DNA of 64,000 nucleotides from Antedon bifida (Eukaryota; Echinodermata; Crinoidea; Comatulida; Antedonidae), in assembly GCA_963402885.1 (NCBI GenBank), contig OY727099.1:8544001-8608000 (forward strand), read 5' to 3'. Below the pieces are notes generated by a model. That model made no database searches and was not told where the DNA came from. It was given only the letters and a program-made list of their open reading frames with translations. The translations under genes and the position numbers were made by a program. Below, piece after piece: positions 1 through 64,000 of this stretch (the first letter of the stretch is position 1; each line of letters begins with the position of its first letter).

Positions 1-1307
1 ATGCGCCTTGCAAAAGTGATGAGTTGCCATACTCGGCACAGGTCACCATATTCATTCCTCTCCCATTCTAAACTGATCACAATTTAATGTCGCTATGCCT
101 ATTAAACAAAAGACGTATTTACGCACATCATATGACTGAAATATCATATCTAAAAGGTACATCTGAAAAATACAATGCCGTATATCGCTCATTGAAAAAA
201 AGATTTGACAATTATATTCATTCATTCATCATCGTTCATGGATGAAGTAGTTACAATGTCTATAATGTTGTGCCTTACATCAGGGGACGATAACATAGGC
301 TCCTACACGTGGTGTTGGTTAGCAGTCGGAAGATTGTTCAGAGCAACCGAATTCACCTATCTTGTCATTCTTCCCTGGGGGTACAAAAACTATTGTTATC
401 GGAATAAATCAATGTCCTCTGTCTTACACCTGAAAAAACTAAAGTAAGTGTAAGACGGAAGTGTCTTTACTCTCCTGGTAGCATCAGCAGAAGAACGTAT
501 GTTGATGTTTGTCGACAACTGCTAAACATAAAGGAAAAGCCGGTCATACTAACATGGTATTAATTGTGTACGTAGAGCAAAGGTGTTAAAATGCACTTTC
601 TAAAAAGTGAAGTGAACACCCTCGCGTCGACCTAGCATCGTTCGTAACATACAAATGACGCATTTTTGATCGCAATAACATTTTGGATATTTCCTTTAAA
701 AAGTGCAATATATTATTAAAATAATATACACCATATTTGTCATTCTAATTATAAATAATTGTATCTGAAATAAAAACCATTTGTTTGCGTTTCCGAAGCT
801 GAAAAATTGGCTATACGCCTACACACGCGCGAACTTTAATGGGCTGCAGACATTACTGGCATTGAAATATTAAGGAGTATACATTACGACACTAAGAACA
901 GGAAACCAGTCATTTAGTCGCTGGCTGTTGATGGGATTATTTGAACAAGTAGTCAAGAAAGTCAACTAAGTACGATTTATTCCCAGTCGCGTTTGCATCG
1001 ATTGAACCGATCTTTGTCCAGACGCTTCAATCACAATATTTTATTTTCATTATTGAATAAGAGAGCGCAGCAGGGTTTCTTTCTGAAGTCTGTTGATGCC
1101 TTTAAGACACCGACTTACATCAGAGAAAGTTGCCGTGTTTAATGAGTCGTAACAATCTTTAAGGCAGACGACTTTTGGATGTATCGAGGGGACAAATATT
1201 TTGCGGGAACCTACCACCGTGGAATGATTTAAATAGAATTAGGCCTAGATACACATCATCTTGGATTTTTATAAAAACGAAGTTATTCAGTTGCATAAGA
1301 AGGTAGA
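1..1307. other. Unassigned 5' flank
   Basis: No gene is recognised here. The open frames are short, lack splice support and show no family resemblance. A TATAAAA word at 1270-1276 and an initiator-like TCAGTT at 1287-1292 lie just before the first gene; their spacing of about 19 bp is shorter than usual. Confidence 0.5.
1270..1276 (+). promoter_or_regulatory. Possible TATA box of the Kazal membrane gene
   Basis: TATAAAA lies 32 bp before the ATG at 1308, which would leave almost no 5' UTR. In such AT-rich DNA this can occur by chance, and a more distant non-coding exon is equally possible. Confidence 0.2.
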
Positions 1308-4300
1308 ATGTCTGTCAAGCCAGCGGAGAAGAAGCTTCCACCAAGAGGACTGCATTACCACGTTTCGAATTTAAATGATATTGATCCGCTAGGCCTGGAT
1401 TCAGCAAGGTGTGATGTGAGTAAAAAAAATACAGTTGTCGATTACATGACAACAATTGAGAGAAAACATTATGAAAATCAGAACCTATGTAGAAAGAATG
1501 GTATAAGAGGGCACAGAACGAAAGGTGGAGGGATAGAGAAGAAGAGGTTAAAACGTCCAGCGCCTCCTCCACCAACTCAGACGACAACGAAGAAAACGTT
1601 AAAAGACATAGCGGAGGAATATTTAACTAATCTTGACTCGGATTATGTTGTTACCGATTTGAATTCCGTCACCGACGGAACGGATCCTACGGAAAGTTTC
1701 TTACAACTGACAACAGAACCACTGATGTCGAAAGTTGACGACGAACATCTGTACGACTCAATCTCAGGACATTACAAAAAGAAAGAGGTAAATGGATGTT
1801 GTACCTCTTCTCAAAAACAAGATGCATACTATCTAGATATTATTGATGATTACAGCCAAACGGCATTACCAACATCTTCAAATTCGTACGATGAAATCAA
1901 ATGCAAAACGTTGCCTCTTTCGGAGCGCACAGATCTATCGCGATCTGGCAACTCGTCCGCTAGCAGGGAATTCTTGAATAGGTCGAAACAGATCATGATG
2001 ACAGAGGTGGTGTCGAAATTGCCCGCTATACGGAACAGACGACTGGTAGCAATTTGTGTAGCATCAGTTCTTCTTCTATGTTCAATATGGCTAATAACTG
2101 TTGCAACAAAACCAAAAAGTGAGTATACAGAATTGATTACTGACAACGTCATTATTTTCAACTTGTTGTTGAAACTCGTTAAAACGTATTCCTTTCTAGA
2201 TCAATTAGGGTCCCACACCTTGAAGATAAAGATAAGCAGTTCTAGGCTCATTGCCACATGGCATGTTGCCACCCCGGACCATAACCCAGTTTTACCTCGA
2301 TTGGTCAAGCATATTACTCTTTGCATCACTAGTGCCATTTAAGTAATATGTTTTAGTATAAGAAACTAATTTAAACTTACGGATACGGACTAATTCAAAT
2401 CTTAAGGAAAGAAACTTCGTTTCAAAATAATATCTTCAACTTCTTAACGGCCTATACAAATAATATTCTAATTTCAAATATTGTTTTATCAGGTACAAAT
2501 CGAGTGATCTTTCCAACACAGACACATCAACTTGTAGGTGGCACGGTTTTTGATCAAGGTAAGATAATTGCCAACTATAAAGATATATAAATTATTTAAA
2601 GTAAAAATAAAGTTTAACAAGAAATTGCAAGTAGTGCAAGCAGATATTGAATAGAAACAGACGATAGTAAATGCCATTTTCAGACTAAAAGTGATCTACT
2701 ATCTTGTTACAAAACTCAGCATCTGTTTATAAATATACTTGTATTAATAAAATTGTTATATATTCTATATATAATGTATATTTTAAATTAGTTTTTAGAA
2801 AGAAAATTATCGAAATTTGGCTCGTTCGTATGTCTAAAAGCCTACGCCTAGCATATTTTTCAAGCGAAAGTCTGAAAAGTGTTGGATGACAAGTATGATA
2901 AAGCAATTCCGAGAACGGATTTATTGGAAAAAAATCAAGTATTTAATAATGAATTCCAGATTGTATTTTGGCGAACAGAAAATTGGCTGATGATAATTTA
3001 AAAGAATCAGTTAGGCCTACTTAAATTTGTATTACCGTTTACACAATCTCTTCTTACCTACTCATATTATTTCTTTATTTCTATAAAAACAATCTGATAT
3101 TCCCAATTACAATTCAAGATTTGCCAAAACTAATATTTTATCCGAAAAGTATACATTACAATTGGAGAAAAAAAGTCAAATTTTACAATGGCCCGAAATG
3201 ATGGAATTCATTACGCACTTCATTTTAAAATCTCTCAAACCTAAAGAAGTATAGGCCTACTGGTTGCGGCTTATGACAATTTAATCTCCTACTAATGTTT
3301 CATAATATTATCAGCTGTGTGTGCGTGTGTGTGTGTGCAGAAAAACAATACAAACAAACAAACTTTCAGGTTTCTGCAAACAGTTCTAGTTGATCCTGAA
3401 GAAACATTATAAGTAGTAGAATAATGTCACCGGTAGGCCTACATTATATTTGATTGTTAAATTTTCGTTGAATTATCACCATTAAGTTATCAAATTAAAT
3501 CAAATCTCTCGGAAATAAATGTCATCCTTTTATCCCTGGTTTAATTTCAGCGGAAGTTTTTAATATAATTAAATAATTACTCCAATTGTATCAAGTGGTG
3601 TCCTTCTACTACGTAGACTATTTGGGCGTTGAACCATTCACATACATCACGTGATATAAACAGCGTTCAATTTGCAACAAAATTTCATAATCTTTGAGTA
3701 ACCTCGCCTAACTTAAAAGGAAATTAATTATTATAACAGTCTAATTATATAATATCTATTTATTAATTAACTGTCAAGGCTAATTGTGGCGGTTTTCTAA
3801 TTTACGAATTGCGTAACTTACCATAGTTCAATCAAGGAAGGGTGAAAAAAAAATTGGTCTAAGTAGAATTTAAGAATAAGTTCAATCTAGGAGGAGTGAA
3901 AGTGTACTTTCACTCTTTCCATGGTTCAATCAAGTAGAATAGCGAATTCAAACATTTTAATATATTTATAAAAATATCATCAAAGTTATAAATAATGAAA
4001 TTATGAAGGTGAAATTATACTACTACTATTTTCAACTAGTCTGTATTTTTATGTTCGGCGTTTCGATTTTTGTCTGATGTATTATACGTATGAAACGCCA
4101 TATGTGCCAAAATATTTATCTTTTTACTAATTTCGGTCTAAGCTTATACGTTCAATAATGTATCATAATCTCTAAAATTAGTAAAATCAAATTACTTCTG
4201 TATGTATACTTTTGATGATTAACGATTGTGAGAATTTCCAATTTACATGGAGCAGCAGTCTGAGTTCAATCAGACATGTTCCGTCCGTTGCCATGTTCTC

Positions 4301-4915
4301 GTAATATCAGTTTTCTAAATTGATTATGTCCTGATTTCTTGTTGTGTGAACGAGAATTGCCAATGAATCTTGTCAAGACGAAGAATATAGCGATATAACG
4401 ATATTATTACGGTATATTATCAATATCGTACATATCATTCCACCTGGTTTACGTAAACTAAAGAGTTTTTTAAAATCATCAAGAACTCTACGCGTGCGTA
4501 CAAAAAGTTCTAGGCTACCATTTAAGTAAGCATATTTATTATAATAATATTCTTATGTGGTGCGCGTAAGCGTTTGTGGCGAATCCAAACAAAAAAAACC
4601 CAACCCAACTCTGGAAGAATCTGGAAGAATCACGTACCATACAACAGTAGAGAATACTTTACGAGAATTTGAACTATTTTTTCTCTTTCAGTAACTATCC
4701 CAGAGCCGACACCATCAGTAAAAGTTATTCCACAAAGTGATTGTATTCAAGATTGTAGAGAGAAAGCGCGATTAGTTATATGTGCTTCGAATTGGATAAC
4801 GTACGAAACGAAATGTGACTATAAAGTAGCAAAATGCAAGAACCCAGCCCTGTTTATACGAAGATACATTTCTTGTGATCGTGTTGCATCAAGCGATGAA
4901 TTGGAGGACGATTAG
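1308..4915 (+). CDS. Type II membrane protein with a C-terminal Kazal domain
   Basis: Spliced reading: exons 1308-2118, 2493-2558 and 4692-4915, both introns phase 1 with GT/AG ends, giving 366 residues. The N-terminal 245 residues are hydrophilic, with a PAPPPPT stretch near 84-90 and two tyrosine motifs of YxxI type (149-152, 194-197). A hydrophobic helix spans about 246-266 and is preceded by an arginine cluster, so the N-terminus should be cytoplasmic and the C-terminus extracellular. Residues 310-354 match the Kazal spacing: C-x3-C-x8-C-x6-Y-x3-C-x6-C-x12-C. Kazal domains inhibit serine proteases or occur in follistatin-like and agrin-like extracellular proteins; the target here is unknown. 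If intron 1 is retained, the frame runs to 2342 and yields a form without the Kazal domain. I recognise no named orthologue. The start is the first ATG of a long open frame. The domain call is firm, the biological role open. Confidence 0.8.
2559..4691 (+). other. Intron 2 of the Kazal membrane gene
   Basis: A 2.1-kb AT-rich intron with a GT microsatellite at about 3315-3337 and an interspersed repeat at about 4030-4140. No exon-like frame with convincing splice sites was seen. Confidence 0.6.
4030..4140. repeat. Interspersed repeat, copy 1
   Basis: The stretch from the GGCGTTTCGAT word through ATGAAACGCC to the ATATTTATC region recurs in inverted orientation at 12415-12540. The two GGCGTTTC-type words are themselves inverted, so the element can fold. 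Class not recognised. Confidence 0.55.
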
Positions 4916-5972
4916 CTTATCACAGACGGAACAATAGTGATTAGTTAGAAAATCGGGGTTCAGAACATGGGAACGGGGAGAGGTATAAATGCACTATGTG
5001 TTACCAGAAAGAGGAGAGGGGTTTGATTGTGAAACGTTCTCCTCGCCATCAAAATGTAGGCCTACTTTGATTTACGCGTATATTAACAGCGGCTTATGAC
5101 GAAAAACTACCATGATGTCTAAACACATCGTAGCTATAAGTTTACTAGACGGTATGCAAAAACAATCTGGTATTTCATATTCAATTCTGTCACTTTAATA
5201 CGTAATTATTTTGGTAGTTACAAAACGCAGTATGTTATTACTCACCGTAATAAGCTGAGCCTCTGGCAAGCACGTATACCACCACCTTCTGAACAACAAG
5301 CTCGTCGTACATGTGGCTGTGACATAATATTTAAATATTTATTTAAATTACGTAAAAGGCGATGCGTAACATCGTTAGAATAACATACAATGTGTACACA
5401 TTTGTTGCTAGAGATTACAACCTTCAAAACTGGATAGAGCATACAGTTCCCCTTCCAGCCTGCCCCCACCCGCCCCATTACAATAGTTCCTATACTATTT
5501 AGCACGTGTGTTAGTGAATGCAATATATTAAAAACGTTATAGTATATTATAATTATTCTATAATATTATTCTAAAATATAATTTTGTGGAATAAATATTA
5601 AAAACAATATATTTTGTAAATAATCTGCACCATAAGCAATAAATACAAATTGTTAGGAAATTGTAATGCGTTTTCTTTATTTGAAACAATTTTTAAAAAG
5701 GCAATTATTGTTAAATATTTGTTTTGTCGGATAACAGCAATTCATTCCGTGACTTCGTTCTCGTGACAAAATTAAGTTGGCATCGTACTCGCCTACGTAA
5801 CTTATTATATAGTATTCTGCGGTTTTTTCTGTACGCGTTTTATAATACAATTATCCAAAGCAAAATAGACGGTCAGGGACCTGAGTTTAGCAGGGTCTCG
5901 TGATGTAGTTTCCACCGTAGAGTATCAGACATAAACTTTACAGAAATATATTCAGGAACAAATTATATTTAA

Positions 5973-6130
5973 AGCTCTGTCTACACTATCAAACTAGTTT
6001 GACAAAAAAGTGTGATGTGCGCAAATATGGTAGTGATATGCTCAAACATGGTAGTGATATGACATCATCAAGTCCATATGGGCACATCGTATTTTTTTGT
6101 CACATAAAGTTTGATAGTGTAGACAGGGCT
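5973..6130. mobile_element. MITE family A, copy 1
   Basis: About 158 bp with terminal inverted repeats beginning AGCTCTGTCTACACTATC. Internal words reading ATGGTAGTGATATG are repeated. Direct TTAA words flank this copy (5969-5972 and 6130-6133), which could be a piggyBac-like target duplication, although they partly overlap the repeat ends. The same family recurs at least eight more times in the window. It has no coding capacity. Confidence 0.85.
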
Positions 6131-6380
6131 TAAGGTAGGAAATGAAGGCGGGATATCAACTTATAATAGATTTAAACTAGGCCTGTTTTTAAACGGATTA
6201 GGAAGAAATGGATCCGAAATGAATGAAATGAAGATAATGCACGACGAATATGAATAAGATTATGATATTGATGATGAGATAAACGCAATGATGATTATGA
6301 TAAAGATAATGACAATGATATCCCGTATATACATCGAAAGATGATTGTTATAAATATTAACCTTGGTTCCCATGCACTAG

Positions 6381-6558
6381 GAACGTAGGCGTAGCAAAGT
6401 GAGTTGACCAATGACAAGCGATGGATGATCCATCGCGTCGTGATTGGTCACAAATTAAGCGTGGTTTCCACTAGAGACGCAATGCAAGGACGTAGATCAA
6501 TGCAAGCGAGTTATCGATCGCTTGTCATTGGTCAATTCGATTACGTTACGCTTACGTC
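6381..6558. mobile_element. Fold-back (inverted-repeat) element
   Basis: Arms at 6381-6423 and 6516-6558 are inverted copies. The best core is TTGACCAATGACAAGCGAT against its reverse complement at about 6518-6536. The short centre is non-coding. This looks like a MITE or fold-back element. Confidence 0.7.
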
Positions 6559-7243
6559 CAAAATGTTGGAGTCAAGCTATAATACAATTTACAGTGAAAC
6601 AGGAACTCTTTTATTAAATTCTAACGTTTATTATGAGTAATATTAATATTTTATTAATGCGTGGTAGGTTCTACTTGTTCGATAAGAATGGAAAATAAAC
6701 TATGTAAATAAGATGAGTAAAAAGTGCGGCAAACTTTCTTTCAACTATCAACTGTCTTGTGTCATCCAGTCCACGCAGACTGCATTGAAAGTTGTTGTAC
6801 GGATGTGAAAGTGTCGCAATTACAGGGAGTCATATCCGAGATTACAGTCAAATTATTGTTTTAACACTGGTGACCATTTAAGCTACCTAAACTATTGTTT
6901 AGTCTTGTGTGTTAGAATGTCAAACCGCTTGCTATTGCTTTGTTTGGGGAAAAAACGTTTTATTGGTTAAGATTTGAATTTGTAATAAATATTGTTCTCG
7001 TCTTTACTCTATGATCTATCTAAACACATTTTTAGAAATTGATATTTTTGGTATAAAATTATTATTATTTTACCGACGTGAAATTTATTTTTAAAAAAAG
7101 TACAAATAACAAATAGGAGTTACATAGGCCCTACACGAGTTTAATATTTCATACACCTTCGTAAAATCTTTCATTATTACCAATACTTACATTTTGGAAG
7201 AAAGAAACTAATTTTCCTTATCGTTATTATAATTATATGAGCC

Positions 7244-7428
7244 GGTTGCCGTATTCACCAATCACACTTAAGTGAGATGTTTCCCTTAAATACTAAGTAT
7301 TTCACTTAACTCAATAAATAATATTTAAGTATTTCTCTTAAATTGTTTTCACTTAGATAGGAGATTTTTCTTTATTTTAAAGGTAAGTGTTTCCCTTAGC
7401 CTAAGTGTGAACGGTGAATACGGCCACT
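7244..7428. mobile_element. MITE with CCGTATTCACC inverted repeats
   Basis: The left end reads GGTTGCCGTATTCACC and then a CACACTTAAG-type word. The right end is its inverted counterpart, reading TGAATACGGCCACTGG. The element is about 185 bp and non-coding. Confidence 0.7.
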
Positions 7429-7795
7429 GGTATACTTGGGACACCCTATTCAAGGGGGGACGCCTATTAAGGGGACATTTTGTTGGCCGTCAAATGTACC
7501 CTTCATGCGATCTACTGTTTTCACACGTACAGACGTACATTTATGCAAAAAAAACAGTCGCCGAAATTAATAGCACAAATATTTATTACGTCACTATATG
7601 GACGTCGGGCTATCATTCATCTGAAGAATAATATAAACATCCTGATCTAATCATTGTTGGATGTTTTCATAAGAGCAAGCAATGTCTAAAAGATCCTATT
7701 GCGTCATTGTGGAAGTCAACCACACCCGGTGGTGTGCATAACCTGAACCAAATGCCAACCAAAAGAACCCTGGTTGAGTCTGTAAGAGTTCGTAG

Positions 7796-7950
7796 AACTC
7801 TGTTTACACTATCAACCTTTATATGAAATATATGAGATGTGCCCATGGACATGATGATGTCATATCACTACCATATTTGGGAATATCACTACCATATTTG
7901 AGCACATCACACTTTCTTTGTCAAACTGGTTTGATAGTGTAGACAGAGCT
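7796..7950. mobile_element. MITE family A, copy 2 (opposite orientation)
   Basis: The same terminal words and internal ATATCACTACCATATTT repeats as copy 1, read in the other direction. The right end is GATAGTGTAGACAGAGCT. Confidence 0.8.
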
Positions 7951-8001
7951 TAACACTTGAAAGCAGGTCGAAGGGATTCGATTATTAAGAAATTATTAAA
8001 A

Positions 8002-8160
8002 GAAAATGTTGTGTGAAACGGATTTTAAAATGTGTACGCGCGCACCGACTCTGTCACTGACCAATGAAAAAGCATACTGGCATGAGAGAAAGAAAATGCT
8101 GATGGAAACGGATTTTAAAATGTGTACGCGCGCGTCGACTCTATGACTGACCAATGAGTG
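8002..8160. repeat. Two-copy direct repeat, about 90-bp period
   Basis: A block holding AAACGGATTTTAAAATGTG, an ACGCGCGC run and a CTGACCAATGA word occurs twice, about 90 bp apart. The copies differ by a few substitutions. Function unknown. Confidence 0.7.
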
Positions 8161-8829
8161 AGTCGGTCACTAATTAGATATGTGATTAAATCAAACACGC
8201 CTTATTCAAAAGGAAATTAATAATTCATTAATTAAATTTCTATCACGTGTGAAAAATGCGTAAAATAATACAATTAAAACACAAAATATACTATATACAT
8301 GGATTGTTTAATCATAAAAATTGAACATAAAAGATGGACATTAACAAACTATTATTGCACTAAATTGTAAAGGCTTCGTTCTAAAATAACTTTAAAAATT
8401 ATCTTCAACGTAATATTTCTATTTTCTATAGAATATTGTTTATAAAAAAGAAATAAATATATTAATATCACGAGCGGATGTGGTAAGCTCGCGCGCGCGT
8501 ATAAAAACCACACACACCAGATTGTCTTATTCCAACCATACTGACAGGTTTAAAATCAAAGTTTTATCATTAAATTTCCGACAAGGATGAATTTCTTGGA
8601 AACTCTATTTAGAATAAATAATTTATCTTATTACAAATGTGGGTTAATAGTGAAAATATTATACCTTATACACACGTGGGAATAAGATGTAGGGGCTAAT
8701 GGAAAGGATAGACCTCTATCCTTCTGTGTATCTGAATCTATTAATTGTATTTCCTTAGCAAGTTAACCCATTAGTATTAATAACAACATACTCTACTTGG
8801 GCCAAATCCCAGGACAAAATTACAACTCC

Positions 8830-8955
8830 ACTCCCAAAGACTTGTAATAAGAATTTGTTTATGTAGAGCATCTTGTGTATATGTTTGTCTTGTGAACCTC
8901 TCTCTGAGGGTCCGTAATGATCAGCAATTGCTGGATGGATCATCCTCATTAAATA
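8830..8955 (+). repeat. SINE body fragment (TTTATGTAGAGCATCTTG family)
   Basis: The body containing TTTATGTAGAGCATCTTG followed by TTGTCTTGTGAAC recurs at 38280-38325 within POLD1 intron 1. There it follows a tRNA-like head, so this copy is probably a 5'-truncated SINE. Confidence 0.55.
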
Positions 8956-9030
8956 TGGTAAAAAAAATAAAAATATACATTGATATACTTTATAATTATC
9001 ATTATTATATAATAACTTGGTCAGAAGTAA

Positions 9031-9112
9031 TTCTCAGGTGGGAATCGAACCCACGACCTCCAGATCCCTTGGAGAGTAGGGCAAAACATCTGACCAATTA
9101 ATCAACAACTGA
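9031..9112 (-). repeat. tRNA-like SINE head
   Basis: On the reverse strand, GGGTTCGATTCCC (a good B box / T arm) is preceded by an A-box-like GATTAATTGGTCAG. The whole does not fold into an obviously complete cloverleaf, so it is more likely a SINE head than an active tRNA gene. Confidence 0.5.
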
Positions 9113-10004
9113 TGCAAAGCTACTCCAAAGTAGTTACAAACAATTACAATATATAATAAATGTTATATAATAAATATTAATACAGTATTTTGGAAGCAAT
9201 TTTATCTTAAATGTTTAAACAGTTTATTTAGATATTAATTATCTAATATTTAAAAGCATTTATAAAATAAAATCAAGCTGTTTTCTATCTATACAATTGG
9301 GTAAGAATTTAATAACATAAAATAAGCACACAAGGTATTTATGTTGCTTTGTCTGCAGCACTTGACAATACGAATTCGCTAAGAATTAAATACTAAAAAT
9401 AATAAATATTATAAAACAAACAAAGGGTGTTTATCTTATTTTGTCACCTTCATGGGGTAGGCCCCTGTATTTGTACTTGGTTTACATTCATTGCTTGGCA
9501 CATAAAACACACAAGTGAATAATATATATATATAACTATAATCTGCGTGGTAGACTTGATCCAGATCATGAATAAGAATGCTTGATACAGAGGTAGAGCA
9601 ATATAAATGAAAAATCAAGACTCAGGTTAACATATTTATTAACACTACAATGAATCATGGTACTTCTAATTACAAACTTTACTCAGAGCCTAACACCTGA
9701 AGATTGAGGAGGTATTTTTATCTCTCTCATGAAACAGTCTGTAGTGTTAATAAATATGTTGAAATAATATGAAAGTATATATCATTTCACATGATGTTTA
9801 TCATTTCTCTCTTTTTTTCTTTTATGAATCACAGGAAAGGTTTCTAACTCTGCAGATCTGATACATTTAACTCCATATTATAGTATTTATTTGTTAACTA
9901 AAGAAGACAATTGATTTTGTGACTCAAACCTTTTGCATATAAACCATAAAATGGGTCACAGGATAATTCTTACCTTCTCCTACATTGACTTATAAGGCCT
10001 AACA

Positions 10005-13000
10005 TTATTTCTTCCAAAAAGTTGATCGTTGAGAGGAGCGTTTGAAGGAATTGCTAGCAACAGAGCCATTTTGCTGAACACTGTAGATAAACGGTGGGTT
10101 AGAAAATGCGACGGAGGCCACTGCTGGTTCCTTGAATCTGAGGGTACGATTTGATGATGTTCCAATACCCTGTTAAAGATAACATCATTATAGCATTAAT
10201 TTTTTCTTTATATTAAAACTGGCTTGTGTGCACTTTTAAGAATCCAGTATGGGGTTACCCATGTTTACTGGTCCATTCTCAGACCCACTGTTGCAACCGT
10301 GAGTCCATGGTCCATTCTCAGACCCTGTTGTTTGTTGGCGCTGCACTGTGGCAACCGTGGGCCCATAGAGAATCTAATCCAACTTTCCTCAATTTGAGGA
10401 TGAATAGCAAAATTAAGGATGAATAGCAAAATTTGAGGATGAATAGCAAAATAAAGAATACTAATGTTACCTTTTTCACAGCTTGTTTTTGCTGCAAGTT
10501 AGCTTTCATCACAGCAACTGGGTAGGACTGAATCTGGCTCGTGATTAGAGAAGGAGATGTGACCTTAGTGACCTCTCGCGGATTCTGCGTTACACTTGCT
10601 ACATCCCCATTCTGCATCTGTGATCGTATCCCTCCCAAGTCAGTTGTTTTCAATACTGGGGGTTTATTCACTTCAACCTCTAACTGATTGTTTAATTTCT
10701 TATGAGACGTGCTTAGCAAATGATTCACCTGATATTTATGCATCGATTCAACTCCACCTCGATTACTTAAGGATGGCACAGACGAAGAAAGTCTCGGAGA
10801 ATAGTTACTCCGTGTGCTGTGAAAACTATGTTCTCTCGGAGTTATTAACGCACGTCCCTCAATTTCAGGTATTATATTTTGATTGTTCATCGCAGACAAC
10901 ATTGTATCGTCCATAGAATTCCTAGATAATTTTCCTTGTATTTCAAGACGTGAGACGTTAAAGTATTGTCGTGGGTTCCGTGCAATCAGAAATCGATCAT
11001 TCAGCTGATGTTTATTATCCAGTAAATGGCTGTACTCGATTGTTTTTCCGATATTCGTAGGTGGTACAGATTCAGGTTGATATAATGAACCTAATGTTTT
11101 GTTTTCAATTTCAATGGATGGAGAATTGTCTGACTTTCGGAAAATGTTTGTATACTGTTGCGGCTTTTCAACAAACAAATTTTCTGCGCCGCTTTTCACG
11201 TTTTCGTGATACAAATATTGTGGTTCGTTTTGAACGTGTCGAGCGTGATTATAAGGTATTGATCTTTGATCGCTTACAATTCCTACTTTTCTATTTTCGG
11301 TTAAATTATTTACATTGTTATAATTAACATTCAAACCAGCTTTATCTGAATGTACCTGAGGTTCGTTATTCCCGCTTTTATTCTCGCCTTTAAAACCACT
11401 GGGAGTACTATCGTTATTTAATTTACTATCCGTAGGTTTTTTCTGCGTATTTTCATTTATCTTTTGAAGACTAACTTCATCTTGATCATCATCGTTACTC
11501 GCATTGGTTCGTTTATCTGTATTACTTATCGCCGGATCAGGGTTACTCTTTGGTCGAGGGCCATCGCTGCGTAAATCGCTCGATGCACTACTCCTTAAAC
11601 TCATGGCGGAGCTGCTTCCTGATCCATCTCGCTTAACGTACTTCATCGTAGGCCGACCCTCATACTGAACCGTACCTTTACTGTTCTGCATAATGACTGC
11701 ATTGCCATAGAAATTCTGCGCGTTTGAGAAATGATGCGAACTATTTGCTGTTTTGTATTTGAAGCTAAACGTGGATGGATCCGATATAGGGGTAGATTCG
11801 GTGCTGCATCGATGTGCTTTTAGTGCTGTGGTACGTGGGCTGGGTTTATCTTCCTGTTTAGTTGTAGACTGTTCGGATGAGCTGAGAGAGGAAATTCTAC
11901 CATCTGCCTGATTAACTGTATTCTAAGTTTAGGACAAACAAATTTATAATAAAGACAAACGATGATATAAAATCAGGGAGAGAGAGAAACATAATCACAT
12001 GCTTAAATTCATGCTATCGGATTGGTTACTAATAGTGGTCTATAATAACATTTTGTCTGTAGAAAATAGGTAATGCATTCCAATAATATATAAAGAATAT
12101 AAATACGATTATATACACCAATGTTACTTTTTTCCAAGCATTATTACTACCAAATAGTGAATAAAAATGTCTACTAAAACTTACGGGTTGCTGTTCTACC
12201 GTTTGGATAACAGTCGGCCGGGGAATGGAGGTTGTGACGGTGGAGTTGCTAGGGACAGTGCCTCCGAACTGATTAGTGATGTTGAACTGAGGTGTTTCAC
12301 TAAAGGGAGAGAGTTGATTTTTGTGGAAAATGAGTGCACAGCAGTGGTGAACAAAGCATATACCAAGCAAATAGAAATGAAAGAAAATTGGATATTGCGG
12401 CATAGTCTAGGTTCTAGATTTAATATTAGTAAAAAGATAAATATTTTGGCACATATGGCGTTTCATATGTATGCTACTTGAGCTCGTAATCGAAACGCCG
12501 ACTGGTGGACTAACAATAAATACAGACTTGTGGCAAGTCTAATTGTGGCTGTGCTAGGTGTACGACCCAGAGCTGACCTCTGTCAGAGGTAAAATTTGTT
12601 AATCCGAGAAAAATATACTCCAACCAACTAATTTCTCAGGTTAGCTTCTCCATTCCATAATATCTAGGCACTTGATTAACCATGGAGGTGTAAATTATAC
12701 CTCCATGAATTAAGTTACACTAATTGTTAGCCTACCCAATGTTACACCTATATATATGTATTGGTTGATATGATGGTCCAATCTTATTATAGTTCACTCT
12801 ATGGTCCAATGTAGTGAAAGCATTAAAAAGTGTTTTTAAAGCTCTGTCTACACTGTCAAACTAGTGTGATGTGCCCAAATATGGTAGTGATATGCCCAAA
12901 TATGGTAGTGATATGACATCATAAATGGGCACATCACATTTTTTTGTCACATAAAGTTTGATAGTGTAGTGAGCTTTAGAGCTAACTGTAACCTGTAATT

Positions 13001-16000
13001 GATACTTGTTCAAAGAAGTTTGAGAGGAATGAGATTTTAAAATCCAATGTTGATGCAGAGTATACAGCCTTGATTTGTAGTTATGGAATAAAATCAAATG
13101 TTAATATAGACAAAGACAACATATATATTTACAATACTAACCTAGATGCTTTACTTGCATTTGTTATGTTAGTTTGAGGCGTAGTAGATTTTACAAGTTG
13201 GTTCATTGCAACATACGATGTTTGTTCTATGCTACTAGAAGGACGAGGTCCTGAATGTTAAAAAAAGCAAACGTAAAAAGGCATTTGCTAAACATGTTAA
13301 CAGCAGATCAATCAATAGATCAGTAATCAATAAAGATTACTAATAATTAATCAATACAAACTAGTTAGTTTTGAACTGTCTAAACTACAGGAAGGTAGTA
13401 CATTCTGTAAAATATTATCTACCAATTAATCAATCAAAAATATAAGATCAATAGTAATCAATATTTAAAAGTTAGTTTGGTCTAAACTACAGGAAGGTAT
13501 TGAATTCTATAATTATCTGAAGATCAATCAATAAACTAATCAATAACCAATATAAGATCAATAGTAATCAATTTTAAATGTTTCTATAAACTAAAAGGTC
13601 AAGGTTCACAATTTTGTAAATTGTATCAATAATCAATATAAGATCAATAGCAATCAATGAAAAATTAAACTACAAGAAGGTCAAGGTTCAGAATTCTGTA
13701 AATGATAACACATAAATCAATATACTTGATCAATAATCGAAGAAAAATAATTATTAATCAATATTTGTGTTAGTGTTTGGTCTAAGTACAAACCTTGTTT
13801 TGGTGTTTCGGTTCTTTCAATATAATGAGAATTCCCTGTGAAAAATGAAAATAAAATTTAGTACAAGCAACAATAATTTATATAATGAATGAATATATAA
13901 TATAATAAGTATATAATAATATATAAGTGAATAGTAAATAAATTAAAATAAACGTTTTTTTACCCCTCAAAAGTTGTTTAGAAGAGGACCTCGTCATTAA
14001 TTGTGGTTTACTGGAATTTGTTCGCCTTTAAAAAAAACCAAAATTCTATTTTAGTAATTTTCTTTAAAAACATAGAACAAAAGCATTAAGAATAAACATT
14101 ATATAATAAGAGAGATGAGAAATACCAACATTTTATGAATAAAACTCACCCATTGTATACATGAATATTTGTAGCTGATGGACATCGACTTCGAGTTAAG
14201 GGTTTAGCTGTGAATGCTGTCAAATAATAATTAAATTACCAACAAATGTTAATGCCAACTTAATTGTTATAATTCATATATAAAGTATCTAAACTTTCCT
14301 TTTGCATATAGAACATATTACTGAACTTGTAAAATATAGTGTAATATGTAAGGGCGTGTGGCGCAGTGTGTTGGACGTTTGACTACTGATCGTGAGATCG
14401 AGGTTCGAATCCAACACTCGCCGCATTGCTTGTATCCTTAGGCAAGATACTTTACTTACGTTTGCCTCTCTCCACCCAGGTGTATAAATGGGAACCCGGT
14501 TAGATCAAGACACAACCTTGCGCTGATTTCTAGCTGCATTATGGGAGTATGTTTCCATACGTGTTTGATCCAAAATGACTGGGGCAATAATGTACAGCGC
14601 TTAGAGTTTTCACAACATTAGGCGCTATATAAATCCAGGGTATTATTATTATTAATATAGCATACCTTTAGTTATAACTTCAGCATAATTTTGGCTGTCA
14701 TCAGTGAGCATTGGTTGGCTTTTCAGCGGGCTTCCCGATCGTCTGCCAGTCATTTGACGTTGACCAACCGGAACCACTTTCTCATTTGGTACCATTGACA
14801 TGCTTATCTGTTTGTTGTAAGGGCGATTCTGGAATGGTGATGGTGCTCGATGACTCAACGACTGAACAGATTTCCGCGTGTCTACAACTGAATGAGTCCA
14901 GTCAAACTTTTCATCTAAAAGAAAAATTGTTCTAATTTATAGGTGCAAGTTTTTGTACCCATAGCTTTGGGGCAAGGAGTTTCAACGAAATGGAGTGGAG
15001 CTGTATCTTGGTGATTTAGATGCTCGGTCACCATCCCGGGGATGTCTTGTTTGCATTATTTTTTTTCCTATCCAATTAAGCTAGAAATCATGAATAATTC
15101 ATTACCTTAATTATTTTCTATTATAAAGGATTGCAAGATAGCTAATCTACTTCCTAAATATACTGAACCTAACCCTCTAAATAATCTCTCTCAACTATTA
15201 AAAAAAACATGTTCTTGAAAGACCTCGAACCGAGGGCTCCAGTGTAATAGGTTAAAGCCTTTCCCACTAGACCAAACATTTCGGCTGATAAACGCTGTTT
15301 ACACAAATTGTTTAATCTCTCTGCATGCTTATATAGCGCCCTCTATAATGTTCATATTATGTCATAATTATTCTAATGAATTATTCATGATTTCTGGCTG
15401 TCCTGTGTCCTGCTTACCTGCAAATTGTAAATCAGCAAGTTGGTTGGCTACATAGTGTTCCGCAAATGCTTTCTCATGATGTGGGCAGAGACCTTCCACA
15501 TGGCCTAGAGGTACGCCTGTTGCAGTTAATCCATGGTTACCCTGGGAGTAATGGAACGTTGATTGATCTGTGGTAATGAAAATGATCAATGTTAAAGTAT
15601 GCTATGATAATGTGTTTACAAATATTAGGATGTTGAAAGTAGAACAGCACTCAAATGCCTCTTTGACACACCCTTTCATTCTCTACAAAAAACCAGTCTA
15701 TCACACTAAATCACATAACATGTAGAGGGAAACATTTTGTATACGGACCTTGAGCTGCTGGAGGTAAAATACCACTCAACTGGTAGGCTCTTGGCTCTCA
15801 ATACCTTGTATGCCTCTTTGACCCACCCTTTCTTTCTCTACAAAGAAACCCCTCTATCACACCAAATTACATGGCATGCAGGGGGAAATGTGTTCTTACA
15901 TATACCTTGAGCTGCTGGGGGTAGAACACCACATAACTGGTAGGCTCTTGGCTCTCAATACCTTGTATGCCTCTTTGACACACCCTTTCATTCTCTACAA

Positions 16001-19000
16001 AGAAACCTGTCTATCACACCAAATCACATGACATGCAGGAGGAAATGTGTTTGTATACATACCTTGAGCTGCTGGGGGTAGAACACCACTCATCAGGTAG
16101 GCATTAGTGATTGCTTCAAGGTACTCTGTCTGCAATGAAAAAACACACAAACAATTAATAAGCTTTCCAAATTATTTTAAACATTTTGGAAAATCTTCTC
16201 TGAAATAATATTCGCTGTGGTACTCACTTTCTTCAGTTGCCTTTCCTCACATCTTTCCTGAACAAACATCGGCACGCCATCATTTCTTCCTGGAGTGATG
16301 CTTCGTTTTCCAGCGGAAGAAAGACGATCTGTATGTCTGTATCTCATTGTTTTATCCTGAAGAAAAAAAAAAAAAAGTTTTCTATCGATAAGACAAAGGT
16401 TTCCCAGGAACAATTGAAAAAAGGTTTGTAGTAATAAATGAGAATGAAAAATAATATTATTATTTTTTTTTAAATATTAGTTTGATAAAAAGAATTTTAT
16501 TCCCAAAAGTATAACATGTTAAACATTTTACCTTCTTCTTATCATTTTTTGAAGTTGGTGTTGTCTTCTCTTTGCCATCTTTTGCATTTTCTGGTCGACT
16601 AGCAGCTTTTTCTTTCGCAAGATTTTCTGCTGCTTTTTCCAAACTTTTTCTTTTTTTGTCTCTCTCTTTTCTTGACCTCAATTTTTTCTTTTTGGAAAGC
16701 TGTAAAAAATGAAAATGTCCAATTTGATAAATCTTCATTCAAATAAAAAAAAAAAAACCAACACAAACATTACCTTTCAATAAAAACTGACTTCAAGGAA
16801 CCAAAGCATGCTTTATGGCAAACTGGCCATATATTCATATTACAATATTCTAATAATTACAGTTATTTATAATTGTGAATAATTGTAAAGTTTACCTTTG
16901 GAGCCAAAGCAAGCAAATGCACAGGAAGTCCATCATCAACTGAACTGTCAGATCCACTTGTACTAAGAACATAAAAATTAACAATTAAGATTTTATATAG
17001 CATGCATTATGAAACAGTTCCACCCCAATATGAAAATGGATTGTCCTATTCACCCTACCTTGATTCAATAGCTGATGTGTAATCATCACTCAGGCTGACT
17101 ATACCATTCTCTGGCATAGGGGATCCCGTTCGTTGAAGATGCGCTAGTATTTCTTGTCTCATTTTCTCCTTTAGTTCATCCAATATTTGTTCATACTGAA
17201 ATAACAAATCATATTAATGATTTTCTAGAATCATGTTATTATGTTCTCAAACGGACATAATAAAGAAAAACAAACAGTTTAGGTAAACATGTAGTGTAGG
17301 CCTAAATAATCTGTTTACTAAGCAAAGATATAAAGGAATATGATAAATTTAAAAACACAACAGCTACTACAGTACATGATTACAGGTTAAAATGCTATGA
17401 TAGGGAGAAAGATTAAAAAATGGAAATATTAAGGCTACAACTTGGAGTTAAGTAAAGGTTACAACATGAAGGTTAAAGGTTATTATATTGAGGTAATAAG
17501 CATGAATTATATTTTACTTTCAAACAAATATAAATATTACAGATGAGGAAAGAAAAAGTGAAATGGTCCAATATGAATATTTAATTTAATGAAAACATAA
17601 TCAAATAAAAAAAAAGCAAATATCTCCATAATATGATGTAAAGCAAATGAACAAAAAAGCAAATTTATAATTCTTTTAAAAAGTTACTCGAATAAACGCC
17701 CGAGGCGAAATGTGTTTTAATACAATATTGTGTATATATGCATGTGGCAGGACGTTTATTTGAGGAAATAAATAAAAGCCATAGGGCGTTTACTCGAGGG
17801 GGGCGTTTATTCAAAATGATGTTCTATGAGGGCGTTTACTCGAGGGGGGCGTTTATTCAAACTGATGTTCTATGGGGGGCGTTTATACGAGGTAGGTGTT
17901 TATTCGAATAAACTTTGATAAGCATTAAAAAATACAGGCATATACAGATTACAAAATAAAAAAAACGATTTCAAACAAATTAATGCAAATGAAGATTGCT
18001 TATGAATAATTCAACATCTGTTTGTATTTACCATTGAGAATATAAAATTGTGGCATAAAAACGATATGTAAATATTACAGTTAATAATAATAACTTTTAT
18101 AAAAAATGAAGAAATATTTGATTATATTAGGTTATATAAAAGCTGACTTCCTCAATGTTACTGAAAATAGTAGTAACATTATAAACTGCTCATGAAACTC
18201 AAATCTGGCAACAACGTTGCAAACACTTGCAATGAGAAAATTGATGTACATTATTTTGAAATTATTATTCAAAGGATGAATTAGTTTATATATTAAAATA
18301 TATTATAAAAATATGTAAGTGGGACTAACCTTAGAAATATCTGGGTCACAAAGGTCCAACAAAGAGTCACAAAAATGGTAGCCCATTGCTTCAAAGTCTT
18401 TGGTGTTGAAATGGGTCTTGTTCCGAGAGCCTAAAGAAGAGCCACAGAAAGTAGCCTAGCAAAAAAAGAAAATGCCGACAATATTATATGATATGGTTAT
18501 TATTATGACTAATTATGATTGATTGAAGTTCCCAAGAAGTACATGAAAAATGTATATTTTAATTTTTTTTTTAAACCAATTATTATTATTACCTCCATTG
18601 TGAAACTATTCAAAATGCCCATTTGCCAAATAACAACACGCCCAGTACCTTCTTTACTCTTCTGAACTTTGAACTTGCAACTATTGTAATTAAACTGAAA
18701 GAAAAAAATGTAAAAAATATATTTTCACTCCTGAGGATGATAAAAGTATATTGATGGAAACGTTGAAAAACTCAACAGTACACTTTTTCAGACCTATATA
18801 TATGTGTACCGCAAACTTTATATCAACAAATAGAAAATATAGTTATCTATCATTTCCCTTGAGTGTCAATTTAAAGACAACTTGTACATTGAAATTAGTG
18901 GAAGACATTCAGTAGTTAATCCATTTGCAATACGGCAAATTGGCGTAATTAACAGTGGCGATGCCAGACACGAGAAACCATGATACAACCACTGAATGTG

Positions 19001-22000
19001 GTCCATTCTATGGATCATTTACTGTTAAACTTTGCCTACACTATAAAACTAGTTTGTGATGTGCCCAAATATGGTAATAATATACGCAAATATGGTAGTG
19101 ATATGACATCATCTTGTCCATATATGGGCACATCACATTAATGTGATAGTGTAGACAGAGCTTTATACTATATGTTTTACAACCTTAATTTTCAACGTAA
19201 TATTTAAATCCATACAAACCTTCTCTGGGGCGTTCCTTCCCAAGATGACTGGAAATATACGCTCCCTCAAACGTCGTGATGCAATATGCTTATTATCACA
19301 GCCGTAGATAAACACATTCTGTTTCCGACTGTGTCCGTGAAGGTCACAGTACATAATGATCTCACGTTCATCTTGTAACCTGAAAGAGAAATTACAATGT
19401 AACCAAAACAATGTTGACTGTGAATCCGATAATTATACCTTGTCTACACTATCAAACTTTGATGTGACAAACAATGTTATGTGGCCCGATATGGACATGA
19501 TGATGCCATATCACTAATAATTGGGAATATCACTACCATGTATGTCCCAAAGGTTATGAGTGAGTGGCCGAGCGGTTAAGACAGTGGAACCGTAATTACG
19601 TAGCCATAACATCGGCAGGGGTTCGAGGGTCACTCACTCCATGGTTCTGGTGGTAGAACGAGTCTTCTCGGATAAGGACTATAAACCGTAGGTCCAGTGT
19701 ACACATCTAGCTCGTGTGCACTTTAAAGAACCTAGTACATCTTTCGAGACAAGTAGGGGGTTACCCCGGTGTATTAGTACATCACAGCCACTGATCACCA
19801 ACTGGGCCCTCTGGGAGACCAGTCTTTGACTGAAGAGGTTACCCAGTATAAATATATATTTCAATCAAAGGTGTCCTTCTAATAGGAGTTCTACTATAAT
19901 TTTGTACTTGAAATTGATTGGTGGAACTTACTTCTTAATCATGTTTTTCGTGTGAGCAACTGAAGGGAAGGAGTCTTTGAGAATACTTTTGTAATTTCTG
20001 TTTAAGTCTCTTCCTGAGAGAGAACATCTATAGTTGCCGACAATAACACCATCCGGATTCAACATCGGTACGATTTTAAAAACAAATGTGTCTCGCAAAA
20101 GCTGGTAGAAAAAATTTGAATATGGGATCAAATATCAAAATAATAATCTAGTTTCATTCACTCTTGGTTTTCACCAAATAATAAATTAATTTAATTTAAT
20201 AATTAAATAAATTGTTTGCTTACCTTGGCATCAGCACTGTTCCCTGTGAGGTAGTCCAGGAAACCCTTCATCATCCAGCTGGAATTGGTTTCACCTGGAT
20301 GCACTCGTGCAGTTAACACAACTGCTTTTTTAGTCTTCAAAAATAAAAAAGAACCTTAGTAGTAATAGCCTAGTAGTACACAACGTTTATCTTTTGTACG
20401 ATTTAGGCTCATAAGTATACACAAGAGATGAAATGACTCGTGAACTAGAAAGATCCTTAGGTGGTTGCATAACTTAATGCATTATCAAATAGATGTGTGT
20501 TCACACTGGTAAAGTTACCTACCTTAGCATCTGAAGGGTGTTTAGATGGTGATGTTATCGTAAGAATGTACACGCAGTTACCAGCTAAAGACCGGCACAA
20601 AACACGCACTTTGCAAAACTTATTCTTTACTGGATCGTTACTAAGGTTTAACAAATAATCCTACACAAAACATAATAATAACATTGTCATAATGTAATAA
20701 AAAAAATAGATAATAAAATTTAATAAACATTTTCGTAATGTGTAATTATTATTATCTCTATTGAGGGAAAAACAAATTTAAGATCATTTGGAATAATGTT
20801 CCTCAATCCAAACTATAAACTGACGTTCACATTACCTGTAGATGTGAGTAGGTGTAAGGATAACAATGAGCAAGGTAACAGGTATCATTTGCATTTTGGA
20901 ACATACAAGTCCATGTCAACGAATAAAAGTATTTTTCACCCTTCAAATCTGTACGTCTGTAAAAAAACCAAAATAAACCATCACAAAATAGCAGTTGGGA
21001 TCTAACAAGGCAATCTAACAACAGGATGCTGAGCTCTGGAGATCAAATGGTTTATCTGTGGCTGCGACATGATCAGTTCCACCACCCTTAACAGACACCT
21101 CGTGCCACAAAGAATATGTACATAGTACAGTATAGTCTTGGTATGTGTCGCAGCCAGACATAAGATCAAAGGACTGTTATGAGTTCCTATCTTGGCAAAG
21201 TGAGCTCAGTGTCCTATTGCAAAGTACAGTAAGTATAGCCCATGAAGTTGTAAAATTAATTACTGCAATAAATCAAGAAAGTACTGAAGTAAATTCTTAC
21301 TGTATGTTGTTCTTGTAATATTTTATATCTTGTCCGATCCTTCTCCAGCCTCTACCTTTGGTCTCCGCATCTTTTTCTGAATACATCAATGGCTTCATAC
21401 CCATGTTGTACAGACTTCCAGACTGTGTGAAAATAACAATGTTTATAAATACATTTCAAACATAGAGGTATGATACAACTAGAAAACCAACTAGGTTAAC
21501 AAGGTGACGCCAAGGGCAGGGATTATGTCCGTAAAATATTATTGGTTTATAAAACTAATTATACTGTTGATGATTTGCAATGAAATTAATAGTTTTTTGG
21601 TAAATGTCATTTGAAAGAATGATATGAACAGCCGAAGCCTGAACTTACTTTGAGAAAGTTAGTGATAGTAAATCGGTAACGTACACCAGGTTTTACGTTC
21701 TTAACTTGGAAATAGAACCACTGCGTGTGCTTATTGGTGTACAGATCGTATCGTAGCAATAAGTTATATTCATATTCTCCACTGAAATGGAAATATGAAA
21801 CAAATCTAAATAAACACTAGTACAGATCAGTATAAATTTTATTAAAAATCATGAAGAAAGAAATCATGACAGACAGGAAATTGAGATTTATATATTCCCA
21901 CTGAAAAATGTTGTTGTTGAATATGCAATTTTGATGTTCCATAATAGTTATTCACTTTCACAAAAAATTGGATCAAAAAAAAAAATTAATTATCTAAAAT

Positions 22001-25000
22001 AACTAATTTAAAGAAAAAATATTTAAATTGACTGGAAGACAACAGGTTTTGGTTGAATTTTATTTTGTCTTTTTATAAGTGAAAACATTCCTTTTTTAAG
22101 TGATTAACTATATTAAAACTACAAAATGACCTATTCAACATCTTTTTTTTATCAATCTGCATTTTTCATGTTTTTGGGGGACAATACATCTTTGGGCTTT
22201 AGCCTAAATCTGTTTCTCACTCCTGGTTATTTTTCATTGGTGACCGAATAAATATTATTATTATTATTAAACTTACACTTTAGTAGCTTTCATCAGATTG
22301 CCACTTTCAAACCGTGATTCAAACAATAGAGTTGTATCTTCTTCTGATTTTAATTTAATACCGCGGAACGAACAGCTGTGTTTGCTTCCTCCCACTCTGG
22401 ACCTCAGAAACTGTGAGACAATAAAACAAAATATGAATATGAAAAGCTGTATAATATAAGCAATAAAAGAATTGTTTATTTCTATTTTACATAAAATATG
22501 GCTTCAATTTGTTGTCATTTTAATTTCTTGAGCTTTGCTACTCCGCTTTGAAGAAACGCCTCCCCGAATAAATTCCCCCACCCCATAAAACATCATTTTG
22601 AATAAATTCCCCCTTGAATAAACTCCGCAAGGCCTTTATTTATTTCTGCAAATAAACTCCCACCACATGCATTATATACATAATATTGCATTATGCATTT
22701 CTATTTGTAGTAGAATTCATTGATTGACATGATCTACAATTTACCAAGCATTTTGATTTTTACTGTACTGTATCTTATCCCAAGGATGTTTTGGCATGGA
22801 AATTAATAGTAGTTGTATATCCTGAATATCTTGAATACTAGGTAAAATTATGAAGACAAAATCACATGACTTACGTAGGCCTCTTTGGTTGGTGGGTTGT
22901 AGTACACAACTTTACCATCTCCGTCTGTTGGGTGGTGAGGAGTTTTCTCTAGACCGGCTACAATTCAAAATAAATGTAAAATATATATTAGTTTTAATAG
23001 TAGTAAATATAACATAACATAGCACTAATCAAAAGTATAGCATAGGTTTCTAATAATTAAAGTGAATAATTTTGTTAGTTACTTACTTGGGACATAGAAA
23101 GGCTCTTCAAAGTTAGGTACAACTGAAATATGAACTATCCTGTCTGGTAATACCTCCATTTCTGCAGGCCTATGAAATTTAAAGAACAAAATATTGTCAA
23201 ATAATACCTCTTTCACATTAAAAGCAAAACTCTGGAGACACTCTGGAGTTGATGCCCTGGCGTGTTGGTGTGAAAGGTAAAATCAAACAACTCTGGAGTT
23301 CAAAACACAGGGGTTGAACAGCTGAGCTGAGTTCCGGAGGGCAAACTGTGTGGACACACCGGGACAGTCAGTGTGAAAGGTATCAACATCAAACTCCGGA
23401 GTGTCTCCAGAGATCACTGCAGAGTTTTGGTGTGAAATGGGTATATGAGTAAATCCATGTTAATGATGTAGCCCTAGTTAAAAAATTAATTTATTAAACT
23501 CACCATCGTGGTGCCTGTTGTGGTCCGTATTCTTTATTTAAGGCGTACAAATTCCGTGGCTCACGAAGTTTAGGAACCTACAAAAACATGTTGTTCAAAG
23601 TTATATTAAATAAATCAATATTTGGTCGCCTCTCCCAATGTGAAAGTTAAACAATCGAATCCTTGGAATAAAAAATGATGAAACATTATTATGTTAATAG
23701 TGAGGGACAGAATATCATGATTTCCAGACATTTTTATTGTCGCTCGGTAAAGTTACAGGGAATTAAAAAATGTAATGCCTTTAAATATTTGAATTTTTTT
23801 TAGTATTTATAAAAAGGATGTCATTTCTTAAAAGTTTCTTACAACCGGTATGAGGAGTGTTTAGATAATATACATAATCACATGGTGGTCATGTTACTAT
23901 AGAAATCAATAATCAATTATAGTGAGAACTTGATAATCAATACTCGTCATCTAAGCCTAATCCCAAAGGGGATTACCTTTCTGAAAGGTATTAATAGATT
24001 ATCTGTCGGGATGCGATATTCTTAACTATCCTAACTTAAAAAAAAAATATTGTTTAAAAAAAAATTTGTTTTTTAAATTTACAAAAGAAAACCCTCAAGT
24101 GGGCTCATTCAAGTGAATACTATCATACTACCTTATTTAGTCATTACCAAATCTTATCCACAAGCTTAAATTTAGAATGTAAATGCGTTTTAATGCATTT
24201 AACGCTGTTGGATGTATGTAATAAGATAGACAGACTTACCATCTTTCCTGCTTGATAACTGTATGTGATCTGCGTTGATTTTTTCTCATCCTCACCTGGT
24301 TGGTAATCTGCAAGAATAATAGCATCTCTTTAGCGAGTAACTAAATTGATAACAACGTGCCATACAGCATAATTAGATGATCAATAAGAGCTTCCGTTTG
24401 TAAATATCATTTATTGGATTATTTTCAGACAACTATCTTTATTAATTTAGTATTGAGGATGAATGTGAAACATCCTTTGTTAGTCATCACTGATTGGTTT
24501 ATTAAAAATGCTGTCTTGTTACTACGGGATACAATATCTTTGAAATCCTTAAAGAAACACTGATATTAATTAATAACTTCAAGTAGTCATAAAATTGTTG
24601 AAAGTACAACATTCTACTATACTTGTCATTGATTGGCTGTTTATGATCTAGTTTCCATGGCAATAGTTAACAATGTAAATAACAATTTCAGATCAGAAAA
24701 CTGCTACAATATTAAGAGACTTAGCTGTAAGTTAATTACAAAAATAATATCAATTGAAATTGAATAGTGCGGAATATTCAACTCCATCCTTAGGTTGAGC
24801 CCTTCTATTAAATAGTACTATTCTATTGATTGGTGTTCGGCGTAACAATTAAACATGTTTGCAAAAAATCTTGTCATTAAACTCAAGTTTATCTTAATTT
24901 TATTATGCTGTCGGAAGTTCGGCAACATTATTCACGACATCACCTTAAACACTTCAATGTCAATCAAGGACTTACGAAAGTTAGAAAAGCTCTCGAAAAA

Positions 25001-28000
25001 ATCTGTAAAAGGAGCAGCTGATATAAATTACTTTAAAAATTGCAAAACGTTTGGCGTGTTTCCGAAATGTATATTATTCTATTATTCGCACATACCTACG
25101 CATAGTTGTATAATCCCTCTCACCAATTGAAATTATATAAGTATGTAAAAATAGAATCCACAAAATCTACACAAAAAACATATATGATATATCTGAACTA
25201 TACAAAGTACACGTTGTGTAGCAAATCAGTCTGAAAATCACACCACACTACGTAATAATAGACGTTTTGTTCTCCAACAATGGATGGCGACGGCGATCAA
25301 GTGGTTGTGATTGTGTCGTGTTCGAATATTGCATTTTATACATCTTAACGACAACATGATTTTATTGATTTTCTCCCACTATTTGTGAAAATAGAGCCAC
25401 TGTGTTTGTTCTTAAATACCAGTTCTTTTTATTTCTATTCTAAACTCTTGATCAATATGTGTAAATAATTTCATATGGTTTGAGTATTACTACTACTACT
25501 ACAATCAATACTTATGTAATAACATGCATATATAGTGGCACAATAGGTTGGTGCTTTAAGTAAGCTTGCCTTTAAATTCCACAGCCTCGGGTTCAATTCT
25601 TCTCATGGCCAAAAACAGCATCATGTAATACATAAATGTGCACTAAAGCATGTAAAAGTATATATTTTTTATTTAGTTTCAGTATTAACTACTACAATCA
25701 ATACTTAATGTAACAATAACATGCATAGTGGCACAATAGATTGGTACTTAGTAAGCTTGCCTTTAAATTCCACAGACCTGGGTTCAAATCTGCCTATCTT
25801 CTCATGGCCAAAAACATCATCATGTAATTACAAAAATGCGCACTGAAGCATGTAAAAGTAATAAATTTTGTTTATTTAATTAAATTCTGATTTTTTTTAT
25901 GAAGCTGTAGAATTCTGATGCCCTGGATTGAAAAGCTATCAAGTAACGCAAGGCAAACATAGTATGTAAAACGCATGGACGTTGGTGGTGCATCATTTGT
26001 GAAACGACGAATTGATTAAAGAAAATGCAGAAAATGCTTATCATTGTTTACTTATGAAGTACAGTAATTAAATTGACTAGCTAGCATGACTATGTATGAA
26101 ACAATGTTTGTACTGACACGTATACAGGTGTAAATAGACGTCTAAAGTAAGGTAAATAAGAAACACCTGCTTGGTTTCACACATGAATATTAATTCTCCT
26201 CTTGTTAAGAATGTCAAAATTATAATGGTGTGTTTCACATTCTTTCATGATTTCTTTCAATGCTTTCAACTTAAATTAAGGTTCTATAAATGTATGTATC
26301 TTGTATACTATCATAAAAGATACAATTAAAGTTGTATTGTTCCCCTGAAAAAATAATTGTTTAACATTTTTTTGTTGAATATGCAATTTTAATGTTACAT
26401 AATAATTATTCACTTTTACCTAAAATTGGATGGAAAAACCATTGTTTAGTGATTAACTTGATTAAATCTTCAAATTGACTATTGAAAGTCTGATTTTATT
26501 AATCTTCATTTTTTGGTGGACAATGCATCTTTAAAAATCCTATTAATTTTCTAGTTTTATAGACCAAAATCAACAACATATCACATCCAATTTAATAGTC
26601 TTACCTCTTGTCATAAATTGATTTTTATCTCCAACTGAATTAACATTTTTGAAACCAAATTTGGCAACTGGTTGAGGAACAGCATGGGATATCCACGCCA
26701 TTTTGATTTTCTTATCTTTAGTACTTAACATATTTAAAAGTCTTCATTACAGATATTCGATATCTATTTGCATAATCAGTGTCTGTACCACCTGTATTTA
26801 AATCACTGATATATTCACATTCTGTTTAATTAAAATCAATCAAAATATTCCACGCTATACGACTAACAAAATCCAGATAATATACAGTACACCACATTTC
26901 AATGGGTTGGAAAAATCCAGTAACGTCTGTGGTATTTTAAGCTATTACAAATTTCAAACTCCAAATTTCGTATACAAAATATTTTCCAACATCCTATGAA
27001 ATGCTCAGGATCAGTATGATTCACGTTGAATTATACTGGTTGGTAAAGTGGTAAAATTGCTGTGTAGGTAGACCTACACAGCATGAGAGAGACAACCAGT
27101 AGGCCTACAGTATATAATCCTTCTTTTACAAATGATAACAGGTTCTAACAAGACCAGTTGCACTGTTATTCAGTAGTATTTCTGTCACCCTTCAAATTCA
27201 GGTACTTATTTGATTGGCTGTTATAGCTTAAACTGTATCTTGTCATGATCTTTCATTTGTTAAGAGGACATACTTAAGATTTCAAGGTTAAGACTTAAGT
27301 CTTAAGAACAAATAGGTTCTTTCTAAAGTTACATCAATAAGTGCAAGGTCAAGACAAACAATACATGCTTTTCTATTGAAAAGAATCAATGTTTTTTGTA
27401 ATCGTGTTATGGAGTTAAAAACAAGTTAAAAGTTGAATCTTATAAAAACAATAGACACCTTTCACACCCGTAACTATGTATCAAAATTGAACAATGGTAA
27501 AATCCAATAAAACATGTACATGAGGACGCTATTATTGAATTTATACAAAAAATAATCTTTATCAATTAACATACTTAAATGTCAAATTTAATTACGATTA
27601 TTATTATTACTTTTTAAAACTTTTTTTGAACTCTTCTTATTATTTTTTTTAATCATTTGAACATTATTGTATATTCCATATAAGTTTCATACATACATAG
27701 TTGTTTCATCCTGTTTGTAATACACAAACTTATGATGGTTATCTATAGGCAAATGTTTGTTGTTATTTTTGCAGGTAATCTAACGATCGATCAATATTTG
27801 ATAATTTTTTTTTGCCATTTAGGAAAATGATTCATGAAACCCAAAAGCTACAAAAACCAGAAAAAAAGCCACATATTCTGCATACCTATAGTTTTTATCT
27901 TTTGTTTTTAATATCCTATAATACATTTTCAAATTAAAAAAAATAAAAAGTTGTACACAGTAAACATTAGGAAATCAAAAATTATGTAATTTTGGAGGCG

Positions 28001-29385
28001 GGGATAAGGAAAATACTTTGATAATATGTTATTAAATAGCGAACAAAAAGGTGTGTAGTAATAGAATTTGATTGATCCTGTTGATAGTTGACGGACTAAA
28101 TTGATGCATTAAAAATTAACCAGAGAGGGCAGTATTCCAATAAATTAAGTTCTCAAATCTGTCCTCATTTTGATTCTGAAAATCAGACTTCCTAGAAACT
28201 ATTCAGCTAAACTGTATAATTTAAACATAATCTATCTCAATAATATTGAAGTAATAATTACAGAGATCTTAATAAGTTACATAACACAATGACGCAAACA
28301 ATTGTTAGTGTCTAGTAAGCTCAATTTAACGGTGATATTAACAGATCAATAATGCCTCAAGGTGGTAGTAATTTAATATTGTCTACCAATAAAGTGGTGT
28401 ATTTTCTTTCTACATATTATTTACAGCTTTTTCGGACTAGAACAACTAGAACATTTGATTGATTTTATACCATTAACTTTATTGTTTATTTTGTGAGGAA
28501 ATATTGGTCTCAGAGATGCCTTGAAGCTACGATTTACCTTTGTGTAACATGTTGAAAATAAAAGAAAAACATTTAAGTGGGCAAATGGTACATTATTAAT
28601 CGCGATCTGTTGCTTACAAATTTGCTTCCAACTTTCAATGTCAGAAGACATAGCCTATACTGTACCTTGATCTGATTTGTCATCTTCCAGCGCTTGGTTT
28701 TCATACTCTGTTTCTGATTGGTCACTAATTGGGTAGTCATGATTTTTCTGCCAGTCTTCATAGACCTGTCCACTCCGGTATGTTTGATTTTTTCCTGAAA
28801 ACAGAACATTAAAAAAAAATATTACATTGATGATGGTGGGCCGCTTACTGACTACACTGAATGTTAAAGTAATTCAAGAATGTTATGATGTTGGATGATA
28901 AATTCATTTTTTCATATTTCCTACCTGAATAATAGCCATAGTGTTTCAGATGATTTCTCATAAAACTTTCATATGGATTCTGAAAAATAAATATTAATTA
29001 TTTTTATGCAAAATGTGTATATTTTTAAATAGGATAGGGTTCAGTCAAAAAGGTATTTTACTCTAGGCCTAAACAATGCAAACTTCTTTTTATCAAAGTT
29101 AATTTTTCCAATGCACAAGCGGCAAGAAGCATCGACAAGTGATCATCATTCATTTACAGTTTACACATAGGCCCTAGTCAATAGATTGACTATGATTTAC
29201 AGAAACAGCATGCACTGTACTTTTTAATATTTAAAACATTTTTGTTTTGTTTTTTAATTTATAGCCTATTTAGGCTTAGCTCAATATAATACAGTATTTT
29301 CTTATTAAATTTTATGATGAAAAAAAATGATATTCACCATATCATACTCGAAATTACATTCCTCCTTATTTTTTCGAAGCATCAT
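10005..29385 (-). CDS. AGBL2: Cytosolic carboxypeptidase of the AGBL2/AGBL3 (CCP2/3) clade
   Basis: A metallo-carboxypeptidase (M14, nna1-like) that trims glutamates from tubulin tails at cilia and centrioles. Reverse-strand coding exons: 29385-29338, 28979-28925, 28794-28666, 24307-24240, 23577-23504, 23169-23087, 22957-22875, 22410-22277, 21781-21649, 21422-21301, 20956-20836, 20660-20523, 20334-20224, 20101-19932, 19379-19220, 18694-18593, 18455-18330, 17195-17059, 16962-16896, 16699-16532, 16356-16228, 16129-16063, 15567-15418, 14914-14666, 14216-14150, 14025-13964, 13835-13794, 13250-13142, 12299-12185, 11922-10471 and 10169-10005. All phases agree: 1611 residues. Zinc ligands are H408 and E411 (HPGET) and H504 (LHGH); the catalytic glutamate is E577 (SFTME). 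NPDG (448-451) and DLNRNY (465-470) are intact. The N-terminus (NPYESFM...HYGYY) and the motif TSGSDSS..DGLPVHL (666-681) resemble vertebrate AGBL2. An in-frame stop precedes the ATG. Residues beyond about 700 form a long, probably disordered tail; exons at 14216-13794 are the least certain. AGBL3 is possible, since the gene may predate the vertebrate split. Confidence 0.93.
10471..11922 (-). CDS. AGBL2: Large exon encoding the disordered tail of AGBL2/3
   Basis: This single 1452-bp exon (484 codons, phase 0 at both ends) encodes residues 1075-1558. It is rich in Asn, Ser, Gln and charged residues, with no recognised domain. The acceptor is the TTAG before 11922 and the donor is GTAACA after 10471. 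Reading past the donor adds a spurious hydrophobic tail from intron sequence. Confidence 0.75.
12415..12540. repeat. Interspersed repeat, copy 2 (inverted relative to 4030-4140)
   Basis: The reverse complement shares the GGCGTTTCGAT word, ATGAAACGCCATATGTGCC and the following ATATTTATC-type region with the copy in the Kazal gene intron. It lies in an AGBL2/3 intron. Confidence 0.55.
12840..12975. mobile_element. MITE family A, copy 3
   Basis: Left end GCTCTGTCTACACTGTCAAA, right end TTGATAGTGTAGTGAGCT. Some internal and terminal bases are lost. It lies in an AGBL2/3 intron. Confidence 0.8.
13300..13780. repeat. Degenerate AT-rich tandem repeat
   Basis: The words AATATAAGATCAATAG followed by TAATCAAT, together with CTACAGGAAGGT, recur about four times at roughly 100-130-bp spacing. 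It fills most of an AGBL2/3 intron. Confidence 0.6.
14351..14656 (+). mobile_element. tRNA-derived SINE, complete-looking
   Basis: The head carries an A box (TGGCGCAGTGTGTTGG) and a perfect B box (GGTTCGAATCC). A roughly 220-bp body ends in GGCGCTATATAAATCC and an ATT-repeat tail. It is inserted antisense to AGBL2/3 within the intron before exon 14216-14150. The A/B boxes would allow Pol III transcription. Confidence 0.8.
15228..15300 (-). repeat. tRNA-like SINE head
   Basis: The reverse strand shows GGTCTAGTGGGAAAGGC (A-box-like) and CGGTTCGAGGTC (B-box-like) at tRNA spacing. The acceptor-stem pairing is poor, so this is probably a SINE head or decayed tRNA pseudogene. Confidence 0.5.
15653..16080 (-). 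repeat. Tandem duplication of an AGBL2/3 exon 3' half with its donor
   Basis: A unit of about 155-157 bp is repeated nearly three times (GCCTCTTTGAC word at about 15659, 15813 and 15969). The copy nearest 16063 includes the real exon 16129-16063. The other two carry pseudo-exon copies ending near 15905 and 15748 that stay open in the same frame (AYQLxG then LPPAAQG) and keep GT donors. Their 5' halves lack a good polypyrimidine tract. Confidence 0.75.
17689..17925. repeat. GGGCGTTTATTC interspersed repeat
   Basis: Direct repeats of a block with GGGCGTTTACTCGAGG and GGGCGTTTATTC words. A related copy in inverted sense lies at 22548-22690. It is in an AGBL2/3 intron and its class is unknown. 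Confidence 0.6.
19029..19162. mobile_element. MITE family A, copy 4
   Basis: Left end CCTACACTATAAAACTAG, right end GTGATAGTGTAGACAGAGCT. It lies in the AGBL2/3 intron between exons 19379-19220 and 18694-18593. Confidence 0.8.
19439..19545. mobile_element. MITE family A, copy 5 (truncated)
   Basis: Only the left terminal repeat (TGTCTACACTATCAAAC) and the ATATCACTA-type internal words remain. The right end is missing. Confidence 0.65.
19556..19862 (+). mobile_element. SINE with class II (Ser/Leu-type) tRNA head
   Basis: The head reads GTGGCCGAGCGGTTAAG (A box of a Leu/Ser-type tRNA), a long variable-arm region and GGGGTTCGAGGGTC (B box). The body contains GTGCACTTTAAAGAACC and ends at CCCAGTATAAAT. 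A 5'-truncated copy of the body sits at 58896-59060 in POLD1 intron 8. Confidence 0.75.
21895..22194. mobile_element. MITE family B, partial copy
   Basis: The right end GGGGGACAATACATCTTT and the internal TATTCACTTTCACAAAAAAT word match the better copies at 30137-30488 and 60099-60454. The left end is eroded. It lies in an AGBL2/3 intron. Confidence 0.65.
22548..22690. repeat. GGGCGTTTATTC-family repeat, inverted copy
   Basis: Repeated GAATAAATTCCCCC words and a CCACATGCATTATATACAT stretch correspond to the reverse complement of the 17689-17925 repeat. Confidence 0.5.
23211..23438. mobile_element. Fold-back MITE with TTTCACA termini
   Basis: The left part carries TTTCACA followed by AAAACTCTGGAGACACTC. 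The right part carries the inverted GAGTGTCTCCAGAG and TTTTGGTGTGAAA. Termini and length (about 228 bp) suit a hAT-type non-autonomous element. It is higher in GC than the surrounding intron. Confidence 0.7.
24855..25130 (+). pseudogene. Possible retroelement protein fragment
   Basis: A 91-codon frame antisense to AGBL2/3. It contains a basic [10 protein letters not shown] stretch and a later F-x2-C-x7-P-K motif, which recalls the N-terminal region of Penelope-like or related reverse transcriptases. No catalytic region is present. The family assignment is a weak resemblance. Confidence 0.3.
25477..25870 (+). repeat. Tandemly duplicated tRNA-like SINE segment
   Basis: Two copies of about 190-200 bp lie side by side. 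Each begins with an ACTACTACAATCAATACTTA-like word, then GTGGCACAATAG, GTAAGCTTGCC (A-box region) and GGGTTCAA (B box), and ends ACTAAAGCATGTAAAAGTA or similar. The second copy has diverged by several substitutions and indels. Confidence 0.65.
26338..26536. mobile_element. MITE family B, internally deleted copy
   Basis: Left end TTCCCCTGAAAAAAT, right end GGACAATGCATCTTTAA, and the shared TTGTTGAATATGCAATTTT word. Shorter than the 350-bp copies. Confidence 0.6.
26605..26701 (-). CDS. AGBL2: Alternative first coding exon of AGBL2/3
   Basis: An ATG at 26701 opens 32 codons ([14 protein letters not shown]...) and ends phase 1 at a good GTAAG donor (26604). This is the phase needed to join the exon at 24307-24240. 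The only nearby upstream AG would put an internal exon out of frame and into a stop, so this is best read as a first exon with its own promoter. It would replace the 77-residue NPYESFM N-terminus and give about 1566 residues. Confidence 0.6.
27060..27082. repeat. Short perfect hairpin
   Basis: CTGTGTAGGT and its inverted ACCTACACAG are separated by two bases, within an AGBL2/3 intron. It has no evident function. Confidence 0.4.
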
Positions 29386-30876
29386 GACGAAGTCTTCTTA
29401 GGCAGAATTTACCATAACATCAGGTTGCAGTTTCCTCCTGCTGTGGCAGCAAAAATACCAGCCTACCACCCAGCCTAGCTAGCTACAGTAAGCCTAGCTT
29501 ATAGGGCCTAAACTACATAAACAATAATCAACAAAAGAAACCTTCAAAATGGTCTAAAAACCTCACAAACTCAACATAAAAGAAATGAATTATCTGTTAG
29601 AGATAACTAAATGATTTATATTTAAAATAATAGATAGTTTAGGGAGTTCTCAAACTGTTTTTAAAGTCGAAAATCACAACACCAAAAAAGCGTTCTAAAC
29701 CTAGCAACACGAGCGCCACCTATCGTTTCAGACAAATACCTGATAAATGATTCTCTCCTCCTCCTCCTATCTTCTCAATTATAATTTCCTTATAAAATTA
29801 CAACTCGGGTTACAACTCCTCAAACAACAACAACACAAAATATCCTCTATCAATTGACAATTTTCGTCAGATTGTTCAAATCGATGTGAACAAAAGCATT
29901 CAATGGAGGCTTGATTTAATTACTATGCAATAAAGTGTTATTGACCATTTGATGCATAATCAACGGTTAATTACATTACCAATTATTGTTGCCTAATGAA
30001 CTTTTAATTGCGTTTCTCACTACTCTGTAGACTGTGAATTCAAAAGGAAGCACAGTCTTATGAGTAAAAAAAATAATTCCTTCAAAATATATTTAATTTC
30101 TTCAAAATTAGGGGTGGATTTTTCAAATGGGGGACGTTAAAGATATATTGTCCCCCTAAAAAAATATTTTTGTTTATTTTTTTGTTGAATATGTTATTTT
30201 AATGTCGCGTAATAGTTATTCACTCTCACAAAAAATTGGGTCTGAAAAAAATTTATTTACCTGAGAAAAATGTAATTTAAAGCAAAAAATGGTCAAATTG
30301 TCTGGAAGACAATGAGTTTTTGGGTAATTTAACTGTTTACTTTGACTTTTTATAGTTGAAATAATTTTTTTCCCCCGTTTTTTTTCTTATGGAAGTGAAC
30401 AACTTCATTAAAACTGCAAAATGGCCTATTCAAAGTTTGATTTTAAAAATCTTTATTTTTCATGATTTTGGGGGACAATACATCTTTAATAGTCTGTCAA
30501 AAATACTATCAAAAAGTAGTTTATAATGTCATTTTAGCAGTGAAAAGGGGCGCGATTATGAATATTATTGAAATGTGCGCTATATAAGTGTTAATGTTAA
30601 TTTAAGACAAACCAAAAATATTAAAATACAAATGATTTTATTTTTCATTTTTATTCAAGCACACTCAGTGCCTCTATACAGTTTATTTTCAACAAATCAT
30701 ATATTTACAACAACATTTAAAAAGCAGCAACAAATCTAAAGACCTTGCCATTTTAACATCATGATTTTATTATATTGCATTTATTACATAAAAATACTGA
30801 TTTATAACGATCAGATATTTGGTTAAGTCTGTACAAAAAGTTTGCATTAATATAAGAATATATTTGGTGAAATCCA
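29386..30876. other. Intergenic: AGBL2/3 5' flank and the neighbour's 3' end
   Basis: The main AGBL2/3 promoter should lie just above 29385, but no TATA box is obvious. Reverse-strand AATAAA words at 30650-30655 and 30637-30642 can terminate the gene at 30877-33111. A family B MITE occupies 30137-30488. Confidence 0.5.
30137..30488. mobile_element. MITE family B, near-complete copy
   Basis: About 350 bp with terminal inverted repeats reading TTAAAGATATATTGTCCCCC at the left and GGGGGACAATACATCTTTAA at the right. Non-coding; other copies are in AGBL2/3 and POLD1 introns. Confidence 0.8.
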
Positions 30877-33111
30877 TCAAACTGACACAGGTTTTCCACT
30901 TGCATATGTTTCATATTCTGTTTTGTAAGTTTGTGGTACTGCGAAGGTTTGTTCCGGTCCTGCGTTTGGAATCACCCACGGCGTGTCTACGGGACATGAG
31001 AAGAGCTCCCTCATTTTAGGATCTGACGGAGTTTGATACGAAGCTTGGGCAAGGGTTTGCATTCCGCTGTGTGGAACTTGTTTGAATTTCTCAGGCCATC
31101 GAACTGGTTCTCTGATTTCTGTTTTGAAGATCATTTCATCTCTCATGGGAGGTCTTGAGCGTGGAACAGAGTCTTTTGGCAATGGACTGTACAAAGAAAA
31201 GAAATTCACAGTTAAAACATAGTTATATTTTCACTTAAGAAGCAGCACTGTTTGGTCATGTGAATCCTAGAACTAAACCTGAATTGAACCCAGGTTTTAA
31301 GATTGTAAGGCAAGCATCTTTAACACCAAGCTACCACTTATAGTTAAATCATATTGTAAAGCTCTTGTCTACACTATCAAACTAGTTTGACAAAAAAAGT
31401 ATGATGTGGCCAAATATGGTAGTGATATGCCTAAATATAGTAGTGATATGGAATCATCATGTCCATATATTGGTACATCACATTTTTTTGCCACAAGTTT
31501 GATAGTGTAGAGCTTAATTTGATGAAACACAAAGCTTTTTCCTTTCATGTTTTGTTTGCTAGATGCATACATACTTTACAAATGGCAGGTAAAATAGTTT
31601 TCTTTCCATGCAAGCAGTGTTAAGAAATACATAGAGTACCAAACACCTCATGACTGGATAAGTGGCAAAATAACAAAATACTTACTTGTGTTTTGTGCCG
31701 TGACCCCAGGCTTGTGAGTAATCTTCGCATCTCCAGTACGTTGCTGCGTCTTTCTTTGGATAATCATCGAGGGCGTGTCGACTGAATCGCTTAAAGTCTT
31801 TGTGAGTTGTCGTTACATACGGATCAAGTAACTGTAAAGCACCTCCGTCCCTCACTAAAGTTGGTTTGTATTTTGGAGTTTTATCCTGAAATTAAAAAAA
31901 AATAATTAATGAACGAATAAAATTATCTGTACATTATAATTCCAAGCAAACATTTCCAGGCTTGACCTTAAGATAAATTCCTTCTTTTATTTACAAAAAT
32001 GACTTACTGCAATAGGTGCTGGCATAACGGAATGGTGCTCTTGTAGCTTACTCGGTTGAGGGTTACGGTTCAAGTATGTGTTAAAGTCAACTCCTGGCTG
32101 GGTGTTTCTTCCTTTAAATTCGTCTTGCATCTCACTTTCTTGGTTACCCATTGTTAATGGTTTCCTCCAGCCTCGTGATCTCGTCTGTCAGAATAATTTA
32201 ATTATTTTCTATTATTTATTAAGTAGACTTTATGTAGATGAAATAGACTTAGAGACTGAATATTTCTATGTACAGTACTATATTATATTGTAAAAATAAT
32301 ATTCTGTACAATTTGTTGCTTTATAATGTCTTAATATTAAAGACAACACTGTTAATATTTAACGAAAATCTATAAAATAATTTTAAATAGTCAATAATAT
32401 TGATCATTTGTAATTCTATTGAATACTAAGAAATTCTCTTCCTTCTTAAATTGCTAAATCAATATTTAATAATTTATTAATAGGCACCTGCCATATTGCA
32501 GTAAGCCTGTATTTAGAACAAAAATATACAAACCTTTTCTCTAAGATCTTTATTATAATGGATATTCCAATGTCCTGGTGCCTTCTTATGTTGATTGTTT
32601 CCATAGATACCACCATGATGTTTAAAATCATGCGTTTCTCCTGTTGTTGTGGTGTATGGTTTGATTATTTCATCTTGTTTTGCTAGCTCTGGTGGTAATG
32701 GGTTATTTATTGTTGTCTAAAAAAAAACAACAAAAATTACATAAAATTTAAAAAGTAAAATAAAATCCTATTTGTAAATTTATGATGGTGGTGATAATCA
32801 ATACATTTAATAAGAAATTGTCGTTTTTTTCTTAAATGTTATTTTAATTTTAAAATGTATTTCTATTCTTAAAAAAGACTAACCTAGGCTAGTACCTATT
32901 TAAATTAAAGTGGCCGAGCCAAACAACCACGCTACGGGGTTAGCTCAGTAGCTGGCTGTGTAATTATTGATTGGTTGGACAAGAGTTTGCCAGCGGTCTC
33001 TTTTCTTACCTTAAAATCGGAAGCTGGAAAATAATACCCTGGCCTATAATCCAATCCTTTTCCTGAACTGGTTTGATGTAAATCAAATCGTCGATCACTA
33101 ATGTTTGTCAT
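30877..33111 (-). CDS. Uncharacterised protein with PYxTTT...DFK repeats, probably axonemal
   Basis: Exons (reverse strand): 33111-33010, 32716-32534, 32184-32008, 31885-31686 and 31186-30877, all GT/AG and phase-consistent, giving 323 residues. There is no signal peptide or membrane segment. The protein is basic, rich in Pro, Tyr, His and Trp, and without long helices. Two related motifs occur: PYTTTTGETHDFK at 54-66 and PYVTTTHKDFK at 176-186. An early QTSSGKG..YRPGYYF stretch recalls SAXO/PPP1R32-like and sperm microtubule inner proteins, in which short Tyr/Thr/Asp-Phe motifs bind tubulin. That parallel is an inference from composition and motifs; I could not name the family. It sits on the same strand as AGBL2/3, about 1.5 kb upstream of it, which fits a ciliary theme. 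The start is the first ATG of exon 1. Gene structure is well supported, function is not. Confidence 0.8.
31262..31345 (-). repeat. tRNA-like SINE head
   Basis: The reverse strand shows GGTAGCTTGGTGTTAAAG (A-box-like) and CTGGGTTCAATTC (B-box-like). It lies in intron 4 of the 30877-33111 gene, next to a family A MITE. Confidence 0.45.
31360..31514. mobile_element. MITE family A, copy 6
   Basis: Left end GCTCTTGTCTACACTATC, right end TTTGATAGTGTAGAGCTT. Internal ATGGTAGTGATATG words are present. Confidence 0.8.
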
Positions 33112-33776
33112 GTTTCCTAAATGACGGAGAAAATGCCAATATTAATTCGCGTTTAGTCTCGCTCTCCTCTTTTCAATCAATGATCTTTCGCTGTGGATCG
33201 ATGTTTGTTGATTGTCAACACGTGTTTTGTATACGATATCTCCATAACAACGAGAACCAAATAAAATACGCCCTCATCGGCAATTTTGTGAGTAAAACTT
33301 TTAGACGTGACTTGAGTTCGATACTTAAAAATGCGCCTTCTTAATTTATTTTCTTTCATAATCAACGTCTGCTTTATCTGTCAAATTGCCTGTTGCTATT
33401 ATGCTATATCAGTCTGATGCTTTAAAAGTGTATCGATGGCAAAATTAGGCCTAATATTGATGCGCGTCGTACAAAAAGTATGGCTGGAGTTTCAAAACAC
33501 ACCAACTATTCAAATGACCGTTAGCGCACATCGCATAATATGCCGCACTGTCCAGAAAAAAATTCGCATAAAACAATATTGTTTAAGCAATTTTTGTTTG
33601 TTATAAAAAAATGTCAAAGTGATAGTATCGTATCGTATTCGTAGCCAATATCGACTATGAAAATTAACGATACTCAACATAATGAGTTTTAAAAATGTCA
33701 AAATTCTTGTTATAATCACCAAAAGTTACTGAAACGGCGATTTTCGATGAAAATAATGACGCACTATAAAACAAGT
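33112..33776. other. Intergenic, nothing recognised
   Basis: This lies between the GPCR stop and the start of the downstream same-strand gene. It should include that gene's promoter and the GPCR 3' UTR, but no element is clear. Confidence 0.5.
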
Positions 33777-34817
33777 TCAAAACCATGTATTTTGTGAGCT
33801 AGAATTAACACCATTTCCAAAATCTCTAGAGCTACTCTGACTTCCTTTTCGTTTACAATCAGGTTTTTTCGGCAAAAACATATCTTTGCAGATTTTGCGG
33901 AATTCTGGCAAACCATACGCATAAACAAACGTGTTAATATACGTGTTTGAAAACGCCAGAATAACAGAGCATTTATACAGATCTGACGTCATATCCAAAG
34001 GAAATCCTAGATTGAATCCAAAATAAAGAACTTGGTTGAGTGTCCAACAAATCGCGTAGGCCGTGCTTATACCAGCAAAAGTTATTAAAACACTTCGAAA
34101 TGCGCCCGAGAATCGGTCAGATTTACTGCCTCCAGAATGAAATGAAGGCCTACGAAGAAGCTTCAGTGCAATGGAAACATATACAAACACGTTGACAACC
34201 AAAACAGAGAAATATATTACAACCACGACCAAAACACCCGCCACGTTTTGTAGCCCGCTTATTGGCCAATTAACTACGCAGTGGCCGTCGTCATCTACGA
34301 CGTTTACGAGGGCCCAATGAAGCTCGATTACAGTGCCTACCACCCACGGAATCACCGTGCACCGACGGGCTATTTTTAGGGTAAACCCGGTGTAATGCTT
34401 AATTGGATGTACAATTGCGAAATATCGATGCAACGTCATCAGGATCAAGTTGACGGACGATGAAATCGCGAAAGCCCAGTGGAAATATCCAGACGTCCAA
34501 AACATGCAAATTAACTTCTTAAAAAAACGAGTCTCTATCCGACTCAGATCAGTTATAGGCAGAAGGTTGAATAAAGAGAAAGACACGCTTGTTGATAAAT
34601 CAATTAGTGACTGGTTGAACACAAGAACCTTGGTAGTGTTTCGAAGCGATTGGACCTTTACTATGACCAACATTACTAAGAGGTTACCAGTGACACCGAG
34701 CACACCAACCATGGCGCTCAACCCGAGGTACCAACTTGAATTCACTGCTGGTGATGTTGTGTTTGAGTCTTCAAAATGACTGTACTCGTTGTATTCGTAG
34801 TGATTCTGCATATTCAT
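33777..34817 (-). CDS. Rhodopsin-class (class A) GPCR, intronless, atypical motifs
   Basis: A single open frame of 346 codons with seven hydrophobic helices. The N-terminus has two N-glycosylation sequons (N19, N26). TM1 has the GN pair (N45), TM2 the conserved Asp (D73), TM3 starts after C104 and ends HRY (130-132) in place of DRY, TM4 holds W158, and C180 can pair with C104. TM6 reads CWTL (257-260), losing the CWxP proline. TM7 reads NTFVY (295-299), losing the NPxxY proline. A Ser-rich cytoplasmic tail follows. The ligand is unknown; such intronless orphan receptors are often lineage-expanded in echinoderms and amphioxus. The sequence before the ATG (TTTTTCAG) could be a splice acceptor, so a 5' non-coding exon is possible. 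An alternative start is two codons downstream. The open frame argues against a pseudogene despite the altered motifs. Confidence 0.85.
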   Translation of the reverse strand: MNMQNHYEYNEYSHFEDSNTTSPAVNSSWYLGLSAMVGVLGVTGNLLVMLVIVKVQSLRNTTKVLVFNQSLIDLSTSVSFSLFNLLPITDLSRIETRFFKKLICMFWTSGYFHWAFAISSSVNLILMTLHRYFAIVHPIKHYTGFTLKIARRCTVIPWVVGTVIELHWALVNVVDDDGHCVVNWPISGLQNVAGVLVVVVIYFSVLVVNVFVYVSIALKLLRRPSFHSGGSKSDRFSGAFRSVLITFAGISTAYAICWTLNQVLYFGFNLGFPLDMTSDLYKCSVILAFSNTYINTFVYAYGLPEFRKICKDMFLPKKPDCKRKGSQSSSRDFGNGVNSSSQNTWF

Positions 34818-35524
34818 CTGAAAAATGGTATAAATACCTGAATAATAACAAAATGTGTGTTAGGCCATGAACCGAAAAAAAAGTTACTAAAAAAAATGGA
34901 AAGCCCATTGTCTGGAAGAGGACGTAATTCTGTTCAAATATAAAAAATCTGTCTTTCTTCTTAAGTGAAATCAGTGTTTTTTTTATAACTATATTATAAC
35001 TTTAAAATTAAAAGTTCATCTTTATTCGTTATTTTCATAACTTGGATGAGTTTTAACGGATTTCAATCAAATCAAACATATCAATTAACTAATATTTCAT
35101 GTTGTAGAAGACAATACAAATCTTGAACGGATGTGATACCATATTAGGCCTACTTTAATGTAAAAATTAAAAAATGTTCTCATCATCTCGTGCGTCAATA
35201 TCTCCATGGATTCACAACAAGGAGAGTCGATTGGAGTACGGTAGTCACTAGCTCAATAACCTTCTTACAAACTACCTTGGTTTTAGCTGATTACTAGTTA
35301 TAAATGTCTCGATTTAATTTACTTTAACTAGATACAATTTACATAAAGACCAGTTATTGTTTGCGTAAATTTCATTTACACAAATTCGATAGACCTCGCG
35401 TAACAATAGGCCAGATAATTGTACATTATTTACAGTGTGTTTTCATTTTGTTAGTGAATTCTATATATTATCAATTAAATACTATAGCTTAGTTATTTCG
35501 CCATTTCTCCAACTCAAGTGGAAT

Positions 35525-35710
35525 CAATTTTCGACAAATTCTTATCGTCGTAAATTTCCGAGGAGTCGTGCGAGTTTTCGCCAACTTTTTATCGTCGTCA
35601 ATTTGCGAGAATTCGCGCGAGTTCTCGGCAAATTCTTATCGTCGTCAATGCACAACGAGTGTCGGGTGCGTTTTAGGTAATTAATAATTGTCAATTTGCG
35701 AGGGCTTGGC
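35525..35710. repeat. Degenerate TCGTCGTCAATTTGCGAG repeat
   Basis: About three copies of a block of roughly 55-60 bp with TTATCGTCGTCAATTTGCGA and GAGTTCTCGGCAAATTC words. CpG-rich relative to its surroundings. Confidence 0.5.
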
Positions 35711-37015
35711 GCGACTTTGCAAATAATATTCCTAATGACATACTGGAGAAACATGCACATGATAATTATTACGACTTCTGGACAATTTACCGTACCGTGG
35801 TTACAAGTAATTGCAGTGACACTCTGTGGCGGCGATTTCTCAGTGCTGATCTTCATATTATACGAGAATATTTGCCCTGCAGTATCAGGAAAAGTCCTTA
35901 ATATACAGAATCTCATGTGTATCACATGTGAAATGATACTGTTAAAACGAAAGTTAGGATTGGATTTAGTTTTATCACTCTCCCCGGTTTTATACAGCAT
36001 ATTTCATAAAGTATGTTACAAATGGTCTACACTAATACAGTTAATAAGTATAAAAACTTACGATTTGTGGTGTTTTGTACGATTATTATAGCTGATGAAA
36101 AATCTTTTTTTTTATCAGCTCCTCTACCACCAATCAATGATCTTACGAAGCCCAATAAAAGTCATAAGATCATTTAAGTCATATTATTTTCAGTTATTGG
36201 AAAATGGACAACAATGCTGTCCAATCAGAAAGACGATGTCCTGGTAGTCAAGGAGATATTGAAAGACTAATGGTCAACTCACCTATCATAGTTAATCGAT
36301 TTAAATGAATTATTTTCATGATTTTTGTCTATGTGGTGTGGAATTTCCAGTCAATGTAAATTGTATAGTACCGTGTTCTAACCCGTGGGTGACCAGCCAA
36401 AAAAAACCCCAAAAAGTCTTGTAATATATCTTTTAAAAATAAATTATTTCTTCATTTTTATTAATTATTATTATTTATTAATGAATTGCTTATTGGTCTG
36501 ATATACAGTAAATAACCTATGTAGATAAAAATGACATTAGTTATATTAGATTACATTTTGTTATAAAAAAAGTAAATTTTCTGGCAACGTTTCTTACTTA
36601 CCGCCATTTGAAGAAATTCCGCGAAACGTTTCATTTTAGTTATTTTCGTTTAAAAAAAAAGTAAAGTGACTTTTCTGATATATGTATATTTGTTTGTATA
36701 GAATATTTGTTATGTATTGTAAACTTGCATTACTGATGATTTACTGTAAACGAAATTAATGCTATTTAGTAAAAGAAGTCTAGGCCTAGATAAATTGACG
36801 GGACCCACATAGCCTACATCGGTCTGGTCGGCGTGTATTCCCAAATCAAGCCTAGGCCTAGACTAGAGGCCGATTTTGGTAGTTGGTGGTACATTCACAG
36901 GATATATGTTATTAAACAAATAATAAATTTTTATAAAGGGAATAGATAGAATATTTTTTTAAAGTTGGATAATGGACTAGCCTACAGGTGGTAAAGGTAA
37001 AGGTAGGCCTATTTA

Positions 37016-37330
37016 TATTTGTCCTCAAGCTTAACTGGAAACTGAGGAAATTCGGATTAGATAGGCCCTCCACGGACCCACGGCAGCCAGCAGTGCAGCG
37101 CCTACCAGATCAGCACACCGGAAGACGATCCCCTACTCTATTCGAATAGTGTACCAAGTTCTTTAACGTGCACTGTTAAGTACACGGGACCAACGGCTTT
37201 ACATCCCATCCGAAGGACGAGGCAATGAGAGTAAAGCATCTTGCCTAAGGATGAAATTAGTATGGTACAGATAACCTCGAACCCATGCCTATCACATGCT
37301 AGTCCGATATTACCATTACACCATCACTCT
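37016..37330 (-). mobile_element. tRNA-derived SINE, reverse orientation
   Basis: On the reverse strand the head reads TGGTGTAATGGTAATATCGG (A-box-like) and GGGTTCGAGGTTATC (B box), then a GC-richer body of about 230 bp. It lies upstream of POLD1. Confidence 0.55.
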
Positions 37331-38007
37331 CCAGTATATACATAATACAGCACCCGCCGCGATTTCTAGACGGTCTCCCATCCGGTCTTGGCTTGTTTAT
37401 ATTATTAATTTAAACGAGATGGATTTGTCAATATAAGATGCAAAACACAAATTAGTAGGCCTAAGTTTATTATTAATATTTTGTTAGGCCTATATAGTGC
37501 TTATAATTATAATGATATTTTTCTCAGTTTTACCATGCCATTATGATTCAAATAGAGTGTTAAGCTTAGTAGGGGTCTCGGGATGTAGTATACCAATAAC
37601 ATCAATTATGTTCACTGGTAAATACCACTTTATAACACATCACATACTGTGTACTACATACTCATAGTATTCTTCAAGGTTTTAACTCATATAATATAAT
37701 AGAGTACTTGCTCTATATTTTAAAGCATTTGGTTGATTTCATGTAATTATGGAGGAACAAACATGGCATTAAAAATGTGCTGCTCCAGGGAACATTTTTT
37801 TTAAAAGGTTTGATTGGCAAACTGCTGATCAATTTAAGTTTGTAGTGGAAACATAGTTCTGTAATTGCGTTTTTAGCTACATACAGTACAGGCCATTTCC
37901 AAGCACACATAATTTAAAGATAACATTTTATGAATGGGTACATAATCAACATCTCATATTTTTTTCTTTTATTACCGTATTCACATATTTTTTATAGATT
38001 CGTAGAA

Positions 38008-41000
38008 ATGGAAAAGCGCAAATTGTTCTCAACTGTTGGTCCGCCCGCTAAGAGATCCCACGCCGACTTTGATGACGATCCGTCAACATTTGAAGAAGAG
38101 TTGGCACTTCTTGACCAGATGGAGTCGGAAATGACTAAAGGCGATTCTATCAAAGGTTGTAAGTAAAATGTACTTGTGTAAGTTGGTGGTTTGGATGCTT
38201 TGTTACCAATCCAAGGGTCCTGGGTTCAAGTCCTGTCATATTAGAATTGTTTCTAATGATAAATTCTATATAAGACTTTGTTTATGTAGAGCATCTTGTG
38301 TATAATGTTTGTCTTGTGAACAGGATTGCCACCTTTAAGAAGGATAGTGAATGAATTTGCTTATGGTTATCCTTGCCAATTTGCCTAAATATATAAACAA
38401 AACAAAAGAGTACCCAGGAGTATTGCCTTGGCAACATCCTTTATTTTAAAATATTTTCTTTTCACAAAATAATGGGTTTCAAACTTTCATAATGTTTCCA
38501 ATCTAGAAGCTACCGATTGTCTGGCAACCTTATTATTACACTTTTTCCATAGCCTGTGGCGTTCAAGTGGAATTAAAAAATTTAATTAAAGTATTTAACC
38601 TGCTACCTGTTAACATCACGCTTGCATTAGCCATATTTAAAAAATCCACTTAAAAGTGATTGAGACGACTGTTTGACGCGCTATACATATACTTATCATT
38701 ATCAGAATTAATGCATGTAATTCATGCATATATGACAAATAATGCACTTACTCCCCATGATAATGTAGCCTAATGGATATAACCTTGCGCATTTTACTCG
38801 TTAAAATATAAGTGCTTAACAACTTGTTCTCTTGTCTGACACGCTTAAGTGTAATCTTAGATGCTAAGACCAATCATTATCAATTTTCTAAGAATTTAAA
38901 ATGTTTGTTAAATGCGAAAATAAATTTGTAATGCGTTTGACATTTAAAATGAGTATTATTAATAAAATTATCATTTAAAATAATTTTTTTAATAAATGAA
39001 AAAATTATTTTTTTATCAAAGTGAGAGTGTTGTGGTCTAAGTAAAAATAAATTATTTCTTTTATGAATTTATTGAGTGTATGCCTTTAATTTATTATTTT
39101 TATTTTCATTAAAGGCACGTCAACTACTGGTAAAGAAAAATGGAAAAGGCCAGCTCCACCCGTTATTGATCCAAAGGAAGATAGCTTGGTATTTCAGCAA
39201 ATAGATTTGGACTATTATATCGGTAAACACATTTGTGTCTAAGTCTAAAAGAAAAATATACTAATTAAGAGTATTAGAATATTCTGTCTATCAAACGCAA
39301 TAGATAATTTGCAAATAGATTTGGACTATTATATCGGTAAACACATTTGTGTCTAAGTCTAAAAGAAAAATATACTAATTAAGAGTGTTAGAATATTCTG
39401 TCTATCAAACACAATAGATAATTTTCATTCAATTATAAAACAAATCTGTTTATATTATCTAATCGAACACAATAGATCGTTGCCCTTTGACCTTAATTTA
39501 GATTTAATTAAAATCCAACATTAGAAACCTTGGCTATACCATATTATATAACTTTATTTTATTCCAATAATTGAAATAAAAGTACCTTTGTCTAATGTTT
39601 TATTGTTTTTCCTGTCCTTACTAGAGAATTAAATTGTTTGATGGTTTCATTCATTCAAAGGTACACATATGAAGAACATGCCAGGCCCCCTAAATGGCCC
39701 CACACCTATTGTTAGAATGTTCGGCATCACCATGGCAGGGAACAGTGTACTTTGTCATATACATGGCTTTACCCCTTACTTCTACATCAAGGCCCCCAAA
39801 GATTTCCAGGAAAAGCACTGCCAGATAGTTCGTGACCAGTTGAATAAAGCAGTGCTTGGTGACATGAGGTCAAATAAAGATGGCCTAGCAGAGGTCATCT
39901 TAGCAGTTGATCTAGAAAGCAAAGAAAGTGAGTTTTAACCTTTTGCTTTTATTTCCAATTTGTACAATATATTTTTATTTGTAATGATTTCATTTTATTA
40001 AAACATTATCTTTAAAGGTATTTATGGTTACCATGGAAATAAGAAAGAGCCGTTTCTAAAGATCACATTGGCAACTCCGAAATTCATCGCTCCTGCGAGG
40101 AGGTTACTTGAGCATGGTTCCGTCAATTTTGCACCATATCCGTCGGCTTGTCATCAAAGCTATGAAAGCAATATAGACTTTGAGATTAGGTAAGTTGTTA
40201 TTTCACCAATTTTAAGATTTGTTCAACTGTTGTTTAGCCAATGGCATCTTGGAATTCTATTTTTATAAATCATAAGTTTGCTCTTAAAATGTGCAACAAT
40301 TTGGACTTAATTTTAACTTTATGGTAACTGGACAGTTAGTGGTCCATTGATAACTGGACAGTTAGTGGTCCATTGATAACTGGACAGTTAGTGTTCCATT
40401 GGTAACTAGACAGTTAGTGATTCATTGATAACTGGACAGTTAGTGGTCCATTGATAACTGGGCAGTTAGTGGTCCATTGATAACTAGACAGTTAGTGGTC
40501 CATTGATAACTGGACAGTTAGTGGTCCATTGATAACTGGACAGTTAGTGGTCCATTGATAACTGGACAGTTAGTGGTCCATTGATAACTGGACAGTTAGT
40601 GGTCCATTGATAACTAGACAGTTAGTGGTCCATTGATAACTAGACAGTTAGTGGTCCATTGATAACTGGACAGTTAGTGGTCCATTGATAACTAGACAGT
40701 TAGTGGTCCATTGATAACTGGACAGTTAGTGGTCCATTGATAACTGGACAGTTAGTGGTCCATTGATAACTGGACAGTTAGTGGTCCATTGATAACTGGA
40801 CAGTTAGTGGTCCATTGATAACTGGACAGTTAGTGGTCCATTGATAACTGGACAGTTAGTGGTCCATTGATAACTGGACAGTTAGTGGTCCATTGATAAC
40901 TGGACAGTTAGTGGTCCATTGATAACTGGACAGTTAGTGGTCCATTGATAACTGGACAGTTAGTGGTCCATTGATAACTGGACAGTTAGTGGTCCATTGA

Positions 41001-44000
41001 TAACTGGACAGTTAGTGGTCCATTGATAACTGGACAGTTAGTGGTCCATTGATAACTGGACAGTTAGTGGTCCATAAATACCTAGATCCCACTCTAGCGT
41101 ACCTTCCAAAAATAGTTTTTATTGTATGCAGATTTATGGTCGATACCGAAGTCGTTGGTTGCAACTGGATTGAGCTACCAGCAAACCAGTACCATATAAG
41201 GAAAACCGGTAACGGGGAATTTGACAAACAGTCGCTGTGTCAGATTGAAGTAGATGTTGCGTGGGATGCTTTCATAAGTCACGCTGCAGAAGGCGAGTGG
41301 CAGAAAGTGGCGCCCTTCAGGATACTCAGTTACGATATAGAGTGTGCCGGTAGAAAAGGTAGGATGTTTGACAATGATAACAAATGCAGTTACATGTGGG
41401 GAGGAATTAAGATCTGAGAAGCACCCGATTCTCAGTCCTCTATCTACACATATGGCATTATTATATGAAAATTCCATAATACAGCATCTCATGTGATGTC
41501 TTTATCATAGAAGGTTAGGCTAATTAATTTTTAATATAAGACAAATAATAATAGATATATAATTAGGTGATCATTTAGAATAAAATGATCACCTATTGTT
41601 ATTGTACAAAATCTTTATTATTAGGTGATCATTTAGAATAAAATGATCACCTATTGTTATTGTACAAAATCTTTATTATTAAATAGAATAAAGACATTAT
41701 TTCAAAGTACTCGTGACAGTGTCACGCTAGTTGTACCAATTATTATTTATTCACATTTAGAATATTGTTATTTGTTTATGTTAGTAGTACCTTTCTTTTT
41801 AAATTTTCTTTCAAAATTACATAGGCCTCTAGCCCCCTCTATTCGTTTAGTTCATAATTTACTAAGCTATTTCATCGCTGCATGCCATGCCATCAAAACA
41901 ATAAATGACCTCTTGACCACATATGAAGAAATGGGTACCCTCCACTTCAATGTAGGTAAGTCACATAGCGACGTATATAATTATGGGTCCCGCAATTTCA
42001 CCTATACTGCACTGTATACAGACACACAGTATACTATTCCATATGATAAAATTGTACAACTTAGCACTATAAACATAATATACGCATCATGTCATAGGAT
42101 GGCGTACATCAACTTTTTACATTCATATTTTAATGTATGTCCATCAAATAATATATCAGTAACATGATAAAAATGATCACCTATAATTCGTCAAAGTGAC
42201 GAATTAAATTCTAGTTGTTATTATTATTATTCTTCTTTCTGTACACTTTTTGTTTAACAATTATCTCAAAAAGTTGAATAACAATGATCACAAAAATTTC
42301 ACAATGTCCTTCAAATACTTTAACTTAGCCATAATAAGCTTTTCAGCGTGATCACTCAACCGTGACGTCATTGATACGCGATTTTGTGAAATCACACTAT
42401 CAATCATATCTCCATAACTCTTTATCACATATCAATAAAATTCACTATACGTAAACTTCAGGTGAAGGATAAAAATATTACCAAATAAAAACTTACATTT
42501 TTCAAGGTCATGCACGTGAAATTGCGCGTTAAAAATTTAAAAAGCTCCAAATTAAGTTTTGATCAATTTAGAGCATGAGTTAGGCCATTTGCGTGTTTCA
42601 AAAAATTACTGCGCAAAAATGCGTTTTTGCGTGCGCAATTCTTAAAATGCGTAAAAAATATGAATTTTTTTTACAAATCGTATTCTACTCACCATCCTTA
42701 GTACATTCACCAAATTTGAGTCTGTTCCGACTTAAAATAACGCTATACGAGCAGGTTAAAAATGACAAAATGCGCACATTAATTGTACAAAAGTGCTAAA
42801 AATAGTAAAAAATAAGGCCTTTTTAAAATTAATATAACTCTTCAGAATGCACGATGACCCCCAATTTTTTAAACTTATTCTGGAAAACAATGAGTTGTAG
42901 ATATAAATGTATATACACATTAGACGTACAAAATGGTATGACGTCATCATTTGGCCACATGAATTTTTAAAATAGGGTTTTTTCCCCTTTTGTAATGGAC
43001 CACCATATTCAACAGAGCGCAACTCGCTTATCTGTGATCGATTTTCTCTAAATTTTTAATATATTCTACCTCAACCAATTATGTTACTTATGAGTTGCCA
43101 ATATTTTCATTTGGATGATGTCATCACGTCTTAAAATTTAAATAACGATGGTTACGTAATTTCACCTACAAGGTATACTTGAATACCTTACAGCTCTTCT
43201 GAATTAAAGTTGACCTTGATGTTTATAACTTATTATGAGAGCTGGTGAAATGTAGATATGAATTATTATAAAAATTAAGCCTATCGGATGTTGTGACGTT
43301 ATCATATGGCCAGTTAAAGTTAAAAAGTTGTTTTTTCATCTCTTTCGTAAAAGTTATACAATTTTTAAAGAGCGCGCACCGCCCTTCTACGTGCCAAATT
43401 TTCTTCCAATTGTTATATTTTATTGCTCAATTCATTATCTTTCGATATTGTTATCCACAAGTTTATTTTGATAATGTCATCAGTGCCGAAAAATTAGAAC
43501 ATGATGTGTGTCCGTAATTTCACCAATGCTACACTGTATATAGATATACAGTATATACTGTACATAATGTATATGGCATATAATAGGCACAGCACTATAG
43601 TATAACCGTATAATAGGATGGTATACATCAACATTTTCTGATTGTATTTTAACATACGTGCATGTTTAAAAAATATTAATGTCAATAAAATTATAAAAAT
43701 GATCACCTATAATTCGTCAAAGTGACGAATTAAATTCTAGTTAGGTGATCATTTAGAATAAAATGATCACCTATTGTTATTGTACAAAATCTTTATTATT
43801 GTTATTATTAGGTGATCATTTAGAATAAAATGATCACCTATTGTTATTGTACAAAATCTTTATTATTGTTATTATTATTATTCTTCTTCTTCTTCTTCTT
43901 TCTGTACACTTTTTGTTTAACAATTATCTCAAAAAGTTGAATAACAATGATCACAAAAATTTCACAATGTCTTTCAAATACTTTAACTTAGCCATAATAA

Positions 44001-47000
44001 GCTTTTCAGCATGATCACTCAACCGTGACGTCATTAATACGCGATTTTGTGAAATCACACTATCAATCATATCTCCATAACTCTTTATCACATATCAATA
44101 AAATTCACTATACGTAAACTTCAGGTGAAGGATACAAATATTAACAAATAAAAACTTACATTTTTCAAGGTCATGCACGTGAAATTGCGCGTTAAAAATT
44201 TAAAAAGCTCAAAATTAAGTTTTGATCAATTTCGAGCATGAGTTAGGCCATTTGCGTGTTTCAAAAAATTACTGCGCAAAAATGCGTTTTTGCGTGCGCA
44301 ATTCTTAAAATGCGTAAAAAATATGAATTTTTTTTACAAATCGTATTCTACTCACCATCCTTAGTACATTCACCAAATTTGAGTCTGTTCCGACTTAAAA
44401 TAACGCTATACGAGCAGGTTAAAATTGACAAAATGCGCACATTAATTGTACAAAAGTGCTAAAAATGGTAAAAAATAAGGCCTTTTTAAAATTAATATAA
44501 CTCTTCAGAATGCACGATGACCCCCAATTTTTTTAACTTATTCTGGAAGCCAATGAGTTGTAGATATAAATGTATATACACATTAGACGTACAAAATGGT
44601 ATGACGTCATCATTTGGCCACATTAATTTTTAAAATAGGGTTTTTTCCCCTTTTGTAATGGACCACCATATTCAACAGAGCGCAACTCGCTTATCTGTGA
44701 TCGATTTTCTTTAAATTTTTAATATATTCTACCTCAACCAATTATGTTACTTATGAGTTGCCAATATTTTCATTTGCATGATGTCATCACGTCTTAAAAT
44801 TTAAATAACGGTGGTTACGTAATTTCACCTACAAGGTATACTTGAATACCTTACAGCTCTTCTGAATTAAAGTTGACCTTGATGTTTATAACTTATTATG
44901 AGAGCTGGTGAAATGTAGATATGAATGCATATAAAAATTAAGCCTATCGAATGTTATAAAGTTATCATATGGCCAGTTGAAGTTAAAAAGTAGTTTTTTC
45001 ATCTCTTTCGTCAAAGTTATACACATTTTAAAGAGCGCGCACCGCGCTTCCACGTGCCAAATTTTATTCCAATTGTTATATTTTATTGCTCAATTCATTA
45101 TCTTTCGATATTGGTATCCACAAGTTTATTTTGATAATGTCATCAGTGCCAAAAACTTAGAACATGATGTGTGTCCGTAATTTCACCAATGCTACACTGT
45201 ATATAGATATAGAGTATACTGTACATAATGTGATATGGCATATAATAGGCACAACAAGCACTATAAGCGTATAATAGGATGGCATACATCAACATTTTCC
45301 GATTGTATGTTAACATACGTGCATGTTTAAAAAATATTAATGTCAATAAATTTATAAAAATGATCACCTATAATTCGTCAAAGTGACGAATTAAATTCTA
45401 GTTATTATTCTTCTTCTTTCTGTACACTTTTTGTTTAACAATTATCTCAAAAAGTTGAATAACAATGATCACAAAAATTTCACAATGTCTTTCAAATACT
45501 TTAACTTAGCCATAATAAGCTTTTCAGCGTGATCACTCAACCGTGACGTCATTAATACGCGATTTTGTGAAATCACACTATCAATCATATCTCCATAACT
45601 CTTTATCACATATCAATAAAATTCACTATACGTAAACTTCAGGTGAAGGATAAAAATATTAACAAATAAAAACTTACATTTTTCAAGGTCATGCACGTGA
45701 AATTGCGCGTTAAAAATTTAAAAAGCTCCAAATTAAGTTTTGATCAATTTAGAGCATGAGTTAGGCCATTTGCGTGTTTCAAAAAATTACTGCGCAAAAA
45801 TGCGTTTTTGCGTGCGCAATTCTTAAAATGCGTAAAAAATATGAATTTTTTTTACAAATCGTATTCTACTCACCATCCTTAGTATATTCACCAAATTTGA
45901 GTCTGTTCCGACTTAAAATAACGCTATACGAGCAGGTTAAAAATGACAAAATGCGCACATTAATTGTACAAAAGTGCTAAAAATAGTAAAAAATAAGGCC
46001 TTTTTAAAATTAATATAACTCTTCAGAATGCACGATGACCCCCAATTTTTTTAACTTATTCTGGAAGCCAATGAGTTGTAGATATAAATGTATATACACA
46101 TTAGACGTACAAAATGGTATGACGTCATCATTTGGCCACATGAATTTTTAAAATAGGGTTTTTTCCCCTTTTGTAATGGACCACCATATTCAACAGAGCG
46201 CAACTCGCTTATCTGTGATCGATTTTCTTTAAATTTTTAATATATTCTAACTCAACCAATTATGTTACTTATGAGTTGCCAATATTTTCATTTGGATGAT
46301 GTCATCACGTCTTAAAATTTAAATAACGGTGGTTACGTAATTTCACCTACAAGGTATACTTGAATACCTTACAGCTCTTCTGAATTAAAGTTGACCTTGA
46401 TGTTTATAACTTATTATGAGAGCTGGTGAAATGTAGATATGAATTATTATAAAAATTAAGCCTATCGGATGTTGTGACGTTATCATATGGCCAGTTGAAG
46501 TTAAAAAGTAGTTTTTTCATCTCTTTCGTCAAAGTTATACAATTTTTAAAGAGTGCGCACCGCCCTTCTACGTGCCAAATTTTCTTCCAATTGTTATATT
46601 TTATTGCTCAATTCATTATCTTTCGATATTGTTATCCACAAGTTTATTTTGATAATGTCATCAGTGCCGAAAAATTAGAACATGATGTGTGTCCGTAATT
46701 TCACCAATGCTACACTGTATATAGATATACAGTATATACTGTACATAATGTATATGGCATATAATAGGCACAGCACTATGTATAACCGTATAATAGGATG
46801 GCATACATCAACATTTTCTGATTGTATTTTAACATACGTGCATGTTTAAAAAATATTAATGTCAATAAAATTATAAAAATGATCAGCTATAATTCGTCAA
46901 AGTGACGAATTAAATTCTAGTTAGGTGATCATTTAGAATAAAATGATCACCTATTGTTATTGTACAAAATATTATTATTATTCTTCTTTCTGTACACTTT

Positions 47001-50000
47001 TTGTTTAACAATTATCTCAAAAAGTTGAATAACAATGATCACAAAAATTTCACAATGTCTTTCAAATACTTTAACTTAGCCATAATAAGCTTTTCAGCGT
47101 GATCACTCATCCGTGACGTCACGTATACGCCATTTTGTGAAATCACATTATCAATCATATGTCCATAATTCATTATCACATATTTATGAAATCCACTACA
47201 CGTAAATTTCAGGTTAAGGTAAAAAATATTAACAAATAAAAACTTGCGCATCTCAAGGTCATGCACGTGAAATCGCGCGCAAAGATTTTAAAAAGCTTAA
47301 AATTAAGTTTTGATCAATTTAGAGCATGAATTAGGCCATTTGCGTGTTTCAAAAAATTACTGCGCAAAAACACGTTTTTGCGTACGCGATTCTTAGAAGG
47401 CGTAAAAAATGAAATTTGATGTATAAATCACATTCTACTCACAATTCTTAGTACATTCACCGATCTTGAGTCCATTCCGACTTAAAATAACGGTATACGA
47501 GCACGTTAAAAAAGACAAAATGCGCACATTAATTTCACAAAAGTGCTAAAAATGGTAAAAAATATGTCTTTTTTAAAATGAAAATAACTCTTCAGAATGC
47601 ACGATGACCCCCAATTTGTTTAACTTATTCTGGAAGCCAATGAGTTGTAGATATAAATGTATATACACATTAGACGTACAAAATGGTATGACGTCATCAT
47701 TTGGCCACATTAATTTTTAAAATAACGTTTTTTCCCCTTTTGTAATGGACCACCATATTCAACAGAGCGCAACTCGCTTATCTGTGATCGATTTTCTTTA
47801 AATTTTTAATATATTCTACCTCAACCAATTATGTTACTTAGGAGTTGCCAATATTTTCATTTGGATGATGTCATCACGTCTTAAAATTTAAATAACGGTG
47901 GTTACGTAATTTCACCTACAAGGTATACTTGAATACCTTACAGCTCTTCTGAATTAAAGTTGACCTTGATGTTTATAACTTATTATGAGAGCTGGTGAAA
48001 TTTAGATATGAATTATTATAAAAATTAAGCCTATCGGATGTTGTGACGTTATCATATGGCCAGTTGAAGTTAAAAAGTAGTTTTTTCATCTCTTTCGTCA
48101 AAGTTATACAATTTTTAAAGAGCGCGCACAGCGCTTCTACGTGCCAAATTCTCTTCCAATTCTTATATTTATTTGCTCAATTCATGTTCTTTCGAAATTG
48201 CCATCTTCGAATTTATTTTGATAATTCCATCATACCAAAAAATTAGAACATGATATGTGTCCCGTGATTTCACCAATGCTACACAGTATATAGATATACA
48301 GTATATACTGTACATAATGTATATGGCATATAATAGGCACAGCACTATAGTATAACCGTATAATAGGATGGCATACATCAACATTTTCTGATTGTATTTT
48401 AAAATACGTGCATGTTTAAAAAATATTAATGTCAATAAAATTATAAAAATGATCACCTATAATTCGTCAAAGTGACGAATTAAATTCTAGTTATTATTAT
48501 TCTTCTTCTTCTTCTTTCTGTACACTTTTGTTTAGCAATTATCTCAAAAAGTTGAATAACAATGATCACAAAAATTTCACAATGTCTTTCAAATACTTTA
48601 ACTTAGCCATAATAAGCTTTTCAGCGTGATCACTCAACCGTGACGTCATTAATACGCGATTTTGTGAAATCACACTATCAATCATATCTCCATAACTCTT
48701 TATCACATATCAATAAAATTCACTATACGTAAACTTCAGGTGAAGGATAAAAATATTAACAAATAAAAACTTACATTTTTCAAGGTCATGCACGTGAAAT
48801 TGCGCGTTAAAAATTTAAAAAGCTCCAAATTAAGTTTTGATCAATTTAGAGCATGAGTTAGGCCATTTGCGTGTTTCAAAAAATTACTGCGCAAAAATGC
48901 GTTTTTGCGTGCGCAATTCTTAAAATGCGTAAAAAATATGAATTTTTTTTACAAATCGTATTCTACTCACCATCCTTAGTACATTCACCAAATTTGAGTC
49001 TGTTCCGACTTAAAATAACGCTATACGAGCAGGTTAAAAATGACAAAATGCGCACATTAATTGTACAAAAGTGCTAAAAATGGTAAAAAATAAGGCCTTT
49101 TTAAAATTAATATAACTCTTCAGAATGCACGATGACCCCCAATTTTTTTAACTTATTCTGGAAGCCAATGAGTTGTAGATATAAATGTATATACACATTA
49201 GACGTACAAAATGGTATGACGTCATCATTTGGCCACATTAATTTTTAAAATAGGGTTTTTTCCCATTTTGTAATGGACCACCATATTCAACAGAGCGCAA
49301 CTCGCTTATCTGTGATCGATTTTCTTTAAATTTTTAATATATTCTACCTCAACCAATTATGTTACTTATGAGTTGCCAATATTTTCATTTGGATGATGTC
49401 ATCACGTCTTAAAATTTAAATAACGGTGGTTACGTAATTTCACCTACAAGGTATACTTGAATACCTTACAGCTCTTCTGAATTAAAGTTGACCTTGATGT
49501 TTATAACTTATTATGAGAGCTGGTGAAATGTAGATATGAATTATTATAGAAATTAAGCCTATCGGATGTTGTGACGTTATCATATGGCCAGTTGAAGTTA
49601 AAAAGTAGTTTTTTCATCTCTTTCGTCAAAGTTATACAATTTTTAAAGAGCGCGCACCGCCCTTCTACGTGCCAAATTTTCTTCCAATTGTTATATTTTA
49701 TTGCTCAATTCATTATCTTTCGATATTGTAATCCACAAGTTTATTTTGATAATGTCATCAGTGCCGAAAAATTAGAACATGATGTGTGTCCGTAATTTCA
49801 CCAATGCTACACTGTATATAGATATACAGTATATACTGTACATAATGTATATGGCATATAATAGGCACAGCACTATAGTATAACCGTATAATAGGATGGC
49901 ATACATCAACATTTTCTGATTGTATTTTAAAATACGTGCATGTTTAAAAAATATTAATGTCAATAAAATAATAAAAATGATCACCTATAATTCGTCAAAG

Positions 50001-53000
50001 TGACGAATTAAATTCTAGTTATTGTTATTATTCTTCTTTCTGTACACTTTTTGTTTAACAATTATCTCAAAAAGTTGAATAACAATGATCACAAAAATTT
50101 CACAATGTCTTTCAAATACTTTAACTTAGCCATAATAAGCTTTTCAGCGTGATCACTCATCCGTGACGTCACGTATACGCGATTTTGTGAAATCACACTA
50201 TCAATCATATCTCCATAACTCTTTATCACATATCAATAAAATTCACTATACGTAAACTTCAGGTGAAAGATAAAAATATTAACAAATAAAAACTTACATT
50301 TTTCAAGGTCATGCACGTGAAATTGCGCGTTAAAAATTTAAAAAGCTCCAAATTAAGTTTTGATCAATTTAGAGCATGAGTTAGGCCATTTGCGTGCTTC
50401 AAAAAATTACTGCGCAAAAATGCGTTTTTGCGTGCGCAATTCTTAAAATGCGTAAAAAATATGAATTTTTTTTACAAATCGTATTCTACTCACCATCCTT
50501 AGTACATTCACCAAATTTGAGTCTGTTCCGACTTAAAATAACGCTATACGAGCAGGTTAAAAATGACAAAATGCGCACATTAATTGTACAAAAGTGCTAA
50601 AAATAGTAAAAAATAAGGCCTTTTTAAAATTAATATAACTCTTCAGAATGCACGATGACCTCCAATTTGTTTAACTTATTCTGGAAGCCAATGAGTTGTA
50701 GATATAAATGTATATACACATTAGACGTACAAAATGGTATGACGTCATCATTTGGCCACATGAATTTTTAAAATAGGGTTTTTTCCCCTTTTGTAATGGA
50801 CCACCATATTCAACAGAGCGCAACTCGCTTATCTGTGATCGATTTTCTTTAAATTTTTAATATATTCTACCTCAACCAATTATGTTACTTATGAGTTGCC
50901 AATATTTTCATTTGGATGATGTCATCACGTCTTAAAATTTAAATAACGGTGGTTACGTAATTTCACCTACAAGGTATACTTGAATACCTTACAGCTCTTC
51001 TGAATTAAAGTTGACCTTGATGTTTATAACTTATTATGAGAGCTGGTGAAATGTAGATATGAATTATTATAAAAATTAAGCCTATCGGATGTTGTGACGT
51101 TATCATATGGCCAGTTGAAGTTAAAAAGTATTTTTTTCATCTCTTTCGTCAAAGTTATACAATTTTTAAAGAGTGCGCACCGCCCTTCTACGTGCCAAAT
51201 TTTCTTCCAATTGTTATATTTTATTGCTCAATTCATTATCTTTCGATATTGTTATCCACAAGTTTATTTTGATAATGTCATCAGTGCCGAAAAATTAGAA
51301 CATGATGTGTGTCCGTAATTTCACCAATGCTACACTGTATATAGATATACAGTATATACTGTACATAATGTATATGGCATATAATAGGCACAGCACTATG
51401 TATAACCGTATAATAGGATGGCATACATCAACATTTTCTGATTGTATTTTAACATACGTGCATGTTTAAAAAATATTAATGTCAATAAAATTATAAAAAT
51501 GATCACCTATAATTCGTCAAAGTGACGAATTAAATTCTAGTTAGGTGATCATTTAGAATAAAATGATCACCTATTGTTATTGTACAAAATCTTTATTATT
51601 AGGTGATCATTTAGAATAAAATGATCACCTATTGTTATTGTACAAAATCTTTATTATTGTTATTATTATTATTCTTCTTTCTGTACACTTTTGTTTAACA
51701 AATATCTCAAAAAGTTGAATGGCAATGATCACAAAAATTTCACAATGTCTTTTAAATACTTTAACTTAGCCATAATAAGCTTTTCAGCGTATTCACTCAA
51801 CCGTGACGTCATTAATACGCGATTTTGTGAAATCACACTATCAATCATATCTCCATAACTCTTTATCACATATCAATAAAATTCACTATACGTAAACTTC
51901 AGGTTAAGGATAAAAATATTAACAAATAAAAACTTACATTTTTCAAGGTCATGCACGTGAAATTGCGCGTTAAAAATTTAAAAAGCTCCAAATTAAGTTT
52001 TGATCAATTTAGAGCATGAGTTAGGCCATTTGCGTGTTTCAAAAAATTACTGCGCAAAAATGCGTTTTTGCGTGCGCAATTCTTAAAATGCGTAAAAAAT
52101 ATGAATTTTTTTTACAAATCGTATTCTACTCACCATCCTTAGTACATTCACCAAATTTGAATCTGTTCCGACTTAAAATAACGCTATACGAGCAGGTTAA
52201 AAATGACAAAATGCGCACATTAATTGTACAAAAGTGCTAAAAATAGTAAAAAATAAGGCCTTTTTAAAATTAATATAACTCTTCAGAATGCACGATGACC
52301 CCCAATTTTTTTAACTTATTCTGGAAGCCAATGAGTTGTAGATATAAATGTATATACACATTAGACGTACAAAATGGTATGACGTCATCATTTGGCCACA
52401 TGAATTTTTAAAATAGGGTTTTTTCCCCTTTTGTAATGGACCACCATATTCAACAGAGCGCAACTCGCTTATCTGCGATCGATTTTCTTTAAATTTTTAA
52501 TATATTCTACCTCAACCAATTATGTTACTTATGAGTTGCCAATATTTTTATTTGGATGATGTCATCACGTCTTAAAATTTAAATAACGGTGGTTACGTAA
52601 TTTCACCTACAAGGTATACTTGATTACCTTACAGCTCTTCTGAATTAAAGTTGACCTTGATGTTTATAACTTATTATGAGAGCTGGTGAAATGTAGATAT
52701 GAATTATTATAAAAATTAAGCCTATCGGATGTTTTGACGTTATCATATGGCCAGTTGAAGTTAAAAAGTAGTTTTTTCATCTCTTTCGTCAAAGTTATAC
52801 AATTTTTAAAGAGCGCGCACCGCCCTTCTACGTGCCAAATTTTCTTCCAATTGTTATATTTTATTGCTCAATTCATTATCTTTCGATATTGTCATCCACA
52901 AGTTTATTTTGATAATTTCATCAGTGCCGAAAAATTAGAACATGATGTGTGTCCGTAATTTCACCAATGCTACACTGTATATAGATATACAGTATATACT

Positions 53001-56000
53001 GTACATAATGTATATGGCATATAATAGGCACAGCACTATAGTATAACCGTATAATAGGATGGCATACATCAACATTTTATGATTGTATTTTAACATACGT
53101 GCATGTTTAAAAAATATTAATGTCAATAAAATTATAAAAATGATCACCTATAATTCGTCAAAGTGACGAATTAAATTCTAGTTGTTATTATTATTATTCT
53201 TCTTCTTCTTCTTCTTTCTGTACACTTTTTGTTTAACAATTATCTCAAAAAGTTGAATAACAATGATCACAAAAATTTCACAATGTCTTTCAAATACTTT
53301 AACTTAGCCATAATAAGCTTTTCAGCGTGATCACTCATCCGTGACGTCACGTATACGCCATTTTGTGAAATCACACTATCAATCATATCTCCATAACTCT
53401 TTATCACATATCAATAAAATTCACTATACGTAAACTTCAGGTGAAGGATAAAAATATTAACAAATAAAAACTTACATTTTTCAAGGTCATGCACGTGAAA
53501 TTGCGCGTTAAAAATTTAAAAAGCTCCAAATTAAGTTTTGATCAATTTAGAGCATGAGTTAGGCCATTTGCGTGTTTCAAAAAATTACTGCGCAAAAATG
53601 CGTTTTTGCGTGCGCAATTCTTAAAATGCCTAAAAAATATGAATTTTTTTTACAAATCGTATTCTACTCACTATCCTTAGTACATTCACCAAATTTGAGT
53701 CTGTTCCGACTTAAAATAACGTTATACGAGCAGAATAAAAATGACAAAATGCGCACATTAATTGTACAAAAGTGCTAAAAATGGTAAAAAATAAGGCCTT
53801 TTTAAAATTAATATAACTCTTCAGAATGCACGATGACCCCCAATTTTTTTAACTTATTCTGGAAGCCAATGAGTTGTAGATATAAATGTATATACACATT
53901 AGACGTACAAAATGGTATGACGTCATCATTTGGCCACATGAATTTTTAAAATAGGGTTTTTTCCCCTTTTGTAATGGACCACCATATTTAACAGAGTCCA
54001 ACTCGCTTATCTGTGATCGATTTTCTTTAAATTTTTAATATATTCTACCTCAACCAATTATGTTACTTATGAGTTGCCAATATTTTCATTAGGATGATGT
54101 CATCACGTCTTCAAATTTAAATAACGGTGGTTACGTAATTTCACCTACAAGGTATACTTGAATACCTTACAGCTCTTCTGAATTAAAGTTGACCTTGATG
54201 TTTATAACTTATTATGAGAGCTGGTGAAATGTAGATATGAATTATTATAAAAATTAAGCCTATCGGATGTTGTGACGTTATCATATGGCCAGTTGAAGTT
54301 AAAAAGTAGTTTTTTCATCTCTTTCGTTAAAGTTATACAATTTTTAAAGAGCGCGCACCGCCCTTCTACGTGCCAAATTTTCTTCCAATTGTTATATTTT
54401 ATTGCTCAATTCATTATCCTTCGATATTGTTATCCACAAGTTTATTTTGATAATGTCATCAGTGCCGAAAAATTAGAACATGATGTGTGTCCGTAATTTC
54501 ACAAATGCTACACTGTATATAGATATACAGTATATACTGTACATAATGTATATGGCATATAATAGGCACAGCACTATAGTATAACCGTATAATAGGATGG
54601 CATACATCAACATTTTCCGATCGTATGTTAACGTACGTGCATGTTTAAAAAATATTAATGTCAATAAAATTATAAAAATGATCACCTATAATTCGTCAAA
54701 GTGACGAATTAAATTCTAGTTATTCTTCTTTCTGTACACTTTTGTTTAACAAATATCTCAAAAAGTTGAATGGCAATGATCACAAAAATTTCACAATGTC
54801 TTTTAAATACTTTAACTTAGCCATAATAAGCTTTTCAGCGTGATCACTCAACCGTGACGTCATTAATACGCGATTTTGTGAAATCACACTATCAATCATA
54901 TCTCCATAACTCTTTATCACATATCAATAAAATTCACTATACGTAAACTTCAGGTGAAGGATAAAAATGTTAACAAATAAAAACTTACATTTTTCAAGGT
55001 CATGCACGTGAAATTGCGCGTTAAAAATTTAAAAAGCTCCAAATTAAGTTTTGATCAATTTAGAGCATGAGTTAGGCCATTTGCGTGTTTCAAAAAATTA
55101 CTGCGCAAAAATGCGTTTTTGCGTGCGCAATTCTTAAAATGCGTAAAAAATATGAATTTTTTTTACAAATCGTATTCTACTCACCATCCTTAGTACATTC
55201 ACCAAATTTGAATCTGTTCCGACTTAAAATAACGCTATACGAGCAGGTTAAAAATGACAAAATGCGCACATTAATTGTACAAAAGTGCTAAAAATAGTAA
55301 AAAATAAGGCCTTTTTAAAATTAATATAACTCTTCAGAATGCACGATGACCCCCAATTTTTTTAACTTATTCTGGAAGCCAATGAGTTGTAGATATAAAT
55401 GTATATACACATTAGACGTACAAAATGGTATGACGTCATCATTTGGCCACATGAATTTTTAAAATAGGGTTTTTTCCCCTTTTGTAATGGACCACCATAT
55501 TCAACAGAGCGCAACTCGCTTATCTGTGATCGATTTTCTTTAAATTTTTAATATATTCTACCTCAACCAATTATGTTACTTATGAGTTGCCAATATTTTT
55601 ATTTGGATGATGTCATCACGTCTTAAAATTTAAATAACGGTGGTTACGTAATTTCACCTACAAGGTATACTTGAATACCTTACAGCTCTTCTGAATTAAA
55701 GTTGACCTTGATGTTTATAACTTATTATGAGAGCTGGTGAAATGTAGATATGAATTATTATAAAAATTAAGCCTATCGGATGTTGTGACGTTATCATATG
55801 GCCAGTTGAAGTTAAAAAGTAGTTTTTTCATCTCTTTCGTCAAAGTTATACAATTTTTAAAGAGCGCGCACCGCCCTTCTACGTGCCAAATTTTCTTCCA
55901 ATTGTTATATTTTATTGCTCAATTCATTATCTTTCGATATTGTTATCCACAAGTTTATTTTGATAATGTCATCAGTGCCGAAAAATTAGAACATGATGTG

Positions 56001-59000
56001 TGTCCGTAATTTCACCAATGCTACACTGTATATAGATATACAGTATATACTGTACATAATGTATATGGCATATAATAGGCACAGCACTATAGTATAACCG
56101 TATAATAGGATGGCATACATCAACATTTTATGATTGTATTTTAACATACGTGCATGTTTAAAAAATATTAATGTCAATAAAATTATAAAAATGATCACCT
56201 ATAATTCGTCAAAGTGACGAATTAAATTCTAGTTTTGTATTATCATTGTATCAATTTGTTTTGTTGGGAACCCCTTTGGAAAGAGCCTTTGGGCCTAAAG
56301 GGTTATCCCCTGCTTCCCATGTTTAATTTCTCAAGTTTAATGTTTGTATTATTCTATGTAATTAATATCATTCAAATATTATACTGTTTTATAAATTGTA
56401 CTGTTCTTGGAAACTTACTTACTTACTTACTAAGAATTAGGTTATTGTTTGAGACCCTCTGTGCTATCTTCTTTGTGAAAAATTATCTTTGACTCTAGCA
56501 TAAGATTAAAAAAACAAAAACTAAATTAGGACCTTAATTGAGCTTACAGACGCCCATAACTAATTGTAATTTGCTTCTCTCTTTCAGGTATTTTTCCAGA
56601 ACCTGATAAAGATCCAGTCATTCAGATAGCCAACATGGTTATATGCCAGGGGCAGAAGGACCCATTTGTTCGTAACGTCTTCACACTCAACTCGTGTGCA
56701 CCCATAGTTGGAAGTGATGTGTTGTCCTTCATGAATGAGAGAGATTTACTAAAGGTACATATTTCAATCAATCAAAATCAACATTTATTTCCAAAAAGGT
56801 GGTGTCACCAAAAAAGCAAAAGCTTGTGTCAGGGACGCCAAAACAAAACATTCAAAAGCAAACAGAACATATATATAAGACACAGAAATGAAAATAACAA
56901 TAAAACGTAAAGCGGTACATATCAATTGCAGTATAAATCATATTAATACATTTTCACTATTGCTAAAGGTATTTGTGCCATAATGTCTTTAAATGTGCCC
57001 AAATATGGTAGTGATATGCCCAACTATGGTAGTGATATGACATCATCATGTCCATATTTGGGCACATCACACTTATTTTTCTTTGAAGCTCTGTCTACAC
57101 TATCAAACTTTATATGAATTTGATGTACCCATATATGAACATGATGATGTATAAGTTGTGCATATAACTACAGTACCATATTATTTGGGCACATCATACT
57201 TTTTTGTCACATAAAGTTCGATAGTGTAGACAGAGGTTAAATCCACATACACATTTTCTGAATCCAGATTTTTTTTTTATAAAGATTGCCTTTAATTATG
57301 TATAGTGAATTATTATAAATGTTATTGTATCTTTTTCTATTAAAGAGTTGGTCAGAATTTATTAAGGACGTTGACCCTGACATTATTACTGGATACAACA
57401 TCCAGAACTTTGACATGCCGTACCTACTGAACCGTGCAGCTGCGTTGAAAGTTAAGGAGTTCCCGTTTTTAGCACGTATCCTAAACACACGCAGCGTTAT
57501 CAAAGATTCAACATTTCAGTCCAAGCAGATGGGGAAGAGAGAGAACAAAGTTGTAAATATTGAGGGCAGAGTTCAATTCGATTTATTCCAGGTAAATATT
57601 CAAGACACCTTCCCTACGTTTTTTAGATCTAATTTAAGATCACAAACTATATTTAATGTAAAAATAATACTATATGGTCCTATTGCGATAACTTTTTTCG
57701 TCTTTAAACGGTTAAAAATGTGAAAAATAAGTCGATTCTAATAATTATAGCGGCCCGCTATAAATCCCAAAATGCATTGCACACGGATTGATATTTTTGC
57801 TTTTTTTTCACCCACTTTTCGAACGATGTTCGTACGTTACCGATGTTTACTAGCTAGGCCTGGCCTAAGACCGTCCACGAGAGGTCAATCGCCGCGAGCT
57901 ACTTAGGTAGTGCATTGTATCTGTCTTTTTATCATAATTTACCAAAAAACGTACATTTAAGACAAGGAATGACATGGTTTAATGTTTTTAAAGTAATATA
58001 TATGTATTATTTTTACAAAACGTAACAAATTGTAGGGAAGGTGTCTTTAACCTTTTTAACAGCTACCAGTGACAAATCCAGGATTTTGAAATAGATCGCC
58101 CAGGGCCTAAACAGGGAGAAATAAAGTGATGAACTTAATCTAATGTCCTATCTTTTGCCTTGTATTTTCAAAGGGCCCTTGAAGCTGCCTATGATAATTG
58201 TTGTCAAAAAGTGTGACATTTATGTACAGGTTTTCTTGCTTCAATTATACTCTCCAGTAAGGATTTTTTTGTTTTTGTTCTTTTACAGATTCTTTTGCGG
58301 GATTATAAATTGCGTTCGTACAGACTGAACGCTGTCAGTTTTCACTTCCTGGAGGAACAAAAGGAAGATGTACAACATTCAATCATTACAGATCTACAAG
58401 TAAGAAAAGATACTAAATAATTGTTATACCCGATTCACACATGCAACACAAATAGAAGAATATCTTGTAGGATAATCTTACTGAGTTACAGTGCTTTCAC
58501 ACACGGTATAATGTAATGTAAAGGCTGTGTAAAGCTCTGTCTACACTATCAAACTAGTTTGACAAAAAAAGTGTGGTGTACCAAATTATGGTAGTAATAT
58601 GACATCATGTCCATATATGAGCATATAACATTTTCTTATCACATAAAGTTTGATAGTGTAGTTTGAATAACTTTTTAAATATATACGTGTTACACCGCTG
58701 TTACATGAATGTAATCTTTTAGAGGCCTCCAAAAATTACCAACTTCATCCACAATTTTACATCGATCTAATGATTTTATTTACTATGGTTCTTCAAGGAT
58801 ATCAATACATTACAATGTTACATTTGGTAAGAGTAGTATAGTGTGAATCGGGTGTAAGTCTAATTTAGTAAACATTAACTTAGTTTCAATAACCGTATCT
58901 CCAGTGTACACATCTAGATCATGTGCACTTTAAAGAACCTAGTACATCTTTCCAGATGAGTAGGAGGTTATCCCTGTGTACTAGTACATCACATCCACTG

Positions 59001-62000
59001 ATCATAACTGGGCCCTCCGGGAGACTAGTCTTTGACTGAATAGGTCACCCAGTATAAATAAAAAAAATATTTTTTTCAATTTCTAGAATGGTTCCAATCA
59101 GACTAGGCGTAGACTAGCCGTGTACTGTCTTAAAGACGCCATGTTACCCATTCGTCTCCTTGAAAAACTCATGTGTATTATCAACTACATGGAGATGGCC
59201 AGAGTGACGGGCGTACCGATGACTTATCTGCTTTCTAGAGGGCAGCAGATTAAGGTTGTATCGCAGTTGTTGAGGCATTCTAAGGAACAGGATTTGTTAA
59301 TGCCAACTCAAAAAGTGGACACTGGTGATGATTATGTAGGAGCTACTGTTATTGAACCAGAAAAAGGGTAAATATGTTTCAGTTGAATCAACAGAATAGA
59401 GGGCGACACATCAATTTTCATTTTCATTATAGTAGAAGCTTACCTTAATGACCAATGTCTCCCTTGAATAGTGCTTTTAAAACATATATATATTTACCAT
59501 ATTTATATATATTTTCTTAATATGGTGTCTCCTAAATGGGGGTGTTCAATGGAGGTGTTCTAATGTCTATTTTGTTCTAAAACTGGAAAAAGCCTAATTA
59601 TCTTTATTTAACAATAGAGGGCGCATCACTTAATGAAAAAAACCAATACAGAGAGAATTTTGAAACTTGATATTTTTATAAAACAATAAGTAACTCGTAA
59701 CCCGCCAGGAATAATAGAGAAAATCAATAAATATGAAATGGAAAAGATTTAAAAAATTTAAAAATAACTATGACTATGATTTTATATTTTCTTCTTGCGT
59801 CGTGTTTGTTTGATTTGTTGATTATATTTTGTAAAATGTATCTTTTGCCTGAATAAATAATAAATAATAATAATAACTGAAAAAATTGTCACCCTCAATT
59901 TTTAGTTATAATTAATTTTTAATTATTTTTTTTAATTTTCAGGTACTACAATATTCCAATTGCAACGTTAGATTTTTCCTCCTTGTATCCGTCCATCATG
60001 CAGGCTCACAATCTTTGTTATACTTCACTTCTTTCACAGGGTATGCGGGAAAAGTAAGTGTACAATTGTTTGTTTGGTAATGTTATAACCAAGTTTACTT
60101 AAAGATGTATTGTCCCCCAAAAACATGAAAAATGAAGATTAATTAAATCAGACTTTGATTAGGTTATTTTGTAGTTTTAATAAGGTTAATCACTTTCGTA
60201 GGAAAAAACGGAAAAAATAAATGTTTTCACTTATAAAATGACAAAATAAATGGTTAAATTCAACCAAAAACTCATTGGCTGGCAGCCAATTTGACTATAT
60301 TTTGCTTTAAATGACAGTTTTTTAATAGGTAAATACATTTTTTTTCGATCCAATTTTTGGTCAAAGTGGATAACTATTATGTAACATTAAAAATGGCATA
60401 TTCAACAAACAAAATTTTAAAAATTATTTTTCAGGGGGACAATACATCTTTAAGTAATCTTTTTGCATATTTGCAAATATTTTATTTATTATAATAATAA
60501 TTAAAAAATTAATCTGTATGTTTTGCGAAAGTTCTTGATTTCCCTTTAATCCGAAGATTTAATAGCTTGTGAAAAAAGATGATTTAAATTTTATCAGGAG
60601 ACATCATGCAATTTATGCAAGAATTAGTCTGCCAAAAGTCTGTGGTATAATTTGACTTAAAAATATTTTCTTGATAAATATTGTTGATATTTGACCCGAC
60701 CTAGATAATTTGATATTAATGCACCAAATACAAACCTATATGATTAAAAAAACATGCAAAATTCTGAAATAATAATAATAATATTGAAACTAAAATTAAC
60801 AGGTGTTTTTTATTTTCTTCATTCAGAGATTAGTCTGTCACTTGATCTATTTACAGGAAGTATTAAAATAATAAATGTGAATTTATCTTGAAAAACCATT
60901 AGATTAGACCAATAGATATGTAGATTATTTTGTGCAACATTTTTAATATATTAACTTCCCTCTCTTTGTTTTCCTTTGTCTTAAATTTAATGCCATATTA
61001 GTTAATTTTTATCAAATCGAAACTATTTACAGATTGAATCCGGATGAGTACATCAAAACACCTTCTGGGAACTATTTTGTTAAGGCATCTGTACGTAAAG
61101 GTCTACTTCCTGTCGTCTTAGCTGGATTGCTCTCTGCAAGGAAAAAGTACAGTCATACAAATTGTTATATTTTTTATCGATTACCTTAAACAACATCTTT
61201 GTTATCTTTTTACTTCCAATTCCTTCTTTCATTCCCATCACACACGTACTAAAAATAAATTATCAATACCTTCCCATAGAACAAATTCTTTCCAACATTC
61301 GATACTCTGGACCCACCCTTTGGAACAACCTACCACCCTCCATCTCAGAATCTGCTTCCCCAAAGATACTTCTCTCAAAATTAAAAAAATACACCTTTTC
61401 TACTTATTAAATGTTCATTAAGCGGTCGACATGTTTCGATCTGCAGTACCAACTGATTTGATTTTTTCTGTTATTCATATTTTAGATTATGAAATTTATT
61501 ATTATTTTCTATAATGCATTTCTTTTCTTTTTTTATTTGTGTTAAGGCTCACCCAACTCAAGATGTTTCCCAACATCTTTCAGGGCTTTTGCCTTCATTT
61601 TCTGAAACATATTTTTATAATTCTGTACTATCCTGTTTCTTGTTTTCCTATGTATTCAGATTTTGTAAATAAATGTTTATTGAATTGAATTGAATTGAAT
61701 TGGAATAAAATAAAAGATAAATAAATGATATGTATATTACATTTACCATTACAATTATTTGTTAATGGAAAAAAAGAAAAAAAGAGTGAAATGCATAATG
61801 CATGTCACTGACCTATTGTTGAGCTCCTATTACTCTTTACACTCAATATGTCTCCTATTCCCGTTGTCTCTAAAGCTCTGTCTACACTATCAAACTATTT
61901 GACAAAAAAAGTGTGATGTGCCCAAATATGGCAGTGATATTCCCAAATATGGTAGTGATGACATTATCATGTCCATATTTGCCACATCACATTTTTTTCT

Positions 62001-63807
62001 CACATACAGTTGATTATTTTAATATTAATATACTATTTTATAAAAGCCTTTGATTATCATTGTACTAGATAATTAACAGCAAATAAAACAATTTTTTTTA
62101 GAGCTAAAACAGAACTAAAGAAAGAGACTGACCCATTCAGAAAGAAGGTACTGGATGGCCGCCAGTTAGCTTTGAAAATCAGTGCCAACTCTGTGTATGG
62201 CTTCACAGGGGCTCAAGTTGGCAAGCTACCATGTTTAGAGATCTCACAGGTACTTTAAATATATTTAAATAAAATATAATAATTAAAATGGTCAATAAAT
62301 TTATTGTTAGATTGTTAGAGTAAAATTTAAAAAGAGTAGAGATGAAGAGTAAAGATTATTTGTGCATTTTGCAAGTAAAAAAATCAGGCATTTGTAATGT
62401 TATGTCATATATTTCATTTCATTTATTTATTTGACCAACTAACCATAATATAAAATATACAGAGATGAATTGGTCAGGGACTGCTAAAGTAAATAAGATT
62501 ACTATAACTACAAGAGTCAGCAGTCCCATATATATTATATAAATATATATCATATTTTTCTGTCCTGTACTGCAGTATCAATTGGAATGAATTCTATATA
62601 AAAACTTGCATTTCAGAGCGTAACAGCATTTGGAAGAATGATGATTGAACGAACCAAAGACTTTGTGGAATCTAAGTACACAGTTGCAAATGGTTATCAA
62701 CACGATGCAAAGGTACATTAGCAATGGTAGATTGGTAGTTAACATGTTTACCATAATTCCGGGTTCAACCTTAAGCTAGTGCCAGGGTTCAATCTTAAGC
62801 TAGTATCTGGGTTCAATCTTAAGCTAGTGTCAGGGTTCAATCTTAAGCTAGTGTCAGGGTTCAATCTTAAGCTAGTGTCAGGGTTCAATCTTAAGCTAGT
62901 GTCAGGGTTCAATCTTAACCTAGTGTCCGGGTTCAATCTTAAGCTAGTGTCAGGGTTCAATCTTAAGCTAGTGTCAGGGTTCAATCTTAAGCTAGTGTCA
63001 GGGTTCAATCTTAAGCTAGTGTCAGGGTTCAATCTTAACCTAGTGTCCGGGTTCAATCTTAAGCTAGTGTCAAGGTTTAATCCTGACCTAGTTGTTTGTT
63101 TTTATATATTTAGGCAAATTGCCAAGAATCAATTATTTAGTTATAAACTGTTGTTTATCATTAGAAGAAATCCTGACACTGACAGGACTTGAACCCAGGA
63201 CCCTTGGATTGGTAGCTAAGAATCAACTCCAACAACAACAACAGTACAGTACAACTGTTTCTCCATTCCCTAAACTTCAAATGAACCTTTAGGATGGCGA
63301 GTTACTTGCTGTTGGATGTGTAGTTCATTACATTTTTATAACTATTACAGTAATAATTAAAATCATTGCTTTATTCTGAAATAATTTCTAACATTTGTAG
63401 GTAATTTATGGCGACACAGATTCTGTTATGATTAAGTTTGGTGTAGATACTGTCCAGGCAAGCATTGACCTGGGAAAAGAAGCTGCAGAGTGGATAACAA
63501 AGGAGTTCCCAGATCCGTGCAAGTTGGAATTTGAAAAAGTACATTTATTTTTCTTTTTATAATAAACGTTTTTTAAATGTTAATTTTATCCTTTTTTTAT
63601 TCATAAATTGTTATATTTATTTTATTTTTTTCAGGTTTATTTTCCTTACTTATTAATCAATAAGAAACGGTATGCAGGATTGTATTTCACAAAAGCTGAT
63701 GTTCATGATAAGATGGATTGCAAAGGGATAGAGACGGTCCGTCGGGATAACAGTCCACTTGTTGCAAACCTCATAAACACTTGTCTCCAGAAAATATTAA
63801 TCGAAAG
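38008..63807 (+). CDS. POLD1: DNA polymerase delta catalytic subunit (3' end beyond window)
   Basis: The B-family polymerase that copies the lagging strand and proofreads it. Coding exons: 38008-38158, 39115-39222, 39661-39927, 40018-40189, 41132-41358, 56588-56754, 57346-57591, 58289-58399, 59087-59367, 59943-60053, 61033-61146, 62102-62249, 62617-62712, 63401-63538 and 63635-63807. Phases agree throughout: 836 codons plus two bases. Exonuclease motifs: DIE (301-303), YNIQNFD (381-387), YCLKD (496-500). Polymerase motifs: A, DFSSLYPS (587-594); [10 protein letters not shown] (677-685); C, YGDTDS (736-741). Alignment by eye with human POLD1 is close over the whole length, about 15 residues shorter at the N-terminus. 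All catalytic acids are intact. The last exon ends phase 2 at a GTATG donor, so the thumb and the C-terminal cysteine modules lie to the right. Odd points: intron 5 is 15.2 kb and nearly all tandem repeats, intron 4 is mostly a minisatellite, and the exon 2 donor is duplicated. Confidence 0.97.
38190..38395 (+). repeat. SINE with tRNA-like head in POLD1 intron 1
   Basis: GGGTCCTGGGTTCAAGTCC (B box region) is followed by the TTTATGTAGAGCATCTTG body shared with 8830-8955. A related head in reverse orientation lies at 63165-63232. Confidence 0.55.
39197..39424 (+). repeat. 114-bp tandem duplication spanning the POLD1 exon 2 donor
   Basis: GCAAATAGATTTGGAC begins at 39197 and again at 39311, and about 110 bp after each are nearly identical. 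Each copy contains the last 26 coding bases of exon 2 and the donor CGGTAAACAC. Using the second donor would add 114 nt in frame but meets TAA after GKHICV, so it would truncate the protein. Confidence 0.85.
40324..41073 (+). repeat. 26-bp minisatellite in POLD1 intron 4
   Basis: About 29 head-to-tail copies of GATAACTGGACAGTTAGT plus GGTCCATT. Most copies are identical; variants have TAGACAG for TGGACAG. It ends about 60 bp before exon 5 and makes up about 80% of the intron. Confidence 0.95.
41690..41860 (+). pseudogene. Non-LTR reverse transcriptase C-terminal fragment
   Basis: The frame reads IIYSHLEYC and then [16 protein letters not shown], resembling the P-H-L-E-Y-C ... L..LQ..AIR block that follows the palm in LINE reverse transcriptases. 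It is short, with no catalytic motif; a decayed fragment captured inside the small element. Confidence 0.4.
42185..42214 (+). other. 3'-terminal hairpin and CTAG of the repeat family
   Basis: Arms AATTCGTCA and TGACGAATT around AAG, then AAATT and CTAG. The same structure closes every unit (CTAG at 43737, 45398, 46917, 48487, 50015, 51537, 53178, 54716 and 56229). A hairpin a few bases before CTAG is the 3' signature of Helitron elements. Confidence 0.7.
42215..43740 (+). mobile_element. Array unit 1 (1526 bp)
   Basis: Begins with a TTATT microsatellite and the CTTTCTGTACACTTTTTG start, and ends at hairpin plus CTAG. It carries two TGACGTCA palindromes (42363-42370, 42939-42946). Its small frames are shared by copy and not evidence of coding. 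Confidence 0.85.
43741..45401 (+). mobile_element. Array unit 2 (1661 bp)
   Basis: Opens with two copies of the 60-bp TTAGGTGATCATTTAG segment, then a TTATT/CTT microsatellite. Otherwise close to unit 1, with scattered substitutions towards its 3' end. Confidence 0.85.
45402..46920 (+). mobile_element. Array unit 3 (1519 bp)
   Basis: Lacks the 60-bp start segment. It shares the diagnostic 3' variants AGAGTGCGCACCGCCC and CAGCACTATGTATAACC with unit 6. Its 3' subterminal repeat has GATCAGC for GATCACC. Confidence 0.85.
46921..48490 (+). mobile_element. Array unit 4 (1570 bp), the divergent mosaic unit
   Basis: Has one 60-bp start segment. The part at about 47100-47580 and a short stretch at about 48160-48260 differ from the other units at many positions, while the sequence between and after them is nearly identical to the rest. 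It lacks the usual 68-codon frame. Confidence 0.85.
48491..50018 (+). mobile_element. Array unit 5 (1528 bp)
   Basis: No 60-bp start segment; starts with TTATTATT/CTTCTT. Very close to the consensus. Shares a TTTTAAAATACGTGCATG variant near its 3' end with unit 4. Confidence 0.85.
50019..51540 (+). mobile_element. Array unit 6 (1522 bp)
   Basis: Has the CATCCGTGACGTCACGTATA variant in its 5' part, shared with units 4 and 8, and the 3' variants shared with unit 3. Confidence 0.85.
51541..53181 (+). mobile_element. Array unit 7 (1641 bp)
   Basis: Opens with two 60-bp start segments. Shares AACAAATATCTC, GTTGAATGGCAATG and TTTGAATCTGTTCC with unit 9, so these two are closest relatives. Confidence 0.85.
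53182..54719 (+). mobile_element. Array unit 8 (1538 bp)
   Basis: Longer CTT microsatellite at its start. Carries the CATCCGTGACGTCACGTATA variant also seen in units 4 and 6, and private changes such as GAGCAGAATAAAAATG. Confidence 0.85.
54720..56232 (+). mobile_element. Array unit 9 (1513 bp, last)
   Basis: The shortest unit, with the smallest junction microsatellite. It ends at CTAG 56229-56232 and is followed by TTTTGTATT, which is unique sequence. Confidence 0.85.
56992..57075. mobile_element. MITE family A, partial copy 7a
   Basis: Only the internal part (ATGGTAGTGATATG words to GGGCACATCACAC) remains. It abuts a second copy. Confidence 0.6.
57087..57236. mobile_element. MITE family A, copy 7b
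   Basis: Left end AGCTCTGTCTACACTATC, right end CGATAGTGTAGACAGAGG. In POLD1 intron 6, close to exon 7. Confidence 0.8.
57602..58047. mobile_element. MITE with AAGACACCTTCCCTAC inverted termini
   Basis: AAGACACCTTCCCTAC at 57602-57617 and its exact reverse complement at 58032-58047 bound a 446-bp non-coding element. It starts 10 bp after POLD1 exon 7, immediately downstream of the splice donor. Confidence 0.8.
58533..58661. mobile_element. MITE family A, copy 8
   Basis: Left end AGCTCTGTCTACACTATC; the right end GTTTGATAGTGTAG has lost its final bases. In POLD1 intron 8. Confidence 0.75.
58896..59060 (+). repeat. 5'-truncated SINE, same family as 19556-19862
   Basis: Matches the body from TCCAGTGTACACATCTAG through GGGCCCTC to CCCAGTATAAAT. 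The tRNA-like head is missing. It ends less than 30 bp before POLD1 exon 9. Confidence 0.7.
60099..60454. mobile_element. MITE family B, complete copy
   Basis: About 356 bp bounded by TTAAAGATGTATTGTCCCCC and the inverted GGGGGACAATACATCTTTAA. In POLD1 intron 10. Confidence 0.85.
61155..61700 (+). mobile_element. LINE 3' end (5'-truncated non-LTR retrotransposon)
   Basis: The frame ends with [17 protein letters not shown]...LSKLKKY, matching the conserved GPxLWNxLP...LKxxL C-terminus of many LINE reverse transcriptase ORFs. A 3' UTR follows and the element ends in a GAATT repeat at about 61680-61699. No catalytic domain remains. It lies in POLD1 intron 11. Confidence 0.7.
61874..62013. mobile_element. 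MITE family A, copy 9 (right end lost)
   Basis: Left end AGCTCTGTCTACACTATC and internal words intact. The right terminal repeat stops at TCACATACAGTTGAT. In POLD1 intron 11. Confidence 0.75.
62760..63084 (+). repeat. 24-bp minisatellite with a 120-bp higher-order period
   Basis: About 13 copies of AAGCTAGTGTCAGGGTTCAATCTT-type 24-mers (first 18 bases AAGCTAGTGTCAGGGTTC). A variant AACCTAGTGTCCGGG occurs twice, exactly 120 bp apart, and bases 62821-62940 equal 62941-63060. In POLD1 intron 13. Confidence 0.9.
63165..63232 (-). repeat. tRNA-like SINE head, reverse orientation
   Basis: The reverse strand reads CCAAGGGTCCTGGGTTCAAG and TCCTGTCA, matching the head at 38205-38245. Confidence 0.5.
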
Positions 63808-64000
63808 GTATGTGATATCTTCTGCAAAATTATGTTATATATATATATATATAGGTATAGAGAAGCTCTAAAAGTAATATACTGGGATTTAATTGATTTA
63901 TATTAAAAATACTCCAACCAAGATTCAAACCCAGAACCTTCTCTTCTCTTAACATTTATTTATATTCGCAGTTTGATTTGTTTGATAACTAACTAGTTTT

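Follow-up and report, generated by a model that had tools for sequence, protein, structure and literature searches.

Probable nested insertion of non-autonomous Helentrons in a head-to-tail array within a POLD1 intron of Antedon bifida

The array in the POLD1 intron

We analyzed a window of 64,000 nucleotides of Antedon bifida DNA, in which a head-to-tail array lies between two exons of POLD1. The upstream exon (41133..41357, + strand) matches residues 254-323 of the polymerase delta catalytic subunit 6s1m (phmmer, E 1.3e-23), and the downstream exon (56590..56754, + strand) matches residues 325-378 (phmmer); both matches agree with an earlier note on this DNA, which had placed the array inside a POLD1 intron. 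All array features described here are on the + strand and are given in window coordinates. An Rfam scan of positions 40000-58000 returned nothing at gathering scores.

The earlier note had counted nine units of 1.51-1.66 kb in one orientation, which is correct for the full units; in total, however, there are ten 3' ends, the first of which belongs to an additional short, divergent unit. Each 3' end is an exact AATTCGTCAAAGTGACGAATTAAATTCTAG (42214, 43740, 45401, 46920, 48490, 50018, 51540, 53181, 54719, and 56232), and the string from hairpin to CTAG, described previously as the mark of unit ends, is identical at 10 of 10. In the last unit, this terminus (56189..56232) consists of the 12-bp subterminal repeat, the 3' hairpin (DNA fold z -5.2), AAATT, and CTAG. 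The subterminal repeat is likewise borne out: AAATGATCACCT has 24 matches in the window compared to 0.6 expected (both strands, up to one mismatch). Its inverse, proposed to mark the 5' end, is present, but the mark is really a perfect 12-bp hairpin, AGGTGATCATTT-AGAATA-AAATGATCACCT (DNA fold z -7.6), with seven copies (41565, 41623, 43743, 43810, 46923, 51543, and 51601). The junctions carry a variable TTATT/CTT microsatellite, as claimed.

Three units run uninterrupted from a 5' hairpin to CTAG: unit 3 (WIN_3, 43810..45401, hairpin d), unit 5 (WIN_5, 46923..48490, hairpin e), and unit 8 (WIN_8, 51601..53181, hairpin g). The divergent unit 1 (41653..42214) follows hairpin b (41623..41652, a pattern match), and its last 225 bases are 73.5% identical to the 3' part of unit 2 (blastn). 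Unit 2 (WIN_2, 42215..43740) is a body with no adjacent 5' hairpin. Units 4 (WIN_4, 45402..46920) and 9 (WIN_9, 53182..54719) are also bodies, and units 6 (WIN_6, 48491..50018), 7 (WIN_7, 50019..51540), and 10 (WIN_10, 54720..56232) are bodies for which the array holds no 5' partner.

Family A and a coding Helentron

The structure of the units supports their assignment to non-autonomous Helentrons of the HINE type, here called family A. An intact element consists of a 5' hairpin (12-bp stem), a short spacer, a T-rich microsatellite, the body, the 12-bp subterminal repeat, the 3' hairpin, and CTAG. Subterminal inverted repeats of 12-15 bp at both ends and a 3' palindrome are Helentron features, and the units show both. 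With regard to a TIR transposon, the ends are asymmetric and carry subterminal repeats, and the terminal Ts look the same as a 2-bp TT duplication would. Genome-wide, we detected 1984 family A 3' ends and 1493 5' hairpins (up to three mismatches in each case). Solitary ends account for 68 of the 100 3' ends listed first, a count based on exact ends only, in which some neighbours may be missed.

The units had been regarded as non-autonomous, and an autonomous Rep/helicase element with the same terminus was to be sought. A candidate for such an element lies on C9: a coding Helentron with PIF1 and Exo_endo_phos domains in 957 aa, whose 3' end is identical to that of family A. Its 5' end fits by homology to unit 2, the sequence read covering the parts on either side of an 8.2-kb middle. 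Its Rep has a Pfam E of 2.2e-33, a profile score. Helentron Reps carry the motif RGSPHxH, with S in place of L, and this motif was counted at other loci; there, RGSPHVH is present in 19 of 20 loci (L055-L074), and L055 has RGLPHVH. Bases 10-1348 of unit 2 are 86% identical to the 5' region of the C9 Helentron and bases 1447-1526 are 90% identical to its 3' end, and by these alignments the family A copy is a deletion derivative of that element.

Canonical Helitrons begin with 5' TC, insert between A and T, and have RGLPH in their Rep. The TT site, the prevalence of RGSPH among the Rep loci (19 of 20), and the ends speak against a canonical Helitron here; the part of the earlier classification that stands is Helentron or DINE-like. 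At another Rep locus with an Exo_endo_phos domain (L075, on C10), the 7 kb read contained no family A 3' end on the strand of that locus. A second family, B, is found near this locus on the opposite strand.

Target sites and the rejoining of split elements

TT follows CTAG at 238 of 247 A-to-A junctions, compared to 63.5% of possible cut points, and at 29 of 30 loci on C1, and it precedes the 5' hairpin in all 10 C1 copies looked at; TT on both sides was partly preset in most of the junction search patterns, and one CTAG-junction pattern was free of preset TT. Insertion thus occurs at TT in T-rich DNA with no other change to the target, and a TT duplication is also compatible with this. In the target duplication test proposed for single copies, the element has TT at either side, and the rejoined site contains a single TT; this fits published Helentrons but is indistinguishable from a 2-bp TT duplication.

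Insertions into family A elements are locked to one strand: an inverted 3' end never follows an A hairpin (0, compared to 308 direct hairpin-to-hairpin cases, exact A ends only). By estimate, family A microsatellites contribute 0.03-0.04% of the TT sites in the genome but receive 247 of 1984 ends, an excess of approximately 280-370 fold when scaled up from the window. Stretches nearly as T-rich (at least 17 TT in 32 bases) occur four times in 49 kb of the window, so the excess measured against such stretches may be small. The surroundings of the C1 copies are likewise T-rich on the same strand (mean 4.5 TT per 16 bases, 30 loci). The likely cause of targeting is therefore a general liking for same-strand T-rich DNA; special self-recognition was considered and is not needed.

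If one element inserts into the microsatellite of another, the two flanking pieces should together restore a known microsatellite allele. Insertions of family B into family A provided 30 junctions on the right side, from a B end to an A body, and 103 on the left side, from an A hairpin to a B start, 100 of which were listed. A same-strand left junction lies no more than 4 kb upstream of 16 of the 30 right junctions, compared to none on the opposite strand and 1 on the same strand but the wrong side; for the other 14, the 100 listed left junctions include no partner within that distance. When the flanks were joined with TT counted once, 10 of the 16 pairs gave an exact uninterrupted allele, whereas permuted pairs gave a mean of 1.6 and a maximum of 7 in 20,000 permutations. 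Counting 0, 1, 3, 4, 5, or 6 bases once gave 0, 0, 1, 0, 2, and 1 exact alleles, respectively, for the same 16 pairs. The summed edit distance of these pairs was 25, compared to a permuted mean of 68 and a minimum of 34 in 5,000 permutations; six pairs rejoined inexactly, three of them with edit distances of 8, 7, and 5. The reference consisted of 48 alleles from 92 of the 100 listed strings; the other 8, truncated at 80 letters in the list, were left out. For A inside A, six right junctions had a candidate left piece, and four of these rejoined exactly, as a raw count; the same distance rule applied to the wrong side also gave 6 candidates, which is expected in arrays and weakens the pairing.

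Origin of the array

Overall, we consider it highly probable that the array arose mainly through separate family A insertions stacked within one another. An autonomous Helentron presumably supplies the Rep-Pif1-endonuclease that makes newcomers in trans, and these would insert at TT in a resident's own 5' T-rich microsatellite. Each landing would divide the resident in two, so that a complete element separates its 5' hairpin piece, on the left, from its bare body, on the right, and repeated landings would look head-to-tail. Because the resident microsatellite is TT-dense on one strand only, newcomers would land in the same orientation, and 5' hairpins and CTAG ends would consequently read like brackets.

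In the window, three outer hairpins rejoin with the bodies predicted by bracket matching. Hairpin a (41565..41594), the outer hairpin of the first nest, has a left microsatellite piece that rejoins with the WIN_2 and WIN_9 bodies among six tried, and WIN_2 is read as its partner. Hairpin c (43743..43772), outer in the second nest, rejoins only with the WIN_4 body among six tried. Hairpin f (51543..51572), outer in the third, has the same left piece as hairpin a and is read as the partner of WIN_9. On C9, hairpins in the order A-A-A-B are followed by B, A, and A ends, a second complete B, and the outermost A body, which we take to be the 5' portion of the coding Helentron.

An unlikely source of the array, although one compatible with nesting, is composite transposition, in which a nested element would move from the outer 5' end to the inner 3' end and hairpin strings would be inserted ready-made. 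Strings of up to six hairpins occur among those listed, and such events are proposed in the account of fungal Helitrons with multiple 5' termini in PMC5148889. However, the C1 string near 19.29 Mb comprises six consecutive hairpins and has a counterpart in six consecutive exact 3' ends, and its outermost hairpin rejoins only with the last listed body, approximately 9.7 kb away (three right pieces listed), as nesting in place predicts. Other observations count against simple nesting. The window has 7 hairpins for 10 bodies, with WIN_6, WIN_7, and WIN_10 unpaired, and 5' hairpins are also the less numerous end genome-wide; some 5' hairpins may have been lost later by slippage, recombination, or composite transposition. 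On C15, a common-type hairpin directly precedes a divergent unit that is presumably old, an arrangement left unexplained by simple nesting, and direct CTAG-TT-hairpin joints on contig C7 are tandem rather than nested.

We built a tree of 59 bodies, 29 labelled by place, leaving out four units that lack a 5' anchor (C15_1, C7_4, C16_1, and WIN_1). The labels change 18 times, compared to a shuffled mean of 18.4, and values as low were obtained in 106 of 200 shuffles. Mean identity is 95.8% within arrays (60 pairs) and 94.8% between arrays (346 pairs), and identical bodies occur at different places (WIN_5 with C7b_1 and C7b_3 on contig C7; C9_1 with C7_1). The bodies therefore do not group by array as those of a plain intronic satellite would, and most units are independent of their neighbours. 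WIN_8 and WIN_10 are sisters (support 96) and may reflect a local duplication. That pair and the surplus of 3' ends over 5' hairpins would suit a satellite that expanded locally from a single inserted element through unequal exchange, the alternative raised by the earlier note, but the tree, the sharing of WIN_5 with another contig, the solitary 3' ends, the B-family inserts, and the rejoining microsatellites make such growth very improbable. Equally hard to credit is the rolling-circle origin to which the note pointed, taken here as a concatemer of one Helentron copied repeatedly off a circle or by reading through CTAG and inserted as a ready tandem: tandem Helitron insertions and circular forms are reported from other hosts in PMC5148889, and direct CTAG-TT-hairpin joints exist, but window units differ by up to approximately 8% and mostly have their nearest kin elsewhere, A concatemers cannot place B between an A hairpin and an A body, nor can they yield left and right microsatellite pieces that add up to a single allele.

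Nested insertion explains the single orientation without special machinery and, for the origin of transposon arrays and perhaps of satellites, offers a mechanism that can be tested against rolling-circle concatemers and unequal exchange. A simple sequence test, whether two microsatellite pieces restore a known allele, can be applied to any Helentron-rich genome. More tentatively, the 5' T-rich microsatellite of Helentrons could conceivably be a built-in landing pad, whose one-stranded TT density attracts subsequent copies, of whichever Helentron family, always in one orientation; families would then stack in earlier copies and seed satellite-like arrays. If true, this may apply to Helentrons and DINE-1 elements at large and account for the presence of the microsatellite in them.

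Several known systems resemble the array in part. SaTar arrays of guayule and rice are also multi-element arrays aimed at microsatellites, but they are formed by Mutator-like elements and are uniformly non-nested according to the abstract of PMC5907723; the nesting supported here speaks against an array of that type. Cg_HINE of the Pacific oyster is described in PMC7492417 as Helentron-derived, with a TT target, a left-flank microsatellite, and a tie to satellite-like arrays; there, however, the tandem repeats lie inside the element, whereas here whole elements follow one another. Helentrons, HINEs, and DINE-1 share with family A subterminal inverted repeats of 12-15 bp close to either end, the 3' palindrome, a T-rich target in which each side has two or more Ts, a Rep-helicase-endonuclease partner, and deletion derivatives with the same ends (PMC4067079, 2014), but whole-element arrays formed through 5' microsatellite insertion do not feature in the parts of that account compared here. 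Also similar are the non-canonical FoHeli (Helitron2-like) elements of Fusarium and Metarhizium, for which self-insertion, 5'-end insertion, and multiple 5' termini are proposed, and for which the account in PMC5148889 leaves open whether a three-copy tandem arose by nesting or rolling-circle copying. That account concerns one or a few cases, whereas here the pattern is genome-wide and the split target rejoins. Occasional nested self-insertion of Helitrons is thus already in print; arrays built by self-insertion are new.

The array and the distribution of family A

We found ten exact copies of the 30-base 3' end of family A, a non-autonomous Helentron of the HINE type, on the + strand of the window, with end positions from 42214 to 56232. 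Each copy consists of a 9-bp-stem hairpin, AAATT and CTAG, as the earlier note described, and the array fills a single intron of the gene for the catalytic subunit of DNA polymerase delta, which agrees with the POLD1 location given there. The count of nine units holds for the full-length units, which account for nine of the ten ends, but the first end belongs to a divergent unit ~0.65 kb long. There are also seven copies of another terminal hairpin, whose stem is 12 bp (AGGTGATCATTT-AGAATA-AAATGATCACCT), and both the 5' and 3' hairpins fold much better than shuffled sequence. Within the divergent unit, a small palindrome (41708-41732) is followed directly by CTAGTT; it may mark where another element ends. 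The window also contains tandem repeats at 40325-41075 (26 bp, 29 copies, 97% matches, immediately before a POLD1 exon), 62761-63082 (24 bp, 13.4 copies) and 15655-16102 (157 bp, 2.9 copies), and short tandem runs of a 21-base unit like GTGATATGCCCAAATATGGTA at 6012, 12866, 31391, 56996 and 61913.

Across the 315.6 Mb of genome searched, the family A 3' end had 1984 matches at up to three mismatches (reversed control, 0), and the 5' hairpin had 1493 (control, 0). We examined spacing among 100 of the 3' ends, the first ones listed, which are all exact and lie on contig C1. Single copies with the same ends, suggested earlier as a check, are common: 68 of these 100 were solitary under a 1.8-kb same-strand rule, and the remainder formed runs of 2 to 8. 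Same-strand neighbors at 1.4-1.8 kb numbered 19 compared to 0.09 expected at random, and there were no opposite-strand neighbors at that distance among the same 100. Together, 30 loci on C1 and ten 5' ends give the structure of an uninterrupted element: TT, 5' hairpin, spacer, T-rich microsatellite, body, subterminal repeat, 3' hairpin, CTAG, TT. TT lies directly 3' of CTAG in 29 of the 30 C1 loci; in the arrays read, it precedes the 5' hairpin in 28/28 cases and follows CTAG in 32/34. One C1 copy (L078) adjoins a repeat similar to the GTGATATGCCCAAATATGGTA unit.

A coding Helentron with a matching 3' end

Searching for an autonomous element with family A termini, as had been proposed, yielded a Helentron on contig C9. 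Its Helitron_like_N match (C9:12009698) lies in an open frame of 2787 aa, a reported length that bridges part of the interval between the two stretches, 8.2 kb apart, in which the element was read. A 957-aa piece of this frame combines a PIF1 helicase with an Exo_endo_phos domain at its C-terminal end, and a 3' end identical to that of family A follows 1.2 kb after the frame. Because array unit 2 matches the partner's presumed 5' part (bases 10-1348, 86% identity) and its 3' end (bases 1447-1526, 90%), family A seems to derive from this element by internal deletion. Among stretches related to the partner protein, one on C15 shares 99% identity, three share 89%, a broken one shares 87% and the members of a further group share about 65%. 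The Rep motif RGSPHVH occurs in 19 of 20 loci examined other than the partner; the RGSPH type is given as a Helentron signature in the available text of PMC4067079. Family A agrees with a Helentron on every feature open to testing. The strongest Helitron_like_N match (L055, C12:16129729) carries RGLPH, the canonical Helitron motif, so canonical Helitrons seem to coexist with Helentrons in this genome.

Proposed nesting and the rejoining of microsatellite pieces

A newcomer entering a resident's 5' microsatellite would leave the resident's hairpin on its left and place the resident's bare body after its own CTAG. If each 5' hairpin is written "(" and each CTAG end ")", the order in the window is (( ) ) (( ) ) ( ) ) ) (( ) ) ). 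The C9 locus includes family B, which is distinct and has a hairpin (GGTTATCCGC) and a 3' end of its own. The order along this locus is three A hairpins, then a B hairpin and B end, two A bodies, another complete B and finally an outermost body, which we read as the coding Helentron. Family B, which is Helentron-like, is seen at L075 (C10), L003, L008 and L012, both in tandem and with its 5' modules repeated. Additional start types after CTAG are a GGTTTTCCGC hairpin in the C15 array (L010/L019) and TGAGAAATTG / TGTGAAATTG in the C7 arrays.

We compared rejoined microsatellites with 48 reference alleles, taken from 92 full-length strings among 100 listed of 542 uninterrupted A microsatellites. 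All 30 junctions from a B end to an A body genome-wide were listed, as were 100 of the 103 from an A hairpin to a B start. Among those listed, 16 of the 30 right junctions had a same-strand left junction within 4 kb upstream (other strand, 0; wrong side, 1), and 14 had no partner within that distance. With TT counted once, the two pieces gave an exact known allele in 10/16 cases; counting 0, 1, 3, 4, 5 or 6 bases once gave 0, 0, 1, 0, 2 and 1. Shuffled partners gave a mean of 1.6 exact joins and at most 7 in 20,000 shuffles, and the summed edit distance was 25 compared to a shuffled mean of 68. The compared strings had the lengths expected from their coordinates. Three of the 16 joins were at least 5 edits from every allele.

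For A inside A (23 right and 45 left pieces of known sequence), candidate left pieces were available for six right junctions, four of which rejoined exactly with one candidate, TT being counted once in every case; the distance rule gave 0 on the opposite strand and 6 on the wrong side. At C1:19291235-19291571, six consecutive 5' hairpin modules spaced 55-75 bases apart stand before six successive exact 3' ends. Three right pieces are among those listed for this locus: the outermost hairpin can be rejoined to only one of them, from the last of the listed bodies, the second hairpin fits none, and the third to fifth have a common left piece that fits both inner ones. Three of the window's hairpins, a, c and f (lettered from the left), rejoin, CTT count ignored, with WIN_2, WIN_4 and WIN_9, the unit bodies predicted by bracket matching. 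Hairpin c fits WIN_4 only, of six bodies; the left pieces of a and f are the same, so each fits WIN_2 and WIN_9 alike.

When TT was not required, 238 of 247 junctions from an A end to an A body still started with TT (63.5% of possible cut points expected, P about 1e-35). Hairpins followed by another hairpin numbered 308 genome-wide, and inverted exact A ends 5-35 bases after an A hairpin numbered 0. Filled sites have TT on both sides and rejoined sites have it once, so the flanks fit the T-T insertion considered earlier, with terminal Ts, and a 2-bp duplication equally. A similar ambiguity over the placement of the Ts is left by PMC4067079 and is discussed for Drosophila in PMC2374699.

Kinship of units and comparison with known systems

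The earlier note's alternative, a satellite grown by unequal exchange, does not fit the kinship of the units. We aligned 30 C1 loci with 29 bodies having a 5' anchor, drawn from the window and seven other places (C11 supplied a single unit), and dropped four units without the anchor. Place changed 18 times on the tree compared to a shuffled mean of 18.4, in a sample tilted to one subfamily because the places sampled were those that matched a window unit best. Two units of a C7 array have the same sequence as WIN_5, which is 6-8% divergent from the other window bodies; WIN_8 and WIN_10 group together (support 96), counter to independence. Most array units thus sampled seem to have their closest relatives outside their own array.

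Several results run counter to nesting: three window bodies lack a hairpin partner, 5' hairpins are fewer than 3' ends genome-wide, and C15 has an element order that nesting alone would not produce, to which come the unpartnered B junctions and the three distant joins given above. Nesting was likely supplemented by composite transposition, by a degree of local duplication and by the loss of hairpin modules, which are short and AT-rich. For direct CTAG-TT-hairpin joints, such as those on C7, insertion at the TT in the flank is the best reading.

The open-licence literature searched, as far as its accessible text goes, yielded no description of Helentron arrays that grow as copies keep inserting into the microsatellite they themselves carry, and because of this we regard such array building as apparently new. 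Nested self-insertion itself is known: non-canonical Helitrons of Fusarium and Metarhizium share it, 5' ends included, and are described there as single cases (PMC5148889). Plant Mutator-like elements likewise form arrays aimed at microsatellites, but these are stated, in the text available, to be non-nested (PMC5907723).
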